IMG/VR virus record: IMGVR_UViG_3300043788_000023
Location: 62,001 to 126,000 of that record
Origin: a virus
DNA length: 64,000 nucleotides
Strand: one strand, 5' to 3'
Of the stretch, positions 1-64,000 are shown piece after piece (position 1 is the first letter of the stretch; each line of letters begins with the position of its first letter). The position numbers and the translations under genes were made by a program. The notes below the pieces were generated by a model. The model saw nothing but the letters and a program-made list of their open reading frames with translations. It was not told where the DNA came from and ran no database searches.

Positions 1-84
1 GATCCGCCGCTACTCGGTGAGTTCCGAATCAAGGTGTCAGACCCGGACTTTGACCACATGTTCGTGAGCCGGGCGAACCGCTAG
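1..84 (+). CDS. C-terminal end of an unknown plus-strand gene (partial)
   Basis: An open frame enters from the left edge and ends at a TAG at 82-84. It encodes 27 residues ending in HMFVSRANR. The stop overlaps the stop of the converging minus-strand gene by a few bases, which is the tight packing seen elsewhere in the window. There is too little sequence to assign a function, and the open frame could be chance. Confidence 0.35.
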   Translation, partial: DPPLLGEFRIKVSDPDFDHMFVSRANR

Positions 85-455
85 ACTTTTTCTTTGGCGG
101 ATTTCTCGGCTTCTTCAACCTTCTCAATCAGTTGTTCCGCCATCACTTCGGTCACAATCATCTCAAGCTGGTCGCTCGGAATCTTGGCGTACCAGTTGCC
201 GTTCCACTGAATAGGCAACGACAGCTTCCGTATCAAGTGACCCAATTCCTGCTCCATCGCATAGTGAAACCCGCAGCCCATGTAAAGCACCTTGGACAGT
301 TTGCCGATGCGGGGGGCGATGTCGGTCAAGAGCCGCATCTGCATTTCCTCACGCCACTCGTTGTACTTGTCGGCTTCGGCGAGAAGGACGGCAGAATTCT
401 CACGCCACTTTTCGTAGGTCATTTCCGGCAGCTTCAATTTGTTGTCGTCGCTCAT
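81..455 (-). CDS. Hypothetical protein, 124 aa
   Basis: A soluble, charged protein that I do not recognise. The N-terminal half is helical and rich in Glu/Lys/Trp. A short central segment (LYMGCGFHYAMEQELGHL) is followed by a C-terminal amphipathic helix ending in Lys/Glu repeats. Support for the gene comes from the promoter candidate just upstream (462-491), which has the same layout as two other promoters in the window. The -10 box ends only six bases before the ATG and no Shine-Dalgarno fits between them. The message may therefore be leaderless, or the true start may lie further in. Confidence 0.7.
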   Translation of the reverse strand: MSDDNKLKLPEMTYEKWRENSAVLLAEADKYNEWREEMQMRLLTDIAPRIGKLSKVLYMGCGFHYAMEQELGHLIRKLSLPIQWNGNWYAKIPSDQLEMIVTEVMAEQLIEKVEEAEKSAKEKV

Positions 456-461
456 ACCATC

Positions 462-491
462 AGTATACAGCGAGCGGGGAGGTATTGTCCA
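462..491 (-). promoter_or_regulatory. Conserved phage promoter P1
   Basis: On the minus strand: TGGACA (491-486), an 18-base spacer, TATACT (467-462). Both boxes, the spacer length and the flanking GC before TGGACA and GCTG before TATACT match P2 (2197-2226), and largely P3 (30673-30702). It reads into the gene at 81-455. Confidence 0.75.
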
Positions 492-495
492 GCCC

Positions 496-510
496 TAAGA
501 CGTTGAAAAC
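496..510 (+). repeat. 15-base repeat beside promoter P1, copy 1
   Basis: TAAGACGTTGAAAAC lies 4 bases beyond the -35 box of P1. An identical 15-mer occurs at 30643-30657, 15 bases from the -35 box of P3. Both copies are in plus orientation although the two promoters point in opposite directions. Possibly a regulator site. Confidence 0.5.
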
Positions 511-517
511 AAGGTTC

Positions 518-658
518 TTAATCTTTGGGGATGCGGAAAATCAGACTCAGGAGGGAGACCCAAATCCAGTCTATCGCAAGGAAGATGCCTAGAACGCAGA
601 GCACGAGAAAGGCGCAACCGAACGCCAGCAGTAAGTCGGAGAATAGGTTGAACAGCAT
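518..658 (-). CDS. Small single-span membrane protein, 46 aa
   Basis: An ATG at 658 opens a 46-codon frame ending TAA at 518. The product starts MLFNLFSDLLLAFGCAFLV and is almost entirely hydrophobic (one long or two short membrane segments), ending in a short polar tail (RIPKD). Its start overlaps the last base positions of the upstream gene at 659-844, suggesting translational coupling. Function unknown; small inner-membrane phage proteins in such positions can be superinfection-exclusion or lysis accessories, but nothing specific is visible. Confidence 0.55.
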   Translation of the reverse strand: MLFNLFSDLLLAFGCAFLVLCVLGIFLAIDWIWVSLLSLIFRIPKD

Positions 659-844
659 TTATTGAATTGGCTCTACTCGGTACTCTCTCAATAACCCCGT
701 TATGACGCCGTCTTTACGGTTTTGCTTTCTTGCCCAGCGTTCCGCTGCCCCAAATGTCATAAACTCGGCACGTTTCCCGTTCTTGAGATCGGCGTCGTAC
801 TCACACTTCATCAGCAGGTTGATCCACACGATCTTGAATTTCAT
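659..844 (-). CDS. Hypothetical protein, 61 aa
   Basis: A small basic protein (pattern FMTFGAAERWARKQNRKDG), lacking Cys/His metal sites except one Cys. The segment around AAERWA resembles short phage proteins that carry a 'phenylalanine/tryptophan plus basic helix' core, but I cannot place it in a family. It sits directly against the lipoprotein gene on its upstream side (845) and overlaps the small membrane gene downstream, so it is probably in the same transcript. Confidence 0.6.
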   Translation of the reverse strand: MKFKIVWINLLMKCEYDADLKNGKRAEFMTFGAAERWARKQNRKDGVITGLLREYRVEPIQ

Positions 845-1258
845 CTAAGCTTTTCTCGTCGGGAAGTCGGTTCTGTTGTCTGGCTTTTCCTTGGGTTTAG
901 GTTCGCCCTTCTTGGGGGTGGCGAAGTCAATCACCACCACTGACACGGGGATGCCCTGCACTCCAAGGCTCCCTCCGGGGGTTGTTTCCGTTGCGAAATT
1001 GGCGAAGTCCAGAAAGAAGGCGTCCACCGAATCTTTGTGAAGATACACGGTGAGGTACGAATGTTCCTCGCCGTTGAGCAAATCCGTTTCGCCGCAGATC
1101 GCAACACGCACGGCAAGGTGTTCAGACAGCACGTACCGCTTGATCAGTGCCTCTCTCGCCGATAGGAGTTTCTCCATCGTGTGGTCGGGCTGCGACTGCG
1201 CGGCGCAAGAGGAGGTCAGCACCAGTGCTAGGGCAGCGGCTATCAGGACTCTTTTCAT
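845..1258 (-). CDS. Putative lipoprotein, 137 aa
   Basis: Seen: a classic type II signal peptide (MKRVLIAAALALVLTSSCAA) with the lipobox ending at Cys18. The mature chain has a mixed alpha/beta look, an Asn/Glu-rich centre and a charged C-terminus with Pro/Lys repeats. Inferred: lipidated and anchored in a Gram-negative envelope, facing the periplasm or surface. Phage lipoproteins of this size commonly block secondary infection, but no family was recognised. The gene is packed against 659-844 downstream and 1261-1500 upstream. Confidence 0.7.
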   Translation of the reverse strand: MKRVLIAAALALVLTSSCAAQSQPDHTMEKLLSAREALIKRYVLSEHLAVRVAICGETDLLNGEEHSYLTVYLHKDSVDAFFLDFANFATETTPGGSLGVQGIPVSVVVIDFATPKKGEPKPKEKPDNRTDFPTRKA

Positions 1259-1260
1259 GA

Positions 1261-1500
1261 CTACTCCTCCAAAAAGGACTTTAGGGCGAAACTCATGACC
1301 GCGATTAAGAGAAATGCAGCAAGTGCAGCGTACTCGGCGGCACGGTCGGGTGCTACTCCAAAGATAGAGTAGAATACGCTGTAAAGCAAGAAATTAACGA
1401 CCAGTGCGAAAAGCACCAAGATCATCCGGTGAGGGGAACGGACACGGTACGAGACGCTGTGATGTTCTTTGGCGGCGGTTAGGGTGGTGGGTGGCTTCAC
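1261..1500 (-). CDS. Two-span membrane protein, 79 aa
   Basis: The N-terminal 25 residues are polar and basic (likely cytoplasmic). Two hydrophobic helices follow: about residues 26-48 (MILVLFALVVNFLLYSVFYS) and 54-74 (AAEYAALAAFLLIAVMSFAL), with a short acidic loop between them. Not recognised. It is encoded immediately upstream of the lipoprotein gene and abuts the 224-aa gene at 1502, so it is co-transcribed from P2. A holin-like role is conceivable from topology but no lysis gene is adjacent. Confidence 0.6.
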   Translation of the reverse strand: MKPPTTLTAAKEHHSVSYRVRSPHRMILVLFALVVNFLLYSVFYSIFGVAPDRAAEYAALAAFLLIAVMSFALKSFLEE

Positions 1501-1501
1501 G

Positions 1502-2176
1502 TTACCTCCGTCCTACGAACTGCGACTTGAACTGTTTTTCGGCAACGCCATAACGGGCGGTGACGTAGTTGCTGCCGCCGCCAGACTCACGAGAATCCTG
1601 ATTGTACTCGTCGTTGCCGACAATCTCGCCGCCAGTGCCACGAGTCCAGACCACACGGTTGAGGCGGTTGAAGAACTCTCTGCCCATCGCATTAGAACGG
1701 GCACGTTCTACGCTGTGGTTGTTCTCGGAAACCTGCCAAATGACAAGGCGCAAATCCTTCTTGAAGCCGATGCCAGCTTCGTTGCCGACCGGAATGACGG
1801 TCGCACTCTGTTTGAGTGGGGCAAACTGGCTCTTCTTCGGAGCCTTCGGCTTACGGCTGCGCTGCCACGTAAACCCCTTGCCCTCAATTTCTTTCTTCTC
1901 GTTTGGGAAGATGGCGTCCGTAATTTCATAACCACCGTCAACGTCGCCGATGTACTGGCGCATGCTGCCGTTGGTGAGCATATTCTCAAGAGAGGCGTGG
2001 TAATCGTAGCCCCGCTTGCCCTTGCCGAGTTCTTTGAGGTTGACGTAGAGATGTTGAGCGTGGTTGAACAGGCGGGACTGCCGTGCGTTGTAGGACGCAA
2101 TCAGGTCGCGTCGGACGGGGCCAAATTCCTTGGTGCTGAGCTTGATTTCGCCTCGTTCCCACTCGTTTCTGCTCAT
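1502..2176 (-). CDS. Hypothetical protein, 224 aa
   Basis: First gene behind promoter P2, with a strong GGAGGG ribosome site 8 bases before the ATG. The protein is soluble and basic, with a Gly/Asn-rich C-terminal third. The centre contains WQRSRKPKAPKKSQF, a possible nucleic-acid-binding patch. No catalytic motif or family is recognisable. Because it opens a small operon with a membrane protein and a lipoprotein, an early or host-takeover role is possible, but that is inference from context only. Confidence 0.75.
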   Translation of the reverse strand: MSRNEWERGEIKLSTKEFGPVRRDLIASYNARQSRLFNHAQHLYVNLKELGKGKRGYDYHASLENMLTNGSMRQYIGDVDGGYEITDAIFPNEKKEIEGKGFTWQRSRKPKAPKKSQFAPLKQSATVIPVGNEAGIGFKKDLRLVIWQVSENNHSVERARSNAMGREFFNRLNRVVWTRGTGGEIVGNDEYNQDSRESGGGSNYVTARYGVAEKQFKSQFVGRR

Positions 2177-2196
2177 TCGTCATTCCCTCCAGCTAT

Positions 2197-2226
2197 AGTA
2201 TACAGCGAGGAGGCTCGGAATGTCCA
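2197..2226 (-). promoter_or_regulatory. Conserved phage promoter P2
   Basis: On the minus strand: TGGACA (2226-2221), an 18-base spacer ending CTCGCTG, TATACT (2202-2197). Nearly the same boxes and spacer end as P1. It is followed by a GGAGGG Shine-Dalgarno and the ATG at 2176. Confidence 0.8.
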
Positions 2227-2252
2227 GCCATAAGTGACAGAAAAATAAGAAC

Positions 2253-2468
2253 TTATATGTGATGTGGGGGTCTTACGACCGTCAGAACCACGTGGAATTC
2301 CACGTCTGCATTCTCGGGGGAGGCTAAAACAGTGTCGTATTCTCCCTTGAGTTGGCGGGCTGCTTCCTCAAAGGCTGCGTCCTGCCCGTGATCCGTGCGG
2401 GACGAAGGAGTGACGATGGCGTGCTTTGCGGTGATGCCGGGGACACTTGCGTGACAAAACGTATCCAC
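2253..2468 (-). CDS. Hypothetical protein, 71 aa
   Basis: The start is a GTG at 2468, preceded by AGAGGTG at good spacing. The product has an N-terminal Cys/His-containing stretch, a central acidic helix (EEAARQLKGEY) and a beta-like C-terminus (VEFHVVLTVVRPP). No family recognised. It lies just after the structural gene at 2485-3447 and before P2, so it is probably the last gene of the long virion transcript. Confidence 0.5.
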   Translation of the reverse strand: MDTFCHASVPGITAKHAIVTPSSRTDHGQDAAFEEAARQLKGEYDTVLASPENADVEFHVVLTVVRPPHHI

Positions 2469-2484
2469 GTTGCACCTCTTTTAG

Positions 2485-3447
2485 TTAACGCTTCGCTGCT
2501 GCCGCCTTGTTACCGGGCGTCTCGCCCTTACCCTGAGACTGCGGGATGTTCTTGACGAACTCTTCCGCTGCGGGAGCCTGCGGCGTGCCGGGGGAGACGA
2601 TCTGCGTTAGCGGACGTGTCCTTCCCTGCTTGCCTGCGCCAACTTCGGTCTTGCCTTGAGCCTGCGGAATATCCTTGACGAACGACTCGGCTGATGCCGG
2701 GGTTTCGTTGGCACGACGACGGCGGGCGGATGCGTTCACTGCCTCGCCCTGCGCCTGCGGGATTTCCATCTTCTTCGGGGCTTCGGGCTTACCCTCGCTG
2801 TTGCGGTCGGTCACGAAACCTGCTGCGCCGGGGCCGCTGTTTGCTACACGGGGGACGTCAACCTGCTCGGGAGTCTTGGGCTGTCCACTCTCGTCACGGT
2901 CAGTTGCGAACCAATCGGAGCCAGCGCCTTCCTTGATCTCTTCGTCAACCGGGGCTTCCTCTTCAATACCTTCGGCGATCTCTTCGCCTTCTGCCTCGCC
3001 GTGTTCAATCTCGGCAACGCCTTCCTCGGCGAATGCTTCCTCTGCCGGGGTAGCGTTCAGGTCAACACCAAGCTGATCGGCCGCCAGTTCCAGAGTTCCG
3101 GCGATCTCGTCAAGGCTCTTGTATGCCTCTTGGACTGCCTCGGCGAGCAGTTCGGGGGATTCCTCGGCGTAACGTACGAATTCCTTGGCGTACTTCCGGG
3201 CTGCCGCCACACGAACCTTGAGAGACGCACCCTTGGGGGCTTGGACGAGGTCTAGGTTATCCCTGAGATTCTGAAAGCCCTCGGCTGCTGCTACGCAAAG
3301 CTCAGCCAGCTTGGCGAGCTTCTTCTCAAAGTCGGTCGCGCCTTCCGTTGCGGCGTGGCGCATCTGCGCCCACTTCGCCTTGGTCGCCGCCTGCTTTTCA
3401 GCCTTGCGGGCTTGGATTTTCTTCAGTAATTCGGCTCGATTTGCCAT
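2485..3447 (-). CDS. Repeat-tailed virion-associated protein, 320 aa
   Basis: The ATG at 3447 (MANRAELLKKIQARKAEKQ) is preferred because AGAGAGAGG precedes it; the longer open frame would run through the upstream gene. The N-terminal 150 residues are helical and charged. The acidic middle (EEGVAEIEHGEAEGEEIAEG) is followed by a C-terminal tail with four related segments. Two have the form F-x-TDR-(D/N)-x-x-G-x-P ending VPRVA or IPQAQG; two are shorter (FVKDIPQAQG, FVKNIPQSQG). One TDRDE segment recurs in the structural protein at 34443-36317. The helical/acidic composition suggests an internal head or scaffold-type protein; not matched to a family. Confidence 0.75.
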   Translation of the reverse strand: MANRAELLKKIQARKAEKQAATKAKWAQMRHAATEGATDFEKKLAKLAELCVAAAEGFQNLRDNLDLVQAPKGASLKVRVAAARKYAKEFVRYAEESPELLAEAVQEAYKSLDEIAGTLELAADQLGVDLNATPAEEAFAEEGVAEIEHGEAEGEEIAEGIEEEAPVDEEIKEGAGSDWFATDRDESGQPKTPEQVDVPRVANSGPGAAGFVTDRNSEGKPEAPKKMEIPQAQGEAVNASARRRRANETPASAESFVKDIPQAQGKTEVGAGKQGRTRPLTQIVSPGTPQAPAAEEFVKNIPQSQGKGETPGNKAAAAKR

Positions 3448-3478
3448 AGATAGCCTCTCTCTTAATGGGTTCCGTAGC

Positions 3479-6400
3479 TTAAATGTCCTGTGCCAAGTCC
3501 AAATCGCAATCCTCGCAGAGCCACCCCGCAGCAGGCTGTGTTGGGTCTGAGGCACTTGAAAAATCCTCGGACACACGCCACTGTACGTCGGGTTTCTCCA
3601 AGCCACACTGTTCGCACTTTGCCATGTGCGGCGGCCATGTCTTGCGTTCTTCCTCGGTGTACATCTCCGGGTTAGCCAGAGCTTCTGGGTCAATTTCGCC
3701 GCTGAACCCTGCATCCGCCATAAGACGGTGTTCTTCCGCCGTGATCAGAGCGCCCATCATGTGATACTTGGCGTTTGGAAGTTCCGGCTCAACGGTGTGC
3801 TTTTTCACGAGCGGTTGCTTCCCGCTCCCGTTTCCTGGGTCCTCTTCACTCGGCATGATCGCCACGGTAGTGCCGCCCGGTGCGGCGGGCTGTACCTGCG
3901 GACGGACGAGGTTCATCTGCTGCTGCACGTTCGGGGGAGGCGGCGCTGCGGGTGCAGCAGCGGCGTCTTTCATTCCAGTCAGCAAGCCGTTGGTGGAAGG
4001 ACCGCTAGTCCTGTGCTCGTAGAAATTCTCACGCCAGAGATCACCAGCGCCACGGTCATCGTCATTGCCGCTGTTAGACCCTGCTGCGGTCTTCTGTTGC
4101 GAACGGTACCAGAGATCAACTTCCTTGTCCATGGCGTCGTCTGTGTCTTGGTATGGAATGTCTTCCTCGTAGTCTTTGCGGGACCACATCGGCTTTTGCA
4201 TCCACCAAGACGCGCCGTGCCACTCCTCGTCCTTGGTCCAGCCGTGCGCTACCAGCCACTCTTCCTTCTTGTCCTGCGGAAGGACGAACAGAATGTCAAG
4301 GTTGTACTCGTCGGGAATAGCCTCTTCCCCGCCAGCAGCGGTGTGCTGCTCAGTCTCTTCAAATACGGACTCGCACTTCGGGCAGATGTAATCTTTCTTG
4401 GGTGCAGCAACACCACTCGGGTCGGAAAGCTCGTTCAGGCGCAGCGGAGTTCCGCAGTCCGGGCAAGGTATCTCAGACTCGGGCAGGGTGCGGACGAAAG
4501 CACGTTCCTCTTCATCCAACCTCCCGCCTATCCATTCCAGCCCTGACTGCTTGTCAAACTGATCCAAGCGTTCCGCCTCGTACATGGCGTCAACATCCGG
4601 CTCGGGACCTTCCTCAAACTCTCCACCGACTTCGCCCATTCTCTCAATGGCACTCCACTCGTCGCCGGGCATCTCACGGTAGTCACGCACGGGACTGCCG
4701 GACACCAATCCGCCCGTGTAAGTGAACTCGTCGCAGTCATCGCACCAAATCTTGTAAGTTTCGGGATCAGGCGCATCAATTTCCACATTGGAGCCGTGGC
4801 ACTTCGGGCACGTAATTTCCTCAGGGTCGGCGCTTGCCATATTGGACATCTCACCCTCGGTGCCTGGCGGAACGTTCACAATTTTCGGCGTGATGCCGGG
4901 TGTGCGTGGCGCAGTCATCGGTGCATTCGGGCTGTGCGGTCCGGGGGCTTGGTCAATCGCTTCGGGCACAGCCATAGGCTCGCCCTTGCCGGGAGTATTC
5001 GGCGTTGTCACGTTCTGTTCCTGCATCGTGACCGTGGTGTTACCGCTGCCCTGCGCCTTCTTTCCAGTCAGCGGAAGAGGCTTCGGCGAACGGCGTGGGA
5101 TCATACGCTTCTCTACTTCAACTGGTTTGGTCTCACGAACAAGCTCTGGCGATTCAACCCCGGTTGGAGATACAGGGAACACTGCTTGCGAACCGCAGGT
5201 CTCGCACCCGCCGCCCTTGTTGTCAAGCAGACCAACCGCACCGCAGTCCATGCACTGCCAGTTTCCCGTCTCGGATTCACGGGTTTGTAGTGGATGGGTT
5301 GGAATGACAGGGTCTTGGGGACGCTTGTGCAAAGGCGTGGGCTTTCTGGGTTCATCAATGTTGAGAAGAGAGGAAGGGTCCACAGCCTTTTTGCCCAAAC
5401 TGGGAAGCCCGCCAGAAACCGTGCGGTAGTCCATTTCTGACTTCCGAGGCTTGAGGATAGCTTCTGTGTCTGCCTCCCATTGCTTTCTGTTCTTCCGCTT
5501 TGCTTCTGCTTTGCGTTCCTTCTCTTTCTGAGGATCACACCCTTTGAGGTGCCTCTCCAACAAGTCATGCCGAATCCTGCGAGAGCAGCGGGGGCACTCT
5601 TCGTTGTGCATATCGCCAGCCGCCATGCGGGGTTCCCTGAGTTCCGTTGTGTCCGACTCGCCCGACACGTACGCCGTGTCCGGGTAGGTTTCGTTGCTGA
5701 TTGCCTGACCGTCCGCATCGTTGAATTCGTGCGGGAGCATTGCCTTCTTGCCAGCGGTGTTCATGCCACGTAGGAAGTCCTTATCGGTGTCCTGCTCAAT
5801 CTGGCTCAGTGTGTCGTCAATCTTGCTGGGTGCAGCATACCCTTCTTGTTCACGCTCGGGGTAGAACGCCTTCCATTCATCAATGATGTCGGACTGTCCC
5901 TTGCCGTCTTCCTCATGCTCCAAGATCATCTGGTTGAGGTACTGGTAGCCTTCGGTAGTTAGCGGGTTCTCCAAGAATTCACCGCAATGGGCGCAGTGCT
6001 CGGGTCCGTCGGATTCTTGGTTGTAGTATGGACCCTTCGGGTACTTGTCGGAGTCGTAGGATGCTTCGTCGCTCGGGTTAGCAGGCGTGTAGCCCTTCTT
6101 GTCAAGACGACGCTTCAGTGCATCGCCGCAAGCCTCACAGTAAACGTCGGACTGGTAAATATACTCGCCCTTGCCGGGGTTGTACGCCGCCTTCTCCATG
6201 GCGAACTTGTGCGCCACACTTGCGAGGATCGGGTCTTTCTCTTCCGGCACAAGGTAGGCAGGCTGCGCATGACGGCGTGGTTGTAGCCTTCCGGCGTTTG
6301 TGAAGGAGAACGCATGCTCCTTGAGCCATTGTTCGTCGGTCTGTAGCGGAATCGTGGGGTGCTGGTGTCCCTCGGCCGAGTTCGTGTTGACGTACGGCTC

Positions 6401-7918
6401 GTTCCGCACATCGCACTTGTCGCAGTGATAGACCTCGCCACGACGCTTGTTGTCCGAGGTCCAGCGATAGATGAAGGCGTCCTGCACCTGCCTGATCATG
6501 TCAGGCGTAAGCTGGTCGCCACGTATCAACCTTGCAGTCTTGCTGGCGGCTTCTTTCATGTTGCCGCCGCAGTGCGGGCACTGGAGGTTGTTGCTGTCGG
6601 AACCGTTGCTAGTGCGGTGGCACTTCATGCAGGTGAACTTCTCGTCCTTGGCTCCGACCTTGGCAGCTTCGGACACGCTTTCGGTCGGCTGGTGGATGTC
6701 AGGGTCTACGACATCCGGGTTCTCGGTGTTGGAAATCGCTTCCGTGAAGTCACCCTCAACTCCAGCAGTGTTCAGCGAGGAAACCATGGCTGGCCGTGCG
6801 CGTTCCTTATGGCGACGATCTTTGCGTTCACGCTGGGTGCGCTCGTTGCGGATGACATTCATCAGGTCAACGAAAATGTTCTTGTCCCCAAGTTCGTCGC
6901 TGTGGGACGTGATGAACTGTTCAATCATGTCGGGAAGGCGGCCGAAGTAGTCCTTGAACGAACCGAAGCTCAGCCCAGTTGTTTTGATCCACTCTTGCTC
7001 AAGGTCGCTGCGTTTGACGTCTGCGTCTTCGTCCGTCTGGAGGATGCGCCAGAAGATGTCAAACATCAGAATGAAGCTGTCGGCTGCCTTCTGACCCTGA
7101 GTCTCCCCCAGCCACTTGGCGAAGCCTTGGCGGAACTTCGTGATGTCCCTCTTCGCTTCCACGCTTTGGAACTCGGTCTCGCCGACGCCGTACTCCTCGG
7201 TGTCAAGGATGTTGACTTCCCCCTCGCTCTCGTCGGTCATGCCCGGCTGCCACATGGATACTTCTTCTTCCGGGTTACGTGCGTTGATCTTGTTCTGCAT
7301 CTCCTCAACGCGGAGGAAGAAAGCACGGGTAAGCCACTCGGTGAGCTTGGACGCGGCGTTCTGCCTGTTCACGCCGAGGCTCTTTGACTTGGCAACGAAC
7401 TGCGAAAGCGTGTCGCGTTCGCCGAGGACGTTGAACAGCATCTCGCCGATGAGTTCGTCCTTGATAATCTGTTGATCCTCGGCATCGCCACGTCCGTGGA
7501 CGTAGAGTTTGGAGGAGATGGACTTCTGGAGGAAATTGGCCCAGCGGAAAGCCTGACCGTCACGCCCCACGGGGAATGGCAGGGGGCTGTCCTTGTGCTG
7601 TTCGTTGTAGCGTTCAATGTACGAGTTGATGTACAGGTCAAAATCGCGGTTGTAGGCGAGGTGGTACTTTAGCCATGCTGCAAAACGTGCAGTGGCGGCG
7701 GCAACAGGGCGGAAATTGTGAGGCGTCTGGACAGGCTGCCCTTGGAGGTTCGCCAGCTTGACGGCGTAACCGTCCGGCCCGGCGATCTTCGACGCTACGC
7801 GGTAGACGGAACCGTCGATGCCTCTTACGATCTGACCCGGCTCCGGGGAGGGAAGCTTGGCGGACGCTGCCTTCGGCTGACGGTCATCGTCACCGAAGAT
7901 CAACGCTGCATACTTCAT
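3479..7918 (-). CDS. Giant multi-zinc-ribbon virion protein, 1479 aa
   Basis: Residues 1-60 form a small beta region (QIVRGIDGSVYRVASKI). About 80-370 is helical with DAEDQQIIKDELIGEMLF and a second segment near 300-340, faintly like sigma-70 regions 2 and 4; I would not call it sigma. From 430 onward there are eight Cys-rich modules, mostly paired CxxC: C430/433+447/450, C499/502, C594/597+642/645, C775/778 with a trailing His/Cys, C889/892+905/908, C1037/1040+1059/1062, C1152/1155+1179/1182 and C1435/1438+1467/1470. They are joined by acidic or Pro-rich linkers. Short SKTA/GKKA/QKTA motifs (459, 723, 842, 952, 1275) sit between modules and recur in other virion proteins. It lies among structural genes. 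Function unknown; likely an internal or injected protein. Confidence 0.85.
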   Translation of the reverse strand: MKYAALIFGDDDRQPKAASAKLPSPEPGQIVRGIDGSVYRVASKIAGPDGYAVKLANLQGQPVQTPHNFRPVAAATARFAAWLKYHLAYNRDFDLYINSYIERYNEQHKDSPLPFPVGRDGQAFRWANFLQKSISSKLYVHGRGDAEDQQIIKDELIGEMLFNVLGERDTLSQFVAKSKSLGVNRQNAASKLTEWLTRAFFLRVEEMQNKINARNPEEEVSMWQPGMTDESEGEVNILDTEEYGVGETEFQSVEAKRDITKFRQGFAKWLGETQGQKAADSFILMFDIFWRILQTDEDADVKRSDLEQEWIKTTGLSFGSFKDYFGRLPDMIEQFITSHSDELGDKNIFVDLMNVIRNERTQRERKDRRHKERARPAMVSSLNTAGVEGDFTEAISNTENPDVVDPDIHQPTESVSEAAKVGAKDEKFTCMKCHRTSNGSDSNNLQCPHCGGNMKEAASKTARLIRGDQLTPDMIRQVQDAFIYRWTSDNKRRGEVYHCDKCDVRNEPYVNTNSAEGHQHPTIPLQTDEQWLKEHAFSFTNAGRLQPRRHAQPAYLVPEEKDPILASVAHKFAMEKAAYNPGKGEYIYQSDVYCEACGDALKRRLDKKGYTPANPSDEASYDSDKYPKGPYYNQESDGPEHCAHCGEFLENPLTTEGYQYLNQMILEHEEDGKGQSDIIDEWKAFYPEREQEGYAAPSKIDDTLSQIEQDTDKDFLRGMNTAGKKAMLPHEFNDADGQAISNETYPDTAYVSGESDTTELREPRMAAGDMHNEECPRCSRRIRHDLLERHLKGCDPQKEKERKAEAKRKNRKQWEADTEAILKPRKSEMDYRTVSGGLPSLGKKAVDPSSLLNIDEPRKPTPLHKRPQDPVIPTHPLQTRESETGNWQCMDCGAVGLLDNKGGGCETCGSQAVFPVSPTGVESPELVRETKPVEVEKRMIPRRSPKPLPLTGKKAQGSGNTTVTMQEQNVTTPNTPGKGEPMAVPEAIDQAPGPHSPNAPMTAPRTPGITPKIVNVPPGTEGEMSNMASADPEEITCPKCHGSNVEIDAPDPETYKIWCDDCDEFTYTGGLVSGSPVRDYREMPGDEWSAIERMGEVGGEFEEGPEPDVDAMYEAERLDQFDKQSGLEWIGGRLDEEERAFVRTLPESEIPCPDCGTPLRLNELSDPSGVAAPKKDYICPKCESVFEETEQHTAAGGEEAIPDEYNLDILFVLPQDKKEEWLVAHGWTKDEEWHGASWWMQKPMWSRKDYEEDIPYQDTDDAMDKEVDLWYRSQQKTAAGSNSGNDDDRGAGDLWRENFYEHRTSGPSTNGLLTGMKDAAAAPAAPPPPNVQQQMNLVRPQVQPAAPGGTTVAIMPSEEDPGNGSGKQPLVKKHTVEPELPNAKYHMMGALITAEEHRLMADAGFSGEIDPEALANPEMYTEEERKTWPPHMAKCEQCGLEKPDVQWRVSEDFSSASDPTQPAAGWLCEDCDLDLAQDI

Positions 7919-7930
7919 CTGCTCCCTCTC

Positions 7931-8167
7931 TTAGTCGAGGATTTTGTCGTTCGGGTCAAAGTCCTGACCAGCGTCTTCCTTCAGCGCCGACTGGAGGAGG
8001 TCAAGGTACTCGTCGTGATCCTTGAACGCCTGCGGTGCCTCGGGTGCGCCGTTCTGATCGCGAACGTCGCCTGCTGCTGCGGACTTGGTGCCGGACATCT
8101 TGTCGTACTCGGACGCGAACAGCGAGTTCATGTTGTCAGCGTCGATTTTGGCGATCTTTTTTGCCAT
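7931..8167 (-). CDS. Small acidic virion-region protein, 78 aa
   Basis: The start is the ATG at 8167 (MAKKIAKIDADNMNSLFAS), preceded by AAGGAGCAAAG; the longer frame has no ribosome site. The product is acidic with a basic N-terminus and a C-terminal helix (DEYLDLLQSALKEDAGQ) ending in NDKILD. It lies 12 bases upstream of the 1479-residue gene and is very probably co-translated with it. No family recognised; a chaperone-like or scaffold role is possible. Confidence 0.65.
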   Translation of the reverse strand: MAKKIAKIDADNMNSLFASEYDKMSGTKSAAAGDVRDQNGAPEAPQAFKDHDEYLDLLQSALKEDAGQDFDPNDKILD

Positions 8168-8235
8168 GGTCTTTGCTCCTTGCAAGGGGCGGGGATAGTT
8201 TCCCCTACAGAAGGGGCGGAAATACGAGTTTTGCA

Positions 8236-9177
8236 TCAAGTGATGGTGATATTGGCGCTTGACGACACACCTGGGATGGCGACATGGGCGAAGTTGTATC
8301 CTTGCAGCGTAAGCGAGATATTCTGCGTGAATCCAGCCGCCACCACGTAAAGTCCTGATCCGCTTGTACTTATGAACCCAGTGTCAAAGCCAGAGGGCTG
8401 GTAATCTATGCCATTGTTGCCCGTGATCCTGATGAACGCCACGTTGAGCGTGCTCCACAACAGGCTGATGGTCTGGTGGATCGTCGCCGTAGACGGGACA
8501 GGGAAAAGCTGAGCCGATGGCGGTAGGGTATTGTCGCCGTTCAGGCTGAAGGACGCTATCAAGGCGAAGCCGGGCACCTCAACTATCGTGGTAGCCGGGA
8601 CGTTGATGACTTGCTGGGTCAGGATGTTTGAATTTGACGGGTTGTGGTTACCGCTGTTGCCGGGTCCCGTGTACAAGGCTTGTATGGTGTGCAGACCTGG
8701 AATCAGGATAGTGGTTGAACCCTGTGCCGTGGATGTCGTGGTGCTGATTGAATTCCCGGCTTGACTCACCTGAATCTGCGCCGTGTAGACCCCATTGACC
8801 GTGAAGCTCGTGGAAGTCGCTGAGGCTATGGCGACGTTGGTCTGGTTGAATTGAACTCCGTTGGGGACACTCAACGTGTTGAAGAATCCAGAAGTGGTGA
8901 CACGCTGTCCCGGTGCGAAACTGTTCGCTGCGATGTACGTCGCAACCGAGGTAGACGACTGAATCGCCGTGACGGACGCTGTCAAAGGCGAGAGGGAACC
9001 GCTTCCGAAACCGAATGAGCCATCCGCTACGAAGAACACGGCTCCGGTTGGTGCTGTGTTGGGGTTCGGATCGCCCGTAACCGGGTCGGACACCGTAGCT
9101 GTAAATGTGACCTCGTCCTCAAAGTTGGACGGTTGCTCGCCACTGACTACGAATGTGAATGAGTCATTAAGCGGCAT
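8236..9177 (-). CDS. Ig-like tail/surface protein, 313 aa
   Basis: Seen: beta-strand-rich, Ser/Thr/Gly-rich sequence with no Cys. The arrangement (FTATVSDP, PTGAVFFVADGS, then HTIQALYTGPGN) is that of a bacterial Ig-like (Big_3-type) domain. It is split by an inserted module with the pattern FAPGQRVTTSGFF...ATSTSFTV (about residues 75-130). A second beta domain occupies residues 200-313 (SISLLWSTLNVAFIRITGN). Inference: a decoration or fibre-associated adhesin exposed on the virion. It is translationally coupled to the gene at 9177-9821 and belongs to the tail-fibre cluster. Confidence 0.75.
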   Translation of the reverse strand: MPLNDSFTFVVSGEQPSNFEDEVTFTATVSDPVTGDPNPNTAPTGAVFFVADGSFGFGSGSLSPLTASVTAIQSSTSVATYIAANSFAPGQRVTTSGFFNTLSVPNGVQFNQTNVAIASATSTSFTVNGVYTAQIQVSQAGNSISTTTSTAQGSTTILIPGLHTIQALYTGPGNSGNHNPSNSNILTQQVINVPATTIVEVPGFALIASFSLNGDNTLPPSAQLFPVPSTATIHQTISLLWSTLNVAFIRITGNNGIDYQPSGFDTGFISTSGSGLYVVAAGFTQNISLTLQGYNFAHVAIPGVSSSANITIT

Positions 9178-9821
9178 TATGCGACCCCCGGAAGGAACGT
9201 AACGTAGAAGCCCACCTTCTGTATCCCCGGAGGAGACGGGAGGTCAACGTGCTGCACGGCGACTGTCGCCACATTGGTGTCAAGCGGATGCACGGCGATC
9301 ACGGGCTTGTTGATGTAGACCGAAAGGTTGGTGTTGTTATTGTAGACCACCTGCGTTCCGAGAATCGTGCTGAAATCGGGAGTCGCAGAAGTGTAGAGCG
9401 TGTGCCTCGTGCCATCGTCAACCAGCATGCAGTACGCCGGAGGCGTGCTGTGTTGTGCGTAGGTGGTGGAAAAAGTGAACGCCGTGGAAAACGGGAGGCT
9501 GATTGGGCTGATCGGTTCGGAGAAATTCCGTGCCGTGTATGGAGCGTAGAACATCGCACCGTTGGTGTTTGTCCAGTACAGGTGAACGACGCCCTGCGGT
9601 GGCTGCTGAATAACCGACAGCCATTGGACACCGCCCGTGACCAAAATCTGGATCGTGGACAGCCCGGACAGCGTGGACGAGTTGGCTTGCTTGACTCTCA
9701 GTTCGTTGGACGTTGAGATGTAAAAGAACACATCTGCGCCAGCGAGATTGCCGTAGCCACGTGCGCCGAGGTTAGACCCAACGGCTGTCGGGTCAAAATA
9801 GTGATCCTGCAAGATTGGCAT
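9177..9821 (-). CDS. Fibre-cluster protein, 214 aa
   Basis: Starts MPILQDHYFDPTAVGSNLG. The chain is beta-rich with aromatic-Gly turns, reminiscent of a beta-propeller blade or a receptor-binding domain (VQWLSVIQQPPQGVVHLYWTN). No catalytic motif is visible. It sits between the Ig-like protein (start/stop overlap at 9177) and the 1713-residue fibre (3-base gap). I infer it is an accessory fibre or cap subunit. Confidence 0.7.
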   Translation of the reverse strand: MPILQDHYFDPTAVGSNLGARGYGNLAGADVFFYISTSNELRVKQANSSTLSGLSTIQILVTGGVQWLSVIQQPPQGVVHLYWTNTNGAMFYAPYTARNFSEPISPISLPFSTAFTFSTTYAQHSTPPAYCMLVDDGTRHTLYTSATPDFSTILGTQVVYNNNTNLSVYINKPVIAVHPLDTNVATVAVQHVDLPSPPGIQKVGFYVTFLPGVA

Positions 9822-9824
9822 TCA

Positions 9825-12800
9825 TTACACCCTGCGACCCCATTGATATGTGACCGCCATGTTGGTGCCCGACTGCGTCTGTATCATATCGCAACCACCA
9901 GCCTGCGATACCAAGCCCGGCTGTGGTCCGCCGAACAGGACGAAACCGTACACCGGGTGAACACGGATGTAGCCGTTCTGGAACGTGGAGATGGTACCCG
10001 TGGGAATCTGGAGGAAGGTATACCATCCGAGAACTGGACTCAAGTTGCCGCCTTGATTGGCGTTGCCCGAACCGAGGAACTGTTGGCCGAGAGATGCGGG
10101 CGTCACTGTGGTGTCAATGGCGACAGACACGGCGTCGCATGAAAGCCCCATGTACTGGGAGTCAAAGCTGCCACGAGCCGGAGTGCCGTCCGAAGCCGAA
10201 CTGCTGCCCAGCCTTGCGGCGAACGTGCTGTCAATATCGCTGCGCTGGTAGTCCACGAACTGGAACGGGCCGATCCCGAGATAGAAACCGAACTGGAGCG
10301 GGGTGCCAGTCCATTGACCTGCTTGGAAGTTGTAGTACGGGTAGCCCGACTGGCAAGTGATGCGCACATTCGTGACGCCCGTCTGACGTGGGAACGTCCA
10401 GATACCGCCGTGGTGCGCACGCCAGATCGGCGTGATCGGAGTGTACGACACACCGAGATTGGTGCTGACCTCAAACGTCATACCACGCATGAAGGCAGGC
10501 GAGAGGGAAGAACCAGCGTTGTCGGTGGTGCCCAGCGTCTCCGGACCAAAGGCGAGTATCTCGCTGAAGTTCATCGTCGGTAGCATGACCGAACTGAACA
10601 GACGGAAATAACCTAGCGCCGTGTTGCCGTTAACCGTGTTTGAACGCAGGGCGTAGTAACGATAGCTGCCGAACGACGTGACATTTCCCGCCCACGTGCG
10701 TGTGATAGGAACGCTGCTGCGGGTGTCAATGGCGACCCACGTGCCGCCCGGAGGTCCGTTCGTGAAATCCGTCGCGCTGTTTGAACCGTAGAGCGTCCAA
10801 CCACTCATGGTGTTATTGCTTTGACCAGGAAGAACCACGCCTTGGTTGAACTCGTACGACTTGGCAATCTGGGCTGCGCCGAGGTCTATGGCGATCCACT
10901 GCCCGGCACCGCCGTTGGAAATCCACTGACCGTAGCCGTTGAACATCCACGGGCAGCCGTTGAAGGCGAAAAACGGCGTAGTAAAACTGGCTTGTGACGA
11001 GCTTGCGCTGAACACCTGACCAGCTTGGTTAGGGCGATTCAAGATGGTGGTCGGGTCTGGGTGGCTTACCGTCATCACGCACTGCACCGCATTGTTCTGC
11101 GCGACACCGCTGGTGACCATCGGCCAAATACCGCACGATCCGAAGGAGTCTTGCCCCGCGATAAAGCCTGCGGGTAGGGAAGTCACGGGCAGCAAGGTCA
11201 TCGGGTTGGTAAACGATGTGGGGAACGTGATGTTCGCCGGACCGAAGGCATCCGGCAGATACACTGTCGGGATGACCTGATTCACGGCGGTCACGGGTAT
11301 GCTGGACTGCGTCACGTTGAACGTCTGCCCCGCGAACATAGACCAAACGTACCGTGCCTTGCGGACATACTTGGTGTTGCCCCAAGCCACGTTGATCGTG
11401 AACCACTCAAACTGGTGGAATGTTGAACCAGCAGTCTGACCGAACTGAGCGACAAGACCGTACGGCAGGTTGACGTTCACTCCCGCCGTTGATGGCACGG
11501 GAGCGGCGTTTGAGACCGCGTCAGCATAATTATCCGCCATCGTGAACGCAGAGCCGTTCCACTTGAAGTAAGTGGGCAGGAAGAAAGTGCTCTGCTCCAT
11601 GTTGTGACCGAAAGTTTGAAACCCTCCAGGCCCGATATTGGACGCTGGTCGCATACCGTACTCGCCTACTTCACCTACGAACTGGATGCCATTGACGTCC
11701 ACGCCTCCGTGGATGGCAACAGGGACATAGTTGTCTGTAAACGATCCGAGGATAGAATAAGCGTCAACGAAAGTGACTCCTTGCCCGTTAGCCACATCAG
11801 GAACGAATGCCAAGTCTTGTCCTATGTCAATGACGTTGCCGCTGTTGTCCTTGGTGTTCGTGTGAATGACGCTCATCGTGCCGACGACGGTCTGGTTCCA
11901 CTTCGTGAGATTCCAGCTTGGGGGAGCCATCCAGAATATGGCCGAAGACGGGTTAGTGCCGTCTGAGTTCTGAGAAGTGAAGTTATATTCAAAATTGAAC
12001 CAGAACAGAGTGCGGTCGTCCGTCACCGACTTGCGGATTTGCAAGGGGGTTGGGGTTATCGGCGCTCCGGCAGGGAAGATGCCGAGGTGGGTCGCGTTGC
12101 CTGTGTCGCCCGCAGGACCGTAGTCTGCGTGTGCTGTCGGATCGGTGAATTCAAACTGCGAATTGGACAGCCCAGTGCCCGATACGGTCACGGTCAGACC
12201 GTTGAGCCAGATCGCATTGCTGATTCCGGCGAGGGTAACCTGCTGCCCCACCCGGAAATAGTTCGTCGCCTGAACCGTCACGACAGTGGCAGTCTCGCTG
12301 ATGCTGGTGATCGGGGCATTCGTTACACCGACCCACGTCACGTTTGAGTTTGAGATGGTGCCGAGTGGCTGCGAACCGTCAATGACGAACAGCTTGTCGT
12401 TGCGGTAGTTGCACTGCACCAAGATGACGGGCTGTCCGCTGACGGAGGTGGTCTGCGCAACGTCGTACAGGGAGCAACTGAACTGCGGCTCATAGTTGAG
12501 AAACTGGTCTGTTGAGGTATTGACATTGCCACCAGCGCCGAATCCTGGTAACCCGTAGCTGAAGTTTACACCGCCACCGCCCGTGATCTGGCTTGTGTTC
12601 CACGTGTTCGTGCTTGGGTTGTACAGCATCACCTGCCATTCAATGTCCGTCGCGGTGCCGCTGTCCGGCGTAGAGGCGTAGTTCGCGTGCGTGAAAGCAG
12701 CCTCAAACTGACCACCATTTAGCCCGGTGCTCAGAATTTGAAATCCATGACCGTTGAGAAACGACGCTCCTGTGAGACCGTTAACGTAGACGACCTCTCC

Positions 12801-14966
12801 CATTGCGAAATTGTTGGTTGCCGTGAACGTAACAACATTGCTCGTGAGAGACACGTTCGTGATGTTGGCGATGCCCATGTTGGACACGGTTGTGCCGACG
12901 ACGTTGACGTTCTCAACCGCAAAGGCGAAATCGCCGTTGCGGAGCTTTATCATCTCGCTCAAGCTGCGGGCATTATGGCGGGACTGGAACGCTGGGAAGG
13001 ATGCGGAACCCCAAGTACCGGGCACAATGCTGTATGGTGTCACACCCACCTTGCCTGGAGTGCCGGAAAGGTCGGTTGAGGAGTTCAACGGGTTCGTTCC
13101 CATTGAACCAGTCATGGCGTAAACAGTGGCGAACCCTGTGCGGATGCGGCACGCGCCGTACGCCGCCCCGGATGAAAGCGCCGGAGCATTTGAGAGAGCG
13201 GTCACGTTGCTGTTGATCACGTTTGAATCAAATAGTGCGAGATGCCCGTTTTCCGAAATGAAGTAAATCTTGCTCTTGTTCAGTCCGTAGTTCGTCCACG
13301 TCACACCACCGTCGCCGGGGGTCGTGCCAGTGTAGGTCTTGTTGAACGTCGGTATGCCGCCACCGCTGGTGCCGGGCGTGGTGACGACTTGGATGTAGCC
13401 ATTGGGGTCAAGGATCGCCTGACCCACGATGTAAGGATTGCCGGACGCCCACGGAGTCGTCTCGCTCCACACCGCAGCCCCAGCGATGCGGAAGCCCTGT
13501 GCCCACGTACCGGAGTTCCATGTGTCAAGGAGGTCAATGAAAACCAACGGATATAGAGATGCCTTGTTTGTGAAGATAGCGAACTTGGTCTCTTGAACGT
13601 ACAGTTCGTACTCATCGTTTATGTGCAGCGACGCATTGTTGCGGACACGGATGTCCGTCTGGTAAGCTGCCAGATTCGGGGCGCTGTCCGCTGGCGAGGC
13701 GAAGCCGTATGCGTTGCCATACACGAAACCCAAGTCTTGCCACACCAATGCGCCCGTGCCGTCAGTTGAGAACTGGTAGCTGCCGAAGTCGGGCGCGTTG
13801 AGCCAATTGACGCTGAAAGCGCCAGTGGGCCAAGTGCCGTTGACACCCGAGGTTCCCGCCGTCGTGACCTTCTCTATGTGTGCGAACCTGTCAAGAATTT
13901 CATAGTTGAGCGGGTACGCATGACTCGGTATCCACTCAAACTGGTTCGTCTGCGGTGCTCGGGAGGTCGGGCAGTCAGCAATTGCAGTAACGCTGAACAC
14001 ACGATCCGCAGCCGCCACATTGTTAGCGCCTCCGGGACCGGAGGGGTTAGCGAAGGGCGCTCCGGGGTAGGGGGTCTGATCTTCGTAGTACGGGTAGGCG
14101 TACGACATCGCCGATCCGTCCAGTATGCGTCCCCAGAATATGCTCAGTGCGCGGCTACCGAACTTGCGATTGTTTGACGCTGCGTAGAAGTCGTCAGGCA
14201 GAGCGTTGAACGGGTAGCCGTATTGGTCATTGCGGAAAACGGCGCGGGAGCCAGAAGCGAACGAGCAGCCGAGACCGCAGCTTAGGATGGTTTGCGTCAT
14301 CTGCTGCGTCGGACGCATCTCAACGTGGAAGCTCACGTTACCGGAACCGATGTTGTTTGTCGGACTGTCAATCTGGGCGACAAACATCGCAGGGTTGGTG
14401 TAGGGTGTGCGGCTGTACGCCGACGAGTTCAGCGTTATTGATGCGGTCGCGTCAACGGGGAGGTTGTTCTGGTCACGCCACTGGTTCGCAGTAGAGTTGG
14501 GGATAGGCCCGTTGGCGATGGTGACCGAGTTGCCGTGCCCGTAGGTCGGCTCGTAGTCCACCGCGCTCACCTGCGTCGGCGAAGTGATCGGGCCGGGATT
14601 TATATCAAACGTGTAATCAAGGTTGCCGTAGCCACCCACGAAGCTGCCGATGTAGCCGTAGTTTACGTTCTGGTCGCTGGTCAGGACGGCACGGACGAAG
14701 TAACCACCGTTCGGGCGACCCGCAATGCCGAAGCCGTTCGGCTGCGACCAAGAATCACCGCCAACACCAGCAGGATACGGCGTGGTGTTGTTCTGCGTAG
14801 AGGAAGACCAGATGCCGCAGATTTTCGTGTAACGGGCCAAGTTGCCGTTGATGTTGTCGGGCAACAGCGGATACTCTGAAGCGAACACACCCGCGTTGGC
14901 GGGGTGCGACCCAGTGCCGAACAGGTCGCCGTTGATCTGAGCTACTTGGAAAATGTTTACAGCCAT
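9825..14966 (-). CDS. Very large tail fibre / receptor-binding protein, 1713 aa
   Basis: Composition is typical of a fibre: Gly/Ser/Thr/Asn-rich, beta-strand-dense, hardly any Cys and no coiled coil. Two copies of a roughly 70-residue module with the pattern N-F-x-(M/V)-G-(E/Q)-x-V...(F/W)LNG lie in the middle (about residues 690-770 and 850-935). Near residues 1370-1480 a discoidin-like (F5/8 type C) domain is suggested by QWIAIDLGAAQIAKSYEF, MSGWTLYGSN and YRYYALRSN. Such domains bind carbohydrate. It is the largest of the fibre genes and overlaps the next gene by one base. Inferred role: host-surface recognition. Confidence 0.8.
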   Translation of the reverse strand: MAVNIFQVAQINGDLFGTGSHPANAGVFASEYPLLPDNINGNLARYTKICGIWSSSTQNNTTPYPAGVGGDSWSQPNGFGIAGRPNGGYFVRAVLTSDQNVNYGYIGSFVGGYGNLDYTFDINPGPITSPTQVSAVDYEPTYGHGNSVTIANGPIPNSTANQWRDQNNLPVDATASITLNSSAYSRTPYTNPAMFVAQIDSPTNNIGSGNVSFHVEMRPTQQMTQTILSCGLGCSFASGSRAVFRNDQYGYPFNALPDDFYAASNNRKFGSRALSIFWGRILDGSAMSYAYPYYEDQTPYPGAPFANPSGPGGANNVAAADRVFSVTAIADCPTSRAPQTNQFEWIPSHAYPLNYEILDRFAHIEKVTTAGTSGVNGTWPTGAFSVNWLNAPDFGSYQFSTDGTGALVWQDLGFVYGNAYGFASPADSAPNLAAYQTDIRVRNNASLHINDEYELYVQETKFAIFTNKASLYPLVFIDLLDTWNSGTWAQGFRIAGAAVWSETTPWASGNPYIVGQAILDPNGYIQVVTTPGTSGGGIPTFNKTYTGTTPGDGGVTWTNYGLNKSKIYFISENGHLALFDSNVINSNVTALSNAPALSSGAAYGACRIRTGFATVYAMTGSMGTNPLNSSTDLSGTPGKVGVTPYSIVPGTWGSASFPAFQSRHNARSLSEMIKLRNGDFAFAVENVNVVGTTVSNMGIANITNVSLTSNVVTFTATNNFAMGEVVYVNGLTGASFLNGHGFQILSTGLNGGQFEAAFTHANYASTPDSGTATDIEWQVMLYNPSTNTWNTSQITGGGGVNFSYGLPGFGAGGNVNTSTDQFLNYEPQFSCSLYDVAQTTSVSGQPVILVQCNYRNDKLFVIDGSQPLGTISNSNVTWVGVTNAPITSISETATVVTVQATNYFRVGQQVTLAGISNAIWLNGLTVTVSGTGLSNSQFEFTDPTAHADYGPAGDTGNATHLGIFPAGAPITPTPLQIRKSVTDDRTLFWFNFEYNFTSQNSDGTNPSSAIFWMAPPSWNLTKWNQTVVGTMSVIHTNTKDNSGNVIDIGQDLAFVPDVANGQGVTFVDAYSILGSFTDNYVPVAIHGGVDVNGIQFVGEVGEYGMRPASNIGPGGFQTFGHNMEQSTFFLPTYFKWNGSAFTMADNYADAVSNAAPVPSTAGVNVNLPYGLVAQFGQTAGSTFHQFEWFTINVAWGNTKYVRKARYVWSMFAGQTFNVTQSSIPVTAVNQVIPTVYLPDAFGPANITFPTSFTNPMTLLPVTSLPAGFIAGQDSFGSCGIWPMVTSGVAQNNAVQCVMTVSHPDPTTILNRPNQAGQVFSASSSQASFTTPFFAFNGCPWMFNGYGQWISNGGAGQWIAIDLGAAQIAKSYEFNQGVVLPGQSNNTMSGWTLYGSNSATDFTNGPPGGTWVAIDTRSSVPITRTWAGNVTSFGSYRYYALRSNTVNGNTALGYFRLFSSVMLPTMNFSEILAFGPETLGTTDNAGSSLSPAFMRGMTFEVSTNLGVSYTPITPIWRAHHGGIWTFPRQTGVTNVRITCQSGYPYYNFQAGQWTGTPLQFGFYLGIGPFQFVDYQRSDIDSTFAARLGSSSASDGTPARGSFDSQYMGLSCDAVSVAIDTTVTPASLGQQFLGSGNANQGGNLSPVLGWYTFLQIPTGTISTFQNGYIRVHPVYGFVLFGGPQPGLVSQAGGCDMIQTQSGTNMAVTYQWGRRV

Positions 14967-15535
14967 TATGCTGCTCCTACCACGGAGATGAAGTAAGACA
15001 GTTCAAGGATGTCTGGTACTCCGCCCGGCACAAATCCATGCACGAGGAACGAGGTCGGCAGGACAACGAGTGTCTCCGGGCAAAAATTGATTTGAACGCT
15101 GTTGGCGATTCCGTACAGGTGCCCGTCAAATTGATCGTTCTGCATGCCCGTGAGACCGACCGCCTTGAGTTGCAGGTCGTTGGGAAGGTTGTTCCACGAG
15201 TAGAACAGCTTCCAACGGTACTGCGTCGCCGAACTCGGACCAGTGAGGGTTTTTCCCTGCCACAGCGGTTGCGTAGAACCACCCACTATTGAGTTGCTCA
15301 CCGTGCAGGTGTATGGTGCCCACGGGTTGCGTGCGTCCCATCCGGGGTAGCTCGCCCACTCTGCACCGTCAGGCAGGAGGAACGCGACAGGCAAGCCGCC
15401 GTTCGTAAAAGTGTTGTCAAAGATGCGGTTGGTGGTGACGATAAAATCGTCGGAGACGGCGTTGTCCTTGGTGTACTGGTGCAGGATTTCGCCCTCCTGA
15501 GACTTCACGACTATTTCCAGTCGGTTGTTATACAT
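14966..15535 (-). CDS. Fibre/baseplate-associated protein, 189 aa
   Basis: The start is taken as the ATG at 15535 (MYNNRLEIVVKSQEGEILHQ), preceded by AAAGGATCAGA; the longer frame has no good ribosome site. The chain is beta-rich. Segments such as VTTNRIFDNTFTNGG and YRWKLFYSWNNLPNDLQLKAVGL resemble short tail proteins that line fibre attachment sites. No domain can be named. Its stop overlaps the start of the 1713-residue fibre by one base, so the two are probably made together. Confidence 0.7.
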   Translation of the reverse strand: MYNNRLEIVVKSQEGEILHQYTKDNAVSDDFIVTTNRIFDNTFTNGGLPVAFLLPDGAEWASYPGWDARNPWAPYTCTVSNSIVGGSTQPLWQGKTLTGPSSATQYRWKLFYSWNNLPNDLQLKAVGLTGMQNDQFDGHLYGIANSVQINFCPETLVVLPTSFLVHGFVPGGVPDILELSYFISVVGAA

Positions 15536-15548
15536 CGAGTCTGATCCT

Positions 15549-16877
15549 TTATCCGTAAACCGTGCAAGCAGCGTTTCCGCCCGGCAATTCTGTTGGCGGC
15601 TGACCGACGACGGGCGTGACAAGCTGCCCAAACCCTATGGTGTCACTGGTAATACTGCCTAGCGCGACGAACCCGGCTCTTCCGCCTACACTACAGGTTG
15701 CTGAAGTCGGTCCTTCCTGAAGGGGCGTCGTAGGCTGTCCGGTGACAGGTACTTGGAGACCCGGATAGTCTATAAAGTCCCCAAGGGAGGGGGGTGTCGG
15801 AAGTACTAGAACCAAAAAGCGTTGCGTTGAACTGAAGGACGCCGTGGCGTCTCCCGTCATGAACCCCGTCGCGTACTGTCCGGCGTTCAAATCCATGACG
15901 TCGGAGGGGGCGATCAGGAACCCGAGGTGTCCTTGGGTAGAATCAAAAGCCAAGCTCGGTCCCATCATGCTTTCTTCGTGGTCGTTCGGGTTGCTCGGGT
16001 TGCGTGGGTTGAAGAACGCACCGATGGTGGCGGAGTACTGGAACTGGAGAATGCCTACGTTGGAATCCGTGAAGCCGCTGGATGCAAACGTGGTGTTCCA
16101 GTCCTCAATCAGTGTCCACGTCGGGTTCGGTCCGAGGGGGCTGCGATAGAGACGGAAAAAGTTCGTCGTGTTCGGAAGGTTGGTTATCCACGTCGGGTCC
16201 GGCTGTAACAGGACGCTGTACGTGTTGGTGGTCACGTTGAAGAAAATGATGTTGTGCGCCAAGTACGGCGGGTCAAACTGGTTCCTGACGAATACCGTCG
16301 CCATGTTTGAGTTGGGCACCTCAAAGATGAGGTTGTCGTTCAGCAACCCGGCTGCCGCCCCAGAGTCAGACGTGATGGCGAATGGACTGCTCGTGGCAAT
16401 CGGGATGATTTCGTTCGGGGGCCATACGTTTATGTCCAGCACCCTAACGATCAACCTGCTCAAGAAGTCAAAGATCAGGATGAACTGGTTGAAGGACGCG
16501 GTTCCGCTGTCAGCAGGATTGCTATAGTTCCCGTGTGTGAAAGCTGCTGTGAACGAGGTAGACGTGGCGGTCGCGATCGTGACGACTTGTCCATTCAAGA
16601 AACCCTCGGCAGTGCCGTTTAGGGTGACTGTCTCTCCCACCAAAAAGGAATTGTTGCATGTCACAGTCAGTGTGTTGGCGGTTACCGATGTGGCTGTGAT
16701 GTTCACCGAGACGGCGCTGTACGCTTCCACGGAAGGAGACGTGCCGGGACCGACGAAGAACCAGTTGTCTGGAACGCCCGGCTGCACGGAACCATCCGGG
16801 TTGTGGATGGCACGAGGCAGACGGGTGACGTAGACACCGCCATTTAACTCTTTGCAAGCTAGGAGCCACGTGGACAT
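15549..16877 (-). CDS. Fibre-cluster beta-propeller-like protein, 442 aa
   Basis: The sequence is beta-rich, with recurring hydrophobic-strand/turn units (LIFDFLSRLIVRVLDINVW, LAHNIIFFNVTTNTYSVLL, GHLGFLIAPSDVMDLN) that suggest a propeller or jelly-roll. Residues 55-125 carry the same inserted module as in the 313- and 1713-residue proteins (NSFLVGETVTLNGTAEGFLNG). Near the C-terminus a PTTPLQEGPTSATCSVGGRAG / PPTELPGGNAACTVYG pair forms a short tandem repeat. Inferred to be part of the receptor-binding apparatus. The stop lies 13 bases before the next gene's start. Confidence 0.75.
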   Translation of the reverse strand: MSTWLLACKELNGGVYVTRLPRAIHNPDGSVQPGVPDNWFFVGPGTSPSVEAYSAVSVNITATSVTANTLTVTCNNSFLVGETVTLNGTAEGFLNGQVVTIATATSTSFTAAFTHGNYSNPADSGTASFNQFILIFDFLSRLIVRVLDINVWPPNEIIPIATSSPFAITSDSGAAAGLLNDNLIFEVPNSNMATVFVRNQFDPPYLAHNIIFFNVTTNTYSVLLQPDPTWITNLPNTTNFFRLYRSPLGPNPTWTLIEDWNTTFASSGFTDSNVGILQFQYSATIGAFFNPRNPSNPNDHEESMMGPSLAFDSTQGHLGFLIAPSDVMDLNAGQYATGFMTGDATASFSSTQRFLVLVLPTPPSLGDFIDYPGLQVPVTGQPTTPLQEGPTSATCSVGGRAGFVALGSITSDTIGFGQLVTPVVGQPPTELPGGNAACTVYG

Positions 16878-17212
16878 TAGATTCCGCCTCCGTCAATACC
16901 CGGCGAGTCACCCGGCGTAAGGTCAAAGAGCGGTGGGTTGGTCTGGAACTGGAACGGCGGCGACGGCACGTGGTGAACGATCTGGATCACACCAGTCAAG
17001 TTGATGGTGTTCTGCATGAAAAGTAGGTAGCGATTATTCGTCGCGTCAAACGAGAATGTCTGGATCACTTCACGCACGCCGTCCACATACACTTCAAGAT
17101 CACGACGTGGATCAAAATCACCAAGCGGGCCGTCTTGCACGAAGGGGCCGACGAACGGTGCGAGGACAAGCTGAATCCTGTTGGGGTAAGGCTGGTTGGT
17201 TTGTGCGAACAT
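16877..17212 (-). CDS. Fibre-cluster protein, 111 aa
   Basis: A beta-rich small protein with two YVDG/NRYLLF-type strands (LEVYVDGVREVIQTFSFD) and a Pro/Gly-rich tail. The 'VDGV...FSFDATNNRYLLF' arrangement is common in small phage tail-tip or attachment proteins. It overlaps both neighbours by one base (start with 17212, stop with 16877), so it is translationally coupled to the fibre genes. No enzymatic motif seen. Confidence 0.7.
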   Translation of the reverse strand: MFAQTNQPYPNRIQLVLAPFVGPFVQDGPLGDFDPRRDLEVYVDGVREVIQTFSFDATNNRYLLFMQNTINLTGVIQIVHHVPSPPFQFQTNPPLFDLTPGDSPGIDGGGI

Positions 17213-18609
17213 CAGTCTTCCTCCGCCTCGTCCTCGTCGTATTCACGACCCTCTGAATCTTGCACTGCGTGCTTGAGTTCGTGGTAGATGCTCTTGCCGA
17301 TCTGGTCTTCGTATCCCCGGTGCGCTTCAAGGTCAATGAGAACGACAGGAAACCCACACGTGCCGTTGATATACATCGCTACTGCACCGAGATGAGAGAG
17401 ATCAATGTCCCAAAGTTCAAACGGTTCCTTGGTATTCGTATAGATTCCCTTGGCGATCTGTGTTGCCATCTTCGCAAGTTCTGGGTCGCTATTCTCTCGG
17501 GTCTCGTAATCCCACGAAGGCTGGTAATCGTGACTCTGATTATCTTCCGGCGCACGGAAGAGCAAGCCAGGCTCGTCTGCGTGTGCATGCTTTGAAGACT
17601 TCTTGCCGCCTTCTTCTGTCTCGTACGGCAGACCCTTGTGGATGTGCGGTTTGTTCTCTTTGTGAAGCTCCTCAATCTTTGATTCCTCTTCGTCCGTAAG
17701 CTCGTTGATGTCGGCGAGTTCCTGTTCTTCCTTGGGCTGGTAGTGCTTCGGCAGTTTTGACCACTCCGGCTCACGCTTCTTCGGAGCCTCATGCGGCTCG
17801 GTTGCGGGTTCTGTGCGCTGCACCTCTTCGGGCACCTGATCCTCAAGTTCCTTTTCGTGGATCATCCGTGCTTCCTCTTCGTTGCGGAGCGCATCCAGCA
17901 GCTTTTGCTTGATCTCTTTGTTCTTCGTCTTGCGGGCTTCGTCAATCTTCTGCTTCTTCTCCCCCCGTTCTTTCTGCTTCTGGAGAAGTTCGGGGTTATC
18001 TTCAACCTCCATCTTGCGGCGCTCAACCTCACGCTTGCGAAGGATGTTCACGACGTTGTGCTGCACGCTGGGCAGGATGCGCTCAAACACTGCGTGGATG
18101 TGCTTGCAGATGACGTAGTTTCCACGGAGGTCTAGGCGTTCCTTTGGAGCCTGAAGCTGCGGTCGGGCCGGACCGAGAAGACCATCACGCTGGTGCAAGT
18201 TCCACTGCGCTCCCCAGTAGAGGAACGCCGGGCACGAGCACTGGACTTGGATGTCAAGGTCTTTCGCCTTCTGTGATTCCTGTACCTTCGTGACATCAAA
18301 CTGTGTCCTGACATCGTGACCAGCAGGATCGCTGTCTTCCTTGTTGCACTTCACGTTGTAGTGGAGAAACAGAGCCTTCGGGTTTGAGTCAAGCAAACGT
18401 GGCGAGCAACCACCACGATACTTCTTGGAGAACTGGTTCGTTTGGCGGACAAGATCAGGCAGGGAAATCGCAGTCTTCACCGCACGATTGCCGACGCCAT
18501 CAACGACGTCCACGGCGGCGGAAAGCGGTATCGTCACGGAAGCACCCGTGATTTCGATGGGTTCCGAGTTTGCCGATTCTGCCATCAGGACTGGGGAAAC
18601 CCCGCTCAT
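17212..18609 (-). CDS. SWIM-finger plus HExxH putative metallopeptidase, 465 aa
   Basis: Seen: a Cys-x-Cys (124/126) then, after a 41-residue insert, Cys168-x-His170 (ICKHIHAVFERI). This is the CxCx(n)CxH spacing of a SWIM zinc finger. Residues 185-260 form a highly charged coiled coil. The C-terminal domain contains SIYHELKHAVQDSEG, with HELKH at 443-447 fitting the HExxH zinc-protease motif, followed by a very acidic tail. Known: SWIM fingers bind DNA or protein, and HExxH marks many zinc metallopeptidases. Inference: a virion or host-takeover protease, perhaps processing head proteins. No third zinc ligand could be assigned with confidence. It sits between the HNH gene and the fibre genes. 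Confidence 0.7.
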   Translation of the reverse strand: MSGVSPVLMAESANSEPIEITGASVTIPLSAAVDVVDGVGNRAVKTAISLPDLVRQTNQFSKKYRGGCSPRLLDSNPKALFLHYNVKCNKEDSDPAGHDVRTQFDVTKVQESQKAKDLDIQVQCSCPAFLYWGAQWNLHQRDGLLGPARPQLQAPKERLDLRGNYVICKHIHAVFERILPSVQHNVVNILRKREVERRKMEVEDNPELLQKQKERGEKKQKIDEARKTKNKEIKQKLLDALRNEEEARMIHEKELEDQVPEEVQRTEPATEPHEAPKKREPEWSKLPKHYQPKEEQELADINELTDEEESKIEELHKENKPHIHKGLPYETEEGGKKSSKHAHADEPGLLFRAPEDNQSHDYQPSWDYETRENSDPELAKMATQIAKGIYTNTKEPFELWDIDLSHLGAVAMYINGTCGFPVVLIDLEAHRGYEDQIGKSIYHELKHAVQDSEGREYDEDEAEED

Positions 18610-18644
18610 AGGCGCACTTTGCCCTCTGCTTTAGTAGCGGAAAG

Positions 18645-18971
18645 TCAATAGGCGAAGGGCGAATCATTGCCTTCGCCCCAGAACACCACACGCACGCTGG
18701 AGTTACAGTAGCCGAGGGCGGTCAGGTTGCGGGAGATGCGGACTTTGACGAACTTGCGGAACTCGCTCAAGGTCAGGCAGTCTTTGAGATTGTTGCAGTA
18801 CTCGCAGGCGGGTAGCAGGTTCTCGTCTCGGTTCTTGCCTCCCCGTGACCGGGGTGTAGCATGGTCTACAGTGAGGGCATCCGGGTCGGGCTTCACGCCA
18901 CAGTACCAGCAACGTCCGTCGCACTTGGCGGCGGCACGGTTCCACTGGTTCTTACGAGGTGTTCTTGACAC
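18645..18971 (-). CDS. HNH endonuclease, 108 aa
   Basis: Seen: CWYCGVKPDPDALTVDHATPRSRGG with the first Cys pair and the DH of the HNH core, then NLLPACEYCNNLK supplying the Asn and second Cys pair. This is the compact zinc-bound HNH fold, at the usual free-standing length. It can be a homing-type or packaging-associated nuclease. Here it lies between the 465-residue protein and a small Cys-containing gene with which it overlaps. There is no adjacent large terminase, so a packaging role is less likely, and a mobile or defensive nuclease is my preferred reading. Confidence 0.88.
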   Translation of the reverse strand: MSRTPRKNQWNRAAAKCDGRCWYCGVKPDPDALTVDHATPRSRGGKNRDENLLPACEYCNNLKDCLTLSEFRKFVKVRISRNLTALGYCNSSVRVVFWGEGNDSPFAY

Positions 18972-19098
18972 GGCGGAAGCAGACCTTTAGTGGGATGCCT
19001 TTCGCAAGCTCGCGCTGGCAATCCTTACAGATGACCCAGTTAATGGGTTTGCCCAACCACTCGTGAGCTTTGTAGTAGAAGACGCAAAGGCGCTTCAC
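18952..19098 (-). CDS. Small Cys-containing protein, 48 aa
   Basis: A GTG at 19098 overlaps the stop of the upstream gene (GTGA), and the TAA at 18952 lies inside the start region of the HNH gene. The product starts VKRLCVFYYKAHEWLGKP, then carries WVICKDCQRELAKG, a single CxxC, and a further Cys. Basic and Cys-rich, it may be a half zinc finger. Strong coupling on both sides argues that it is real. No family recognised. Confidence 0.55.
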   Translation of the reverse strand: MKRLCVFYYKAHEWLGKPINWVICKDCQRELAKGIPLKVCFRRVKNTS

Positions 19099-19292
19099 GC
19101 CGATGCCCCTTTCTCGTCAAGGGACACGTCCCACATCTCGGGGTCAAGGGTGTACGCCAAGTCCTCTTCGGACTCAACGATGAGAACCATCCCGGCGAAC
19201 AGGGTCTCAACTACCCGGCACCCGCTGGCTAGAAGCTCGGCGGCGTCACTCGGGCGTGGGGCATGCTTGGGTATCAGGCACCAGCGCTTCAT
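19095..19292 (-). CDS. Hypothetical protein, 65 aa
   Basis: The product (MKRWCLIPKHAPRPSDAAEL) has an alpha/beta look with an acidic C-terminal half (ESEEDLAYTLDPEMWDVSL). It overlaps the 152-residue gene upstream by 4 bases and the 48-residue gene downstream by 4 bases, so all three form one coupled block. No recognised domain. Confidence 0.6.
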   Translation of the reverse strand: MKRWCLIPKHAPRPSDAAELLASGCRVVETLFAGMVLIVESEEDLAYTLDPEMWDVSLDEKGASA

Positions 19293-19747
19293 ATTGTCTC
19301 GTCCTCAATCTCTTCAATGGGCTTCGGCTTGGGCTTAGACTTCTCCCGTTCGGTTACCAGAGCCTTGAGATGATCGGGTAGTTCCTCAAAGGGGACCTCG
19401 GTCGGTTCCACCTTCTTGCGCTTCTGCTCCACGGGGGTTGAGACGGGCTTGGGGGCTGGCTTAGGGTCTTCCCTCTTGGCAGCAGGCTTGGGAGCCTCCA
19501 CGGGCTTCTGAGGCGCTTTAGGAGCCACCTTGGCAGCCTGTTGGGTCATCTCTTCAATGAACCCGTTCTTCTGCATGGCGGCAAGTCCCAAAGTCGTCTG
19601 TTTCACGGCTTTAACCACTTCCCCGTTCCGGTACACCGTCAGCCTGTTGGCGTTGGATGTGTCGTGAACCAGAATATCACCAACTTTGACGAAAAATCCA
19701 AGGTCGGCGAAATGAACGGGGGACTTTACAAGGTACGATCTCTGCAT
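19289..19747 (-). CDS. Pro/Lys-rich virion-region protein, 152 aa
   Basis: The N-terminal 70 residues form a compact beta-like domain (VHFADLGFFVKVGDILVHD, NRLTVYRNGEVVKAV). A long Pro/Ala/Lys/Glu linker follows (APKAPQKPVEAPKPAAKR and repeats), then a short conserved-looking C-terminal helix (PFEELPDHLKALVTERE). The design suggests a small head protein with a flexible arm. It is the first gene after the terminator that follows the capsid gene. Confidence 0.7.
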   Translation of the reverse strand: MQRSYLVKSPVHFADLGFFVKVGDILVHDTSNANRLTVYRNGEVVKAVKQTTLGLAAMQKNGFIEEMTQQAAKVAPKAPQKPVEAPKPAAKREDPKPAPKPVSTPVEQKRKKVEPTEVPFEELPDHLKALVTEREKSKPKPKPIEEIEDETI

Positions 19748-19827
19748 CCGGGTCTCCCTAGTAGGTTAAATACTCAATAAAGAAAGGAAAATTGGGGAAA
19801 CGGAGAAAGGGAGGCGGGTAAAAAGCA

Positions 19828-19854
19828 AAAGGGCTGCCTTTTGGGCAGCCCTTT
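19828..19854 (-). terminator. Intrinsic terminator after the capsid gene
   Basis: AAAGGGCTGCC / GGCAGCCCTTT form an 11-base-pair stem with a 5-base loop. On the minus strand it is followed by a T-run (complement of 19821-19824 and flanks). It lies 25 bases beyond the capsid stop. Confidence 0.85.
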
Positions 19855-19878
19855 CGGTAAACCAGTGGTACGAGAGGT

Positions 19879-20838
19879 TTAGTTCTCGCCCGTGTTGTTG
19901 GACGCGACGAAGCGGCCGTTGACCGTGAGACGCTGAACGCCTGACGGGTTGAAGACCAAGAAGCCGAGGTTCTCAAAGATCGAGAAACCGATCTGGCGGA
20001 GGTCCGGACGGTCGGCCGACATCACCGTGAGCGGAATACGCTCGGGGATGACGCCGAGGAATTCTGCGTCCGCGAGGATGTAGATGGAACCGTAGCCCAC
20101 CTTACGCGACTGGAGTAGTGTTGCGCCCCAGAGGTAGCCCATGACTCCGGTCTTCAGGAGCTTGCGCTGTGTTTCGCGGTCGATGTTCTGCTGAGTCCAC
20201 TTGAGCAGGTCGGTGTAGTCGCGTGGGTTGAAGAACACGAACGCAACCGACAAGTCATGGCGCTGCACCTGACCAAAGCCGTCCGCCATCGAGTTGATGT
20301 CGATCGGAGCGTTGATCGCGATGTCCGGGTTGTATACCGGGTCGTTTGCCGCATGCGTTGCCGCTGCGGTTGCGACTGCGTCGAACAGGGAGAACACGTA
20401 TGCGTCTTCCTGTGCGCCGACTTCCGCCTTCGCCAAGTTCAGCGAGCGGGCAACGAGGTCGAAGCGGCGCTCCTTGATCTGGGTGATGGGGATCATCGGG
20501 TTGGAAACGATTTCAAACGTCGGGACGGTGACGCGCTTCGGCTTGGTGACGCGGACGATGTCCCCGCCCTCTTCGCCGACCACGAATGCCTCAACGAAGG
20601 AAGAACCCGGCGTGGAGCCGACCGTCATTGCGGCCGTGTCGAATTCCTTATCGTAGATGGGCAGTGCGCCGTCTGGGAGTGTTTCAACCATCAATGCCTT
20701 GCGGGCGATGGACATGTAGTCGCGGCGGCGACGGAGGGAAGGACCCAACGAGGCTGCGAGCTTCTGACGTCCGCCAGCGGTCTTGAGAAGCTGACCGAGC
20801 ATTGCGGTTTGCTGCTGAGTGCGTGATAGATTTGCCAT
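19879..20838 (-). CDS. Major capsid protein (HK97-like), 319 aa
   Basis: The ATG at 20838 is preceded by AGGAGAGAAAA. The N-terminal helix (RTQQQTAMLGQLLKTAGGRQ) is followed by the arm and core with MVETLPDGALPIYDKEF, typical of capsid proteins from large myophages. The P-domain and E-loop-like strands include RVTVPTFEIVSNPMIPITQIKE. The C-terminal core with VGYGSIYILADAEFLG and GFSIFENLGFLVFNPSGVQR is the A-domain style of HK97-fold proteins. It stands alone between terminators/short gaps, which fits the strong expression expected. The 319-residue length is normal after maturation. Not checked by alignment. Confidence 0.85.
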   Translation of the reverse strand: MANLSRTQQQTAMLGQLLKTAGGRQKLAASLGPSLRRRRDYMSIARKALMVETLPDGALPIYDKEFDTAAMTVGSTPGSSFVEAFVVGEEGGDIVRVTKPKRVTVPTFEIVSNPMIPITQIKERRFDLVARSLNLAKAEVGAQEDAYVFSLFDAVATAAATHAANDPVYNPDIAINAPIDINSMADGFGQVQRHDLSVAFVFFNPRDYTDLLKWTQQNIDRETQRKLLKTGVMGYLWGATLLQSRKVGYGSIYILADAEFLGVIPERIPLTVMSADRPDLRQIGFSIFENLGFLVFNPSGVQRLTVNGRFVASNNTGEN

Positions 20839-20882
20839 GGTGTGTTTTCTCTCCTAAGAAGTTGTCTTAGTCGAAATCCCCC

Positions 20883-21449
20883 TTACAGGAGCGACGCCAC
20901 GCCAAGCCACGGCTCAGAAGCCGAGGGGACGTGTGTGCAGATGCCGACAGTGGCAACAGCAGCACCCTTACGGGCGAGGCTGGTGTATTTGCCAATGTTC
21001 GTGTTGGCGGTTCCACCAGCGTAGACGTACTGTCCAAGATGGAAGGTTGCGCCAGAATCGTAGCCCTGAAAGTCCACGTTGCCCTGCCAGAGTGCGCGGA
21101 CGACGGGAGCCTTGCGGGAGCCGGAAGGACCAATTGCGCCAGCGAATTCGCCGGGGCCATTGAGCAGTGTTGCGAACGGGATGTTGCCCTCATTGGCTCC
21201 GTAGGCAGTAGCGTCGCCGTCAACCGGGACGATGTTGCCGATGGAACCCATGGCAGGCTCGTACGAAGGCTGGAAAGCGAGGGGGGCGGTCAAGGTTGCG
21301 GCTGAGTCAATGATTGCCACAATGACGCCGCCGAGATAGCCAGCGGAAGTAAGAGTCTGTTGGTCAGTACCCGGATCGCCAGTCAGGAAAACGGCAGGCG
21401 TGCAGTTCACGCTGTCATTTTGCCCGTAATACGTCAGTTTGAGTGACAT
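20883..21449 (-). CDS. Capsid decoration / minor head protein, 188 aa
   Basis: The start is the ATG at 21449 (MSLKLTYYGQNDSVNCTPAV), preceded by CTGGAGAAAACC; the longer open frame runs through the leader. Small, Gly/Ala/Thr-rich beta protein without catalytic motifs (FQPSYEPAMGSIGNIVPVDG, YTSLARKGAAVATVGICTHV). It is encoded directly upstream of the capsid gene, where head-decoration proteins usually sit. I infer decoration of the capsid; sequence similarity to a named family is not visible. Confidence 0.7.
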   Translation of the reverse strand: MSLKLTYYGQNDSVNCTPAVFLTGDPGTDQQTLTSAGYLGGVIVAIIDSAATLTAPLAFQPSYEPAMGSIGNIVPVDGDATAYGANEGNIPFATLLNGPGEFAGAIGPSGSRKAPVVRALWQGNVDFQGYDSGATFHLGQYVYAGGTANTNIGKYTSLARKGAAVATVGICTHVPSASEPWLGVASLL

Positions 21450-21603
21450 AGTTGGTTTTCTCCAGTTTGGTTCTAAAAGGAACGCTTTTTGTTTGCCAGT
21501 TCCAATCCGGTCGCCTTGGGGGCGAGTAGGACTATAGAAAAGGCAGACGTTCACTAATGGAGGGGGTATTGGAGGAATTTTTCATTAGCGATCCGTAAAA
21601 GCA

Positions 21604-21627
21604 AAAAGCCCGCCAAGGCGGGCTTTT
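21604..21627 (-). terminator. Intrinsic terminator upstream of the decoration gene
   Basis: AAAAGCCCGCC-AA-GGCGGGCTTTT: an 11-base-pair perfect stem with a 2-base spacer and A/T flanks, 36 bases after the stop of the 708-residue gene on the minus strand. The 150 bases between it and the ATG at 21449 probably hold the decoration/capsid promoter, but I could not pick convincing boxes. Confidence 0.88.
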
Positions 21628-21662
21628 CGGATACGGACTTGAGTCCGGGGTTGAAATGCTGG

Positions 21663-23789
21663 TTAGAACTCGTCGTCGCCAAGCAGTGCGCCTGCGATGT
21701 CAAACGACGGACGCTCTGATGCGGTGACGTTCTTGAGCTTCTTGATGACCGGGGCTGCTGCCTTTGCAGGAGCAGTTGTCTTCTTTGCAGAAGACTTCGG
21801 TGCCTGAAGCACGTTGGTTTCGTCCTGCTTGACGCGCTTGAAACCGCCGTCCTCGGGCTTCTGATCTTCGATGGCTTCTGCGAACAGGTCGCCGTCGTGA
21901 TCGTTCTCGTTGTCGCGGCTGTCTGCGTCGGAGGTCTCGGACTCAAAGTGCTTGGCAGCTTCGCCAGTGAAGGACGGGACAACATCCATTCCGGCTACTT
22001 CTGCGGCGCTCTTGATCTCACCCGCGATAAGTGCGCGGAGAGGATCGGAGTCGGAACCCTGCAAGGAGAAGAAGTCTTCCATGGACGCGATCTGCGTGTC
22101 GTCCAAGCTGGCTTCCATGCTCTCTGCGGCGGACGGTGCGAAGAACTCTTCGCCGTTTCCAGCGGTGTGCTCGTCGCCTTCGTTTGCGAGTGAGGAGACC
22201 TTGTCTTCCATGTCTTCCTCGTTGAATACCTGCGCTAGATCAAGTTCCTCTTCACCCTCTTGCAGGATTTCCTGCTCAAGAGCCTTGATCGCTTCCTGCG
22301 CCTCTTCGATCTTCTCTTCAACGACCATCTTCTTCTCGTCGGAAAGAATCTCGCCAGCGTTGTCGGCTTCTGCGCCTTCGTCAATCGGCATCTCTGACGG
22401 AGCTTCCTCAATCGGAGCCTCTTCAACCGGGGCTTCCTCAATCGGGGCTTCTGCGTCCATCGGGGGAACATCGCCTGCGGGAGCGTCCATCGGCGGCATC
22501 TCGTCAGCCTTCTTTACTTCTGCGGCTGCCTTTGCTCCGCACTTGCATTCGCCGTCGCACTTGCACTCGGACTCGGCTTTCTTCGGCGCTGCTGCTGCCT
22601 TGGAAGCTGCCTTGCCAGCGCCATCGCTGTCGGACTTGTTGATCGTGTCTTCGGGACGGCCAGATGCTTCGGTCGTTGAAGAGGACGAACCTGCGTCCAT
22701 CGGCTTCGGTTCGGTGTGCTTTCCACCGCCGCAACCACGACCGTCGTTGTACGTCTCGGTCTGCGGGCCAGCGTCCTTGCGGTCGTCGGCAACTTTCGAT
22801 GCGTTCTTGGGATCACCGTTGAGTTCTTTTGCGACTGATGCTTTGAGGGAGTTGAGGTCTTCGCCTTCAGTGAGGAACTCGTTGAGTTCCGTCTTGTGGA
22901 CTTGCTTGAAGGTCTCGGCGAGCTTGGAATAGTGCGCGTTCTTTGCCGTCTGACGGAGCATCGCGCTCAGGACGCGGGTGCTGTTCTGGAGTAGGCTGGA
23001 AGCGGCACTCTTCTGCACTTCAGCCGGAGCGGTCGGGAGCATCGTCTTAGCGATAGTCCACGCAGCCGCAACACGCTGCTGTGCCTCGCGCTTGATTGCC
23101 TCGCGCTTGGTCTTGACTTCTGCCAGCTTCTCCTGAACTGAAGCCTTGGCTGGGGCTGTATTTGCCATGTTAGAGCCTTCCTTTTTCATGTCAGAACGGG
23201 CAGAAACGCCCTTCTTAACAGGGGATGCGTAGCTGTTTTTCTTCGTAACTTGGTTATTTCCAGCCTTTGCTGAAGCCATCGGGGCTTCCAGCGGGGCTGC
23301 TTCCGCGACTGGTTCTACTGCGGGTTCTGCGGAAATATCGGATGCCGGGGCTGCGGGGGCTGCTTCGGGTACTGCGGGTGCCGGGGGAAGCGAAGCGTCT
23401 GGTGCGGGGGCTGCCATATCTACCGGGGGCGCTCCCATCGGGGCACCGGGTCCCATGCCGCCAAGTTCGTCGGCTGCGGCAACTTCGCCGCCAGCGATGT
23501 CGCTGATTTCAATGTCAATTTCGCCAAGCAAGCCCTTGATCTGCTCAGACCAAGGACCGTCCTTGAACTTCTCCCACTGGGAAATAAGCTCTACGCCTTC
23601 GCGCATCTGGCGAATCTCTTCCTCAAGCTCTTCACGCTTTTCGGAGAGGAGGTCAAACTCGGGCGAGGTGCCCATGTCGGCGGGGGCGTCGGGTGCCATC
23701 TCGGGCATACCCATTAGCTGATCGTCCAGCATATCCAGATCAGCCTGCTTCTTCGCCATCGCTGCTTGCACTTTCTTCAGGTTTGCCAT
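21663..23789 (-). CDS. Putative capsid scaffold / core protein, 708 aa
   Basis: The start is taken at ATG 23789 (MANLKKVQAAMAKKQADLDM), whose AAGGTAAAGAATC leader gives a ribosome site; an ATG at 23816 would overlap the protease. Extremely acidic and Ala/Pro/Glu-rich, with helical segments at the N-terminus, around 220-330 and 480-560. It has a repetitive stretch (EAPIEEAPVEEAPIEEAP) and a Cys cluster (CKCDGECKCGAK) near residue 425. Such low-complexity, helical, acidic proteins between protease and capsid are usually the scaffold or prohead core. The C-terminal FDIAGALLGDDEF may be a capsid-binding peptide. Size is well above typical scaffolds. Confidence 0.7.
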   Translation of the reverse strand: MANLKKVQAAMAKKQADLDMLDDQLMGMPEMAPDAPADMGTSPEFDLLSEKREELEEEIRQMREGVELISQWEKFKDGPWSEQIKGLLGEIDIEISDIAGGEVAAADELGGMGPGAPMGAPPVDMAAPAPDASLPPAPAVPEAAPAAPASDISAEPAVEPVAEAAPLEAPMASAKAGNNQVTKKNSYASPVKKGVSARSDMKKEGSNMANTAPAKASVQEKLAEVKTKREAIKREAQQRVAAAWTIAKTMLPTAPAEVQKSAASSLLQNSTRVLSAMLRQTAKNAHYSKLAETFKQVHKTELNEFLTEGEDLNSLKASVAKELNGDPKNASKVADDRKDAGPQTETYNDGRGCGGGKHTEPKPMDAGSSSSTTEASGRPEDTINKSDSDGAGKAASKAAAAPKKAESECKCDGECKCGAKAAAEVKKADEMPPMDAPAGDVPPMDAEAPIEEAPVEEAPIEEAPSEMPIDEGAEADNAGEILSDEKKMVVEEKIEEAQEAIKALEQEILQEGEEELDLAQVFNEEDMEDKVSSLANEGDEHTAGNGEEFFAPSAAESMEASLDDTQIASMEDFFSLQGSDSDPLRALIAGEIKSAAEVAGMDVVPSFTGEAAKHFESETSDADSRDNENDHDGDLFAEAIEDQKPEDGGFKRVKQDETNVLQAPKSSAKKTTAPAKAAAPVIKKLKNVTASERPSFDIAGALLGDDEF

Positions 23790-23796
23790 AGATTCT

Positions 23797-24735
23797 TTAC
23801 CTTCTGCGGTCTCCAAGGAAATCAGCGTCTAGCAATGCTTCACTCAATGAAAGGTCTTCGTATTCAGTCTTTTTTGAGGCTGTCATGGCAAATTTTGAGG
23901 GTGCCGATGATTGCTTCTGCGTGTACGGGGTAGAAGGACCCACCCATTCCTCGGCAACGATGTTCCTTTTTGCCGCTCCGGGGAACGCGGGGGTCGCAAC
24001 CCAGCTTGCCTCTACGAACTTCACGCCGCCGTTAACCATGCTCTTGTGCCCGCATAGTTCAGCGATGCGGCGGGGTACGCCGTCGTCGTCCGCCAGGAAC
24101 GTACCCTTCTGAAAAGACAGGTGGTTGCAGTACGTATTGGCATCGGTGACACGGGACCCGCAATAGGAACAGATTACGAGGTCGGTGACGCATCCCATGG
24201 ACAGGTAGCGGACATGACCCTCACGGATGTCGTGGACAAGCTTCTCATGAGTGACATCGGTAGCGACGAGAATGTCGCAGTAGTAGACCCAGATTGACCC
24301 GCCCTCGGCGACGTTCACCTTGCGGAGGACGGCGTCAAGAATGTGCCCTTTGGCGTACTTGCTATTCTGGAAGTGCTCAACGAAGTTGAAGGCTCCGACG
24401 AAACTGCGATAGCTCAGCTTCAGAACCTCGTTCGTCCACGCGTCGTCGTTGTTGTTGACGAGGTGACTGGTCTCAGGCTTGATGAGGTAGTCAAACGGCT
24501 CTTCTTCAACCATGACGCTGCTCATGATCGTCACGTGTGACAGCAGGTATTTTGAAGTATCGGCAGCGATTTTCTGCGCTTCTGCTGCACGTTTCGCACT
24601 TGCCACTTTGCAGAACGGATGATCTCCATCAAGCTGGCAGCCACGGAACGCACGCTTACCAAACATCTTCTGCCAGTCCTCGTTGCTGAGAACCGGGTTT
24701 TCCAGCACTGCGTTGGCGGTTTTCTTAAAGGACAT
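23797..24735 (-). CDS. Capsid maturation (prohead) protease, 312 aa
   Basis: Motifs: SIWVYYCDILVATDVTHEKL, then EGHVRYLSMGCVTDLVICSYCG and YCNHLSFQKGTFLADDD. This is the phage maturation-protease arrangement in which a His (here H167 or H174) and the Ser of SMGC form the catalytic core, followed by a zinc-like Cys/His pair. N-terminal FKKTANAVLENP and C-terminal MTASKKTEYED carry the KTA-like motifs found in other virion proteins. Order protease, scaffold, decoration, capsid is classical. The likely role is cleaving scaffold and capsid arms during head maturation. Catalytic residue assignment is by eye. Confidence 0.72.
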   Translation of the reverse strand: MSFKKTANAVLENPVLSNEDWQKMFGKRAFRGCQLDGDHPFCKVASAKRAAEAQKIAADTSKYLLSHVTIMSSVMVEEEPFDYLIKPETSHLVNNNDDAWTNEVLKLSYRSFVGAFNFVEHFQNSKYAKGHILDAVLRKVNVAEGGSIWVYYCDILVATDVTHEKLVHDIREGHVRYLSMGCVTDLVICSYCGSRVTDANTYCNHLSFQKGTFLADDDGVPRRIAELCGHKSMVNGGVKFVEASWVATPAFPGAAKRNIVAEEWVGPSTPYTQKQSSAPSKFAMTASKKTEYEDLSLSEALLDADFLGDRRR

Positions 24736-24743
24736 TACACCCT

Positions 24744-27700
24744 CTACCTAGTCGCCCGGAAGGCGAACTTTTCCACCGTGGGACCTACCCAATTGCCGTT
24801 GATGTACGTATCTTCGCTAACGACGCCCGCTTCATCAAGGATGAACACCACCGGAAATCCGGGGTTTGCCATTGACAGGTTCTCCGCATGTCTTACTGCT
24901 TTCATGATTTCTTCGGGCTTGTATGTCGGCAGCACTTCTTCCTTGCCCCTGAAACGAATACGAACCTCGGACTTTTCTGTGCTTGCCTTGATGCCGACGC
25001 TTTCCAGAAAGCCCTTGTCGTCAGGGTGGTAATTCGGCCAACGGGACTCACGCCACTTCTCGGCTAGCTTTACCCCTGACGGTAGACTCGTCGCCCGCTG
25101 CGATTTGTAGAGGTACTGTCCAACACGCTGGATCGCTGCATCATCCGGGCGTTCCACCTTGCCCCACGCCGCATCAATGTCAGCGAACAGCATCTCAATT
25201 CCGCTGGGGCTTTCTGCACTGATCTTGGGCTTCGCAACGGACCCTTGGTCAGGTTCTTCTTGGTCGGTGTAGTCCGGCACGGTCTTGTAGGGCAATCCAT
25301 AGAACTCGGCGGCATACTCGTCGCCCATCATGTTCCACATCTCGTCCATGGTCTTGTGATTTTCCTCAGCAAGCTGCTGGATGTAAGCCTCCTGCATGAA
25401 GAAGCGCTTCGCTTCATCCTCGGCTTCCTCCACCTGTTCAAGGAAGTATTGCGACTGTTCGTCTTGCTCCCAATCCTGCTGCGAGTACTCGGCGGTCTTA
25501 TTTGACGAGACTTTGGTCAGATAATTAGTCCACTCCGGTTTGTTCACGGCGATGGTGGTGGATTGGGCACGATCCTCAAACTTTACTTGGAGTAGACGAG
25601 GAGCGATGAATTCCAACACCTCTCCCTTGCTGCGGTGTCCGGGGCGACCGTCGTCATAAAGCACGACGTCTCCCGGTTGGAGTGCAAGCATTTCCTCTTC
25701 AGTCATGCCCGCTGTTTTTGACGCAGTCACTCCGTTGGGGTTGACGAGCGGGCTGATCTGCGGGCGGCGTGTCTTCTTCTTTGGGTTCAGCGGCTCCTTC
25801 ACGCCCTGCATGATGTCCTTAGTGAGCAAGTCCTGCTCCTGCTTGTCAATGTGGTTCTTTATGTCATCACGGGGTGGTAGCATGCTCGGTGATGGAGCCA
25901 TCTCAATCAGTGCCTTCTTCTTGAGCAGGCTTGACTGACGGTATACACCGGGCTGCGATGGGTCTTCCACGTAGTTGCCGCTCGGCGGAGGTGCCGCTTC
26001 CTGCTTCTGGCGACGCTCCGGGCGACCCCCCGAGTAACTGTAGCGACCACGCACGTCTTCAAGGTCTTCGTGAACTTCCATGATGTCCACACCCTCTTCC
26101 CATGTCACGCCGTTAGCCAGCAGGTAGTCGGTGTATTTCTCAACAGCGTCCATGCCCCACCAGCCGACCCAGACTCCATTCCAGATCGTCCAGCTTGGTC
26201 TCTTCTCACGTTCCTTATAGTCAACGTCGCCAGTGACTTTCTCCATCTTTGCGAGGTCCTCTATGGACACGTACTTCTCGCCCTTCGTCCAGCCTTCTCG
26301 TCCTTCGTCGTCTGCGCCAGTTGCACGCTTCTTAAGTTCGTCCACCAAAACTTTTTCATAGCCAGGGTCACGAGAGATGAGGCGCTGTTCGCCTTCGGGC
26401 CAATAGCACTGCTGATCCTGCTTGAACTTCGTGAACGGCTTTATTGTCCGTTCGTCGGCTTCCTTGTCGTAAGTCTCTTCGCCGTTGTCGGTGTAGCGTA
26501 GCTGGCAAGTTTCGTTGATGGTCACGAGATACCCATCAAGCATGTTCTGGTTGTCCACCCACTGACCGGGGTTCGTCTCATAACGGGCAAGAAGAATCTG
26601 CTCAAACTCGGGCCAACGACCCTTGATGACGTTCTTGATGTAATTGGCGACACGGTCGTCCAAGCGGTTGCGCCCGCCCCACCGCTGCGAGGTGCTCGGC
26701 TTGTACTCATCACGGTTGTGGTAGCCCCTCTCCTTGTGCTCGCCCTTGGAGTAGCCGAGAATCTTTGTCTCGTACTCGGGCCAACGCCCCTTGATGACTT
26801 TCATGGCGTAGGTGAGCGGTAGATCGGTATGGTGAGTCCAGCTACGCTGGCGACCCTTGCTTTCCTGCGCATCCTTCTGACCAGAGAGAATCTTCTCTTC
26901 AAGTTCCGGCATGCGAGTGTGCAGCGTGTCAGCAGCGTAGTTGATGAGCGCCACTAGGTTGTTAGCTTCGAGGGCCGACCTTTGGAAGTCATCCCAAGTC
27001 TTGCCTTGGAAGAACGCCTCGGAATATCTACGTGCCTCGCCGGGATTGCCGACGATCATGCACTCTTCCGGGTTGAGCCTGCCGTTCTTCTTGCGCTTCA
27101 GTCCGGGGATAGCAGACCATGGCTGCTTCAGCACCCTGATGGCGTACTCGGCACAACCGTAACCAGACGCCAAGCCGGGCTTCGCTTTCAGGAGCTTTGC
27201 TTCAAACTCGGGCCAGCGGGTGCGACGACCACGTGCGGCGTAGTCAAGCGCCATGCGCATCTGTTCCATGTTGCGTGTCTGGAGAAAAAGCTTCTCAAGG
27301 AGGTAAGGTTCGATCTCAGGCCAAGGCCCCTTGATGAACTTAGCTGCGTAGTCAATCGCATTCTTGTCCACTTTGCCACGTGACTTGACTTTTTCAAAAA
27401 TGGTTTGAGCCAGCGGTTCCCATGGCTGTCCGGGGTGGAACACTGCGCCGTACTTCAGCAAAAGTTCCGTGTTGACATGAGCGCCGACAAGCTGCGCCTC
27501 AATCTCAGGCGGAAGCGCCTTCCCTGTAGCGAGAGCATGGCGCACTTGCATTTTGAATTTCTTACCGCTGTATTCTGAAGGGTCGCCGTAGCGGGTTCTG
27601 TAGCTGTAGCCACGTTCCCTGTCTCCGGCAGGATTCCACGGTTTGCTAGGTTCACGTGGTTCTTCCGGTCCTTCCGGTTCTTCTGGTTCCACTGGACGGG

Positions 27701-30602
27701 CTTTCGGTTCTCCGCTGACAGGGTCGTAGCGATTCCGCCACCAAGCATCGTACTGTTCCTGATAGGCGTCGTGTGCCTTTTGCCACTCTTGATATTGTGG
27801 TGTTTGCTGAAATGCCTTCCGTTTGTCTTCCCACTCGGCGTGGTCTTTTTGGAACTGGTCGTACTGTATCTGCCATTGGGCGAGTTCCTTGTTGTACTCA
27901 GCGATGGATTCGTCCCACTTAGTGTTATGCTCAACTTCCTTCTGCGACTCCTCGCCTAGAATCTTGGCGACGGTCTCTGGGTTGGAGACATTCTCCGTGA
28001 CCCACTCACGCACGCTCGGTTCCTTCTCAGCGAGTAGACCCAGTGCCCTTGCCAGCGAGGGGTCGGCCAAGAACTTTTCCGACCTGCCGTAGTTGCTTTC
28101 ACCAGTGACGGACTCAAGAATGCACACGTCTGCACGGTTCATGAACTGGTTGGACTCCGGGTGAAGCTGCGCCACGGCGGAACCTGCGTCAAAGAAGATG
28201 TAGAGTGGGCCGTCCTTCAAGTAGTGCGAAGCCATGCTGTTGCCGGGCGCTGCGGTACACCAGTTGGTGCCACCGCCAAGTTCAATAGCTGCGGCAGGTT
28301 CGGTGACCTTGTAGATGGTAACGTCGCCGTTCTTCACTACGATTTCCGCACCTTGGCGTACCTTTTCACGCTTCTCTTCCTTCTTACTGCCCATGCCCGC
28401 GGCCGTAGCTTGCTCAAGCGTTTCAAACAGCTTCACGGTGTCGTACTGCTGAATGTCCTTGTTGAACGTGAAGGCTGGGGACTTCTTGAATTTCTGGAAC
28501 ATCCCAAGCTGTTCCTTCATCTTTTCCGTGTCTTCTGGTAGCCTGATCTGACCTTTCGCAAGCTGCTTCGCAATCCACGCAGTGTAGTCGGTCTGGTTCG
28601 GGCTTGGGTCTGCTGCAATGCAAAGCTCAATCTGCTCGGGCGTGAGCTTAAACTGCTTCTGGAGAAGCTCTATCTTCTGGTCGGACGGGCGGGCGGACTT
28701 GGCGAACCAGCCGGAGTCCTCGCTGCTGCCGATCTTTTCCATGGCGACGTGCAGGTCGTTGCCGTCCACCTCGGAAGCCCACAGGCGTGCTTGGCGCTCA
28801 AACACGGCGTCTTCCTCGTCCATGATCGCCACGAGCCTGGCGTCCTCGGCGTCGTAATCGTAGTCGTCCAACTCCTCGTCCTCAAACGACTGCGTGTTCT
28901 CCTGCTCTTCCATGGAGGGTTTGCGAGTTGAGGGCTGCAACCCAATTGAGTACTCTGCGTCAGGAAGGTCATGCCCGCGAGGCATCCCCGGACGATAGTG
29001 CAGCGGCGGGTCTTTGAGGTAGACTTCGGTATCTTCGTACACAGCCCCGGTCATGTTCATCCCAAGTTCGGCAGGGTCTTGCATTTCTTCCGGCTCGTCG
29101 GACGCGCCTGCGTCGGGGTTGTCGGTGCCGCCGATTGGCGTGCCCATGCCGTAGCTCTTGGTCGGGACGTCCGCCAGCTTGACTCCCTTGCCTTGGGTGA
29201 CGGACTTGACCATCTCCGAATTGAGCACGAAGGAGTTCCCGATCTGCTCCGGCTTGACAGAGCCGATAGCTTTCAGCCACTTCCCCTTGTTCGCTGCCTG
29301 CGAAATCGGGTCCGACGTGTCACGCTTCCACTTCTCTGCACCGGGTGTGAAGCTGATGATGGAAATCTTCCCCGTGCCCATACCTTTGTTAAATTCCCAG
29401 TCCATCTTGGCAGCCCAGCGCACCGCATCCTCTGCGTTGTCCATGGCGAATATCTCGCCCTCACCGTAGCGTTCGCCGTCGTCACCCTTAACCCAGTTTG
29501 AGGTCTGGAGCGGGAGGATGCCCTTCGCCTTGATGCTCGGGACTTTGTCAGTGGGTGTGATGTGGTACAGCGTCTTGGCTGCCTTCTTGTCCAAGTTTGC
29601 GAGCGGAATGAAGTTCGCATGTTTGGTGTTATCGGAGTTGAACAGGACGTCGCCGTGCAGTTCGTTCTCATAGCAGCAGGCATCAGGGATGACGTGCATT
29701 CCGAAGAACTGGCACCACGAGTCACGTCCGTCTGAGTCCGGCTTCTCCGCCGCACCACCGTACTCGCAGCGCTTGCAGCCGAAACCCTGATCGTTGCGTT
29801 CTGCGTATCCCGCCGTCTTCTTGTCGTACTTGCGCTCAAGCTCTACAGGTGCCTTGCCGTCAGCGATCTTCCAGTAGCGGCACGTGCCGTGTTCTTTGCT
29901 GACCTCGCCCTCAACGAAGGCGCACAGCTTGTTGCCCAACATGTAGTGACAGCCCTTGCAGAGGTAGTCACCTTTGGGGTCAAACATGGAGCCGTGCTCG
30001 TAGTACTGCGCGGTCTCCTTCGCCACGTTGCGGATGCGGGTTTCCTTGTCCTCGTCGTATTCGCCCGTGTCCTCAACCCGGTGCCCGGCTGTTTTTGCCG
30101 AGGCTTGCATCGGCGCTTCCTTGAAGAACTCGTGATCCGCCTTGTCTTCCTCAATCGGTTCAATGGAGCGAGCTTCCTTCTCCCAGTCGCCCAGTACGTC
30201 TTCCAACGGCTTGACGCCGAGACCGACTAGCGTGGCTTGCGCCTCAACTTGGGAAGCGTCCCAATCCGGGTGAGCCTTGGCGATCTCCACGCAGCGGATG
30301 CCGTGCGCCCGGCTCTTGGTGTTGCGGTGGATGTTAACGCCGACCTTCGGCTGAGACTCCTTGAAGAACTCGGCATCGTCTGGGCTGGACGGCGGTGCGA
30401 GGTCTTTCGGGGGGATGATGGCTGGGGAGCCGGAGAACCCTTCCCCGTTGAGGCTCTCATCAAACTCGGTACCCTTGGCTTCCGGGGTGGACTCGCCCCT
30501 GCGGTGAGCGCCCAGAGAGTCGTAGTCGTCCGTGGTCATAGACTCCAGCAGGGCGTCCATGGCGCGTTTCTTCAGAAGTGGGGATTTGGGGTCGCGGCTC
30601 AT
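24744..30602 (-). CDS. Giant mosaic virion protein, 1952 aa, with ART-like and WPE-repeat regions
   Basis: Regions in order: Cys-rich pair of modules at 215-241 (YLCKGCHYMLGNKLCAFVEG) and 276-310; possible ADP-ribosyltransferase-like segment about 344-470 (TLYHITPTDKVPSIKAKGIL); charged linkers; a conserved-looking module near 772-840 (GGGTNWCTAAPGNSMASHYL, then SNQFMNRADV); coiled coil 880-955; six or seven repeats at 1082-1410 with GRWPE-type cores; a small KOW/SH3-like stretch about 1640-1695 (LQPGDVVLYDDGRPG); and a beta C-terminus (FPVVFILDEAGVV). KTA/KKA motifs lie between regions. No portal or tail-tape signature. A structural or injected multi-effector protein is likely. Start ATG 30602; AGCTTTCCCGCTC gives little ribosome site, so the start is less certain. 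Confidence 0.75.
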   Translation of the reverse strand: MSRDPKSPLLKKRAMDALLESMTTDDYDSLGAHRRGESTPEAKGTEFDESLNGEGFSGSPAIIPPKDLAPPSSPDDAEFFKESQPKVGVNIHRNTKSRAHGIRCVEIAKAHPDWDASQVEAQATLVGLGVKPLEDVLGDWEKEARSIEPIEEDKADHEFFKEAPMQASAKTAGHRVEDTGEYDEDKETRIRNVAKETAQYYEHGSMFDPKGDYLCKGCHYMLGNKLCAFVEGEVSKEHGTCRYWKIADGKAPVELERKYDKKTAGYAERNDQGFGCKRCEYGGAAEKPDSDGRDSWCQFFGMHVIPDACCYENELHGDVLFNSDNTKHANFIPLANLDKKAAKTLYHITPTDKVPSIKAKGILPLQTSNWVKGDDGERYGEGEIFAMDNAEDAVRWAAKMDWEFNKGMGTGKISIISFTPGAEKWKRDTSDPISQAANKGKWLKAIGSVKPEQIGNSFVLNSEMVKSVTQGKGVKLADVPTKSYGMGTPIGGTDNPDAGASDEPEEMQDPAELGMNMTGAVYEDTEVYLKDPPLHYRPGMPRGHDLPDAEYSIGLQPSTRKPSMEEQENTQSFEDEELDDYDYDAEDARLVAIMDEEDAVFERQARLWASEVDGNDLHVAMEKIGSSEDSGWFAKSARPSDQKIELLQKQFKLTPEQIELCIAADPSPNQTDYTAWIAKQLAKGQIRLPEDTEKMKEQLGMFQKFKKSPAFTFNKDIQQYDTVKLFETLEQATAAGMGSKKEEKREKVRQGAEIVVKNGDVTIYKVTEPAAAIELGGGTNWCTAAPGNSMASHYLKDGPLYIFFDAGSAVAQLHPESNQFMNRADVCILESVTGESNYGRSEKFLADPSLARALGLLAEKEPSVREWVTENVSNPETVAKILGEESQKEVEHNTKWDESIAEYNKELAQWQIQYDQFQKDHAEWEDKRKAFQQTPQYQEWQKAHDAYQEQYDAWWRNRYDPVSGEPKARPVEPEEPEGPEEPREPSKPWNPAGDRERGYSYRTRYGDPSEYSGKKFKMQVRHALATGKALPPEIEAQLVGAHVNTELLLKYGAVFHPGQPWEPLAQTIFEKVKSRGKVDKNAIDYAAKFIKGPWPEIEPYLLEKLFLQTRNMEQMRMALDYAARGRRTRWPEFEAKLLKAKPGLASGYGCAEYAIRVLKQPWSAIPGLKRKKNGRLNPEECMIVGNPGEARRYSEAFFQGKTWDDFQRSALEANNLVALINYAADTLHTRMPELEEKILSGQKDAQESKGRQRSWTHHTDLPLTYAMKVIKGRWPEYETKILGYSKGEHKERGYHNRDEYKPSTSQRWGGRNRLDDRVANYIKNVIKGRWPEFEQILLARYETNPGQWVDNQNMLDGYLVTINETCQLRYTDNGEETYDKEADERTIKPFTKFKQDQQCYWPEGEQRLISRDPGYEKVLVDELKKRATGADDEGREGWTKGEKYVSIEDLAKMEKVTGDVDYKEREKRPSWTIWNGVWVGWWGMDAVEKYTDYLLANGVTWEEGVDIMEVHEDLEDVRGRYSYSGGRPERRQKQEAAPPPSGNYVEDPSQPGVYRQSSLLKKKALIEMAPSPSMLPPRDDIKNHIDKQEQDLLTKDIMQGVKEPLNPKKKTRRPQISPLVNPNGVTASKTAGMTEEEMLALQPGDVVLYDDGRPGHRSKGEVLEFIAPRLLQVKFEDRAQSTTIAVNKPEWTNYLTKVSSNKTAEYSQQDWEQDEQSQYFLEQVEEAEDEAKRFFMQEAYIQQLAEENHKTMDEMWNMMGDEYAAEFYGLPYKTVPDYTDQEEPDQGSVAKPKISAESPSGIEMLFADIDAAWGKVERPDDAAIQRVGQYLYKSQRATSLPSGVKLAEKWRESRWPNYHPDDKGFLESVGIKASTEKSEVRIRFRGKEEVLPTYKPEEIMKAVRHAENLSMANPGFPVVFILDEAGVVSEDTYINGNWVGPTVEKFAFRATR
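26373..27359 (-). repeat. WPE-type protein repeats inside the 1952-residue protein
   Basis: Residues 1082-1410 hold repeated units: YAAKFIKGPWPEIEPYLLEK, YAARGRRTRWPEFEAKLL, YAIRVLKQPWSAIPGL, YAADTLHTRMPELEEKIL, YAMKVIKGRWPEYETKIL, YIKNVIKGRWPEFEQILL and a last YWPEGEQRL. The pattern is helix, G-R-W-P-E turn, helix, with variable spacing (30-60 residues). It resembles HEAT/PBS-like helical repeats. Confidence 0.85.
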
Positions 30603-30642
30603 TCTATAGAAAGAGCGGGAAAGCTCAAAAAAGGTGGTAATA

Positions 30643-30657
30643 TAAGACGTTGAAAAC
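30643..30657 (+). repeat. 15-base repeat beside promoter P3, copy 2
   Basis: TAAGACGTTGAAAAC, identical to 496-510. It lies 15 bases upstream of the -35 box of P3, between the divergent genes at 30602 and 30814. Confidence 0.5.
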
Positions 30658-30672
30658 GCAGGGGATCACGAC

Positions 30673-30702
30673 TGGACATTTTTGGGGCCTTGGCTGTATA
30701 CT
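30673..30702 (+). promoter_or_regulatory. Conserved phage promoter P3
   Basis: TGGACA (30673-30678), an 18-base spacer ending GGCTG, TATACT (30697-30702). Same boxes and spacer length as P1 and P2. It drives the plus-strand mini-operon 30814-32699 through a leader of about 105 bases. Confidence 0.82.
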
Positions 30703-30733
30703 ACGAGTGGAAGAACTACTCAAAGGCTGGACA

Positions 30734-30785
30734 GGAGACTGATTCGGAGAGGGCATCGCTTAGGTGCCTTGTCCAATCAGTCTCC
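30734..30785 (+). promoter_or_regulatory. Structured 5' leader (long hairpin with inner stem)
   Basis: GGAGACTGATT (30734-30744) pairs perfectly with AATCAGTCTCC (30775-30785), an 11-base-pair stem. Inside it, AGGGCA (30750-30755) pairs with TGCCTT (30765-30770) around a 9-base loop. GGACA at 30729-30733 could alternatively pair with TGTCC at 30770-30774, giving a competing fold. The element ends 15 bases before the AGGAG ribosome site. It may act as an attenuator, a protein-binding site or a stabilising leader; no known riboswitch motif is recognised. Confidence 0.6.
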
Positions 30786-30813
30786 GCCAGCAAAAATTTA
30801 GGAGAATAACACA

Positions 30814-30966
30814 ATGTGCGAGATCGGAAAACCACTGGAGATTCTGAACGTGGAACCGCTGAACCTTCCAGCGCCCCTGCGCCGGGAACAGGAACAGCCG
30901 CAAGAACAGCCAGTGACCATTGAAGTCCCGGTCACGGCGGAAGCCATTCTCGTAGAGCAAGTCTAG
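30814..30966 (+). CDS. Small Pro/Glu-rich protein, 50 aa
   Basis: AGGAG is placed 8-9 bases before the ATG. The product begins MCEIGKPLEILNVEPLNL and continues Pro/Gln/Glu-rich (REQEQPQEQPVTIEVPVTAE). Short MC(E/D)IGKP-starting proteins occur scattered in bacteria and phages; I recall the look but not a function. First gene of the plus-strand operon; its TAG shares its last base with the GTG start of the next gene. Confidence 0.7.
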   Translation: MCEIGKPLEILNVEPLNLPAPLRREQEQPQEQPVTIEVPVTAEAILVEQV

Positions 30967-31826
30967 TGGCACGGCGGCGAGCCAATCACGGCTCTTTGCC
31001 ACACGCCCACTACGGCGTGGACTTGAGCAAGGTGCCCGACACGTACATTGAGCCGTTCATCGCCTATCGGGCGTGGAACTGGACGACCGAAGGCATCACG
31101 TCCCTCAATGGTGCGCTGTGGACTCCCAAGGAAGCATTTGAGGCACAGTGCAACTACCGCAACGACTGGAAAAGTGCGATGGCTGCGTGCGTCAGTGAAC
31201 AGGCTCGGGCGTTTTTCCAAACCAAAGAACACTTCTGCCCTGACTCCAACTGCACCTGCGGAATGTACGCCGGAATCAACATGCAGCACTTGATTGACAT
31301 CGGCTACATCCAGCGTGGTATCCACGGCGAAGTCAGCCTGTGGGGGCGCTTGGAGCGCAACACCCTCGGCTGGCGTGCGCAGTTTGCCTACCCTAAATTC
31401 TTCGTCGTCCCCGTGAACATGGTTCCCCTTGATATGACGGAAGCGAAATGCCGTCTTGATTCGCTGACCGAATTCGGCGTTGACATCTATCTCCAGCCGG
31501 ACACGGAAGTCACGCTCAAGAGCGAGAAGATTCCGCTGTGGATACCCGACTACGGTTACACCACGCAGGGCTTGTCATGGCTGGTAGAGAAGCGTGCGAA
31601 GTGGTACGCCGAGAAAGCCGCCCCGGTTCTCAAGGTGGGCGACCGTGTTGCGGTGTACGGCTCCACGAATGGCATTGGCATCGTGAAAGAGATCGTCGGC
31701 GACGACATGCTTTACACGATGTTCGCCCCCGACAAGATTTACCGCAAACCTGTGAAATCCGTCAAATTTGACAAACAAAACTGGCGCTGGGAGACAACCG
31801 GAGTCGGCTCGGTGCGTGGAGTCTAA
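30966..31826 (+). CDS. YRAW/CxCG-type protein with C-terminal KOW-like region, 286 aa
   Basis: GTG start at 30966, coupled to the preceding stop. N-terminal part has IAYRAWNWTTEGITSLNGALW, then FCPDSNCTCGMYAGINMQHL: a Cys-x-Cys-Gly-Met/Ile-Tyr-Ala block found in a widespread family of plasmid/phage/actinobacterial proteins of unknown function. Residues 200-275 contain LKVGDRVAVYGSTNGIGIVKEI, an SH3/KOW-like barrel. Possibly nucleic-acid or protein interaction. The protein begins with a basic stretch (ARRRANHG). No membrane segment. Confidence 0.72.
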   Translation: MARRRANHGSLPHAHYGVDLSKVPDTYIEPFIAYRAWNWTTEGITSLNGALWTPKEAFEAQCNYRNDWKSAMAACVSEQARAFFQTKEHFCPDSNCTCGMYAGINMQHLIDIGYIQRGIHGEVSLWGRLERNTLGWRAQFAYPKFFVVPVNMVPLDMTEAKCRLDSLTEFGVDIYLQPDTEVTLKSEKIPLWIPDYGYTTQGLSWLVEKRAKWYAEKAAPVLKVGDRVAVYGSTNGIGIVKEIVGDDMLYTMFAPDKIYRKPVKSVKFDKQNWRWETTGVGSVRGV

Positions 31827-31827
31827 C

Positions 31828-32031
31828 GTGAATAGCAGAGAATCAGCGTCCCTTGACCGCTACATCACCGGGAACTACGGAGAGGATCAGTTCCAAGGCG
31901 AAGCAGAATTTGAAGCCGAACTGGATCGCCTCTTGAACCTCCGAGACACGGCGATCAAGTCAAACGCCGGAGTTGAAGAGGCTGAGACGCTTCTCACCAA
32001 GCATTGCCCGGAGTGGCGGGAATATGTCTAA
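31828..32031 (+). CDS. Acidic helical protein, 67 aa
   Basis: The GTG at 31828 is 2 bases after the previous stop and has GGAG before it; upstream ATG frames would overlap the 286-residue gene heavily. The product (MNSRESASLDRYITGNYGED) is mostly helical and acidic, ending KHCPEWREYV. Short 'ITGNYGED' phage proteins of this sort are common but unassigned. It overlaps the next start by 8 bases. Confidence 0.68.
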   Translation: MNSRESASLDRYITGNYGEDQFQGEAEFEAELDRLLNLRDTAIKSNAGVEEAETLLTKHCPEWREYV

Positions 32032-32356
32032 TGACGAGACGCAAAAACTCGTAGACTCCGTGATGGGGAACCTCAAGACTCTGTTGCAAGAGATGTCGGA
32101 CTCGGCGCAATCGCTGCACAAGCAGTGGGTAGAACGTGCCAGAGAACTCCAAAATTATCGCACCGGGTACGGCGGGCAGATGTACGAAGAGACCGAGTCT
32201 GAGGCACGGGCGCATGCGCAGAAACAACGTGAATGCGACGAACTTTACGATAGGGCGAAGACCATTGAAGAGTGCATGAACCTCGTGGCTCGCCGGGTGA
32301 ACAACATCATCGGGGAGAACATCGTGATTCAGTTTTCCAAATGGAACATGCGATGA
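32024..32356 (+). CDS. Helical protein, 110 aa
   Basis: The ATG at 32024 (MSNDETQKLVDSVMGNLKTL) lies inside the end of the preceding gene, a coupled start. The protein is almost wholly alpha-helical (heptad-like Leu/Met/Ala), with a segment YEETESEARAHAQKQREC. Likely dimeric coiled coil; no family recognised. Confidence 0.68.
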   Translation: MSNDETQKLVDSVMGNLKTLLQEMSDSAQSLHKQWVERARELQNYRTGYGGQMYEETESEARAHAQKQRECDELYDRAKTIEECMNLVARRVNNIIGENIVIQFSKWNMR

Positions 32357-32532
32357 CAGGCTGTAAGTGGTGCGATGGCGGATACTACCCGGCTGTGAAT
32401 GTGAACGGCGTGGTTATCCACCGTACACCGCCGACCGTGGTTGTTGCACGCATCGTAGACGAGAAGATCGTGCCCATTGAGTCAATCTACAGGAGCGGTA
32501 TTGAACTATGTCAGGCAACACAGGCAAAATGA
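32353..32532 (+). CDS. Small Cys-containing protein, 59 aa
   Basis: Starts with an ATGA overlap on the previous stop. N-terminal CKWCDGGYYPAV holds a CxxC; a beta-rich remainder (NGVVIHRTPPTVVVARIVD) follows. Could be a half zinc ribbon. Overlaps the next start. Confidence 0.65.
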   Translation: MTGCKWCDGGYYPAVNVNGVVIHRTPPTVVVARIVDEKIVPIESIYRSGIELCQATQAK

Positions 32533-32699
32533 CAGCAGAGGCGCTCGCCGTTCGGGGGCCGAGGATGGCTCTCGCCCGGCTCACGAATGGGAAGCTCCAG
32601 ATTTTTGACAGCGAGTACCGTGTGCCAGCCGGAGCCAGCATCATCGCAAGGTCGTACACTTGGAGCTACCTGAAGAGGATTGAAAAATTTCAAGGGTGA
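32508..32699 (+). CDS. Small basic protein, 63 aa
   Basis: The ATG at 32508 overlaps the preceding gene by 25 bases, and the frame continues to a TGA at 32699, overlapping the converging lipoprotein gene by about 10 bases. Product MSGNTGKMTAEALAVRGPRM then a beta-like TNGKLQIFDSEYRVPAG. Last gene of the plus-strand operon. No family recognised. Confidence 0.6.
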   Translation: MSGNTGKMTAEALAVRGPRMALARLTNGKLQIFDSEYRVPAGASIIARSYTWSYLKRIEKFQG

Positions 32700-33187
32700 C
32701 ACGGATTTTGCCAGTCAAAACCGTCCCGCAGCTTGATGATCTGCTTAGTATCCCATCGGTACACAAACAATCCCTGTTCGTTGAAAGTGTAGATGTCAAT
32801 CTTGGCGTCGTCTGCGACCTTGGTGTCCCCGTGGTTAGGGTCGCCGAGGATATTATTTTCTGGCGTAGAGGGAGCGCCTCCCGTGCCCTTCGGATGGACA
32901 TGGAACGCGGCCGGTGTGAGGATGGTGATCACCGTGGTCAAGCTCCCCTGCTCGTTCGTGTGTTCATGAGGGACGACCATGAGGTCTTTCGTGCCTACGT
33001 CTATGCGGAAACCCGCCTCGGCCCCGCTTGTGCCATCTCCCGTCTCTATCCAAGCGTCTACCATCGCCTTGATCACATCCGGGCGGCACGCCAACGTGTC
33101 GGCAACGGGCGTCGGCGGGACAGGTGCCCGCACCGGGCGGCACGACATAAGCAAGAGGAACGGAACGACCAGTAGTAGTTTTCTCAT
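32690..33187 (-). CDS. Putative lipoprotein, 165 aa
   Basis: The ATG at 33187 gives MRKLLLVVPFLLLMSCRPVR with a lipobox at Cys16; the longer frame starts before the terminator and lacks a ribosome site. The mature protein has a Pro-rich linker, then a beta-rich domain (GFRIDVGTKDLMVVPHEHTN, AAFHVHPKGTGG) and ends in a Cys-containing tail. Two His-Glu-His/His-Val-His clusters could bind metal. It resembles no named family. As one of several phage lipoproteins, it may alter the host envelope. Convergent with the plus-strand operon. Confidence 0.72.
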   Translation of the reverse strand: MRKLLLVVPFLLLMSCRPVRAPVPPTPVADTLACRPDVIKAMVDAWIETGDGTSGAEAGFRIDVGTKDLMVVPHEHTNEQGSLTTVITILTPAAFHVHPKGTGGAPSTPENNILGDPNHGDTKVADDAKIDIYTFNEQGLFVYRWDTKQIIKLRDGFDWQNPCHP

Positions 33188-33201
33188 ATCCAAAAAAGAA
33201 A

Positions 33202-33228
33202 AAGCCCCGATAAACAGCGTCGGGGCTT
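33202..33228 (-). terminator. Intrinsic terminator after the tail tube gene
   Basis: AAGCCCCGA / TCGGGGCTT, a 9-base-pair stem with a 9-base loop, followed on the minus strand by a T-rich run (complement of 33191-33201). It lies 24 bases after the tail tube stop. Confidence 0.88.
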
Positions 33229-33251
33229 CAACTTGAATTTCAGTCCGACGA

Positions 33252-33932
33252 TTACGAGCCGGAGTAAAGGAGCGACTGTCCTGTCCTGTCTGCGGGACCC
33301 ATACCAGCGTCCAAGAACTCGCCGTAGACCGAACCAGAGACGTCAAAAATGTCCGTGACAGTGATGGTGCAATCTTCTGCGACGGCTGCCGTGTCCACGG
33401 TGTATCCCGTGTTGTACGACTCCATCCAGCACCCTTCGTAAACCGTTGCGACGCAGAACACGCCGGGGTTGCCTGTGTTGTTCAAGCCACCCTCTGCGGG
33501 TACGTCAGCCACCGTTGCATTGCCCACGTCGCCCGAGTTGAACGATGCAAGCTCCGAGAAGACGACCTCGGTCTTGATGTCAAACGGCCAGCGGTGGTGC
33601 TTCAGCGAGCGAACAGCGCCGCTTGTGCCAGCCTTGTAACCGAGAACCTGCATGAGGTTCGCGAGGTACAGGCAAGTACGAGTGATGCTGATGCTCAGCG
33701 GGGTGGTGACGCCGGGCACGAGTTCAGCTACCTGATCGCCGTAGCCGAGACCGCGTACCGGGTCAATGGTCTTGGATTCCGTGTACGTAAAGCTGGAGGT
33801 CACGCCCAGTTTCACGAAAGCGCCGACGTCAACGAGGTCCGTGAAAATCTTGAACCTGGTGGACAGGACGGTCTCCGTGTTCGGGGTCGTTCCCTGCCTA
33901 TAGATGTAGGCTCCTTGCGTTGCCTGTGCCAT
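33252..33932 (-). CDS. Tail tube protein, 226 aa
   Basis: Compact beta-rich protein with the pattern SKTIDPVRGLGYGDQVAELVPG and SISITRTCLYLANLMQVLGY, matching the fold signature I associate with contractile-phage tube subunits (initial RG(I/L)GxGD segment plus a helix bearing 'LANLMQVLGYK'). The start at 33932 has TTGAGGAAACAC before it. The gene stands next to the sheath cluster and has its own terminator, in line with the high copy number of tube subunits. Confidence 0.75.
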   Translation of the reverse strand: MAQATQGAYIYRQGTTPNTETVLSTRFKIFTDLVDVGAFVKLGVTSSFTYTESKTIDPVRGLGYGDQVAELVPGVTTPLSISITRTCLYLANLMQVLGYKAGTSGAVRSLKHHRWPFDIKTEVVFSELASFNSGDVGNATVADVPAEGGLNNTGNPGVFCVATVYEGCWMESYNTGYTVDTAAVAEDCTITVTDIFDVSGSVYGEFLDAGMGPADRTGQSLLYSGS

Positions 33933-33975
33933 AGTGTTTCCTCAATTAGGCACCCCAAAGTCGGGTGACCAAAAA

Positions 33976-34419
33976 TTACTTAAACTGGAACTCTGACTTG
34001 CGAGGCGTGACCGTGACAACCACTGCCGGGATCGCCGAGTTCCCCATCCGTTGCCAAGCAGCCATCCTGTGATGACCATCCAGCACCGAGTAGACGCCGT
34101 CTTGCTTCATCAGCCAGACAGCTTCAAACTTCTTCGTGGAGCGAATACTGGCTATCAGTTCGCTCACTTCCTTGTCAAACAATGGCGTATCCCACCGCCA
34201 CTTTCCCCCGTCATTCGGGTTCCTCTGGATGTTCGCGATTGAGACCTCTTCGCGCCCTACTTCCAGACCCACCTTGAACGACAAGTACAAGGCTCGCAGG
34301 TCGTACCACGCCTGCGATTGTCTTGGCGTACGATCCCCAAAAGGATCGGCATACGCCACTTCAATTGCTCCGGGGATAGCCACAATTTCCATTTGCTTCA
34401 GTCCGTCGAAGCCCGGCAT
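33976..34419 (-). CDS. ParB/Srx-like domain protein, 147 aa
   Basis: The C-terminal half contains YSVLDGHHRMAAWQRMGNSA, the (V/L)DGHHR core of ParB/sulfiredoxin-like nucleotide-binding domains. Known: many phage ParB-like proteins hydrolyse NTP or act as nucleases, and some regulate modification enzymes. Residues 1-60 form an N-terminal unknown segment. Lying between tail tube and a head/neck protein, its role in the virion cluster is unclear; it might be a morphogenesis-linked regulator. Confidence 0.72.
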   Translation of the reverse strand: MPGFDGLKQMEIVAIPGAIEVAYADPFGDRTPRQSQAWYDLRALYLSFKVGLEVGREEVSIANIQRNPNDGGKWRWDTPLFDKEVSELIASIRSTKKFEAVWLMKQDGVYSVLDGHHRMAAWQRMGNSAIPAVVVTVTPRKSEFQFK

Positions 34420-34442
34420 TTGATGCCATTCCCCGAACTCTT

Positions 34443-36317
34443 TTACTCAGCGGCGGCCAGCGCAAGACCCTCGTACGAGGACTTCTTGCCCTTGCTCTTT
34501 TCCCTGACCTCAGCGGCAGCAGCTTCGGATTCTTCCTGCTGGTGTTGCTTGCTGAGTGCCTTCGTCGCTTCGTCAAACATGTCCGCTGCACGGAAGATTG
34601 ACTCAACCGCTTCACGCACTGCACGTGTGTCGTTGACCGAGGTCAAGGACTTTGCGTCAAGGTACATCTTCTTCAGGTCGTTGCCGATCTGTTCGGATTC
34701 CTTGACTGCCTTGCCAGTGGTCTTCTCGGCTGCTGTCTTTGACTGCTCGTTCAGCTTGATCGGCTCGGTGGTCTCGTGCTTGGTGATGCCTGTGTTGTCC
34801 TCAAGCATGCTGTGCGCCTCACCGATTTCCGGTGTGCGACCGCCGTCCTCGTCAACTTCCATCGGCTTGTAGCTGGTGTACCAGCCGCCGCCGTAGCCCG
34901 CCGCGATCTTTTCAACCTGCTCAGCGATGATCCTGAGAGCAGATTCCTTCTTGTTGTGGATTGACCAAGCCGTGGCGTATGCCTTGCTCTTGTCGCCGGG
35001 GTATTCCTTCTTCAGCTTGTGCATCAATTCTTCACTGATGCCCGGAGGGGTGACGCCGACCTTCACAGAGGCGGACATCGGAGTCGGAGTCTCGTGCATC
35101 TCGTTCGGAAAGTCCACGGAGCCAGGGACGCCATGCTCTTCCTGTTCCTGCATGCTCGGCTTTCCGCCAGTCGGGCGGACGCCTTCTCCGGTGAGTTTGT
35201 AATCTTGGATGCGATAGTCGTCAGCGGTCTTTTCCTCTTCAAGGGCTGCAACGCTCAAGCCACCGAAACCGATGGTTGCCTTTTCAGGAGTTGCGGGAGC
35301 CTGCTTGGGGGCAGCCGGAGTCGGATTCGCACTCGGACGGGAAGATGACGGGCTGATGCTGGTGCTGGAAGATGAGCTTCCACCGTCATTCACCCTGTGG
35401 TCGCCGAGGTCTGCCTTCTTTTTGGCTGACGCTGCAACTGGACCCGGAACTGGTGCCGCAGCCGGAACCGGGGCGGGAGCCGCTGGGGCTGCACCTTCGG
35501 CTGGCTCTGCTGGAAGAACCGGACGGGACTTCAGGATTTCTGTCAACTGCACAACCGCATCCTGCTTGCCCTTGTTCTGGGCGAAGTCGTCTTCCTTCGG
35601 AAGATCGCCGATGACCTTGATGAGGGTCTCGGTCGGGATGAAGTCAATCGGGTTTGAACCGCCTGCTGCGGGAGCCGGAATTGGTTCTGGTGTGGGTGCT
35701 ACGGGGGCTGCTGCCATTGGTTCCTCGGGGACTGCTTCCTTCTTTTTCTTTGCTACACGGGGGACTTCAAGCTTCTCGGGAGCCTTGGCTTCGCCCTTCT
35801 CATCGCGATCGGTGGAGAATGCTGCGCCACCATCTGCGTTCTTCTTGCTTGCGTGAATCGGTTCGGCGATGGGACGGAGGCTGTTCTTCATGTTGGGGTC
35901 AAACTGGTACTGACCCGATTCTGTTGCTCCGCTCGGGTACTGATCTGCTCCGTGCTGATAAACAGCCGAATCGGGAACGTTGCCGACTCCCGGTTGGCGC
36001 TGCGCTTTGACGATTTTCAGAATCATATCAACCTCGTTTTTGAGCTTCCTTGCTTCCTCCGGCTTCACGGCATCATCCATGTAGTCCGAGATGCTCGACA
36101 CGCCGTCCTGCTTCATCTGCTGTGGATTCGCTTTCAGAATCCGTGACATGTGAGCAACGGCGTTTTCAATCTGTTCAATGCTGGGGTCGTTCGGGTTGGA
36201 CTCCATCAGGGTCTCAACCGCCATGTTGGCCCGGTTGATGGCTTCCTGAACCGTCCTCACGGACACCAACACTGTTGACTTCTTCCTGCGTCCAGCGATG
36301 AACTTAGACTTTGCCAT
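34443..36317 (-). CDS. Low-complexity virion protein with shared TDRDE/KTA motifs, 624 aa
   Basis: N-terminal helical domain about 15-110 (VQEAINRANMAVETLMESNP). Around 166-189 it carries AFSTDRDEKGEAKAPEKL then VPRVA, the same tag as in the 320-residue protein at 2485-3447. A long Pro/Ala linker follows (about 195-330), then a Ser/Thr-rich patch. A helical stretch EELMHKLKKEYPGDKSKAYATAW contains a 'GDKSKAYATAW' block that also occurs in other phage structural proteins. KTA-type motifs (SAKKKAD, EEKTADDY, QSKTAAEK) are spread through the chain. The C-terminal 120 residues are helical. Likely head or neck-associated; no enzyme signature. Confidence 0.75.
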   Translation of the reverse strand: MAKSKFIAGRRKKSTVLVSVRTVQEAINRANMAVETLMESNPNDPSIEQIENAVAHMSRILKANPQQMKQDGVSSISDYMDDAVKPEEARKLKNEVDMILKIVKAQRQPGVGNVPDSAVYQHGADQYPSGATESGQYQFDPNMKNSLRPIAEPIHASKKNADGGAAFSTDRDEKGEAKAPEKLEVPRVAKKKKEAVPEEPMAAAPVAPTPEPIPAPAAGGSNPIDFIPTETLIKVIGDLPKEDDFAQNKGKQDAVVQLTEILKSRPVLPAEPAEGAAPAAPAPVPAAAPVPGPVAASAKKKADLGDHRVNDGGSSSSSTSISPSSSRPSANPTPAAPKQAPATPEKATIGFGGLSVAALEEEKTADDYRIQDYKLTGEGVRPTGGKPSMQEQEEHGVPGSVDFPNEMHETPTPMSASVKVGVTPPGISEELMHKLKKEYPGDKSKAYATAWSIHNKKESALRIIAEQVEKIAAGYGGGWYTSYKPMEVDEDGGRTPEIGEAHSMLEDNTGITKHETTEPIKLNEQSKTAAEKTTGKAVKESEQIGNDLKKMYLDAKSLTSVNDTRAVREAVESIFRAADMFDEATKALSKQHQQEESEAAAAEVREKSKGKKSSYEGLALAAAE

Positions 36318-36326
36318 TCGTCTTCC

Positions 36327-36773
36327 TTAAACCGTGGTGTCAGGAATCACAGGCACAAGCGTGTTGCTACGAAGTTGCATCATCGCCTGTGCAATACGCC
36401 CTGACCCTGCCATCATCATAACGTTCGCCCAAGCCGTTGCCGCTTCACTCGGGTTCGTGGTAATGCAATCAAGCGGTCCCTGAATCGGGGCTGGTTGATT
36501 CGGATTCACAGTGCCCGGCAGCGCTTCCATGAAGCGCACCGTGAAGCTTGACATCTGCGTCGTTACGCCCACCCACTGTTCCGTTAGCGGGAACTGGAAT
36601 GTGAACGATGGATTCTGCGGGTCAGCAAAAGTGCCCGCGATGTTCACAACCGGGTCGCCAAAAGCCGCAATCTTCGCCTTGTCAGACGCGTCTGTGGGAT
36701 CGCCAACGAACAACGCCTGAAGCGTTACGCTAATGACCCCGTTAGCCTGTGCAACCACTGCGTGAATCTTCAT
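36327..36773 (-). CDS. Putative tail-associated protein, 148 aa
   Basis: Beta-rich with a hydrophobic helix at the C-terminus (AWANVMMMAGSGRIAQAMMQ). Starts MKIHAVVAQANGVISVTLQA. Sits between sheath and the 624-residue gene, where tail chaperone or tail-completion proteins often lie. Family not recognised. Confidence 0.7.
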   Translation of the reverse strand: MKIHAVVAQANGVISVTLQALFVGDPTDASDKAKIAAFGDPVVNIAGTFADPQNPSFTFQFPLTEQWVGVTTQMSSFTVRFMEALPGTVNPNQPAPIQGPLDCITTNPSEAATAWANVMMMAGSGRIAQAMMQLRSNTLVPVIPDTTV

Positions 36774-36791
36774 CCGTTAGCTCCCAAGAGA

Positions 36792-39700
36792 TTACAGGCT
36801 CGTCTGCACCGTGAAGGTCACGCTCAAGTAGAGCAAGCTGAAGATCGGCTTGAACGTTACCGTGACGTCAACCTCGGTCGGGTCGTTCGGGTTCTGCCTG
36901 ACCACGAGGCTCTGATAAGCAGCCACGATCTGCAAGTCAACCAAGTTCTTGAGCAGGCTGTTGCTGACCACCGTGATGTCGGTAACGAGGCTGTCAACCA
37001 GCTTGCGACCGATGAACTGTGCGAGAGTTGAGCGGAACTGCTGTGCGACGTAGTCCGCGATTGTCGTTGATGTCGGTTCGGATACGAGAACGCTTGACGG
37101 ATCGGTCGTCTTGTAGTGACGGATGAGCAGGCTGCCGTTGTTGTTGAGAACGAACGTCAATCCATTCGCTGCGCCCAGGTCCATCGTCGGGTTGTCAAGA
37201 GTGATGAGCAGGCGGCTGAATCCGACCAAGTTCTGGTTGGTCAGCGTGGTTGCCACATCGTTCGCCGGGTTGCAGTTCAAACCTGCCATTGCGGCTCCGA
37301 TGAACGGTCCGTCAACCAAGTACTCAATCGCGACGCCCGTGACTGGGTTCGTGATGAGGATGCCCGCCGCAACGTTGCCCATTGCGATCATGCGCTGGCT
37401 GAGCAGGCTGCTTGCGTTTGCGTTTGCCTGTGCCGGAGAAGTGAACTGGCTGTAGCCGACGAAGCCGATTGCCTCACCCTTGTAGCGTGCGGTCGCCTGC
37501 GTTGTAAGCTGGCGGCTGAGCGCTTGGTGAACTGTCGGGTCGTTGCTCAGTGGAGCCACGACGTCAGCCTTGCGGTTCAAGCCCGGAAGGTTGGATGTCA
37601 ATTGCTGAAGTGCCGCGATGTAGTCGCTGGCGGCAGCCACGTTCGTGCCGGGCTGTACCGGGACTTGGATCGCACCGAAAGTCTGCACACCGTTCAGCGC
37701 CATCAACTGGATACCCAGCGAGAGGCGGTTGATCGTGGACGGCTGACCGTAGTTTGCGTAAGCGTCCGAGGGGCGTGTGTAGAGCTTCAGGGCGTAGTCC
37801 GAAGCAACCTTGTTCGTCGTGAAGGTCACGAAGTAGAAGGTGCCGATTGCCGGGCCATCACCGCTGCCACGGAAGGTGCTCACGATGACCGTGTCGCCTG
37901 TCGTGGAGTTGAAGTTGCTGACGACTTCCATGTTCAAGCCAGCGATCGCGATTGCGTTGTTGCTGTATGCCGGAGCGATGCCCGGAGTACCGCAGTTGCG
38001 GGTTGCTGCGCTTGCGCCGGAGGCGTCCTTCTTCACAACGTATTGAAGCGTGTCGCCCGGAGCGTATTCGTAGGCTGCCGGGATGGACGTGATGCCGTAT
38101 GCTACGTGGTCGTCCGTGCGGACGATGGTCACACGGAAGCCAGTCTTGGCGTCAATGTAGGTCTGGTTGAGGTAGCCGATGCCAGCAGAACCCGCTGCGC
38201 CTGCGGTTGAAGACACCGTGTAGCTGTGGGTCACGGGGGCGAAAGTGCCGTCCGTGCCGCCAGTCAGGTTCGTTGCCGCGGTCGTGCTTGCGTTGCCAGT
38301 CAGCGTGCCGGAGCCGACCAAGAGAATCTGTCCACCGCTTGCCGTTTCGGCAGAGGGGAAGTTCGCAATGATCTGGTTCAGCGTCAGAGGCGTGCCAGCG
38401 TAGTTTGAGTAGATCGTGACGAGGTCGCCGGACACAACCACCGGGATCGGGTTGATCGTGACGTTGTCAATTGCGATCTGGACGTTGTTGCCGCTCGTGC
38501 CGGGGATCGTAGCCGTGAAGTGCAGCGTGCCTGCGCCCTGAACCAGCGCGAGGGTTGCTTGCACCGCAGGGATGACGACTGCGTTGCCGTCGTTACGGAA
38601 GGTCAGGGTGACTGTTTCGTCAACCGCTGCGCCAGCCGCCGCTTGTGCGTCGCCAGTCTGGTACGGGCTGTCAAAGCTCACTGTGTTCGGGTAGAGGACG
38701 CCAGTCGTTGCAAAGCCGCCAGCCGCCACCGTGTTGGTGCCGCCCTGTACGAGCGGAGCGATGCGACCGAGTTCGTCCTTGATCTGGTAGGTGCCGAGAC
38801 CGACGAAGCCAGAGTTGATGACCGTGACCGTGTACTGGTGCGAGGTGATCGTGTTGCGGTAGTACGATGCCCACACGCCTACTGGTTCGCCGGGCTGGCT
38901 GCTGCCGCTGTTAGACGGCTGCGGTGCGTTGAACAGGGTAACCTGCTGCGCCGAACCGTTGAGCGATGCGACTGCCACTGCGCCAGCTTCAAAAGCTGCC
39001 AGAGGGTCGGAACCGACGTAGACCTGAATGAGTGCCGGGTTGTCCGTGGTCTTACCGGAACCGCTGCCATCAGTCGGTGTGTCCAGCAAGGTGAAGACCG
39101 AGTTGCGGCCATTCACTGCACCCGCTGCCGGACGGAGGTAAACTTTCTCGTCCACGAGGGATGTGAGAATTTCTGACGGGGTGAAGTTCGCAAGCTCGCC
39201 AGCGGAAGAAGCTCCGATTGCTTCGCTTACGTTGTTGCCCCAGTTGACCGTGTTCGCCACGATGTTGCCGTGGGAATCAACGGCGGTGCCGAGGACGTAG
39301 TCAACGCCTTGGCGGAAGTCGCTGCGGTTCGGTCCGAGACCGACTTGAATGATCGAGGCGACGTTAGAGCTTGGGAGCAGGTCAAACGTGTTCTGCCACG
39401 TGTTGTAGTAATAGGTGAACGTCAGGGTTGCGCCAAACGGAACCGGGTTCGCCAGAGTGATCTGACCGAGAGCGCCGTTGACTGCTGAGACCGTTGCCAC
39501 AACGCCGTTGACCTGTGCGGTCACGAGCGCCGGGTTGGTTGTGGTCACGCCGCCGTTGGTACCGTCCACGATTGGGAAGTTGTTCACGACGAACAGGGTG
39601 TTGCTGCCCGGACCAGAGCCGCCAGCAAAAGGAACTGCTGCGCCTGCGGCGATCACTGTGGTCTGAACGCCTGCCAAAGCCTTCACTGTGAGGTAGCCGC

Positions 39701-40433
39701 CGTCAAGCGTCGGGATGCCTGCGGAAACAAGGCTCACGAGATTGGCGAGGGTGCGAACCGGGGTGGAGATGGAATTTGAATTGATGTTGATCGTGATTGC
39801 GTCGGTGCCTGCACCGCTTACAGCCTGTGAGTCCGGCACGTTCGCGCCAGCGATGAACTGGAGTGTTACGAGGTTTCCGGTTGAACCGGGGTTGCTGAGG
39901 CTCAGCGTGACAGTGTTGCCACCGCTGCCCACAACCAGTGTTGCGTACTGCGGAACGTCTGCGGTGTGATCTTCGTTCGTGACGAGAGTGTCGCCGCGCT
40001 TGAAGAAATAGTCAATCGTGAGATCAGTTCCGACCGGGATGATGTCTTGAGTAGTGAATGCGCCAGTTGCGCCGTTGAGGCTGATGACAGTGACAGGGAC
40101 GATGTTCCCGTTGGAGTATACTGCCTGAACCTGAATCTTGCTTGGGTCGTTCGTCGTGACGCCCTTGCCGGAGCCGTCAGTGACGGGGGCGTAGGTCGTG
40201 ACGAAGCTTTGCGTTAGTCCTGTGACTTGGTCGGAGATGTTCTCGTTGACCGACTGGTCGTCCTGCACCGGAGAGGAGCCACGGAACAGTTCGAAGTTGC
40301 TGGTCGTGAAGAATTGGACGCCTTCTCCGATGATGACCGGGATGCGGGCAGTGCCCGTCGCAGTCGCCGTGTTGGAGACGAAAATCTCGGTCGTGTAAAC
40401 GCCCGGAGGTGCATAGCTAGTGAAAAGTGCCAT
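36792..40433 (-). CDS. Contractile tail sheath protein, very long (1213 aa)
   Basis: The N-terminus (MALFTSYAPPGVYTTEIFVS) is the classical sheath start 'SPGVYVxE'. C-terminal 400 residues carry sheath features: FYFVTFTTNKVASDYALKLY, YIAALQQLTSNLPGLN, a segment RYKGEAIGFVGYSQF, SQRMIAMGNVAAGILI, and a final domain with YVAQQFRSTLAQFIGRKL ending in a beta strand. Ordinary sheaths have 350-700 residues. This one contains three related insertion units of about 60-75 residues (first DGSGKGVTTNDPSKIQVQ, then DGTNGGVTTTNPALVTAQ, then DGSGSGKTTDNPALIQVY), plus further domains. It defines the phage as contractile-tailed. RBS: GAGGAAAC before the ATG at 40433. Confidence 0.9.
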   Translation of the reverse strand: MALFTSYAPPGVYTTEIFVSNTATATGTARIPVIIGEGVQFFTTSNFELFRGSSPVQDDQSVNENISDQVTGLTQSFVTTYAPVTDGSGKGVTTNDPSKIQVQAVYSNGNIVPVTVISLNGATGAFTTQDIIPVGTDLTIDYFFKRGDTLVTNEDHTADVPQYATLVVGSGGNTVTLSLSNPGSTGNLVTLQFIAGANVPDSQAVSGAGTDAITININSNSISTPVRTLANLVSLVSAGIPTLDGGYLTVKALAGVQTTVIAAGAAVPFAGGSGPGSNTLFVVNNFPIVDGTNGGVTTTNPALVTAQVNGVVATVSAVNGALGQITLANPVPFGATLTFTYYYNTWQNTFDLLPSSNVASIIQVGLGPNRSDFRQGVDYVLGTAVDSHGNIVANTVNWGNNVSEAIGASSAGELANFTPSEILTSLVDEKVYLRPAAGAVNGRNSVFTLLDTPTDGSGSGKTTDNPALIQVYVGSDPLAAFEAGAVAVASLNGSAQQVTLFNAPQPSNSGSSQPGEPVGVWASYYRNTITSHQYTVTVINSGFVGLGTYQIKDELGRIAPLVQGGTNTVAAGGFATTGVLYPNTVSFDSPYQTGDAQAAAGAAVDETVTLTFRNDGNAVVIPAVQATLALVQGAGTLHFTATIPGTSGNNVQIAIDNVTINPIPVVVSGDLVTIYSNYAGTPLTLNQIIANFPSAETASGGQILLVGSGTLTGNASTTAATNLTGGTDGTFAPVTHSYTVSSTAGAAGSAGIGYLNQTYIDAKTGFRVTIVRTDDHVAYGITSIPAAYEYAPGDTLQYVVKKDASGASAATRNCGTPGIAPAYSNNAIAIAGLNMEVVSNFNSTTGDTVIVSTFRGSGDGPAIGTFYFVTFTTNKVASDYALKLYTRPSDAYANYGQPSTINRLSLGIQLMALNGVQTFGAIQVPVQPGTNVAAASDYIAALQQLTSNLPGLNRKADVVAPLSNDPTVHQALSRQLTTQATARYKGEAIGFVGYSQFTSPAQANANASSLLSQRMIAMGNVAAGILITNPVTGVAIEYLVDGPFIGAAMAGLNCNPANDVATTLTNQNLVGFSRLLITLDNPTMDLGAANGLTFVLNNNGSLLIRHYKTTDPSSVLVSEPTSTTIADYVAQQFRSTLAQFIGRKLVDSLVTDITVVSNSLLKNLVDLQIVAAYQSLVVRQNPNDPTEVDVTVTFKPIFSLLYLSVTFTVQTSL

Positions 40434-40498
40434 AGTTTCCTCGTCAAAAGGACTTCATCCAAGGAGACGAAAGTCCAAAAATGTAGTCGTTCCCGTGC

Positions 40499-40852
40499 TT
40501 ACCGCTCTGTCGGCTCGGGGGTTTTCACGAAGTCGAGTTTCCGGTCGTGAGCCTTGAAACCCTCGGTCGTCCATTCCAACCCCTTCTTGCCGCTCTTCTC
40601 ACGAATCTTGTCCCGCTCGGCTTTCTTGTCGTGTATCCGTTGCCAGCGCTGATTCGCGTCCTTGCCTATCGCTACGTCCTGCGTCATGTTTTGCATGCCG
40701 CTGGTCGCAATGCCGGGAGCCACAAGGATCACGTGTTCCGAGTCTTTTCCGCACCGAGGACATGAAAGCGTATCAGGCAAGCGTTTGTGGATTGACTGAA
40801 TGTGCTCCTGAACCACGCCGCAAGACTGACACTGATAGTCGTAAGTAGGCAC
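40499..40852 (-). CDS. FmdB-type zinc ribbon protein, 117 aa
   Basis: Begins MPTYDYQCQSCGVVQEHIQS and has CPRCG at 36-40: the two CxxC pairs of the FmdB/CxxC_CxxC_SSSS zinc ribbon. The rest is basic and helical (KDANQRWQRIHDKKAERDKI). Phages often encode this next to head/tail completion genes, but its exact role is unknown. It overlaps no neighbour, being 6 bases from the 630-residue gene and 65 bases before the sheath start. Confidence 0.85.
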   Translation of the reverse strand: MPTYDYQCQSCGVVQEHIQSIHKRLPDTLSCPRCGKDSEHVILVAPGIATSGMQNMTQDVAIGKDANQRWQRIHDKKAERDKIREKSGKKGLEWTTEGFKAHDRKLDFVKTPEPTER

Positions 40853-40858
40853 GTTTCC

Positions 40859-42751
40859 TTACCTGTAGGACGGGATGAAAATCTCGGAACCGAAAGCCTT
40901 CATCCTCGGAGCCATCTGTAATTTACCCAGAAAGTCGGTTTCCACTAGCGTTTCCGCGATCTCAAAATGAGTCAGGCGCGTCACGAGGGGAATATAGACC
41001 TTCCAGTCGGCTGCCGCCGAGACGGTGACGGTGTTGACGTACGTTGGCGCGGTGGCGCTGGTGTCACGGGCTTGCCCCGTGAAGCTGCGGTTGGTCTCAA
41101 AGATCGTGAGTCCATCCGCCTCAGTATCAATACGGCGCATGATGAGAAGCTCACGTTTGATCATTTCTGCGAGGTCGGATGACGTTTGCAGGTCGTTCGC
41201 CTTGACTTCCAGCGTGAACGACAGGTTCTCCTTGGAACCGAATACCTCGTATGTCTCGCAAAGTCCGGGGCTTACGATGATGGCGCACTGATCGCCCACC
41301 ACCACGTTGTCGCCAATGGCGAGGCGCAAGCCCGGCAAGATGGGCTGCTGCTGCCCATTGATAAGGAGCGGCTGCCCGGCGCTGGTCTGCACGACGTTCG
41401 TAAGCTCGGACGGGTCGGCGTTCTGCACGAAGCTCGCCGAGATCGGCTGAGCGAGTACGTTGCCCTGCTCGTCCACACGGGCGTAGGTGATCGTGTTCGG
41501 GTCTACCTGCGAGAGGTTGTTGATCTCCCACTTCTTAGCCGATGCTTTGACCTCCCCGGAGTCAATACGCACCTCCCAGCGGAGGAAGTCGCCCGGCTGG
41601 AGGAGTTGGGGGATGAGCAAGGAACCGTTCGCCTGCGGGATCGGGTTCGTGAAGCTGCCAGCCGGGGTGTTGATGAACACCTGGCCTGGCGCGAGGGTCT
41701 CGTTCGGGCCGAGGTTGACCTGAAGGTAGTTCTCGGGCATGATCCCTACTGCGTTGACAGGATTGACTTTAACCACCATGTTCGCTGTGATCGTGGAGCC
41801 TGCCGGGGTGTATTGGGACAAATTTACCCATTGAGGCCCCTGAAAAACGTAGTCAATGCCGGGACGCAGGTCGTAGCCGTCTTGGTCGGTCAAAGCCACT
41901 GAAATATAAGGACTTGGGATGTTGGCAAGCTGGCTGCCGGACACCGTCTTCTGGACGATGACGGCGCTCTCCGTGCGCTGGTACCAGAAATCCGTCAAGG
42001 GCGTCAGGGATTGCCCTGCAAGGGGCACAGCGGCGCTGTAGGGCGACCATGCGGCGGGATTGGTGCTAGGAGTCACTCCGGTGCTCTGTGCGGCTGCCAA
42101 GTAGGCTGCCCCGAGGTAGGTGACCGCCGTGCCGGGCGCATAGGTGAGCGTGGCGTTCCAAGCTGGGGAGTTTAGCCCGCTGTTGTACGTGCAGGCAAGC
42201 TGCTGGGTCGGCGTCACGAGGTATGCGAAGCCGCCCGAGGTCTGGTTGAACGTCTTCGCCACGACCGGAGTGCTGGTCGCGGAGTCCGAGAAGCTAACGG
42301 TGTTGAGGTCAATGCCGGGACGGAAGTTCACCACCGTGCCGGACGCCTGCGCCAGTTTGTCTTCAACCCAGCGGTACTTGTGGACGGTCAGTCCGAGGTC
42401 ACGTGTCTTGTCGTCAAAGAAATCTACGTTGAGGTAGTAAACGCCAGCCGGAGGATTCTGGTTCGTGGGATCAACCTCACGAGTCCATTCAATGAACTGC
42501 CCGTCCTTGTCGCCGACCTTCGCAAGGATGGCACGACCGATCTGCGTACACATGAAATAAGCTGGAGAGAGGCGGTTACCGGAGGTCGTGACGCTGGTGA
42601 TTGAAACCCACACATCGCCCCAACGCATGATGGTGTTGGCGGGAAACGTAACTTTGCCGAGGGTGTTCTTCCAACGTGGGTTGCGATCCACGATGTCGCG
42701 GATCACACGCATGAGATAATTGATTAGATTTGCGCCAGTAAGGTCAATCAT
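40859..42751 (-). CDS. Baseplate/tail-surface protein with a carbohydrate-binding-like segment, 630 aa
   Basis: N-terminal helical-beta segment (LINYLMRVIRDIVDRNPRWK) typical of baseplate/neck connectors. At about residues 195-235, NATLTYAPGTAVTYLGAAYLA followed by NPAAWSP is the pattern of chitin-binding (CBM5/12) modules, with the aromatic residues in place. The C-terminal third (SENLSFTL-like stretch, then EMIKRELLIMRRIDTEADGL and HFEIAETLVETDFLG) looks like a baseplate wedge. Possibly a wedge or initiator protein that also touches cell-surface glycans. Confidence 0.7.
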   Translation of the reverse strand: MIDLTGANLINYLMRVIRDIVDRNPRWKNTLGKVTFPANTIMRWGDVWVSITSVTTSGNRLSPAYFMCTQIGRAILAKVGDKDGQFIEWTREVDPTNQNPPAGVYYLNVDFFDDKTRDLGLTVHKYRWVEDKLAQASGTVVNFRPGIDLNTVSFSDSATSTPVVAKTFNQTSGGFAYLVTPTQQLACTYNSGLNSPAWNATLTYAPGTAVTYLGAAYLAAAQSTGVTPSTNPAAWSPYSAAVPLAGQSLTPLTDFWYQRTESAVIVQKTVSGSQLANIPSPYISVALTDQDGYDLRPGIDYVFQGPQWVNLSQYTPAGSTITANMVVKVNPVNAVGIMPENYLQVNLGPNETLAPGQVFINTPAGSFTNPIPQANGSLLIPQLLQPGDFLRWEVRIDSGEVKASAKKWEINNLSQVDPNTITYARVDEQGNVLAQPISASFVQNADPSELTNVVQTSAGQPLLINGQQQPILPGLRLAIGDNVVVGDQCAIIVSPGLCETYEVFGSKENLSFTLEVKANDLQTSSDLAEMIKRELLIMRRIDTEADGLTIFETNRSFTGQARDTSATAPTYVNTVTVSAAADWKVYIPLVTRLTHFEIAETLVETDFLGKLQMAPRMKAFGSEIFIPSYR

Positions 42752-42784
42752 CAGATTCCCCTACAAAGGCGTGAGAAAGGTGGA

Positions 42785-43306
42785 TTACCAACCGCCAGAG
42801 ACGCCGCTGCCGCCAGTGCTGTAGCCGCCCTTGCCTTCTTCGTGATTGTAGCTCTCCGGGTTGTCCACGATCTTGACGGGCGTGGAGCCGTAGTCAACGC
42901 CGGGTGCGGGAGCCGGGATGAAGACCTGCACAGGCTCGACCCACTGTTCGATTGAACGACGGACGTCGTTGATGCTGACCTGTGCGTTGATACGGGGATA
43001 CCAGCGGTTCTCAATGTGGACGATGCCCTGCCACGGATAGTCAAGGATGTTCCACTGGCTGCCGTCCTTGGCTTGGAACGTAGCGCCGGGGATCATGTAA
43101 GCGAAGAACATCTCGTCGCCTTCAATGGGCGAGAGAGGATTTGCAAGCTGCGTGTTGCCGGGGTTCGGCTTGAACTGTGCGAACGGGCTGGAGCGATAGT
43201 CATCCGGGTCGCCCACCATGGACTGAAGTTCCGGGTTCCCGTTGGGAATATCGGATTCGTCCAGTACGCGTGCCACTTTTGCGAGTTCGTTTGCGTCAAA
43301 AGCCAT
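42785..43306 (-). CDS. Baseplate/neck protein, 173 aa
   Basis: ATG at 43306 (MAFDANELAKVARVLDESDI), with AGAGAGGCACC in front; the upstream in-frame extension would invade the next gene. The chain contains DEMFFAYMIPGATFQAKDGS and WQGIVHIENRWYPRINAQVS, a short beta domain. C-terminus Gly-rich (KGGYSTGGSGVSGGW). Function not recognised; position argues for a structural part of the baseplate or tail-terminator. Confidence 0.65.
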   Translation of the reverse strand: MAFDANELAKVARVLDESDIPNGNPELQSMVGDPDDYRSSPFAQFKPNPGNTQLANPLSPIEGDEMFFAYMIPGATFQAKDGSQWNILDYPWQGIVHIENRWYPRINAQVSINDVRRSIEQWVEPVQVFIPAPAPGVDYGSTPVKIVDNPESYNHEEGKGGYSTGGSGVSGGW

Positions 43307-43343
43307 AGAGGTGCCTCTCTTTAATGCAGGCGGTAGTTCCGAT

Positions 43344-44636
43344 TTACGTCTGAATCTTGCCAAACTCCACCGTCTTACCAATCGGGATGTTCGGGTTCTC
43401 CCAGTCCTTGCCCCCCGGAACAGCCGGGACGGTGCGTGGGTCAAACACGGGCTGTCCTGTGCCAGTGCCATTCTTCGGGTCAGGACGCACAATCGGGTTG
43501 TACAGGGTCGGCAGGCTGTTGTAGTTCCTGCGGATCATAGCCGAGGCAGCCAAGTATCGGGTGTCGCCGGGCGAGAGAAGCTCAACGACGAAGTCCTGCT
43601 GCAAGATGATACCCCGAGGCATCTTGTACACCACGTCGCTGACGACCATGATGTCGCCGTTGGCACGGAGGATCAGGTCGCCATTCTGGATGATCGGCGT
43701 GCGTGTCATGTAGCTGCGTGAGGTGCGTGTCGTCTTGATGCCGCCCTCGTCAAGGATGCGATTGAGAGCGGAGTCGGGCGGGACGAACAGAAAATCGTAC
43801 GGTCCATGATAGCCCCCGACGAACCCTGTTTCAAAGCACACGGGGCACCCAGTCTTGGGTTGCTCGCTGCCGAAGATGCAGCCGCAATGCTCTCCACGCC
43901 ACATGCGGAAGAAGCATAGTGCTGGCTCCCCAGTCGTCTCAAACAGATATTGGTTGCGGCGCACCATCTCTTCAAATTCCCAACTGATGTTGTCCACTTC
44001 CTGCGTGTTCTTGACGACGGTGCCAGGTGCGCCAGGTGGGTGAAGCTCGCCACGGTCGCCCACGGGCACGACGGTGTAGTAAGTGCGGTTGATGGCTGTG
44101 TAGATGTCAACGAAGTTCGTGAGCTTATTGAAGATCGCCTGCCAAGTCTTCACGCCGTTGTAATCCGTCACGTTGACGTTCCCGGTGTTCGCCTGCGCGG
44201 TGTCGGACACGGCTCCGCCCGGCTTCAGCGTGTTGTCAATCAGCATCGTCACCGTACGGTCAAAACTGTTCACGGATGTCGGTCGGCGAGTCACGCCATC
44301 GGTGATGATCATCACATCGTCCGGGCTGTTGGTCGCAGTGACACGCCCCGACTTCACGGTCGTGTACGGCGTTTCGGGCAGGCGGATAACCCATTGCCCG
44401 ATCTCGCCCTTCTCAATGAAGTCAGACGGCTGCACATCGTACGTCACCTGCGTCAGCACAGTCATGTCACGGTAGAAATGCCCAGTGTGCGGAGCCTGAT
44501 TCAGCTTGACCCAGTTGGACGGATGATCGTAAGCACGGTAGATGTTGTAGCCCTTGGTTGAATCATGGCTATCCGCCCACCACAAATCGTGCGAGCCGAC
44601 GAGACCGGAATCAATGAGTAGAAGGTTTGTGACCAA
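43344..44636 (-). CDS. Structural protein with FnIII-like start and Cys-rich knuckle, 430 aa
   Basis: Residues 10-75 (WWADSHDSTKGYNIYRAYDH, YRDMTVLTQVTYDV) read like a fibronectin-III-like fold. About residues 245-270 hold FFRMWRGEHCGCIFGSEQP and TGCPVCFETGFVGGYHGPYD, a four-Cys knuckle that often appears in head-tail connector proteins of large phages (C-x-C...C-x-x-C). C-terminal half beta-rich. No enzyme motif. Likely neck or baseplate. Confidence 0.7.
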   Translation of the reverse strand: MVTNLLLIDSGLVGSHDLWWADSHDSTKGYNIYRAYDHPSNWVKLNQAPHTGHFYRDMTVLTQVTYDVQPSDFIEKGEIGQWVIRLPETPYTTVKSGRVTATNSPDDVMIITDGVTRRPTSVNSFDRTVTMLIDNTLKPGGAVSDTAQANTGNVNVTDYNGVKTWQAIFNKLTNFVDIYTAINRTYYTVVPVGDRGELHPPGAPGTVVKNTQEVDNISWEFEEMVRRNQYLFETTGEPALCFFRMWRGEHCGCIFGSEQPKTGCPVCFETGFVGGYHGPYDFLFVPPDSALNRILDEGGIKTTRTSRSYMTRTPIIQNGDLILRANGDIMVVSDVVYKMPRGIILQQDFVVELLSPGDTRYLAASAMIRRNYNSLPTLYNPIVRPDPKNGTGTGQPVFDPRTVPAVPGGKDWENPNIPIGKTVEFGKIQT

Positions 44637-44640
44637 AGCT

Positions 44641-45597
44641 TTACCCCAAGAGCCAGCGTTGCTGGCGCAGACCTGCGCTGAACGGGCGGTTCGCAGTGAG
44701 AAGCGGTGCGACGGTGTTGAACTGCTGTTGGTAAGTCTGTGCGAGTGACTGGTACAGCGCTGACTTGTTGATGTCCAGCGACACGCCGTTCAGCGAGTAA
44801 CTGAACTCGTCGGCCGCCCAACGTGCGGACTCACCAGACAGGCAGTACGACGCGGCACCCAAGGCAGCGATGTTGCCCCAGTCAAACGGAATGTTGTCCA
44901 GCGTGAAATTGAAAAAGTTCATCGGGTTGTAGACGTTCAGCGTGGAGATCGCAATGCTGAGGTTCACAAGGATCGTGGTGTCCAGCCAGATGAAGCCAAC
45001 ACGGGTCGTGTAATTGGAAACCACCTTGCCGGGTGTCGGCGGGCGGAAGTGGTAGTTCCTGTCCGGGTTCGTGTCAGCGATAAGTTCACGCACCACACGG
45101 ATAGCCTGCGCATACATCGCTGGCGTCGTTCTTGCGGAGGCGATGGAAAGCTGCTTGCCGATGATCATTGACGGGGCTTCAAACGCCGGGTCAGCCGGGT
45201 CAATGGACTGGACGATGAAGTCCATGTGGACGTAGTTTGCCGGGCAGTTGGCGGCGTACTGCTGAAGCTGCCAGACGATCTTGTAGATGCCCTGTCCCCA
45301 CACGGTCGGGATAGTGAACTTGGCGTAGTAGGTGCCGAGGCTGGCACGGATCGGAATCTGACCAGGCGGAATTACGAGCGTTGAGCCTTCCGGGGGAAGC
45401 GGGGGTCCGCCTTCCATGTTGAGCGGCTGGTGCAGGTCGTACTCGTACGCCACCGTGGGCTTGGTCGGCACCAAGTCCCGCAACTTGAACACACTGTAGC
45501 TGATGTTGACTGGATCAACCAGATTTCCCTGCGCGTCGCGGACTAGGATCGCCAAGTCCTGCGTTCCGGTCTGTTGTCCTTTGGTTAAAACGATCAT
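44641..45597 (-). CDS. Virion structural protein, 318 aa
   Basis: Beta-rich N-terminal half (VNISYSVFKLRDLVPTKP, TYYAKFTIPTVWGQGIYKIV) followed by helices (MYAQAIRVVRELIADTNPDR), typical of baseplate or head-neck adaptor proteins. The start at 45597 is well defined by GGAGCAGACC. It is the first gene of the structural operon after the accessory island on this side. Not matched to a named family. Confidence 0.72.
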   Translation of the reverse strand: MIVLTKGQQTGTQDLAILVRDAQGNLVDPVNISYSVFKLRDLVPTKPTVAYEYDLHQPLNMEGGPPLPPEGSTLVIPPGQIPIRASLGTYYAKFTIPTVWGQGIYKIVWQLQQYAANCPANYVHMDFIVQSIDPADPAFEAPSMIIGKQLSIASARTTPAMYAQAIRVVRELIADTNPDRNYHFRPPTPGKVVSNYTTRVGFIWLDTTILVNLSIAISTLNVYNPMNFFNFTLDNIPFDWGNIAALGAASYCLSGESARWAADEFSYSLNGVSLDINKSALYQSLAQTYQQQFNTVAPLLTANRPFSAGLRQQRWLLG

Positions 45598-45638
45598 GGA
45601 AAGGTCTGCTCCTACCCTAGATTTGCGTATTTATTTGT

Positions 45639-46208
45639 ATGATCCTCATTGACTTGTACGGTGGACCGGGTGCTGGGAAAACGACCCTCTCGTTCTATCT
45701 CATGTATCGCCTCAAGATGGCTGGAATCCGGGCTGAACTGGTCGGCGAAGCCGCCCGTGAGCACCACATCTACGACTCCATGCCGGGCAACGTCGCACCA
45801 CCGCTGCTTGACAACCAAGTCCTCTTGGCCGGACAGCAGTTTGAACGCATTCTGCGGTTGCAGCGTCATGACTTTGAAGTCGCCGTCAACGACTCGCCGC
45901 TGATCCAAGGCATGCTTTACTGCGAAGGGCAGGCGTACCACGATCACCTGAAGAAAACCATCCGGTCTTTGGAGCCGTATTTTGAAACCTACAAGGTCAT
46001 GATCCATCCACGACCCGGCAGCTATGACCCGGAGAGCCGGGTGCAGCGCACAGAGAAAGAAGCACGGGCGCTGGATGCGACGGTCGTCAAATTGGCAAAG
46101 GGGAAGTTCTGGTCGGAAGTTGGCTGGGAAGACTGGGACACGCTGGGCGACGCTGTCGTCGCCTTGGCTCTGTTGAAGCGAAAGAAAAAGAAGACTAGCC
46201 GTAAGTGA
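45639..46208 (+). CDS. P-loop kinase (AAA_28/NadR-like), 189 aa
   Basis: Walker A GGPGAGKTTL (residues 8-17) and, later, FEVAVNDSPLIQGML as a Walker-B/LID-like region. The helix RMAGIRAELVGEAAREHHIY resembles substrate-binding helices of small nucleoside/nucleotide kinases. The only plus-strand gene between 32.7 and 64 kb; its end overlaps the converging adenylate kinase gene by 14 bases. No Shine-Dalgarno is obvious before the ATG, in an AT-rich leader. Known phage relatives are annotated as AAA ATPases or deoxynucleoside/5-hmdU DNA kinases. Given the DNA-modification genes nearby, a base- or nucleotide-kinase role is attractive but unproven. Confidence 0.75.
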   Translation: MILIDLYGGPGAGKTTLSFYLMYRLKMAGIRAELVGEAAREHHIYDSMPGNVAPPLLDNQVLLAGQQFERILRLQRHDFEVAVNDSPLIQGMLYCEGQAYHDHLKKTIRSLEPYFETYKVMIHPRPGSYDPESRVQRTEKEARALDATVVKLAKGKFWSEVGWEDWDTLGDAVVALALLKRKKKKTSRK

Positions 46209-46761
46209 TCCTCTCTTTTGATTCCATCAGGTTCTTGATCCACTCAAAGATGTTGTTCACGCCTATCGTGCCGTCTACGCGGTAAAGTTGCGCCTCACGG
46301 TCGTAGTAGCCGATCAACGGGGCGGTGCGGGTTGCGTATTCTTCCATGCGTTCGCCAATAGTCCCCGCGTTGTCGTCGGGACGTCCCTCGTTACGAGCCG
46401 CAATGCGGCGGAGAACTTCCTCCTCCGGTACTTGGAGCAGGATCGCGAGGGGATGCCCGTAGTGAGCGTAGTACCATTCCGCTTGCGTGACAGTGCGGGG
46501 ATAACCATCAAGAATGTAGCCGTCTTCGCAGTCTTCTTGCCCCAAGCGGGAAGTGATCAGGTCCTCCATCAGGTTGTCCGGCACAAGCAGACCCTTGTCA
46601 AGAGTCTCCTTGACAGCCATACCGAGGATGCTTCGTCGCTGGACATTGAAGCGCAGTATTTCTCCGGTGGAGATGTGGGGAATTCCAAAGTAGGCGGACA
46701 GGAGCTTTCCCTGAGTGCCCTTGCCAGAACCAGGCGATCCGATCAGGACAACGGGCATCAT
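46195..46761 (-). CDS. adk: Adenylate kinase (short-lid), 188 aa
   Basis: Reaction: AMP + ATP to 2 ADP. The P-loop is IGSPGSGKGTQ; AMP-binding HISTGEILR and DGYPRT(V) are in place; the lid (RNEGRPDDNAGTIGERM) is short and zinc-free. The final YYDREAQLYRVDGT is usual for ADK-type kinases. Length is close to short bacterial ADKs. Start ATG 46761 forms a 4-base overlap with the upstream gene's stop and is preferred over upstream Met codons. In a phage it may balance nucleotide pools; here it sits with DNA-modification and NAD genes. Alternative: another (d)NMP kinase of the ADK fold. Confidence 0.88.
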   Translation of the reverse strand: MMPVVLIGSPGSGKGTQGKLLSAYFGIPHISTGEILRFNVQRRSILGMAVKETLDKGLLVPDNLMEDLITSRLGQEDCEDGYILDGYPRTVTQAEWYYAHYGHPLAILLQVPEEEVLRRIAARNEGRPDDNAGTIGERMEEYATRTAPLIGYYDREAQLYRVDGTIGVNNIFEWIKNLMESKERITYG

Positions 46762-46928
46762 GCGTTCCATCCTGCGAAGAACGCCTTCCAAGCGTTCTCG
46801 GTGTACGGCGAAACGTATTCACCGTTGGCGCACTGATCCAGCGAGTACCAGATAGGCTTGACGCCTTCCCTCGTCCAGAACTCAAACTCGGCGCGAGCCT
46901 TCTTTTCGTTCTTTTGTTCAGATGTCAT
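46758..46928 (-). CDS. Small phage protein, 56 aa
   Basis: Starts at ATG 46928 with a 4-base overlap on the upstream stop and ends in a 4-base overlap with adk. Product MTSEQKNEKKARAEFEFWTR and a C-terminal AWKAFFAGWNA; the A-F-x-A-G-W-x-A ending recurs in small phage proteins. Function unknown. Confidence 0.65.
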   Translation of the reverse strand: MTSEQKNEKKARAEFEFWTREGVKPIWYSLDQCANGEYVSPYTENAWKAFFAGWNA

Positions 46929-47221
46929 TTCGTCTCCGTGCCGCAAGTCGTGTCGCCCGGTGGTAAGAATGCAACACCGATGTCATGGATTCCCTTGACG
47001 ACATGATCTTTGTGTTTCTCGTCAGTCCAATAAACATTGTACGTGTTGAAGGTGATCTGTTCAATGACCACCTCATTGTAGCAGGCGTGGGCGGTGCCGT
47101 TGCCCGGATTCACGGTGATCAAAGCCGGAGTTGAGTAATGAGTGAGCGACCCGCCCGCAGGCGGTTTGGAACTGCCGCAGCCTACAAGAACCAGTAAGAA
47201 AACCAACAGTGTCTTTTTCAC
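46925..47221 (-). CDS. Putative lipoprotein, 98 aa
   Basis: MKKTLLVFLLVLVGCGSSKP is a textbook lipoprotein signal (VGCG, Cys15). The mature part is a short beta domain with a Cys near each end (HACYNEVVIEQITFNTYNVY ... TTCGTETK), perhaps disulphide-linked. Sits between two coupled genes (4-base overlaps on both sides), so it belongs to the modification operon transcript. Role unknown; envelope location is inferred. Confidence 0.72.
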   Translation of the reverse strand: MKKTLLVFLLVLVGCGSSKPPAGGSLTHYSTPALITVNPGNGTAHACYNEVVIEQITFNTYNVYWTDEKHKDHVVKGIHDIGVAFLPPGDTTCGTETK

Positions 47222-48048
47222 TTGTCCCCCGGATAGTTGCTGCGTGGTCTGCCTTCACCGAGGCGGACACGTTCGTACTTGTCAAACTCACAAAGGCAGT
47301 TCTGCAAATCCTGCGCGTGCAGCGGAGGCATGCCCGCAGCCTGTATCATTGGAAGGATTGCGGCTCTCAGCCCGCAGAGGGTGACGAACCATTCGCCCTC
47401 TTTCCAGTTCTGATTGACGGGTCGCCCCATGACACGGTTCAAGCCACGCTTGCTGCCCGGTCCCTCAACGGCGAACTCCCACCAGTCCAGCGCGGTGTCC
47501 AGCATGCGTGTGTACTTGGTGTCGCACACGATCTGCCCCGCCATGAAGCTGCCGATGCCGTTGAACTCAGTCAGACGCTTCTGCAAATGGGCGCAGCTTC
47601 TCGTCTCGCCAATGTAATCCCGTCGTTCCCACAGCGGGGTAAGAATGTTGTCGGCGATGTGAGCAACCTTGGAGCCGCCCTTCCCGGCGTGGATCATGTA
47701 TGCGCCCGTCCAAACCTTTTTGCCTGTGTCCGTCAAGCGCTGCATCACCGCCTTGAAGCCGTGACCCTGTCCCCACGGCACGGGGTAGCCTATCTCGGCG
47801 AGTGTGTCGGGCCAATTGACGTAGCGGGCGACTGCCATTGCGAACCACACATCGGGGTCGTTTGTGTTCGGATCACGCCAGTTTTCCTTGATCCATTGAG
47901 TGACGGTGTCGTCCTCGCGGTAGACGTTGCAGAAGCGGTAGTTCTGGAGGATGGGGTCTTGAGTCCAAGGCTTGGGCAAGCCCTGCTTGCGGTGCTGGAG
48001 CACGGCGTAGCGCTCGCTTACGAATCGGAAGAGGTCTTCGGTGCGCAC
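47218..48048 (-). CDS. 5-hmdU kinase helical / aGPT-pyrophosphorylase-family protein, 276 aa
   Basis: Motifs in order: PWTQDPILQNYRFCNVYRE (27-45), FNGIGSFMAGQIVCD (162-176), GPGSKRGLNR (196-205) and CEFDKYERVRLGEGRPRSNY (253-272). Together these match the family named 5-hmdU DNA kinase helical domain / alpha-glutamyl-putrescinylthymine pyrophosphorylase, in phages that replace thymine with hypermodified bases. The GTG start at 48048 directly follows the previous stop. Known: the family acts on 5-hydroxymethyluracil-derived DNA, activating or transferring groups to it. The exact reaction here cannot be told from sequence. Neighbours (Nmad1 protein, P-loop kinase) support a modification pathway. 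Confidence 0.85.
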   Translation of the reverse strand: MRTEDLFRFVSERYAVLQHRKQGLPKPWTQDPILQNYRFCNVYREDDTVTQWIKENWRDPNTNDPDVWFAMAVARYVNWPDTLAEIGYPVPWGQGHGFKAVMQRLTDTGKKVWTGAYMIHAGKGGSKVAHIADNILTPLWERRDYIGETRSCAHLQKRLTEFNGIGSFMAGQIVCDTKYTRMLDTALDWWEFAVEGPGSKRGLNRVMGRPVNQNWKEGEWFVTLCGLRAAILPMIQAAGMPPLHAQDLQNCLCEFDKYERVRLGEGRPRSNYPGDK

Positions 48049-48279
48049 TTACTCATTATGCCCCGAGGGGGAAGCAATGTCAATCAGGGCGTTATCCTCA
48101 ACGAAGTCGTAATGCTCGGCGCACAGCCAGATGCCGTCACGCTTGATTGAAGCCGGGGCGTCACAAAAGCCGTAAGGCGAGTCGTCCCCAGAGTTGTGGC
48201 AACGCCCGGCACCTGAAGCATTCAAAGCTTCGCAGGTTCCGACGCTGGCACCACCAGTGATGAACTGACAGCGGTTCAT
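48049..48279 (-). CDS. Small Cys/His protein, 76 aa
   Basis: Begins MNRCQFITGGASVGTCEALN and later FCDAPASIKRDGIWLCAEHYDFVE: several Cys and a Cys-x-x-His pair that could bind zinc. Starts with a 4-base overlap on the next gene and ends where the HMUDK-family gene begins. Zinc-finger-like accessory of unknown role. Confidence 0.65.
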   Translation of the reverse strand: MNRCQFITGGASVGTCEALNASGAGRCHNSGDDSPYGFCDAPASIKRDGIWLCAEHYDFVEDNALIDIASPSGHNE

Positions 48280-48470
48280 GACGGGATTTTGTTCAGCACC
48301 AGCCAGTGGTCAGCTTCGCAGTCCTTGGCGAGGCGAATCAGCATGGAAGCGTGTGTCTCGCAAAGCTGCACAAGCTCGCCGTCGTGCTTCTTCAGGGTAG
48401 TAGTAGCGGGGTTCTCGCAGGTGAACTTCCTAGCATCATTGTCAGCGACGGTGAATTTGCAAGTAGCCAT
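48276..48470 (-). CDS. Small Cys/His protein, 64 aa
   Basis: Product MATCKFTVADNDARKFTCEN with C4, C18 and a later VQLCETHASMLI (Cys-x-x-His), an arrangement like that of the adjacent 76-residue protein. The pair may be diverged duplicates. Alpha C-terminus (RLAKDCEADHWLVL). Coupled by 4-base overlap downstream. Confidence 0.62.
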   Translation of the reverse strand: MATCKFTVADNDARKFTCENPATTTLKKHDGELVQLCETHASMLIRLAKDCEADHWLVLNKIPS

Positions 48471-48473
48471 GGA

Positions 48474-48779
48474 TTAGCCCACAGGGTATAGGTTGCCGAT
48501 CATGTCCGAAATCTGCTTGTATTCCGGTATGTCGCCGTTCTGCCAAATCTTCAGTTCTTCATACGGGCGGGTCACACGGACATCAAATTCGGCGGCTACT
48601 TTCTGGAGGACTCCTGCCACGGCGTTGATCTCTTCGTAGTTCAGCCCCTTGGCAAGCAGAAACTTTGCGGCAAGCCGTGTGATCGCGTAATTGAGATCGC
48701 CCACAGTCTCAAGCTGTTCAGACAGGGACTCTACGCATGGGTCAATGGGTTTCCGGTCGGATGGTTGTATGTACGGCAT
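48474..48779 (-). CDS. DUF6899-like phage protein, 101 aa
   Basis: Starts MPYIQPSDRKPIDPCVESLS, then GDLNYAITRLAAKFL, YEEINAVAGVLQKVAAEF and RPYEELKIWQNGDIPEY. These blocks (MPYI, GDLNY, GVL..EF, PYE..K..NGD) define a small phage family, recalled as DUF6899, of unknown function. Start ATG 48779 overlaps the stop of the Nmad1 gene; an upstream Met (48797) would give a longer frame, less likely. The gene is commonly found near DNA-metabolism genes in phages. Confidence 0.8.
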   Translation of the reverse strand: MPYIQPSDRKPIDPCVESLSEQLETVGDLNYAITRLAAKFLLAKGLNYEEINAVAGVLQKVAAEFDVRVTRPYEELKIWQNGDIPEYKQISDMIGNLYPVG

Positions 48780-49573
48780 TAGTTCACCTTTCTCCACGTC
48801 GCGCCTTCCATGACGTTGCTTTCGGTTTCGTAAACTGCCGATGGCTGGTAGGACTTTCGTAGTTCCTCGGGCAGTTCAAGCATCAGGGAATAGGCGATGA
48901 TACTGTAGCCCAGTAGGTCACGAGCGCTGTCCTCACGCTTCTCAAAGTTTCCGGCACGATTGTCAGCCTTGAGTTGAGCGTACCGGGCGATCTTGTCCCA
49001 CAGCCTGGGCAGGATACCTGGAAGGCCGTGCCTGCGGAAACTCTCGCCGTAATCCTGCGCCTTGGGGTGTAGGAATTCGCATGCAGCAGCGACACGTTCC
49101 CTGACAAGCTGTTCCGTGCTGTGGATGTCCTGAAGCTGGGCGTCGGTGAGTGCTTTTTCTTCCATCAGCACGAGCAGTGCCGATGTGTAAACCAAGAAGT
49201 GAAGGCCTTGCTCAACCATGTGGAGAAACATCGGAGACCACTTAGACGGCGGGGTGTTGCGGTTGTGCTCAATCAGGCTCTCAACCACAATGAAGCGGTA
49301 GAGCCACTGGAGCGCTATGTGCCCGAGGCTGCACGGCACGGCATCAAGCTCCGGCATGACGGTTTCTTTATCCAGTTGAGTGTCAATCCTGTCCCCGGCG
49401 ATGTACCCTACGCCGTTCAGGTAGGAAAGCTGGTCAGCGGATTGAAGAAGCTCTCTAGCTTCCTTTGCGCTGATATGGGTGGGGAGGTTCTCAATCACTG
49501 GCTTCCAGCCGTCGCCGCGAACCATCAGGCTTCGGCGTACCTCTTGCCAGAAGGGGGTAGTTTCATCGCTCAT
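48779..49573 (-). CDS. Nmad1 (DUF1599)-domain protein, 264 aa
   Basis: The C-terminal 70 residues (about 171-235) hold KAQDYGESFRRHGLPGILPR, DKIARYAQLKADN and REDSARDLLGYSIIAYSL: the KxxDYG...R..DKI.R...D...Y pattern of the nucleotide modification-associated domain 1. Known: this domain occurs in phages with hypermodified bases, next to aGPT-pyrophosphorylase-type genes, and may bind modified nucleotides. Residues 1-165 form a helical N-terminal part without a recognised family. It is the gene before DUF6899, in the same transcript as the HMUDK-family gene. Confidence 0.82.
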   Translation of the reverse strand: MSDETTPFWQEVRRSLMVRGDGWKPVIENLPTHISAKEARELLQSADQLSYLNGVGYIAGDRIDTQLDKETVMPELDAVPCSLGHIALQWLYRFIVVESLIEHNRNTPPSKWSPMFLHMVEQGLHFLVYTSALLVLMEEKALTDAQLQDIHSTEQLVRERVAAACEFLHPKAQDYGESFRRHGLPGILPRLWDKIARYAQLKADNRAGNFEKREDSARDLLGYSIIAYSLMLELPEELRKSYQPSAVYETESNVMEGATWRKVN

Positions 49574-49591
49574 ACCCCTTAATACTGCGAT

Positions 49592-49783
49592 TTAAGCTTC
49601 GTCTTCGTCGTCGCAGTTACATTGCACGACTGGGGAGGGGGCGGGATACTTTCCTGTCACCGACCGGACGAGCTTGATCACGAAGTCGCAAAGAATGCCT
49701 AAACCGAACAGAATAAAGCACCCGGTGATGAAAGCGTGACCGGGGTACCTAGCTATCCAGTCTAGAATGTCGTTTAGATTCAT
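49592..49783 (-). CDS. Small single-span membrane protein, 63 aa
   Basis: MNLNDILDWIARYPGHAFIT, a hydrophobic helix about 14-40 (FITGCFILFGLGILCDFVIK), then basic residues and an acidic C-terminus with Cys (PVVQCNCDDEDEA). Single membrane span. Overlaps the 46-residue gene by 35 bases in another frame. Function unknown. Confidence 0.62.
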   Translation of the reverse strand: MNLNDILDWIARYPGHAFITGCFILFGLGILCDFVIKLVRSVTGKYPAPSPVVQCNCDDEDEA

Positions 49784-49889
49784 CTATCCTCACAAAGAAG
49801 TCAATGGCATCACGCAACGTGCCCTCTTCGTTCTCAAGCCGCCAGTACACGTCTTGCAGCCTGCTATGGTTTGCGGCTAGCCAATCCAT
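49749..49889 (-). CDS. Small protein, 46 aa
   Basis: ATG 49889 to TAG 49749. Product MDWLAANHSRLQDVYWRLEN, then EGTLRDAIDFFVRIDESKRH. Helical and acidic/basic mixed, no membrane segment. It overlaps both neighbours (26 bases upstream, 35 downstream), a typical phage coupling, but at this length the call stays tentative. No good ribosome site except GACAGGA. Confidence 0.45.
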   Translation of the reverse strand: MDWLAANHSRLQDVYWRLENEEGTLRDAIDFFVRIDESKRHSRLDS

Positions 49890-50031
49890 CCTGTCGCTGT
49901 CGTCCAATTCTCACCTTCCCGAAGTACCTGATCTTGCCCTCTTTCGCCGCCTTGTTGATCTGGTGGCTAGCCCACAGGGTCATGACGATCCCCACGGAAC
50001 CCAGGCTGATGATGAAAATATCGTAGAGCAT
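49864..50031 (-). CDS. Small membrane protein, 55 aa
   Basis: ATG 50031 overlaps the TGA of the AAA ATPase gene (TGATG). The product MLYDIFIISLGSVGIVMTLW is one membrane span followed by a basic tail (NKAAKEGKIRYFGKVRIGR). Likely an inner-membrane microprotein co-made with the ATPase. Confidence 0.6.
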   Translation of the reverse strand: MLYDIFIISLGSVGIVMTLWASHQINKAAKEGKIRYFGKVRIGRQRQDGLASRKP

Positions 50032-51836
50032 CAATGGGACTCTACGCCAGAACCACCCGAGAACTGGGAAGCGGAGGCGGCTCTCGCTCTCGGCTTACGG
50101 GACTTCCTGATCGCCTTCAGTTTCTCTGGGATCACGGGTGCTGTGTCCTTCGTGTGCTTCATGTCGGTCTCAAAGCTCACGGAAGCCGTCACGGCACGCT
50201 TGAGGTCTCCGATGTTGATCGTCCGGTTCTTGGACTTCGCGAGCGTCATCGCCATGCGGATTGAGTTCTTGATCTGGCGACCGTTCACGTCGTAGCTGGA
50301 AAGCTCCGCAGCCCACTCCGGGTTGAGACCCGCAGCACCGAGGAGGTTCGTCCACACCTTCTGCGCTTTGCCTTCCTTCTTATAGTGCAGGGCGACGGAG
50401 ATGCGGCTGTAGAACGCTTGGTCAATCTTCCGCACACGGTTGGTCGTGAGGAAGAGCACACCGTTGTGATACTCAAGCAGGCGCAGGAACACGCCCACCA
50501 TTGCGTTGCGTTCAATGTTGTGCTCGTCACGCTCTTCAAGGAAGATGTCTGCCTCGTCAAGCAGGAGCACGGCGTCCCAGATGACGGCGACGTCAAGGAT
50601 GTTGCGCAGCTTCTTTTCCAGCGTGTCGGTGCTGGTGCCGAGTTCGCCGACGCCAACGGAGTACAGAGGCTTGTGGAGGAGTTCTGCCACGGCTTCTGCC
50701 GAGGCGGTCTTGCCCCAGCCCGGAGGCCCGTGAAGCAGGAAGATCGTCCCGCCGCCTTTGCCCTCAATGATGTCTTGGAAGCCCGATCCGTGGAACTTGA
50801 CAAGCGAGTAGATCAAGTCCTTCTTGTCTTCCTCCACGACGAGTTTGTCCCATGCGTCATCACGCCACTGGATGTCGGTCATGCCGTCAAGGTCAAGCTT
50901 GCCCCACTGCTTCACAGCGAGGGAGAACCCGTAAAGCTGCGGTAGGCAGCGCCAGTAATCCTTATCCGCGATGTCAGTGTTGGCACGAACCTGACCACCA
51001 CGCTGGCGTTCCTCTTCAATCTGGACGCCGCAGCGTGCGACGCAGGAGCGCCAGACTTCAGGTTCTTGGCGTTCAAACGAGATCGGATCAATGACGACAC
51101 GACCGTCAGCACGGAACGTGCGGGCGTTCCACCAGCTAGGCTGTTCCAGCGTGCCCTTGTAGGCAACGTAGGTACCCGGCTTGAGGAAGCGTGCGAACCG
51201 CTTGCCACGTTCCGTCAAGAACGCTCTGTCCTTTTTCGTCACGGGACGCACGGGCAGGTCTGCCAGCGGTATGAGACCACGAAAGCCCGGCATTGAGTAC
51301 GAGTACAAGCCCTGTGCGACCTCGCCCTTGACGGCGTGGACGACACTGATTGTGAACTCCCAGTAGACGCCCGCGAAGAAGGAGCGCTGGAGCTTCACGG
51401 ACTTCACGATGCCGCCAATCAGACCCTCGTCGTAGGTCTTCGCCACGATCTCGGTGCCAGCAGGGAACACGGTCTCTATGTCGCTCATCTCAACGAGACC
51501 CTTTTCCTTGCGTTTCTCGTAGGAGGTGACACGGCGCTGTTTCTCTTCTTGCAGGATGGTGATGAGCGTGCCCTTGGACGGGTGATTGATGTGGTTGATG
51601 AGGTCAATATAGTCGGCGAGAAAAGCAACGGGGTAGCGGTGTCCGAATTCCTCAACCATTTCTTCTTCAAGAGAATTGGTCAGATAGGACCAGACGTAGT
51701 CACGCATGCCGCCAAACTTCGGGTCACGCATGTCAATGAACTTGTGCCCACGGTCTTCAAGAAGCTGGAACCCGGCGTTTTTGGAAACGACGACTGGCTT
51801 CTCGTTGTAGGTGTAGTACTCGTAGCTTCTTGCCAA
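50031..51836 (-). CDS. AAA+ ATPase, 601 aa, fungal/BCS1-like N-terminal region
   Basis: Walker A HGPPGWGKTAS (about 369-379), Walker B VLLLDEADIF (423-432), sensor LTTNRVRK (463-470) and Arg-finger region FYSRIS: a complete AAA+ core. The N-terminal 330 residues include KPGTYVAYKGTLEQPSWWNA, the 'YxGxxxxP' layout seen in large AAA proteins with DUF7025-like regions, mostly eukaryotic. The TTG start at 51836 has AGAGG 9 bases before it. A sigma70-like promoter (51856-51884) sits immediately upstream. Probable roles are remodelling or unfolding of a protein complex; substrate unknown. Confidence 0.85.
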   Translation of the reverse strand: MARSYEYYTYNEKPVVVSKNAGFQLLEDRGHKFIDMRDPKFGGMRDYVWSYLTNSLEEEMVEEFGHRYPVAFLADYIDLINHINHPSKGTLITILQEEKQRRVTSYEKRKEKGLVEMSDIETVFPAGTEIVAKTYDEGLIGGIVKSVKLQRSFFAGVYWEFTISVVHAVKGEVAQGLYSYSMPGFRGLIPLADLPVRPVTKKDRAFLTERGKRFARFLKPGTYVAYKGTLEQPSWWNARTFRADGRVVIDPISFERQEPEVWRSCVARCGVQIEEERQRGGQVRANTDIADKDYWRCLPQLYGFSLAVKQWGKLDLDGMTDIQWRDDAWDKLVVEEDKKDLIYSLVKFHGSGFQDIIEGKGGGTIFLLHGPPGWGKTASAEAVAELLHKPLYSVGVGELGTSTDTLEKKLRNILDVAVIWDAVLLLDEADIFLEERDEHNIERNAMVGVFLRLLEYHNGVLFLTTNRVRKIDQAFYSRISVALHYKKEGKAQKVWTNLLGAAGLNPEWAAELSSYDVNGRQIKNSIRMAMTLAKSKNRTINIGDLKRAVTASVSFETDMKHTKDTAPVIPEKLKAIRKSRKPRARAASASQFSGGSGVESH

Positions 51837-51855
51837 AGGAGTAACCTCTCAAGTG

Positions 51856-51884
51856 AGCATAACCCCCTTGGCGGGGAACGTCAA
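51856..51884 (-). promoter_or_regulatory. Sigma70-like promoter P4 with dyad in the spacer
   Basis: On the minus strand: TTGACG (51884-51879), 17 bases, TATGCT (51861-51856). The spacer contains TTCCCCGCCAAGGGGG, an imperfect inverted repeat that could bind a regulator. It drives the AAA ATPase gene; transcript leader would be very short (about 14 bases). Confidence 0.7.
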
Positions 51885-51894
51885 GCGGCGGCCG

Positions 51895-51993
51895 TTATGG
51901 TTTATCTCCGCCCATCAGCCGGAAAAAAGACCGGAGCGCCCACGCACCTGCGAAGGCCACCCCGGTCCACATCAATGCTTCGGGCCAGTTCAA
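51895..51993 (-). CDS. Possible microprotein, 32 aa
   Basis: A TTG at 51993, right after the NAMPT stop, or an ATG at 51972, opens a frame to TAA at 51895. Product LNWPEALMWTGVAFAGAWAL then RSFFRLMGGDKP, a single short hydrophobic helix with basic end. It would be coupled to the NAMPT stop. Very short, so tentative. Confidence 0.3.
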   Translation of the reverse strand: MNWPEALMWTGVAFAGAWALRSFFRLMGGDKP

Positions 51994-51994
51994 A

Positions 51995-53464
51995 CTAAAC
52001 TCCCACACCGTTCGCTTGGGCGTATTCCGCACCCTGCTCGTCCGCGATCTTGCGGATTTCGTCAAGGTTCTGGAAGCGCTTCATCTCGCCGTTGAGAAAA
52101 ACCGTCTCAAGGCGGTCAAACGGGTAAGGGACATCACGATTTGAATTCACCACAGTCGCCCAGCGACCACGATCCTGCTTGAGCAGTACGAGGCGTCCGC
52201 CCTTGCTTGCCTTGCCCTTGTCGGTGGACGGGTCCTTGGACACCGGGATGTCCTTGCCGTCAATCACCGCGTTGCAAAGCTTGATGGCGAACTTCTGGGT
52301 GTCACGGTTGACCTTCTGGAGTAAGCCGCCTCCCATACCGCAGACGATGTTCTCGGTTGACCAGTGTGCTGCCTTGATGGCACGAAGCAGCGAGTGGATG
52401 GAGTACAAGTCCATACCGTCTCCCCACAGGGTGCCGATGCACGGGGCAAGAACCTTGTAGCCCTTGCCGTTCTCACGGGTGCCGAAGCTCTCGGCGAAGA
52501 TGTCAAACAGTTGGGGAACCTGAGTGGTCGGATCGCCGGAGTCCGGTCGGCAAACCACCTTGCCCTCACGAGCACGAATCAGATCACGAAACTCTCGTCC
52601 GAGAATTTCCTTTGCGAAGTTGAAGATGTTGTAGGAGTCGCCCACAAGGCTGATGATGCCCTTGGGGTACTTACGCAGCGCGGCTCCGACTTGCTCCGCT
52701 TCGCCAGCGCGACCCTTGATGGTGAACATTGAGTGCTCGGTCGCCGGGACGCTGTACATTGAGACGCGAGGAGCACCGTAGTACTGGTGCGTGTAGTCCA
52801 TGCCGACCATCGTATCGCTACCGAGAAAGTTGATGCCGTGCGCTGCGCCGCCACGCCCAGCCGCCTGCACGCATTCCACGCCCCGGAAGCCGAAGTCGTG
52901 AAGCTGGAAGGGGAGAGCCGCCAAGGTGTCGGCTGTTTCCTCAAGAAACTTGCGGAAGAGTTCTTTGCACATGCGTGACTTGGTCGCAACCGTGGTGCCG
53001 TACCAAGCGTGTTGGAGAACAGTCTCCATCCACTGCCCGATTCCCGGCACCCGCTGATCTGTGGAGCGGACGGTGTAGAGAACATTGCTGACCGGAACGA
53101 TGCTGCCTTCTTTGACCGCTTTGATCTCAACCGGGAGCCGCCCGTCATACTTGTCCAGAATGTATTTCCAGTCGTCGTAGTGGAACGGGAAGCCCTCGTA
53201 GAAGTGGGCTTGGGTGTCTTCCTGCATGTCGTTCAGGTTTTGCAGGGTGAAGAACTTGCCGATGAAATGCTCAATCAAGAGACCTTGAAGCCCGAAGAAC
53301 TGGGTGTACGGAAACTCGCCGCCACGAGATTCAAAGTAGGCGAGCAACTCCTGCACAGCCGCTTCGTAAAAATGGGTGTTCTTGTAGCTGTCCGCCAAGT
53401 GGAGCGGGTTGGGGTCAAACGGTATCGGTGCAGCGTAAGACAAAGTCGGGTTATACACTTGCAT
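51995..53464 (-). CDS. nadV: Nicotinamide phosphoribosyltransferase (NAMPT), 489 aa
   Basis: Reaction: nicotinamide + PRPP to NMN + PPi. Signatures: FQLHDFGFRGVECVQ (186-200), SVPATEHSMFT (238-248) with the catalytic-type His244, LVGDSYNIF (273-281), VVCRPDSGDP (303-312) and GMGGGLLQKVNRDT (376-389). Length 489 is the full family size, nearly that of human NAMPT (491). Start ATG 53464 overlaps the NMN adenylyltransferase gene by 14 bases. With it, the phage can rebuild NAD+ from nicotinamide without host enzymes. Phage NAMPTs were reported in NAD+ reconstitution (NARP2) and in vibriophages (nadV). Confidence 0.95.
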   Translation of the reverse strand: MQVYNPTLSYAAPIPFDPNPLHLADSYKNTHFYEAAVQELLAYFESRGGEFPYTQFFGLQGLLIEHFIGKFFTLQNLNDMQEDTQAHFYEGFPFHYDDWKYILDKYDGRLPVEIKAVKEGSIVPVSNVLYTVRSTDQRVPGIGQWMETVLQHAWYGTTVATKSRMCKELFRKFLEETADTLAALPFQLHDFGFRGVECVQAAGRGGAAHGINFLGSDTMVGMDYTHQYYGAPRVSMYSVPATEHSMFTIKGRAGEAEQVGAALRKYPKGIISLVGDSYNIFNFAKEILGREFRDLIRAREGKVVCRPDSGDPTTQVPQLFDIFAESFGTRENGKGYKVLAPCIGTLWGDGMDLYSIHSLLRAIKAAHWSTENIVCGMGGGLLQKVNRDTQKFAIKLCNAVIDGKDIPVSKDPSTDKGKASKGGRLVLLKQDRGRWATVVNSNRDVPYPFDRLETVFLNGEMKRFQNLDEIRKIADEQGAEYAQANGVGV

Positions 53465-54389
53465 TTTGGGCCTCCTCTTTCTTGATGCCCTTTTCCTTCA
53501 AAAACTTCTCCAGAAGGATAAAGAGCGGCTGGTGCGTGTCAACGATGTTTCCCGCTACCAGCGCTTCGGTCTTGAACCATCTCACTTCAACAATGTCGTC
53601 GCTCGCCGTCGCACCCTGAGACGTCACGGTCGTAGAGAAGAACGAAGTCTTGACTGCACGGTCGGGCGTGTTGTAGCGCCAGTCGGGAATGAGTGCGGAG
53701 CCGATGTACTGCATCTTGTGCGGGTCAAGCGAGGTCTCTTCAAAGACTTCGCTGCGGGCGTCTGCCTCGTAGGTCGGGCGCTTCCTCTCCGCATGTCCGC
53801 CGATGAAGCGGTACTTTCCTTCTGGATCAGTGTCCTTGCGCCCGAGGAGAATGTTCACATAGTCGGTGGTGAAGATTGCAATGTCCACAGTCGGCAGAAG
53901 CACGGGCCAGAGGTGTGCGGATGCGTAGATCATCCCGGCTCGGAACTCGGACGACTCAATGACGGTGTTGGAAAGAGCGTTGCGGATGTCGGTGCCCTTG
54001 ATCTTGGAGATTTCCACCGGGAGGGTGAGTTCAACGGGGGTGTAGCGCCCTTTGTAGTGCGGGACGAATGAATCACGTCCGCCGTAGAGAGTCGCATCGC
54101 CGAACGTCACGACCGAGGAGATTGCTTTGTCAAGCTGCTCGCTCCACATCTCGTCGTTGCGCACGTCCATGAGCGGGAGCACTGTGAAATCGGGGAATTT
54201 CGCCTGAATCATCCTGCGGCGTGTTTCAAAATCAAGCGGATTGTCTTTGGTGAGTCCGGCTGGGTGAACGCCGACGAACACGATGACGCCGTTATGCCGG
54301 ATGCGTACTTGACGGAACAGTTCCATGTGTCCGTCGTGCAAGTCGTTGACTTGGAACCTGCCTACAACCACTCCGTAACTGGGTTTCAT
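53451..54389 (-). CDS. nadM: Bifunctional NMN adenylyltransferase / Nudix protein, 312 aa
   Basis: N-terminal domain: GRFQVNDLHDGH (10-21), with the HxGH nucleotidyl-transfer motif, and VEISKIKGTDIRNALS (125-140), the usual (S/T)xTxxR-like end, i.e. NadM-type NMN adenylyltransferase (NMN + ATP to NAD+). C-terminal Nudix domain about 175-295 with GGHAERKRPTYEAD and EVFEETSL; the metal-binding EVFEE core is present, but the canonical Arg is Ser213 and the upstream spacing is one residue longer. This architecture occurs in Francisella and Synechocystis (slr0787) enzymes. Start ATG 54389 overlaps the previous stop. Pairs with NAMPT for nicotinamide-to-NAD+ salvage. Confidence 0.93.
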   Translation of the reverse strand: MKPSYGVVVGRFQVNDLHDGHMELFRQVRIRHNGVIVFVGVHPAGLTKDNPLDFETRRRMIQAKFPDFTVLPLMDVRNDEMWSEQLDKAISSVVTFGDATLYGGRDSFVPHYKGRYTPVELTLPVEISKIKGTDIRNALSNTVIESSEFRAGMIYASAHLWPVLLPTVDIAIFTTDYVNILLGRKDTDPEGKYRFIGGHAERKRPTYEADARSEVFEETSLDPHKMQYIGSALIPDWRYNTPDRAVKTSFFSTTVTSQGATASDDIVEVRWFKTEALVAGNIVDTHQPLFILLEKFLKEKGIKKEEAQNASV

Positions 54390-54562
54390 CTGAAGAACTT
54401 TCCGACTACGGCAATCGCCGACAGAAAGAAGGCGGCGACGACCAGCAGTCCAAGTACAGAAGTCAGACGCACGATCACAAACGAGTGGGCGATGACCCAA
54501 TATCCCACATAGAGCAGAAATGCTGCCATCAACACAAGAAGAATGGCGAGACGTCTCATCAT
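54386..54562 (-). CDS. Two-span membrane protein, 58 aa
   Basis: ATG 54562 is preferred (MMRRLAILLVLMAAFLLYVG), with GAGATAAGT before it; the longer frame lacks a ribosome site. Two hydrophobic helices (about 4-25 and 32-54, VIVRLTSVLGLLVVAAFFLS). 4-base overlap with nadM. Unknown role; membrane microprotein in the NAD operon. Confidence 0.62.
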   Translation of the reverse strand: MMRRLAILLVLMAAFLLYVGYWVIAHSFVIVRLTSVLGLLVVAAFFLSAIAVVGKFFR

Positions 54563-54564
54563 AC

Positions 54565-54699
54565 TTATCTCCAACTCCCAAATCTTATCCGGTACGCAAT
54601 GGGGGCGCTGACGACAGCGAGAACTACTCCCAAAGCGAGGACGTACCGATGGGTGAAAATGTCCGTCCATGTAGAAACCAAGATCATCTGAGGGGGCAT
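54565..54699 (-). CDS. Small membrane protein, 44 aa
   Basis: ATG 54699 overlaps the stop of the 79-residue gene (TGATG). Product MPPQMILVSTWTDIFTHRYV, then one hydrophobic helix (LALGVVLAVVSAPIAY) and a basic tail (RIRFGSWR). Adjacent to the two-span protein; the pair could work together. Short, so moderate confidence. Confidence 0.52.
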   Translation of the reverse strand: MPPQMILVSTWTDIFTHRYVLALGVVLAVVSAPIAYRIRFGSWR

Positions 54700-54938
54700 C
54701 ACTTCAGTTCTCCGGCTGCGAAGGCTTTCTCAAGCTCGGCGCTGACGATGGGGTTGTCCACTCTAAAAACGGCAACAGAGTCCCACTGCTCTTGGAGCTT
54801 CTTGGCGTACCCACGATCACTTTCTGAAAGAGCGGTGTTGTACTTCAGGTTGAAAAGGAAGTTCGCCATCTTCGCGCCAATGAAGTCGGCGCGGGTAACC
54901 GGACGGCGTGTCTCAGCCTTTTTCTTAGCCTTCGCCAT
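54699..54938 (-). CDS. Hypothetical protein, 79 aa
   Basis: Basic N-terminus (MAKAKKKAETRRPVTRADFI), then ANFLFNLKYNTALSESDRGYAKKLQEQWDS. Helical, soluble, without recognised motif. It begins 14 bases after the UvrD-like helicase stop and overlaps the next gene. Confidence 0.62.
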   Translation of the reverse strand: MAKAKKKAETRRPVTRADFIGAKMANFLFNLKYNTALSESDRGYAKKLQEQWDSVAVFRVDNPIVSAELEKAFAAGELK

Positions 54939-54951
54939 CTTGACCTCTCAC

Positions 54952-56988
54952 TTACTTAGATGCGGCGGTCTTGGGTAAAGCGTCAATTTCTTTCAGGAAT
55001 CTGGAGGGGGCTACCCGCTGGACGTTGGCGCTGCCTTGGACGGGCACCTTCTCCGGTAGGCACAATACTAGCGCATCCTTGGCACGGGTGCAAGCTACAT
55101 AAAACAAACGCCTTTCCTCCTCTATTTCCTCGTCGGAACCCATGGAGAACCTGTTGGGGAGGCTGCCCTCGTACACGTTGGTGACGTACACCCGCTTCCA
55201 TTCCAGCCCCTTCGCGGAGTGGATCGTGCTGATGGTCACGGAGCCTTGGCGCAACTCCTCCATCTTGCGGTCGTACTGCATCTGGGTAAGCTCCCCGGTC
55301 GCAAGCTGGCGGTCGTACATGATCTTCTCAGTCTCGTCGCCCTTGGTGCGGTCAAGCGCCATCTGGAAAATCAGGTCTTCCAGCGTCATGTTGGCGTCAA
55401 TGGTGAGGGACTGAACCATGAGAATGAAGCGTTCGATGTTCTCCAGCTTGGTCTTCACCTTGTCCGGGTCTTTCTTGTACTTTTCCTTCTGGTACTTGCG
55501 GTAGTCAAACAGGGCGAGCAGCTTCTCAACGGCGGTGAGAGGCATGTCCTTGAATTCGGTGACCATGTCAACGATGCCGATGAGATTGTGCAACCGTTCG
55601 TTTTCTTTCGCGGCCTCCAACAGGTCACCGTCAAACCGCTGGTTCGCGTCAATCCTCAGCTTGTTGAGCGCAACCTCGCCCACGCCACAGCGGGGCACGC
55701 CGCAGCAGCGCATGAACGCAGTGAAGTCCTTGCGGTTGCATACCAACCGAAGATAGCCAAGGATGTCCTTCACCTCCTCGGTCTGGAGCAAGCCACGTCC
55801 GCCACGCACGATGTACGGGATACGCCGACGCACAAGCTCACCCTCTAGGTCACGCACCTGCATACCGCTGCGCACGAGGATGGCATTTTCTTTGAACAGA
55901 ATCGGGTCTTGTTTACGTGAAGCATCATTCTTGATCTGCTGGGCGATGATCTCGGCGCAGTTCTGGGGCAGGCTGGCACGGAACAGTCGCCAGTCCCCTT
56001 CCTCCTCACGGAACACGTCCATTTGAAGAGGGATGGTTTCAGTCATCGTCTTTTGAATCTTGTTGGCGAGATGCACGATCAATTTCTTGCTACGGTGATT
56101 CCGCTTGATGCGGTGCATGGTGGGCGTCGTATCACGCCAGTTCTCGCTGTAGTCCTTCAGGATTTTCGGCACGGCTCCGTTGAAGCCGTAGATGGACTGA
56201 CCCATGTCCCCGACGACGTACAGGTTCATGTTCTCCGGTGCGAGGAGACCGTTGACGAATTCCCACTGCACCGGGTTCGTGTCCTGTGCCTCGTCCATGA
56301 GGACGTGATCAAATTGCTTTTGAAGGACTGCCTTCCACTGTGGGTCGTTGCGCATCCTGCGGACGACGAGGTGGAGCATGTCGTCAAAGTCAACCACGGA
56401 GTTCTTGCGCTTCTCGTCCTCAAAAAGCTCCCAGAGGTCAAGGTACTCCTCGGTCATTGCATGATACCCGGAGTGCTGCTCAAGCGCCTTCTCATGGACA
56501 GCGTCGGTGTAATCGTCACGGAAACCCACGCCACGAGCACGATGGAAGCCGATCTTCTCCAGAACGGAGTAGGTGTAGCCGTTGCCCCGAGGTTCGCTGC
56601 GCCCGTGCTTCTCGTCGTAGCGTTCAATGATCTTCTTCATCAACTGCGATTGGTCGTATTCGTCAAGCGGTGTAACGTGCTGCTGAAGACCGAATGCTTT
56701 GGGGTTCTTGCGGATGCCGGACAGTGCGAGGGAGTGGATCGTGGAGACACGAGGCTCCTTGTCCATGGGCGTGTCAAGACCCAAGCCAAGGCGATCCTTG
56801 AGTTCTCCCGCGGCCTTATTGGTGAACGTGATGGCACAGATGCGACGGGGCTGCACGCCCTGCTCCATAAGCCAGCGGACACGCTCAGTGAGCACACGAG
56901 TCTTACCAGAGCCAGCGCCAGCGATTAGAACGGCAGGCTTACCTACCGGATGCTGTACGGCGGCTGTTTGCTCTTCGTTTAGCTGCAC
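54952..56988 (-). CDS. UvrD/PcrA-like superfamily 1A DNA helicase, 678 aa
   Basis: All SF1 motifs are present: Q motif VQLNEEQTAAVQ, motif I AGAGSGKTRVL, Ia ITFTNKAAGELK, II LMDEAQDTNPVQWEF, III VVGDMGQSIYGFNGA, IV KRNHRS, V TISTIHSAKGLEWKRVYV, VI EERRLFYVACTRAKDAL. Length equals UvrD/PcrA-type helicases (3'-5'). The GTG at 56988 is preferred since AAGGG lies at good distance; further upstream Met codons (57027, 57090) extend into the PP2C gene. Overlaps PP2C by 50 bases. Likely used in phage DNA replication, repair or recombination. Confidence 0.92.
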   Translation of the reverse strand: MQLNEEQTAAVQHPVGKPAVLIAGAGSGKTRVLTERVRWLMEQGVQPRRICAITFTNKAAGELKDRLGLGLDTPMDKEPRVSTIHSLALSGIRKNPKAFGLQQHVTPLDEYDQSQLMKKIIERYDEKHGRSEPRGNGYTYSVLEKIGFHRARGVGFRDDYTDAVHEKALEQHSGYHAMTEEYLDLWELFEDEKRKNSVVDFDDMLHLVVRRMRNDPQWKAVLQKQFDHVLMDEAQDTNPVQWEFVNGLLAPENMNLYVVGDMGQSIYGFNGAVPKILKDYSENWRDTTPTMHRIKRNHRSKKLIVHLANKIQKTMTETIPLQMDVFREEEGDWRLFRASLPQNCAEIIAQQIKNDASRKQDPILFKENAILVRSGMQVRDLEGELVRRRIPYIVRGGRGLLQTEEVKDILGYLRLVCNRKDFTAFMRCCGVPRCGVGEVALNKLRIDANQRFDGDLLEAAKENERLHNLIGIVDMVTEFKDMPLTAVEKLLALFDYRKYQKEKYKKDPDKVKTKLENIERFILMVQSLTIDANMTLEDLIFQMALDRTKGDETEKIMYDRQLATGELTQMQYDRKMEELRQGSVTISTIHSAKGLEWKRVYVTNVYEGSLPNRFSMGSDEEIEEERRLFYVACTRAKDALVLCLPEKVPVQGSANVQRVAPSRFLKEIDALPKTAASK

Positions 56989-57745
56989 GCTTTTTCCCTT
57001 CAAACCTAGCAACGAGGGCGGTTGCATTGTCGCCCGTAGGCATTGCCACAGCACGGTCAACGATGGCTTGCGCCTCAGCGCCTTCCTCAACCAGCTTGAC
57101 TATGCTCTCTGCTGCCACGGCAAAATTGTAGTGGCTGGGATCAAATACGCCGTCCGTCGCTACGATTACGAAGCTGTCTTGGTTGACCTTTACGGTATAG
57201 ATGTCAGGCACACGTGACAGCACACGGTTCAAGTGGTAGTTGCCGAGAGCACGTGCCATCTGCAACCCACCGCCGCTGAAGCTTGCGCAAAGGTAGCCGT
57301 TAAGGACGATTCCACCACGCTCCTCCGCTGCCCTGCGCTCTTCGTAATTGGTGCGGACATTGTGCTCGGGTCCGATGTTGATCTTACCCTCGGCGTCCTT
57401 GATGACGATGGGACTGTCTCCCAGAATAGCGCACGTCACCGTGTTGCCCCTGTACGGAATGTACGCGAGGGACAGCGTGGAGCCGGGGTTGAGATGCCTA
57501 GTCAGCGAGTGAAGCTTGTTGATCGCCTTCTTCAGGGCGGTGCGAGGCGTGGCTTTAGGCTCGGTAATCTCGTCGGCGAAAATGCCGGGAAACTTCTCGG
57601 ACGCAAGGTGCGACACTTGCTGACCGCCATGGCCGTCAAACACGCCGATCAGCAGCCCCTTCGGGCAGCTTACGGTGAAAAAGCGGTCTTCCTGATAACC
57701 ACGCAGACCCACGTGGGTCGCAGATGTTGTAGGTTTTATCTTCAT
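56939..57745 (-). CDS. PP2C-type protein phosphatase, 268 aa
   Basis: Ser/Thr phosphatase motifs: YQEDR (17-21), VFDGHGG (35-41), ILGDSPIVI (107-115), ARALGNYHL (164-172), ATDGVFD (196-202) and GDNAT (238-242). The metal-binding Asp residues (in DGHGG, TDG and GDN) are retained, so activity is expected; 'ALGN' has Asn where many have Asp. Start ATG 57745, overlapping the previous gene's stop by 4 bases. A basic C-terminus (KKRAAKRRANSRR) may bind nucleic acid. Known phage PP2C examples reverse host kinase signalling. Target here unknown. Confidence 0.92.
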   Translation of the reverse strand: MKIKPTTSATHVGLRGYQEDRFFTVSCPKGLLIGVFDGHGGQQVSHLASEKFPGIFADEITEPKATPRTALKKAINKLHSLTRHLNPGSTLSLAYIPYRGNTVTCAILGDSPIVIKDAEGKINIGPEHNVRTNYEERRAAEERGGIVLNGYLCASFSGGGLQMARALGNYHLNRVLSRVPDIYTVKVNQDSFVIVATDGVFDPSHYNFAVAAESIVKLVEEGAEAQAIVDRAVAMPTGDNATALVARFEGKKRAAKRRANSRRTASGR

Positions 57746-58032
57746 ATCATGTACTGCGTGACTTGGATGTTCACGTCCTTGAAAACGATGTCGTAACAGG
57801 GTTCGCACAAAACCGCGGTGTGTATGTCCCCGTCTTTCTGGGAACCATAGCCCCAGCCTTGCTTGAGCAGGAAGTGGTTGGCGAACGAAGGTTCGTGGTA
57901 GATGCTGTACGGCTCGCCCATAGGGTTCCAGCCGCCCTCTACGATCTTCTCAATCTCCACACCGCAGCGGTCGCAGGTGACCTTGTCCAATTCCTTGCGT
58001 TCGGAGTTGACGATTTTGTATGTTAGACCCAT
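57742..58032 (-). CDS. Cys-pair protein, 96 aa
   Basis: ATG 58032 (MGLTYKIVNSERKELDKVTC), preceded by GCAGTATTAGTCT; the longer frame runs through the upstream terminator and is not used. Contains VTCDRCGVEIEKIV and LCEPCYDIVFKDV, two CxxC pairs about 55 residues apart, a zinc ribbon-like arrangement with a Gly/Tyr/His-rich loop. Unknown role; coupled to PP2C. Confidence 0.68.
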   Translation of the reverse strand: MGLTYKIVNSERKELDKVTCDRCGVEIEKIVEGGWNPMGEPYSIYHEPSFANHFLLKQGWGYGSQKDGDIHTAVLCEPCYDIVFKDVNIQVTQYMI

Positions 58033-58055
58033 GCAGACTAATACTGCAAAAAGAA

Positions 58056-58082
58056 AAGCCCCGGCTTTTGAGACCGGGGCTT
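58056..58082 (-). terminator. Intrinsic terminator after the TPM gene
   Basis: AAGCCCCGG / CCGGGGCTT, 9-base-pair stem, 9-base loop, followed on the minus strand by T-rich sequence (complement of 58049-58055). 24 bases after the TPM stop. Confidence 0.88.
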
Positions 58083-58105
58083 CTCCGTGGTGAGGTCTGC
58101 AAACT

Positions 58106-59221
58106 TTAGAAGCCGCTGTCTCCGCCAGAACTGCCGCCGAAACCGCTGTCGCTGGAGCCGCCAAAATCGCTGCTGGGCGGGTCGTAGCTGGGCGTGGATT
58201 CCGGTTCGGAGAAGCTGGTGTCCGGTGCCGACTGCGTAGGCTCTTCCCAAGTTGAGTCGGGAGCCGAGGGCGCAGGCGGGGTGTAGGAGGGCGCTGGTTC
58301 AACGTAAGTCGTCTGCGGTTGTTCATAGACCACAGTCGGGTTGTTCGGACGGCTGAGCATCTCGCCGACCACTAAACCAGAGACGAAGCCATCGCCACTG
58401 CCGGAGTTGTTGTTGATCACGGTCGTGTGCGAAGGCGCTGCCGCTGCGTAGCGGTAGGGGTTGGGCGGTGTGGCGTAAGACGTACGATCCGGCACGGGCG
58501 TGGTGTCGTAGTCGGTTGTCGTGGGTGTGGTCGTTTCCGTTTCCTCAGTCTTCTTGCGGAGGACGAAGTAAAGCACGAGACCGAAGATGCTCAACGTGAG
58601 CAGGACAAGGAAGAAAACCAGGAGTCCAGACGTTCCGCTGTTGTCGGTTTGCTGGGTCTGCACCGGGGCTGTGTTCTGCGCACCTGACGCTGTGTACGTG
58701 CGTGGTTGCCCGGCTGCGCCGGGTCCACGCTGTTGAGCGACGTGGAAAGAAGTCGCCTGCCCGGTCGTGCCCGTCAGAACGGCCGCGAGACCTAGTTCCC
58801 ATTGGCGGTTCTTGAAATACGTGTTGGAAAGCTGGCTGTAAGTGGACGTGATGTCAAACGCACCGTTGTAGTACGAGCCGAGAAACATGTTCTTGGCGCG
58901 GTCGTTCGGCGCAACCATGACCACGAAGAGATTCGCCTTGCGCTGTCCGTTGGTCGTCCAGCTTGGGCAGTTTAACTCAAAGCGCCGTTCCACGTCGGAA
59001 AGGCTGGAGCCATAATTGGCGATTGAATCAACGATGACGACCTTGACGTCTGCGCCTTGATTGATCAGAGTGCGGGCGGCGCTGCCGATGACCTGCGGGT
59101 TGTGGATGACCCCGGCTTGGTCAATGATGGTCGCATTGCATTGAGTCTGGGTTTGGGCTTGAGTCAGCGGGGCAAAGAGTAGAACGAGCGCCGCGACGAG
59201 CAAAGACAATCTTAGGTTCAT
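58106..59221 (-). CDS. TPM-domain (YgcG-like) membrane protein, 371 aa
   Basis: Signal peptide (MNLRLSLLVAALVLLFAPLT), TPM domain about 28-160 (NATIIDQAGVIHNPQVIGSA, RTLINQGADVKVVIVDSI), linker, one membrane helix about 206-228 (SGLLVFFLVLLTLSIFGLVL), and a Pro/Ser/Thr/Gly tail ending GGSSDSGFGGSSGGDSGF. This is the YgcG/Psb32 layout: secreted TPM domain, helix, Gly/Ser-rich tail. Known TPM proteins have acid-phosphatase-like or envelope-assembly roles. The start is well defined (AGGAGATCACC). In a phage, its presence in an envelope cassette is unusual. Confidence 0.82.
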   Translation of the reverse strand: MNLRLSLLVAALVLLFAPLTQAQTQTQCNATIIDQAGVIHNPQVIGSAARTLINQGADVKVVIVDSIANYGSSLSDVERRFELNCPSWTTNGQRKANLFVVMVAPNDRAKNMFLGSYYNGAFDITSTYSQLSNTYFKNRQWELGLAAVLTGTTGQATSFHVAQQRGPGAAGQPRTYTASGAQNTAPVQTQQTDNSGTSGLLVFFLVLLTLSIFGLVLYFVLRKKTEETETTTPTTTDYDTTPVPDRTSYATPPNPYRYAAAAPSHTTVINNNSGSGDGFVSGLVVGEMLSRPNNPTVVYEQPQTTYVEPAPSYTPPAPSAPDSTWEEPTQSAPDTSFSEPESTPSYDPPSSDFGGSSDSGFGGSSGGDSGF

Positions 59222-59285
59222 GGTGATCTCCTGTACTGAAAATACCAGAGCGGGGGAAATTTACAAGGAAGGCCTTAAAAAGAAA

Positions 59286-59307
59286 AAGCCCCGGCGAACC
59301 GGGGCTT
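59286..59307 (-). terminator. Intrinsic terminator after the 229-residue barrel gene
   Basis: AAGCCCCGG-CGAA-CCGGGGCTT: 9-base-pair stem capped by a 4-base loop, T-rich on the minus-strand 3' side (complement of 59275-59286). Confidence 0.9.
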
Positions 59308-59322
59308 CCTCCCACTCTAGGA

Positions 59323-60012
59323 TTAGAGGACGAACTTGAGTCCGCCGCCGCCAGTCCACGTGGTTGCACGCAGAATGGACGAGGTAGAACCCGTCAGGTT
59401 GGACGAGAAGGACAAGGTCTGGGTGAAACGGAGGTGCTTGCGAATTCCAGTCTTGCCGAGGATGATCTCGTTGGTCACGTTGAAGGAACGATCTGCCACC
59501 GGGGGATTGATGTTGGTGATGGAAAAGCCACCGGGCAGGATGTAGTTGGCGATGATGCGATCACGGCTGAAGTTGAAGCCGCCGCCGACGAATGGACGGG
59601 CCTGAGCAACGTTCACGCTGGTAAAGAAAGAGCGGACGCCCTCTTCACCTTGCTGAATGGTCGTGAAACCTGTGACTTGGTTGGAGTAGGATGCGCCGCC
59701 GCCGACGAGCACTACCTTGAAAATCTTGAGGTAGCCTGACCCCGTCACCTTGCCCGTGTAGCCGGACGCGGTGCTGAAGCCGTTGGCAAACGATTCCTGA
59801 TAGTTGACATCGAGCAGCAGGTGCTTGGTGCTGGACTCAATACCGACGCCGACGTTGGCGCTCGGGGTGGAAGAGTTCAGGACTGAGCCTGTGCCAGTTC
59901 CGGTGATGCCGATGGTGCCGTAAGGTGCAAAAGCGCCGTTCTGTGCGTGAGCCGGGGCGACGAGCGCCAGAGCCGCGAACAGAGCGATGACTGCTAAGGT
60001 TAGAACCTTCAT
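59323..60012 (-). CDS. Outer-membrane beta-barrel-like protein, 229 aa
   Basis: Signal peptide (MKVLTLAVIALFAALALVAP, cleavage after AHA), then about ten amphipathic beta strands with aromatic ends (GIESSTKHLLLDVNYQESFA, ARPFVGGGFNFSRDRIIANY, LRFTQTLSFSSNLTGSTSS), ending in Leu (GGGGLKFVL), the usual C-terminal signal of outer-membrane barrels. Eight-strand OmpW/OprF-like size. Transcribed from P5 and closed by its own terminator, which implies strong single-gene expression. Modifies the host outer membrane; superinfection exclusion is one idea. Confidence 0.78.
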   Translation of the reverse strand: MKVLTLAVIALFAALALVAPAHAQNGAFAPYGTIGITGTGTGSVLNSSTPSANVGVGIESSTKHLLLDVNYQESFANGFSTASGYTGKVTGSGYLKIFKVVLVGGGASYSNQVTGFTTIQQGEEGVRSFFTSVNVAQARPFVGGGFNFSRDRIIANYILPGGFSITNINPPVADRSFNVTNEIILGKTGIRKHLRFTQTLSFSSNLTGSTSSILRATTWTGGGGLKFVL

Positions 60013-60046
60013 TCTGTTTTTCTCCTGTGGGTTTTGCCCAGACCCT

Positions 60047-60076
60047 ATAATACTCGGAAAAGAACGAATGGCGCAA
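60047..60076 (-). promoter_or_regulatory. Promoter candidate P5
   Basis: On the minus strand: TTGCGC (60076-60071), 18-base spacer, TATTAT (60052-60047). The barrel gene starts at 60012 with AGGAGAAA before it. Box quality is fair; it differs from the P1-P3 family. Confidence 0.55.
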
Positions 60077-60106
60077 ACTTTTTGTAATGATTGTAAAATA
60101 AAGGAC

Positions 60107-61033
60107 TTAGTTGAAGTGGGCGAATAGGAAATTCACCCCGCCGTCGTTGCTGTACACGACACCATGCTTTAGGCTCGCCACTACGATGTGGTTTCGGTCT
60201 GTGGCGATCATGTCATTGACAACCACGACGTTGAGGCTCCGACGCTTCCAAGAGTCCCCGCCGTTGGTGGAAAGGAATACGCCGTCAGTCGTCCCAGCAT
60301 AAATCGTGTTCTTGTCCACTTGGAAAAGAACCTTGGTTCGCCGTGCATCCTTGCTCGTCTTCAGCTTTTTGTACTGCTCACCGTCGTCGCTGCCTTTGTA
60401 TATGCCGGAGCACGCACCGATGTAGACCGTTGAGGGGTCGGTCTTGTCAAGGATGATGGAAAAGAAATCTGAATCGTTGATCAAGCCCTTGTCTATGGGG
60501 TGCCAAGCGGCTCCGCCGTTGTGCGTGACGTAACCCAAGTGCCAAGTCCCTGCAAAAATCTGATTGGGGTAGTTCGGGTCTACAGCTACGCTCTGGACGT
60601 TCTTGATCGTGAAAATTTTGTCCCAAGTCATCCCCTGATCCGTTGAACGATACACGCCGTCCAAACCGCCAGCGATGAGCGTATCCCCGGAGAGTGCCAA
60701 CCCACGGATGCTTTTGTGGAGCGTCAGTTCCCAAGTCTTCCCTTCATCAAGGGAACGGAAGAAGTCGCCCACATTAGGATTGTTCAAATCCCAAGCGGCG
60801 ATGTAGATGCGACCGCCGTCCGTCAGGATGCGGTCAATCACGTACTGGTTGCCGAACGAAACGAAAGCTTGCCACGAAACGCCTTGATCGTGAGAGGTGT
60901 AGAGGATTCCAGCGGAGGTTCCTAGATACAGCACGCCGGGGGCGGCTGCCAAGCTGCGGGCCTCTATGTATGGCATAGAGACCCGCGCCGGGACAAGGAA
61001 GAATACTACGAGTGCGAGGAGAAAGGCTCTCAT
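60107..61033 (-). CDS. YCF48/BNR-like beta-propeller, 308 aa
   Basis: Signal peptide or N-terminal anchor (MRAFLLALVVFFLVPARVSM), then six or so repeats with Asp/Gly-Trp blades: TSHDQGVSWQAF, RSLDEGKTWELT, RSTDQGMTWDKI, THNGGAAWHPID, STNGGDSWKRR, SNDGGVNF. This is the S-x-(D/N)-x-G-x-(S/T)-W blade of BNR/YCF48/sortilin-like propellers. Known members bind proteins or glycans. It is coupled by overlap to the OmpA-like gene. Probably exported to the periplasm or surface. Confidence 0.85.
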   Translation of the reverse strand: MRAFLLALVVFFLVPARVSMPYIEARSLAAAPGVLYLGTSAGILYTSHDQGVSWQAFVSFGNQYVIDRILTDGGRIYIAAWDLNNPNVGDFFRSLDEGKTWELTLHKSIRGLALSGDTLIAGGLDGVYRSTDQGMTWDKIFTIKNVQSVAVDPNYPNQIFAGTWHLGYVTHNGGAAWHPIDKGLINDSDFFSIILDKTDPSTVYIGACSGIYKGSDDGEQYKKLKTSKDARRTKVLFQVDKNTIYAGTTDGVFLSTNGGDSWKRRSLNVVVVNDMIATDRNHIVVASLKHGVVYSNDGGVNFLFAHFN

Positions 61034-61509
61034 TGCTCCCGAATCGTGACAGTGTTGCCCGTGGTCGCATCGGCAGTTACGCTGATGCGGGAAGGAGCAA
61101 TTCCGAACTTGGATTCACCGCTGGTGAGATAGCGACGAACGCCCTGAACGTTCTTGGCACTTCCACGAACCACGACTGTCTTGGTGGGATTGCTCTGCAA
61201 CCACAACGCCACAGTGTCAAGCGATGCTTTGCAGAGGTTGGTGACCACAGCCTTGGCTCCGAACTGGCACGATGCGTCAAACGTCGGCACAGTTGCAGGT
61301 GTGGGTGTAACCGGAACCGGAGTCGGAACCGGGGTGGGTGCCGTAACCGTCACCACTGCCGGGGGCACTGGTGTTGGAGGAGGCGGCACTGGTGTCGGTG
61401 CTATGGTCAGAACCAAAGCTGCCGTGGCAACCACGACGGCGGTAATGAAAGGTCGCCGTGCCGCCAAGTGGAGAACGCCTGAAATACTTCCCGATGGAGA
61501 ACCGTACAT
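61030..61509 (-). CDS. Membrane-anchored OmpA-C-like protein, 159 aa
   Basis: ATG 61509 (MYGSPSGSISGVLHLAARRP) is taken; the longer frame overlaps the next gene. One N-terminal membrane helix (ITAVVVATAALVLTIA) is followed by a Pro/Thr/Val linker (APTPVPPPPTPVPP) and a C-terminal domain with TVALWLQSNPTKTVVVRGSA, VRRYLTSGE and GIAPSRISVTAD. The order resembles a minimal OmpA-like peptidoglycan-binding domain (x-L..NP...V.V.G...G..R...L...G)). Overlaps both neighbours. Anchors something to the cell wall, by inference. Confidence 0.78.
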   Translation of the reverse strand: MYGSPSGSISGVLHLAARRPFITAVVVATAALVLTIAPTPVPPPPTPVPPAVVTVTAPTPVPTPVPVTPTPATVPTFDASCQFGAKAVVTNLCKASLDTVALWLQSNPTKTVVVRGSAKNVQGVRRYLTSGESKFGIAPSRISVTADATTGNTVTIREQ

Positions 61510-61510
61510 G

Positions 61511-62392
61511 TTATTGTCGCCCCTTTTTGTTGAAAAGATTCCAATCAAATGATGTGTTGAAGAAGAAATAAGCACCCGTGGACGAAAGCCCCGAGATGAA
61601 GCGGTTTTCGTGACGTACCGAAGCGCCTATCTCAGTGTACACGCCGTGGATGGGAGCAGCAAGCTTAATTCCGCCACCGCCCGCAACTTTGTTTTCCCAA
61701 TCGTTCCCCTGCGTGTCGCCGACGAATCGGATTTCAGCGTAGGGAATGAGAGCCACGCGACCGAAGCGGTGAGCGATGACGCCCTGTTGGACGTTGCCCA
61801 TGCCGATCACGTTGTTGTGCTCAATGGGTTCGATGTTGCCCGCTTCAAACCACGCAGAACCGGGGAAGCGGCTCTTCGGGTCAGCCATGGGCTGCCAGCC
61901 GAACCAGCCGTTGACGAAGCCTGTTGCTCCGCCGCGCTGCGTTGGCAGGTTGTAGGTGCCGTTGACCAGAGTCGGGCTGAGGAACTGTCCGGTTCCGACG
62001 TAGCGATCTTCGTACTGGTAGCCACCGCTGACGCTGATGACTCCATGCCGGAAGAACTTGTTGATCTTCGCTCCACCGAACGGCAGGACCATGTTGTTCC
62101 ACGGGTAGCCGTAGGTGTCGTTGCCCAGCGAAACGCTGGCGTATGGGGTGAATGTGACGGAGCCTTTGGCGGTGCTAAACAGCGTTACGCCCTGCTCCAC
62201 GTAGATTTCGGATTGAATGTTGCCATGCTCGACCGGGCTTGAGTCGCCGACTGACGTCCAAGCCTGACCGGGAAAGGCGGAAACTTGCAGCGTGCTGCCC
62301 TTGGCAGCGGGGATCGGGCCGTCCTGCGCGAAAGCCGCTGAGGCTACCGTCAGGGTTAAAGCTAGGAACAGTGCTGAGAGTACGTTTTTCAT
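61511..62392 (-). CDS. Outer-membrane beta protein with internal duplication, 293 aa
   Basis: Signal peptide (MKNVLSALFLALTLTVASAA, then FAQDG). Two clearly homologous halves, about residues 40-133 (starting FPGQAWTSVGDSSPVEHG) and 176-268 (starting FPGSAWFEAGNIEPIEHN). In each, a PYA strand, a G-(N/D)-D-T block, a (W)xNK/NNMV segment and an RxxxG end recur. Beta-barrel-type strands throughout, ending FDWNLFNKKGRQ. The C-terminal part is reminiscent of the outer-membrane end of NfrA/Pga/Bcs-type exopolysaccharide exporters, but this is not established. Strong ribosome site (AAGGAGA). Next to the glycosyltransferase. Confidence 0.78.
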   Translation of the reverse strand: MKNVLSALFLALTLTVASAAFAQDGPIPAAKGSTLQVSAFPGQAWTSVGDSSPVEHGNIQSEIYVEQGVTLFSTAKGSVTFTPYASVSLGNDTYGYPWNNMVLPFGGAKINKFFRHGVISVSGGYQYEDRYVGTGQFLSPTLVNGTYNLPTQRGGATGFVNGWFGWQPMADPKSRFPGSAWFEAGNIEPIEHNNVIGMGNVQQGVIAHRFGRVALIPYAEIRFVGDTQGNDWENKVAGGGGIKLAAPIHGVYTEIGASVRHENRFISGLSSTGAYFFFNTSFDWNLFNKKGRQ

Positions 62393-62479
62393 AAATCTCC
62401 TTGTTCCCCTTTGATGCTGTGAACATCGGGCGGGGTGCGCCCTTTTTGAAAAAAGTGCTTGGTGCCAGTAATTTTTACC

Positions 62480-63544
62480 TTAGTACCTCTTTACAGAGAA
62501 CCACGCTTCTGCGTGTTTGCGGGCGACGATGGTCTTCCAAAAACTGGTGAAGAGTACACCACAGTCCACAAAACGCATTACCACATACGCAGGGGACGCA
62601 AGTATCACATCCATCCTACGCTCGCTGATGCCGCAAAACACGGCAAGCGCGAATGTAATGAGGAAGTCGCAGCCTGTGAGCCACAGCATCCTCATCGGAT
62701 ATTTGAGCAGGAAGTACGGGAATAAACAGAGCATTACCCCGAAGAACATGCCCTCGCCCATGAGCAGCTTCCACTCAAGGTCAAGTCTTTTCCAGCCAGT
62801 AAAAATGTTGTACTTCAGACCAATCTGCCAAGTGCCAGTATACCACCGATTCATCTGTTTTACATAGTCCGTCAGCGTGCGTGGGTCCTGCGTGTAGACC
62901 TCGGCCTTCGGTCGGTACACGATCTTGCCCATATTTTGGCGGTGGACTTGGAGGGTCACGTCCATGTCTTCGACCAGCGTGTCACGGTTCCAGTCCAGCT
63001 TGGCGAACACGTCGGAGCGATAGCTGGCGGCGCATCCTGGTGCTACGTTGATCACGCCCATGTTGCTCTGCGCCTCGCGGTAGATGAAGTGCGTCACGAA
63101 GTAGCCGAAGCAGCGGTAGGCCGTGAGCCAGTTGTACGGCACACTCTTCGCCCTGCCGCACACGAGGGCGACATCCTTCCGTCCGTAGAAGCCTTTGCGG
63201 ACCTCCCGGTAGTATTCCTCGTTGACCATCGTGTCGGCGTCCATCAGCGTGATGATGTCGTAGCGCTTGATTAGGTCAAAGTGGCTACAGGCACGGGCGA
63301 TGGCGTTTGCCTTGCCGACGTTCTTCTCGTTGCGGAGCACGTTCACGCCGAACGACGCTGCGATCTCCCCGGTGCCGTCCGTGGAGCCGTCGTCAATCAC
63401 GTACACGTCAGACGACAGCATCCGGGCGTTCAAGATGCTCTTCACTGTGCGGGCGATCACCCTTGCCTCATTCATGGCGGGAACAATGACACAAAGCCTC
63501 AAGTCGGGACTCCTCAGTTCTGTTCTCAGGTCTTCGCTAATCAC
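62480..63544 (-). CDS. Processive family-2 glycosyltransferase, 354 aa
   Basis: GT2 motifs: VIDDGSTDGT (49-58), LMDADT (100-105), LVEDMDV (190-196) and QMNRWYTG (230-237), the Q-x-x-R-W mark of processive synthases such as PgaC, NodC and hyaluronan synthase. Catalytic domain about 17-240; C-terminal membrane helices around 263-280, 287-306 and 314-335. Lacks the N-terminal helices of PgaC, so it resembles NfrB/short GT2s. Start ATG 63544, overlapping the deacetylase stop by 4 bases. Predicted to polymerise a sugar (GlcNAc-like) at the host inner membrane. Confidence 0.9.
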   Translation of the reverse strand: MISEDLRTELRSPDLRLCVIVPAMNEARVIARTVKSILNARMLSSDVYVIDDGSTDGTGEIAASFGVNVLRNEKNVGKANAIARACSHFDLIKRYDIITLMDADTMVNEEYYREVRKGFYGRKDVALVCGRAKSVPYNWLTAYRCFGYFVTHFIYREAQSNMGVINVAPGCAASYRSDVFAKLDWNRDTLVEDMDVTLQVHRQNMGKIVYRPKAEVYTQDPRTLTDYVKQMNRWYTGTWQIGLKYNIFTGWKRLDLEWKLLMGEGMFFGVMLCLFPYFLLKYPMRMLWLTGCDFLITFALAVFCGISERRMDVILASPAYVVMRFVDCGVLFTSFWKTIVARKHAEAWFSVKRY

Positions 63545-64000
63545 CGAGCCACGACCGTCAACGCTCTGGCATCAAACGCGACGTTGTACACACCATCTTC
63601 GGATTCAAGCTTGACTCCCTGCTGGAAAAGGTTGACGTTATCCGGTGCAGTGATGCGCAGCGTTACGCCGTCAGGAAACGCTGGTGGTACTTCCCATGAG
63701 TAAGTCACGCCGTGCGTGTCCGTCCCCTGCTTCGCATGTTCAAATGCTTCCTGCGCCCGGAGGTAAGCTGCAACGGTTCCGAACGGTGCGATCCACAGCC
63801 CTTTATCTTCCTGCGTCTTCATGTAGTCAAGCATCCCGGTGAATGTCTCAACCGGAATAGGTTCCCAACCGCTTTTCTCATCACCGATTCCGTGAATCTG
63901 GAGCACAGTCCAAGCGTTCTTGGACATGTCGGTATCCACCCAGCTTTTGTACGTGTCAAGCGTAGTCGCTGTCATGGTGACCTGCGACGGGATGTTGTAG
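63541..64000 (-). CDS. Polysaccharide deacetylase C-terminal part (runs off right edge)
   Basis: The open frame continues past the first Met codon to the window edge (…YNIPSQVTMTATTLDTY), so the gene begins outside. Visible features: DTYKSWVDTDMSKNAWTVLQ, then IHGIGDEKSGWEPIPVETFT, the HGIGDE block of NodB-type sugar deacetylases, and GLWIAPFGTVAAYLRAQEAF, typical of their last third. After that a small beta domain (residues ~95-144 of the visible part). Likely removes acetyl groups from a nascent polysaccharide, with the GT2 next door. The catalytic N-terminal motifs lie off the window. Confidence 0.8.
   Translation of the reverse strand, partial: YNIPSQVTMTATTLDTYKSWVDTDMSKNAWTVLQIHGIGDEKSGWEPIPVETFTGMLDYMKTQEDKGLWIAPFGTVAAYLRAQEAFEHAKQGTDTHGVTYSWEVPPAFPDGVTLRITAPDNVNLFQQGVKLESEDGVYNVAFDARALTVVAR

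Follow-up and report, generated by a model that had tools for sequence, protein, structure and literature searches.

The window analysed here is a 64,000-nucleotide stretch of DNA that corresponds to bases 62001-126000 of a virus record of 169,608 bases (IMGVR_UViG_3300043788_000023, designated G000). Its right end carries a run of genes on the minus strand that continues past the window edge at position 64000. At the centre are a GT2 polysaccharide synthase, PgaC/NodC-like and of the processive type (354 aa; 62480-63544), and a NodB-type (CE4) deacetylase with a signal peptide (333 aa; 63541-64542, or L002:7541-8542). The two genes share 4 bases (GTGA), as translationally coupled genes do, in agreement with the overlap described in an initial annotation of the window; the rightward extension proposed there placed the start of the deacetylase 542 bases past the edge, at window position 64542. 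Leftward of the synthase, on the same strand, follow an outer-membrane-type beta protein with two repeats and a signal peptide (OM-beta, 293 aa; 61511-62392), a membrane-anchored 'MYG' protein of 159 aa made of a proline-rich linker and an OmpA-like C-terminal domain (61030-61509), an exported, sortilin-like BNR/Asp-box beta-propeller (60107-61033), another exported outer-membrane-type beta protein (229 aa; 59323-60012) and an exported TPM-like (YgcG-type) protein with one transmembrane (TM) segment (58106-59221). Then come two conserved phage genes, also on the minus strand: a PP2C phosphatase (56939-57808), at which the exchangeable locus ends on the left, and a flanking UvrD-type helicase (54952-57090).

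Outside the window, the cassette proceeds with a GlxA-type copper-radical oxidase lipoprotein on the minus strand (L002:8545-10242, equivalent to window 64545-66242) and a membrane-anchored GH16 glycanase on the plus strand (L002:10332-11192, equivalent to window 66332-67192). A tRNA array lies beyond the GH16 gene, and a short alanyl-tRNA-synthetase-like gene (L002:13297-14073, G000 131297-132073) is conserved at the cassette border. The initial observation stands, and the gene set, which looks complete, is larger than first described. Nearly every cassette product has a signal peptide or a membrane anchor. All frames are intact, and the catalytic motifs are complete in the GT2, NodB, the GlxA-type oxidase and GH16. 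A promoter scan of the cassette region gave matches no better than those in shuffled sequence.

The GT2 matched Pfam PF13641 (5.6e-25), and its best NCBIfam match was PgaC/IcaA (1.7e-25), the score for TIGR03937 (89.9 bits) not reaching the cut-off of 422.3. Its motifs are DD (residues 51-52), DxD (102-104), ED (192-193) and the QxxRW previously claimed for it (230-234); the D, DxD, (E)D and QxxRW positions were invariant across six members of the family. About three TM segments are predicted at the C-terminus and none at the N-terminus; since PgaC and BcsA have N-terminal TM helices that this enzyme lacks, it is uncertain whether it translocates its own chain. Among PHROG families, the best matches were phage GtrB-like families. 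Identity with phage GT2s in INPHARED was only about 23-31%. The records named Acinetobacter phage MD-2021a (CAKLQF02/CAKLQH02) were left out of these counts and rejected as phage examples, as they look like mislabelled bacterial contigs (icaB and pgaC_1-3 are annotated in them). A single-protein search of viral contigs with the GT2 gave no match, and alignment-based or flank-gene searches succeeded.

The deacetylase identification was confirmed by a PF01522 match (7.4e-17) and by the motifs TFDD, HTMTH, YPYG and QIHG; the second His of HxxxH and the DD pair were invariant across four homologs. INPHARED contained only weak matches to NodB, and none to GlxA or GH16. The oxidase has a lipobox and, when aligned to the Streptomyces secreted oxidase 4unm, carries the AA5-type cofactor and ligand residues C113, Y133, W209, Y424, H425 and H508, that is, the Cys-Tyr cofactor pair, the stacking Trp, and the Tyr-His and second His ligands. 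It scored 250.7 bits against the GlxA equivalog NF052501, not reaching the cut-off of 800, and is a relative of GlxA rather than GlxA itself. GH16 was recognised by PF00722 (3e-12) and the catalytic motif E175xDxxE. The substrates implied for GH16 (beta-1,3/1,4 glucan) and NodB (a GlcNAc polymer) appear to differ.

Single-protein searches of viral contigs and genome contigs with GlxA gave no match, and the plasmid homologs of GlxA were set aside as comparable systems, their operons not being alike. On a T4-like phage contig, a 919-aa GlxA-type oxidase adjoins a GH16-like gene without GT2 or NodB (L016:7699-11946); the oxidase-glycanase pair may therefore also move without a synthase. Separately, a galactose-oxidase-like C-terminus was seen on ORFs of approximately 910-929 aa near podovirus-like portal genes (L018:7020-9752 and L019:7961-10750). 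This podovirus-like context points to a different use, possibly an oxidase on a virion protein, and these ORFs were not retained as the same system.

The initial annotation was also confirmed for the proteins on the outer-membrane side. The OM-type beta protein is present in the cluster and has a signal peptide and an internal duplication; it matches no Pfam family, nor does the 229-aa protein. A relative with a single repeat gave an AF2 model of six long antiparallel strands (pLDDT 87), and on this model twice that strand set would be expected for the two-repeat window protein; single-sequence AF2 of the window protein itself yielded a pLDDT of 30. In a Foldseek comparison of the OM protein with the PDB, no match was significant (the best relevant one was PagP, E 0.08, TM 0.47; OmpG was also listed), so an export role for OM-beta is a guess. 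The preceding gene reported as OmpA-like is likewise present; its similarity to OmpA is weak, the Pfam scan gave no OmpA match, and its start was corrected to 61509 by homology to a bacterial cluster, L137 (MYGS...), after which the gene (61030-61509) does not overlap its neighbour. The propeller was found as described (Sortilin-Vps10 2e-13, BNR 2.4e-12), with NF045728 as the best NCBIfam match (1.9e-25, under its cut-off). The TPM match of the TPM-like protein fell below cut-off. Among the ten proteins scanned, no Pfam or NCBIfam match to PgaD or to the TPR-barrel exporter PgaA was obtained, and neither a PilZ/c-di-GMP component nor a TPR-type exporter was seen in the cassette.

The origin of the record was assessed from its large terminase, which had 75% identity with its counterpart in a virus contig of 332,300 bases (G001), 89% with the one in a short contig and 41% with the terminase of Tunturiibacter phage Tunturi_5, a jumbo myovirus of 308,711 bases isolated on an acidobacterium (PMC11924767). 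G000 and G001 are collinear (inverted) across nearly the entire record, head, tail sheath and baseplate genes included. Given this collinearity and the terminase relationships, the 169.6-kb record is, on sequence grounds, an incomplete piece of the genome of a jumbo phage related to Tunturi_5; because of this relationship, the host is probably an acidobacterium.

Several other features of this genome were observed. A NAMPT-like gene lies beside an NMN adenylyltransferase/Nudix-like gene (window 51995-54581) and is kept in G001 and Tunturi_5, which suggests a phage NAD salvage pair. A glycosyltransferase-like and a polysaccharide-pyruvyl-transferase-like gene, named by eye (L006:2604-4297, G000 22604-24297), are also present in G001 and Tunturi_5 and may form a second, fixed sugar locus. 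Adjacent giant ORFs of 2839 and 2652 aa (G000 3028-19505) are partly conserved in both relatives. Two tRNAs with an amber-reading CTA anticodon, called tRNA-Pyl by ARAGORN, lie at L003:4503-4577 and L003:4704-4782 (G000 138503-138782), with a counterpart region in G001 (L036:12202-12488), and both jumbo phages have a tmRNA (L003:7322-7644; L036:7543-7893); stop-codon recoding or suppression is possible.

Could the cassette be an artefact, that is, an assembly chimera or binned host DNA? The record is a linear metagenomic fragment, as are most of its relatives metagenomic. Where a bacterial chromosome or a junction was looked for, however, 43 kb of phage genome go on rightward of the window, syntenic with relatives. 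G000 and G001 have in common PP2C-UvrD-NMNAT on one flank and, past the tRNA array, the AlaRS-like gene on the other. The GC, GC3 and codon use of the cassette are like those of the rest of the phage, and TPM-like and 229-aa orthologs sit beside PP2C in a third contig, L056. For these reasons an assembly junction is extremely unlikely, and we discarded this explanation.

The UvrD-type helicase gene served to locate the equivalent locus in relatives. In G001, this locus is filled by a different set: a 416-aa GT2 (NodC 1.6e-32, PgaC 1.1e-31), a 349-aa protein that is exported and a low-complexity protein of OmpA-like type. In G007 (463,033 bases) the order is a small GT, GH16, a 407-aa GT2 (NodC 6.8e-45), an HlyD-like protein, a relative of the 349-aa protein and an OmpA-like protein. 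The names HlyD-like and TolC/OMF-like in this type-2 cassette were given by eye and had no support from Pfam or NCBIfam. Further relatives have the border genes and neither synthase, and Tunturi_5 lacks a GT2 of the cassette type, GH16, NodB and the oxidase. In a 455.7-kb phage, the locus contains a nucleotide-sugar-dehydrogenase fragment (L051:4776-5414), perhaps a decayed third cassette. An exported Gly/Asn/Ser-rich protein with a conserved OmpA-like C-terminus is found at the locus in most relatives, even those without a synthase (L050:7052-8608, and L051, L053, L056, L058, L060 and L067). The locus thus appears to be a site at which this jumbo-phage lineage exchanges whole host polysaccharide clusters.

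Bacterial counterparts were sought by querying 298 Terriglobales genomes with OM-beta, and five genomes were retrieved. One of them (L137) has NodB, GT2, OM-beta and the MYG/OmpA-like protein in the phage order, at 48, 69, 64 and 46% identity, respectively; the neighbours of this chromosomal cluster are panB-, hemH-, hemY- and tdh-like genes (by eye). Related arrangements were NodB-GT2-OM-beta (L138), GH16, GlxA (49%), GT2 and OM-beta (L139), and GT2-OM-beta followed some genes later by GH16 (54%), NodB (48%) and, where the contig ends, the first part of GlxA (48%) (L140). Overall (L137-L142), genes and order are the same as in the phage, with 42-69% identity for most members, and these clusters would be the family from which the phage genes came; the clusters differ in being chromosomal, and some copies add TonB-C-like and M48-like genes (by eye) that are absent from the phage. 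Type 2 is also found on chromosomes, as GT2, HlyD-like and 349-aa-type genes in L165-L169, L169 adding GH16 with the order kept. In GT2 trees, G000 pairs with L137 within the bacterial clade (support 94/99 in one tree, 89/65 in another). As both cassette types exist as Terriglobales chromosomal clusters, the jumbo phages captured whole clusters; judged by gene order and tree position, that of G000 is a capture from an acidobacterial (Terriglobales) chromosome. To our knowledge, no functional study of the Terriglobales NodB-GT2-OM-beta cluster exists.

So clear a recent bacterial ancestry would also fit functionless passenger cargo, that is, host genes acquired recently. We consider this very unlikely and rejected it: frames and catalytic residues are intact, codon use is phage-like, relatives substitute another synthase cassette, and the GT2-OM-beta core is retained across a deep viral clade (described below). 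In addition, NG86 dN/dS values relative to L137 were low (about 0.19 for GT2, 0.18 for OM-beta and 0.17 for NodB); dS was near saturation, and these values are therefore interpreted as constraint only. They suggest that the cassette genes are under purifying selection in the phage.

A search for the same block in other phages, as the initial annotation had proposed, revealed the GT2-OM-beta core in a separate viral clade. An alignment of the OM-beta family led to phage contigs with T4-like replication genes (by eye), in which a GT2 (32-38% identity) is followed by a one-repeat OM-beta and then by a small MY... membrane protein. The GT2 search gave 27 loci, near-duplicates among them, 25 with a recognisable family GT2; in 25/25, OM-beta was downstream of GT2 on the same strand, directly so except in two, where NodB and an acyltransferase-type gene lie between. 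Pfam confirmed NodB in seven of the viral-clade loci, GH16 in three and the acyltransferase in one. The contigs include records of 336 and 358 kb with terminase matches, and TerL was found in only 4/23. The 18 distinct viral-clade GT2s form one clade (98/99), separate from the bacterial one, and plasmids yielded no bacterial relatives of them. Some sister loci also contain an acyltransferase, as well as a protein with weak likeness to YkuD. The constant pairing suggests that OM-beta is the outer-membrane partner of GT2 in bacteria and phages.

These comparisons bear on whether the GT2 might instead be a transferase of single sugars, with a lipid carrier, LPS or peptidoglycan as acceptor, and with NodB, GH16 and GlxA remodelling host envelope glycans for entry, lysis or receptor modification. 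The few TM helices, the missing N-terminal ones, the GtrB-like PHROG matches, and the acyltransferase and YkuD-like protein (envelope remodelling) would suit such a role. However, QxxRW is present in every family member, the top profile matches are PgaC/NodC rather than GtrB, and the constant OM partner together with GlxA, GH16 and NodB resembles a secreted polymer system; the single-sugar role is therefore unlikely.

We consider it probable that the cassette is a captured synthase-dependent surface-polysaccharide operon, kept under purifying selection, that recoats infected cells. At the sequence level, gene content, motifs, host origin, conservation of the locus, recurrence and constraint can be regarded as established, and we infer the processive action of the synthase, the nature of the polymer, the way in which it is exported, and when and to what benefit this happens. 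In the proposed scheme, the GT2 would build a polymer from a UDP-sugar that the host supplies, most likely a beta-linked chain that contains GlcNAc, and move this chain through the inner membrane; PgaC/NodC likeness and the presence of NodB suggest GlcNAc, and GH16 suggests beta-1,3/1,4 linkages. In the periplasm, NodB would take off N-acetyl groups. The GlxA-type oxidase would either act on the growing chain by oxidising its hydroxyls or support the synthase in the manner of CslA-GlxA, and trimming or re-grafting of the chain would fall to GH16. At the outer membrane, the polymer would be carried or retained by OM-beta together with the MYG/OmpA-like protein. The most likely product is a modified beta-glycan, made by the phage and exported from the cells that it infects. 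The likeliest benefit of recoating would be blocked co-infection or adsorption to doomed cells; clumping and protection are other possible benefits.

The beneficiary might also be mainly the host, in a long-lived or lysogenic-like carrier state, through biofilm, desiccation resistance or moron-type conversion. An entire host operon was taken, the setting is soil, a ParA-like partition protein is annotated in Tunturi_5, and exchange of cassettes among relatives suits host-fitness cargo. Against this, no integrase was recognised adjoining the cassette in this incomplete fragment, and Tunturi_5 was isolated as an infecting jumbo phage (PMC11924767). We find such a role improbable, and recoating of the infected cell to the advantage of the phage is preferred.

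How does the cassette compare with known systems? The polysaccharide reading of the initial annotation is supported by the host clusters of the same order and by the different synthase cassette in sister phages; its likeness to PNAG/cellulose-type systems stands in logic, and fails for a PgaABCD or Bcs system as such. A PgaC-type GT2 and a NodB-type de-N-acetylase are shared with PgaABCD/IcaADBC/MatAB, whereas the phage lacks PgaD and the TPR-barrel PgaA, reaches 90 versus 422 bits for the PgaC model, and adds the GlxA oxidase, GH16 and a small two-repeat beta protein. In Streptomyces, the CslA-GlxA synthase complex makes cellulose (PMC11022532). The phage similarly pairs a GlxA-type copper-radical oxidase, its residues kept, with a GT2 synthase, but CslA is a cellulose-synthase-like protein of a Gram-positive bacterium, and the phage has a short NodC/PgaC-like GT2, NodB and an outer-membrane protein. 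In O-antigen gtr clusters and Staphylococcus jumbo phages, a phage GT2 also changes, or is presumed to change, the host surface; by GT2 comparison alone, identity is about 23-31%, and we saw no report of a deacetylase, oxidase, glycanase or OM partner there. The Tunturi phage paper reports single glycosyltransferases only (PMC11924767).

The closest viral precedent would be hyaluronan/chitin synthesis in chloroviruses. There, a GT2 synthase (PBCV-1/CVK2) coats the infected cell, and related viruses switch between hyaluronan and chitin by genetic rearrangement (PMC5408694), just as sister phages hold alternative synthase cassettes at one locus, the phage polymer being predicted from genes. Chloroviruses differ in being eukaryotic algal viruses, with a single synthase and precursor enzymes encoded outside an operon, and without a deacetylase, oxidase, glycanase or outer-membrane module. 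Infected cells become covered by their hyaluronan, and at 4 h other viruses were inhibited in attaching, with no role proven (PMC5408694), which calls for like caution on the benefit of the phage cassette.

Enzymes that break down surface polysaccharides are a familiar feature of phages. The phages described here appear to make such a polymer, with genes for synthesis, modification and export together. In the full-text literature searched, whose coverage is incomplete, we found no tailed phage described with such a cassette, in line with the earlier remark that no phage system with this gene set was known; the matches concern depolymerases. The swapping of cassettes among relatives, and the presence of a similar core in phages that are not related to them, suggest that recoating of infected cells is common to many phages. 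A wider proposal, plausible yet held tentatively, is that large tailed phages widely encode an unrecognised polysaccharide system of a GT2 and an ever-present small OM-beta, the latter a new family of secretion partners, with deacetylase, oxidase, glycanase and acyltransferase as options and a swap locus in the jumbo phages of Acidobacteriota; a matrix specified by the phage would then coat infected cells and exclude competitors or keep the brood together. If true, phages would have a new means of excluding superinfection or controlling the matrix, and would trade whole host glycan clusters. It would also provide a bacterial counterpart of chlorovirus hyaluronan, and a testable bacterial model for why chloroviruses make it. 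The cassette further points to an uncharacterised family of polysaccharide clusters in Acidobacteriota, which are abundant in soil.
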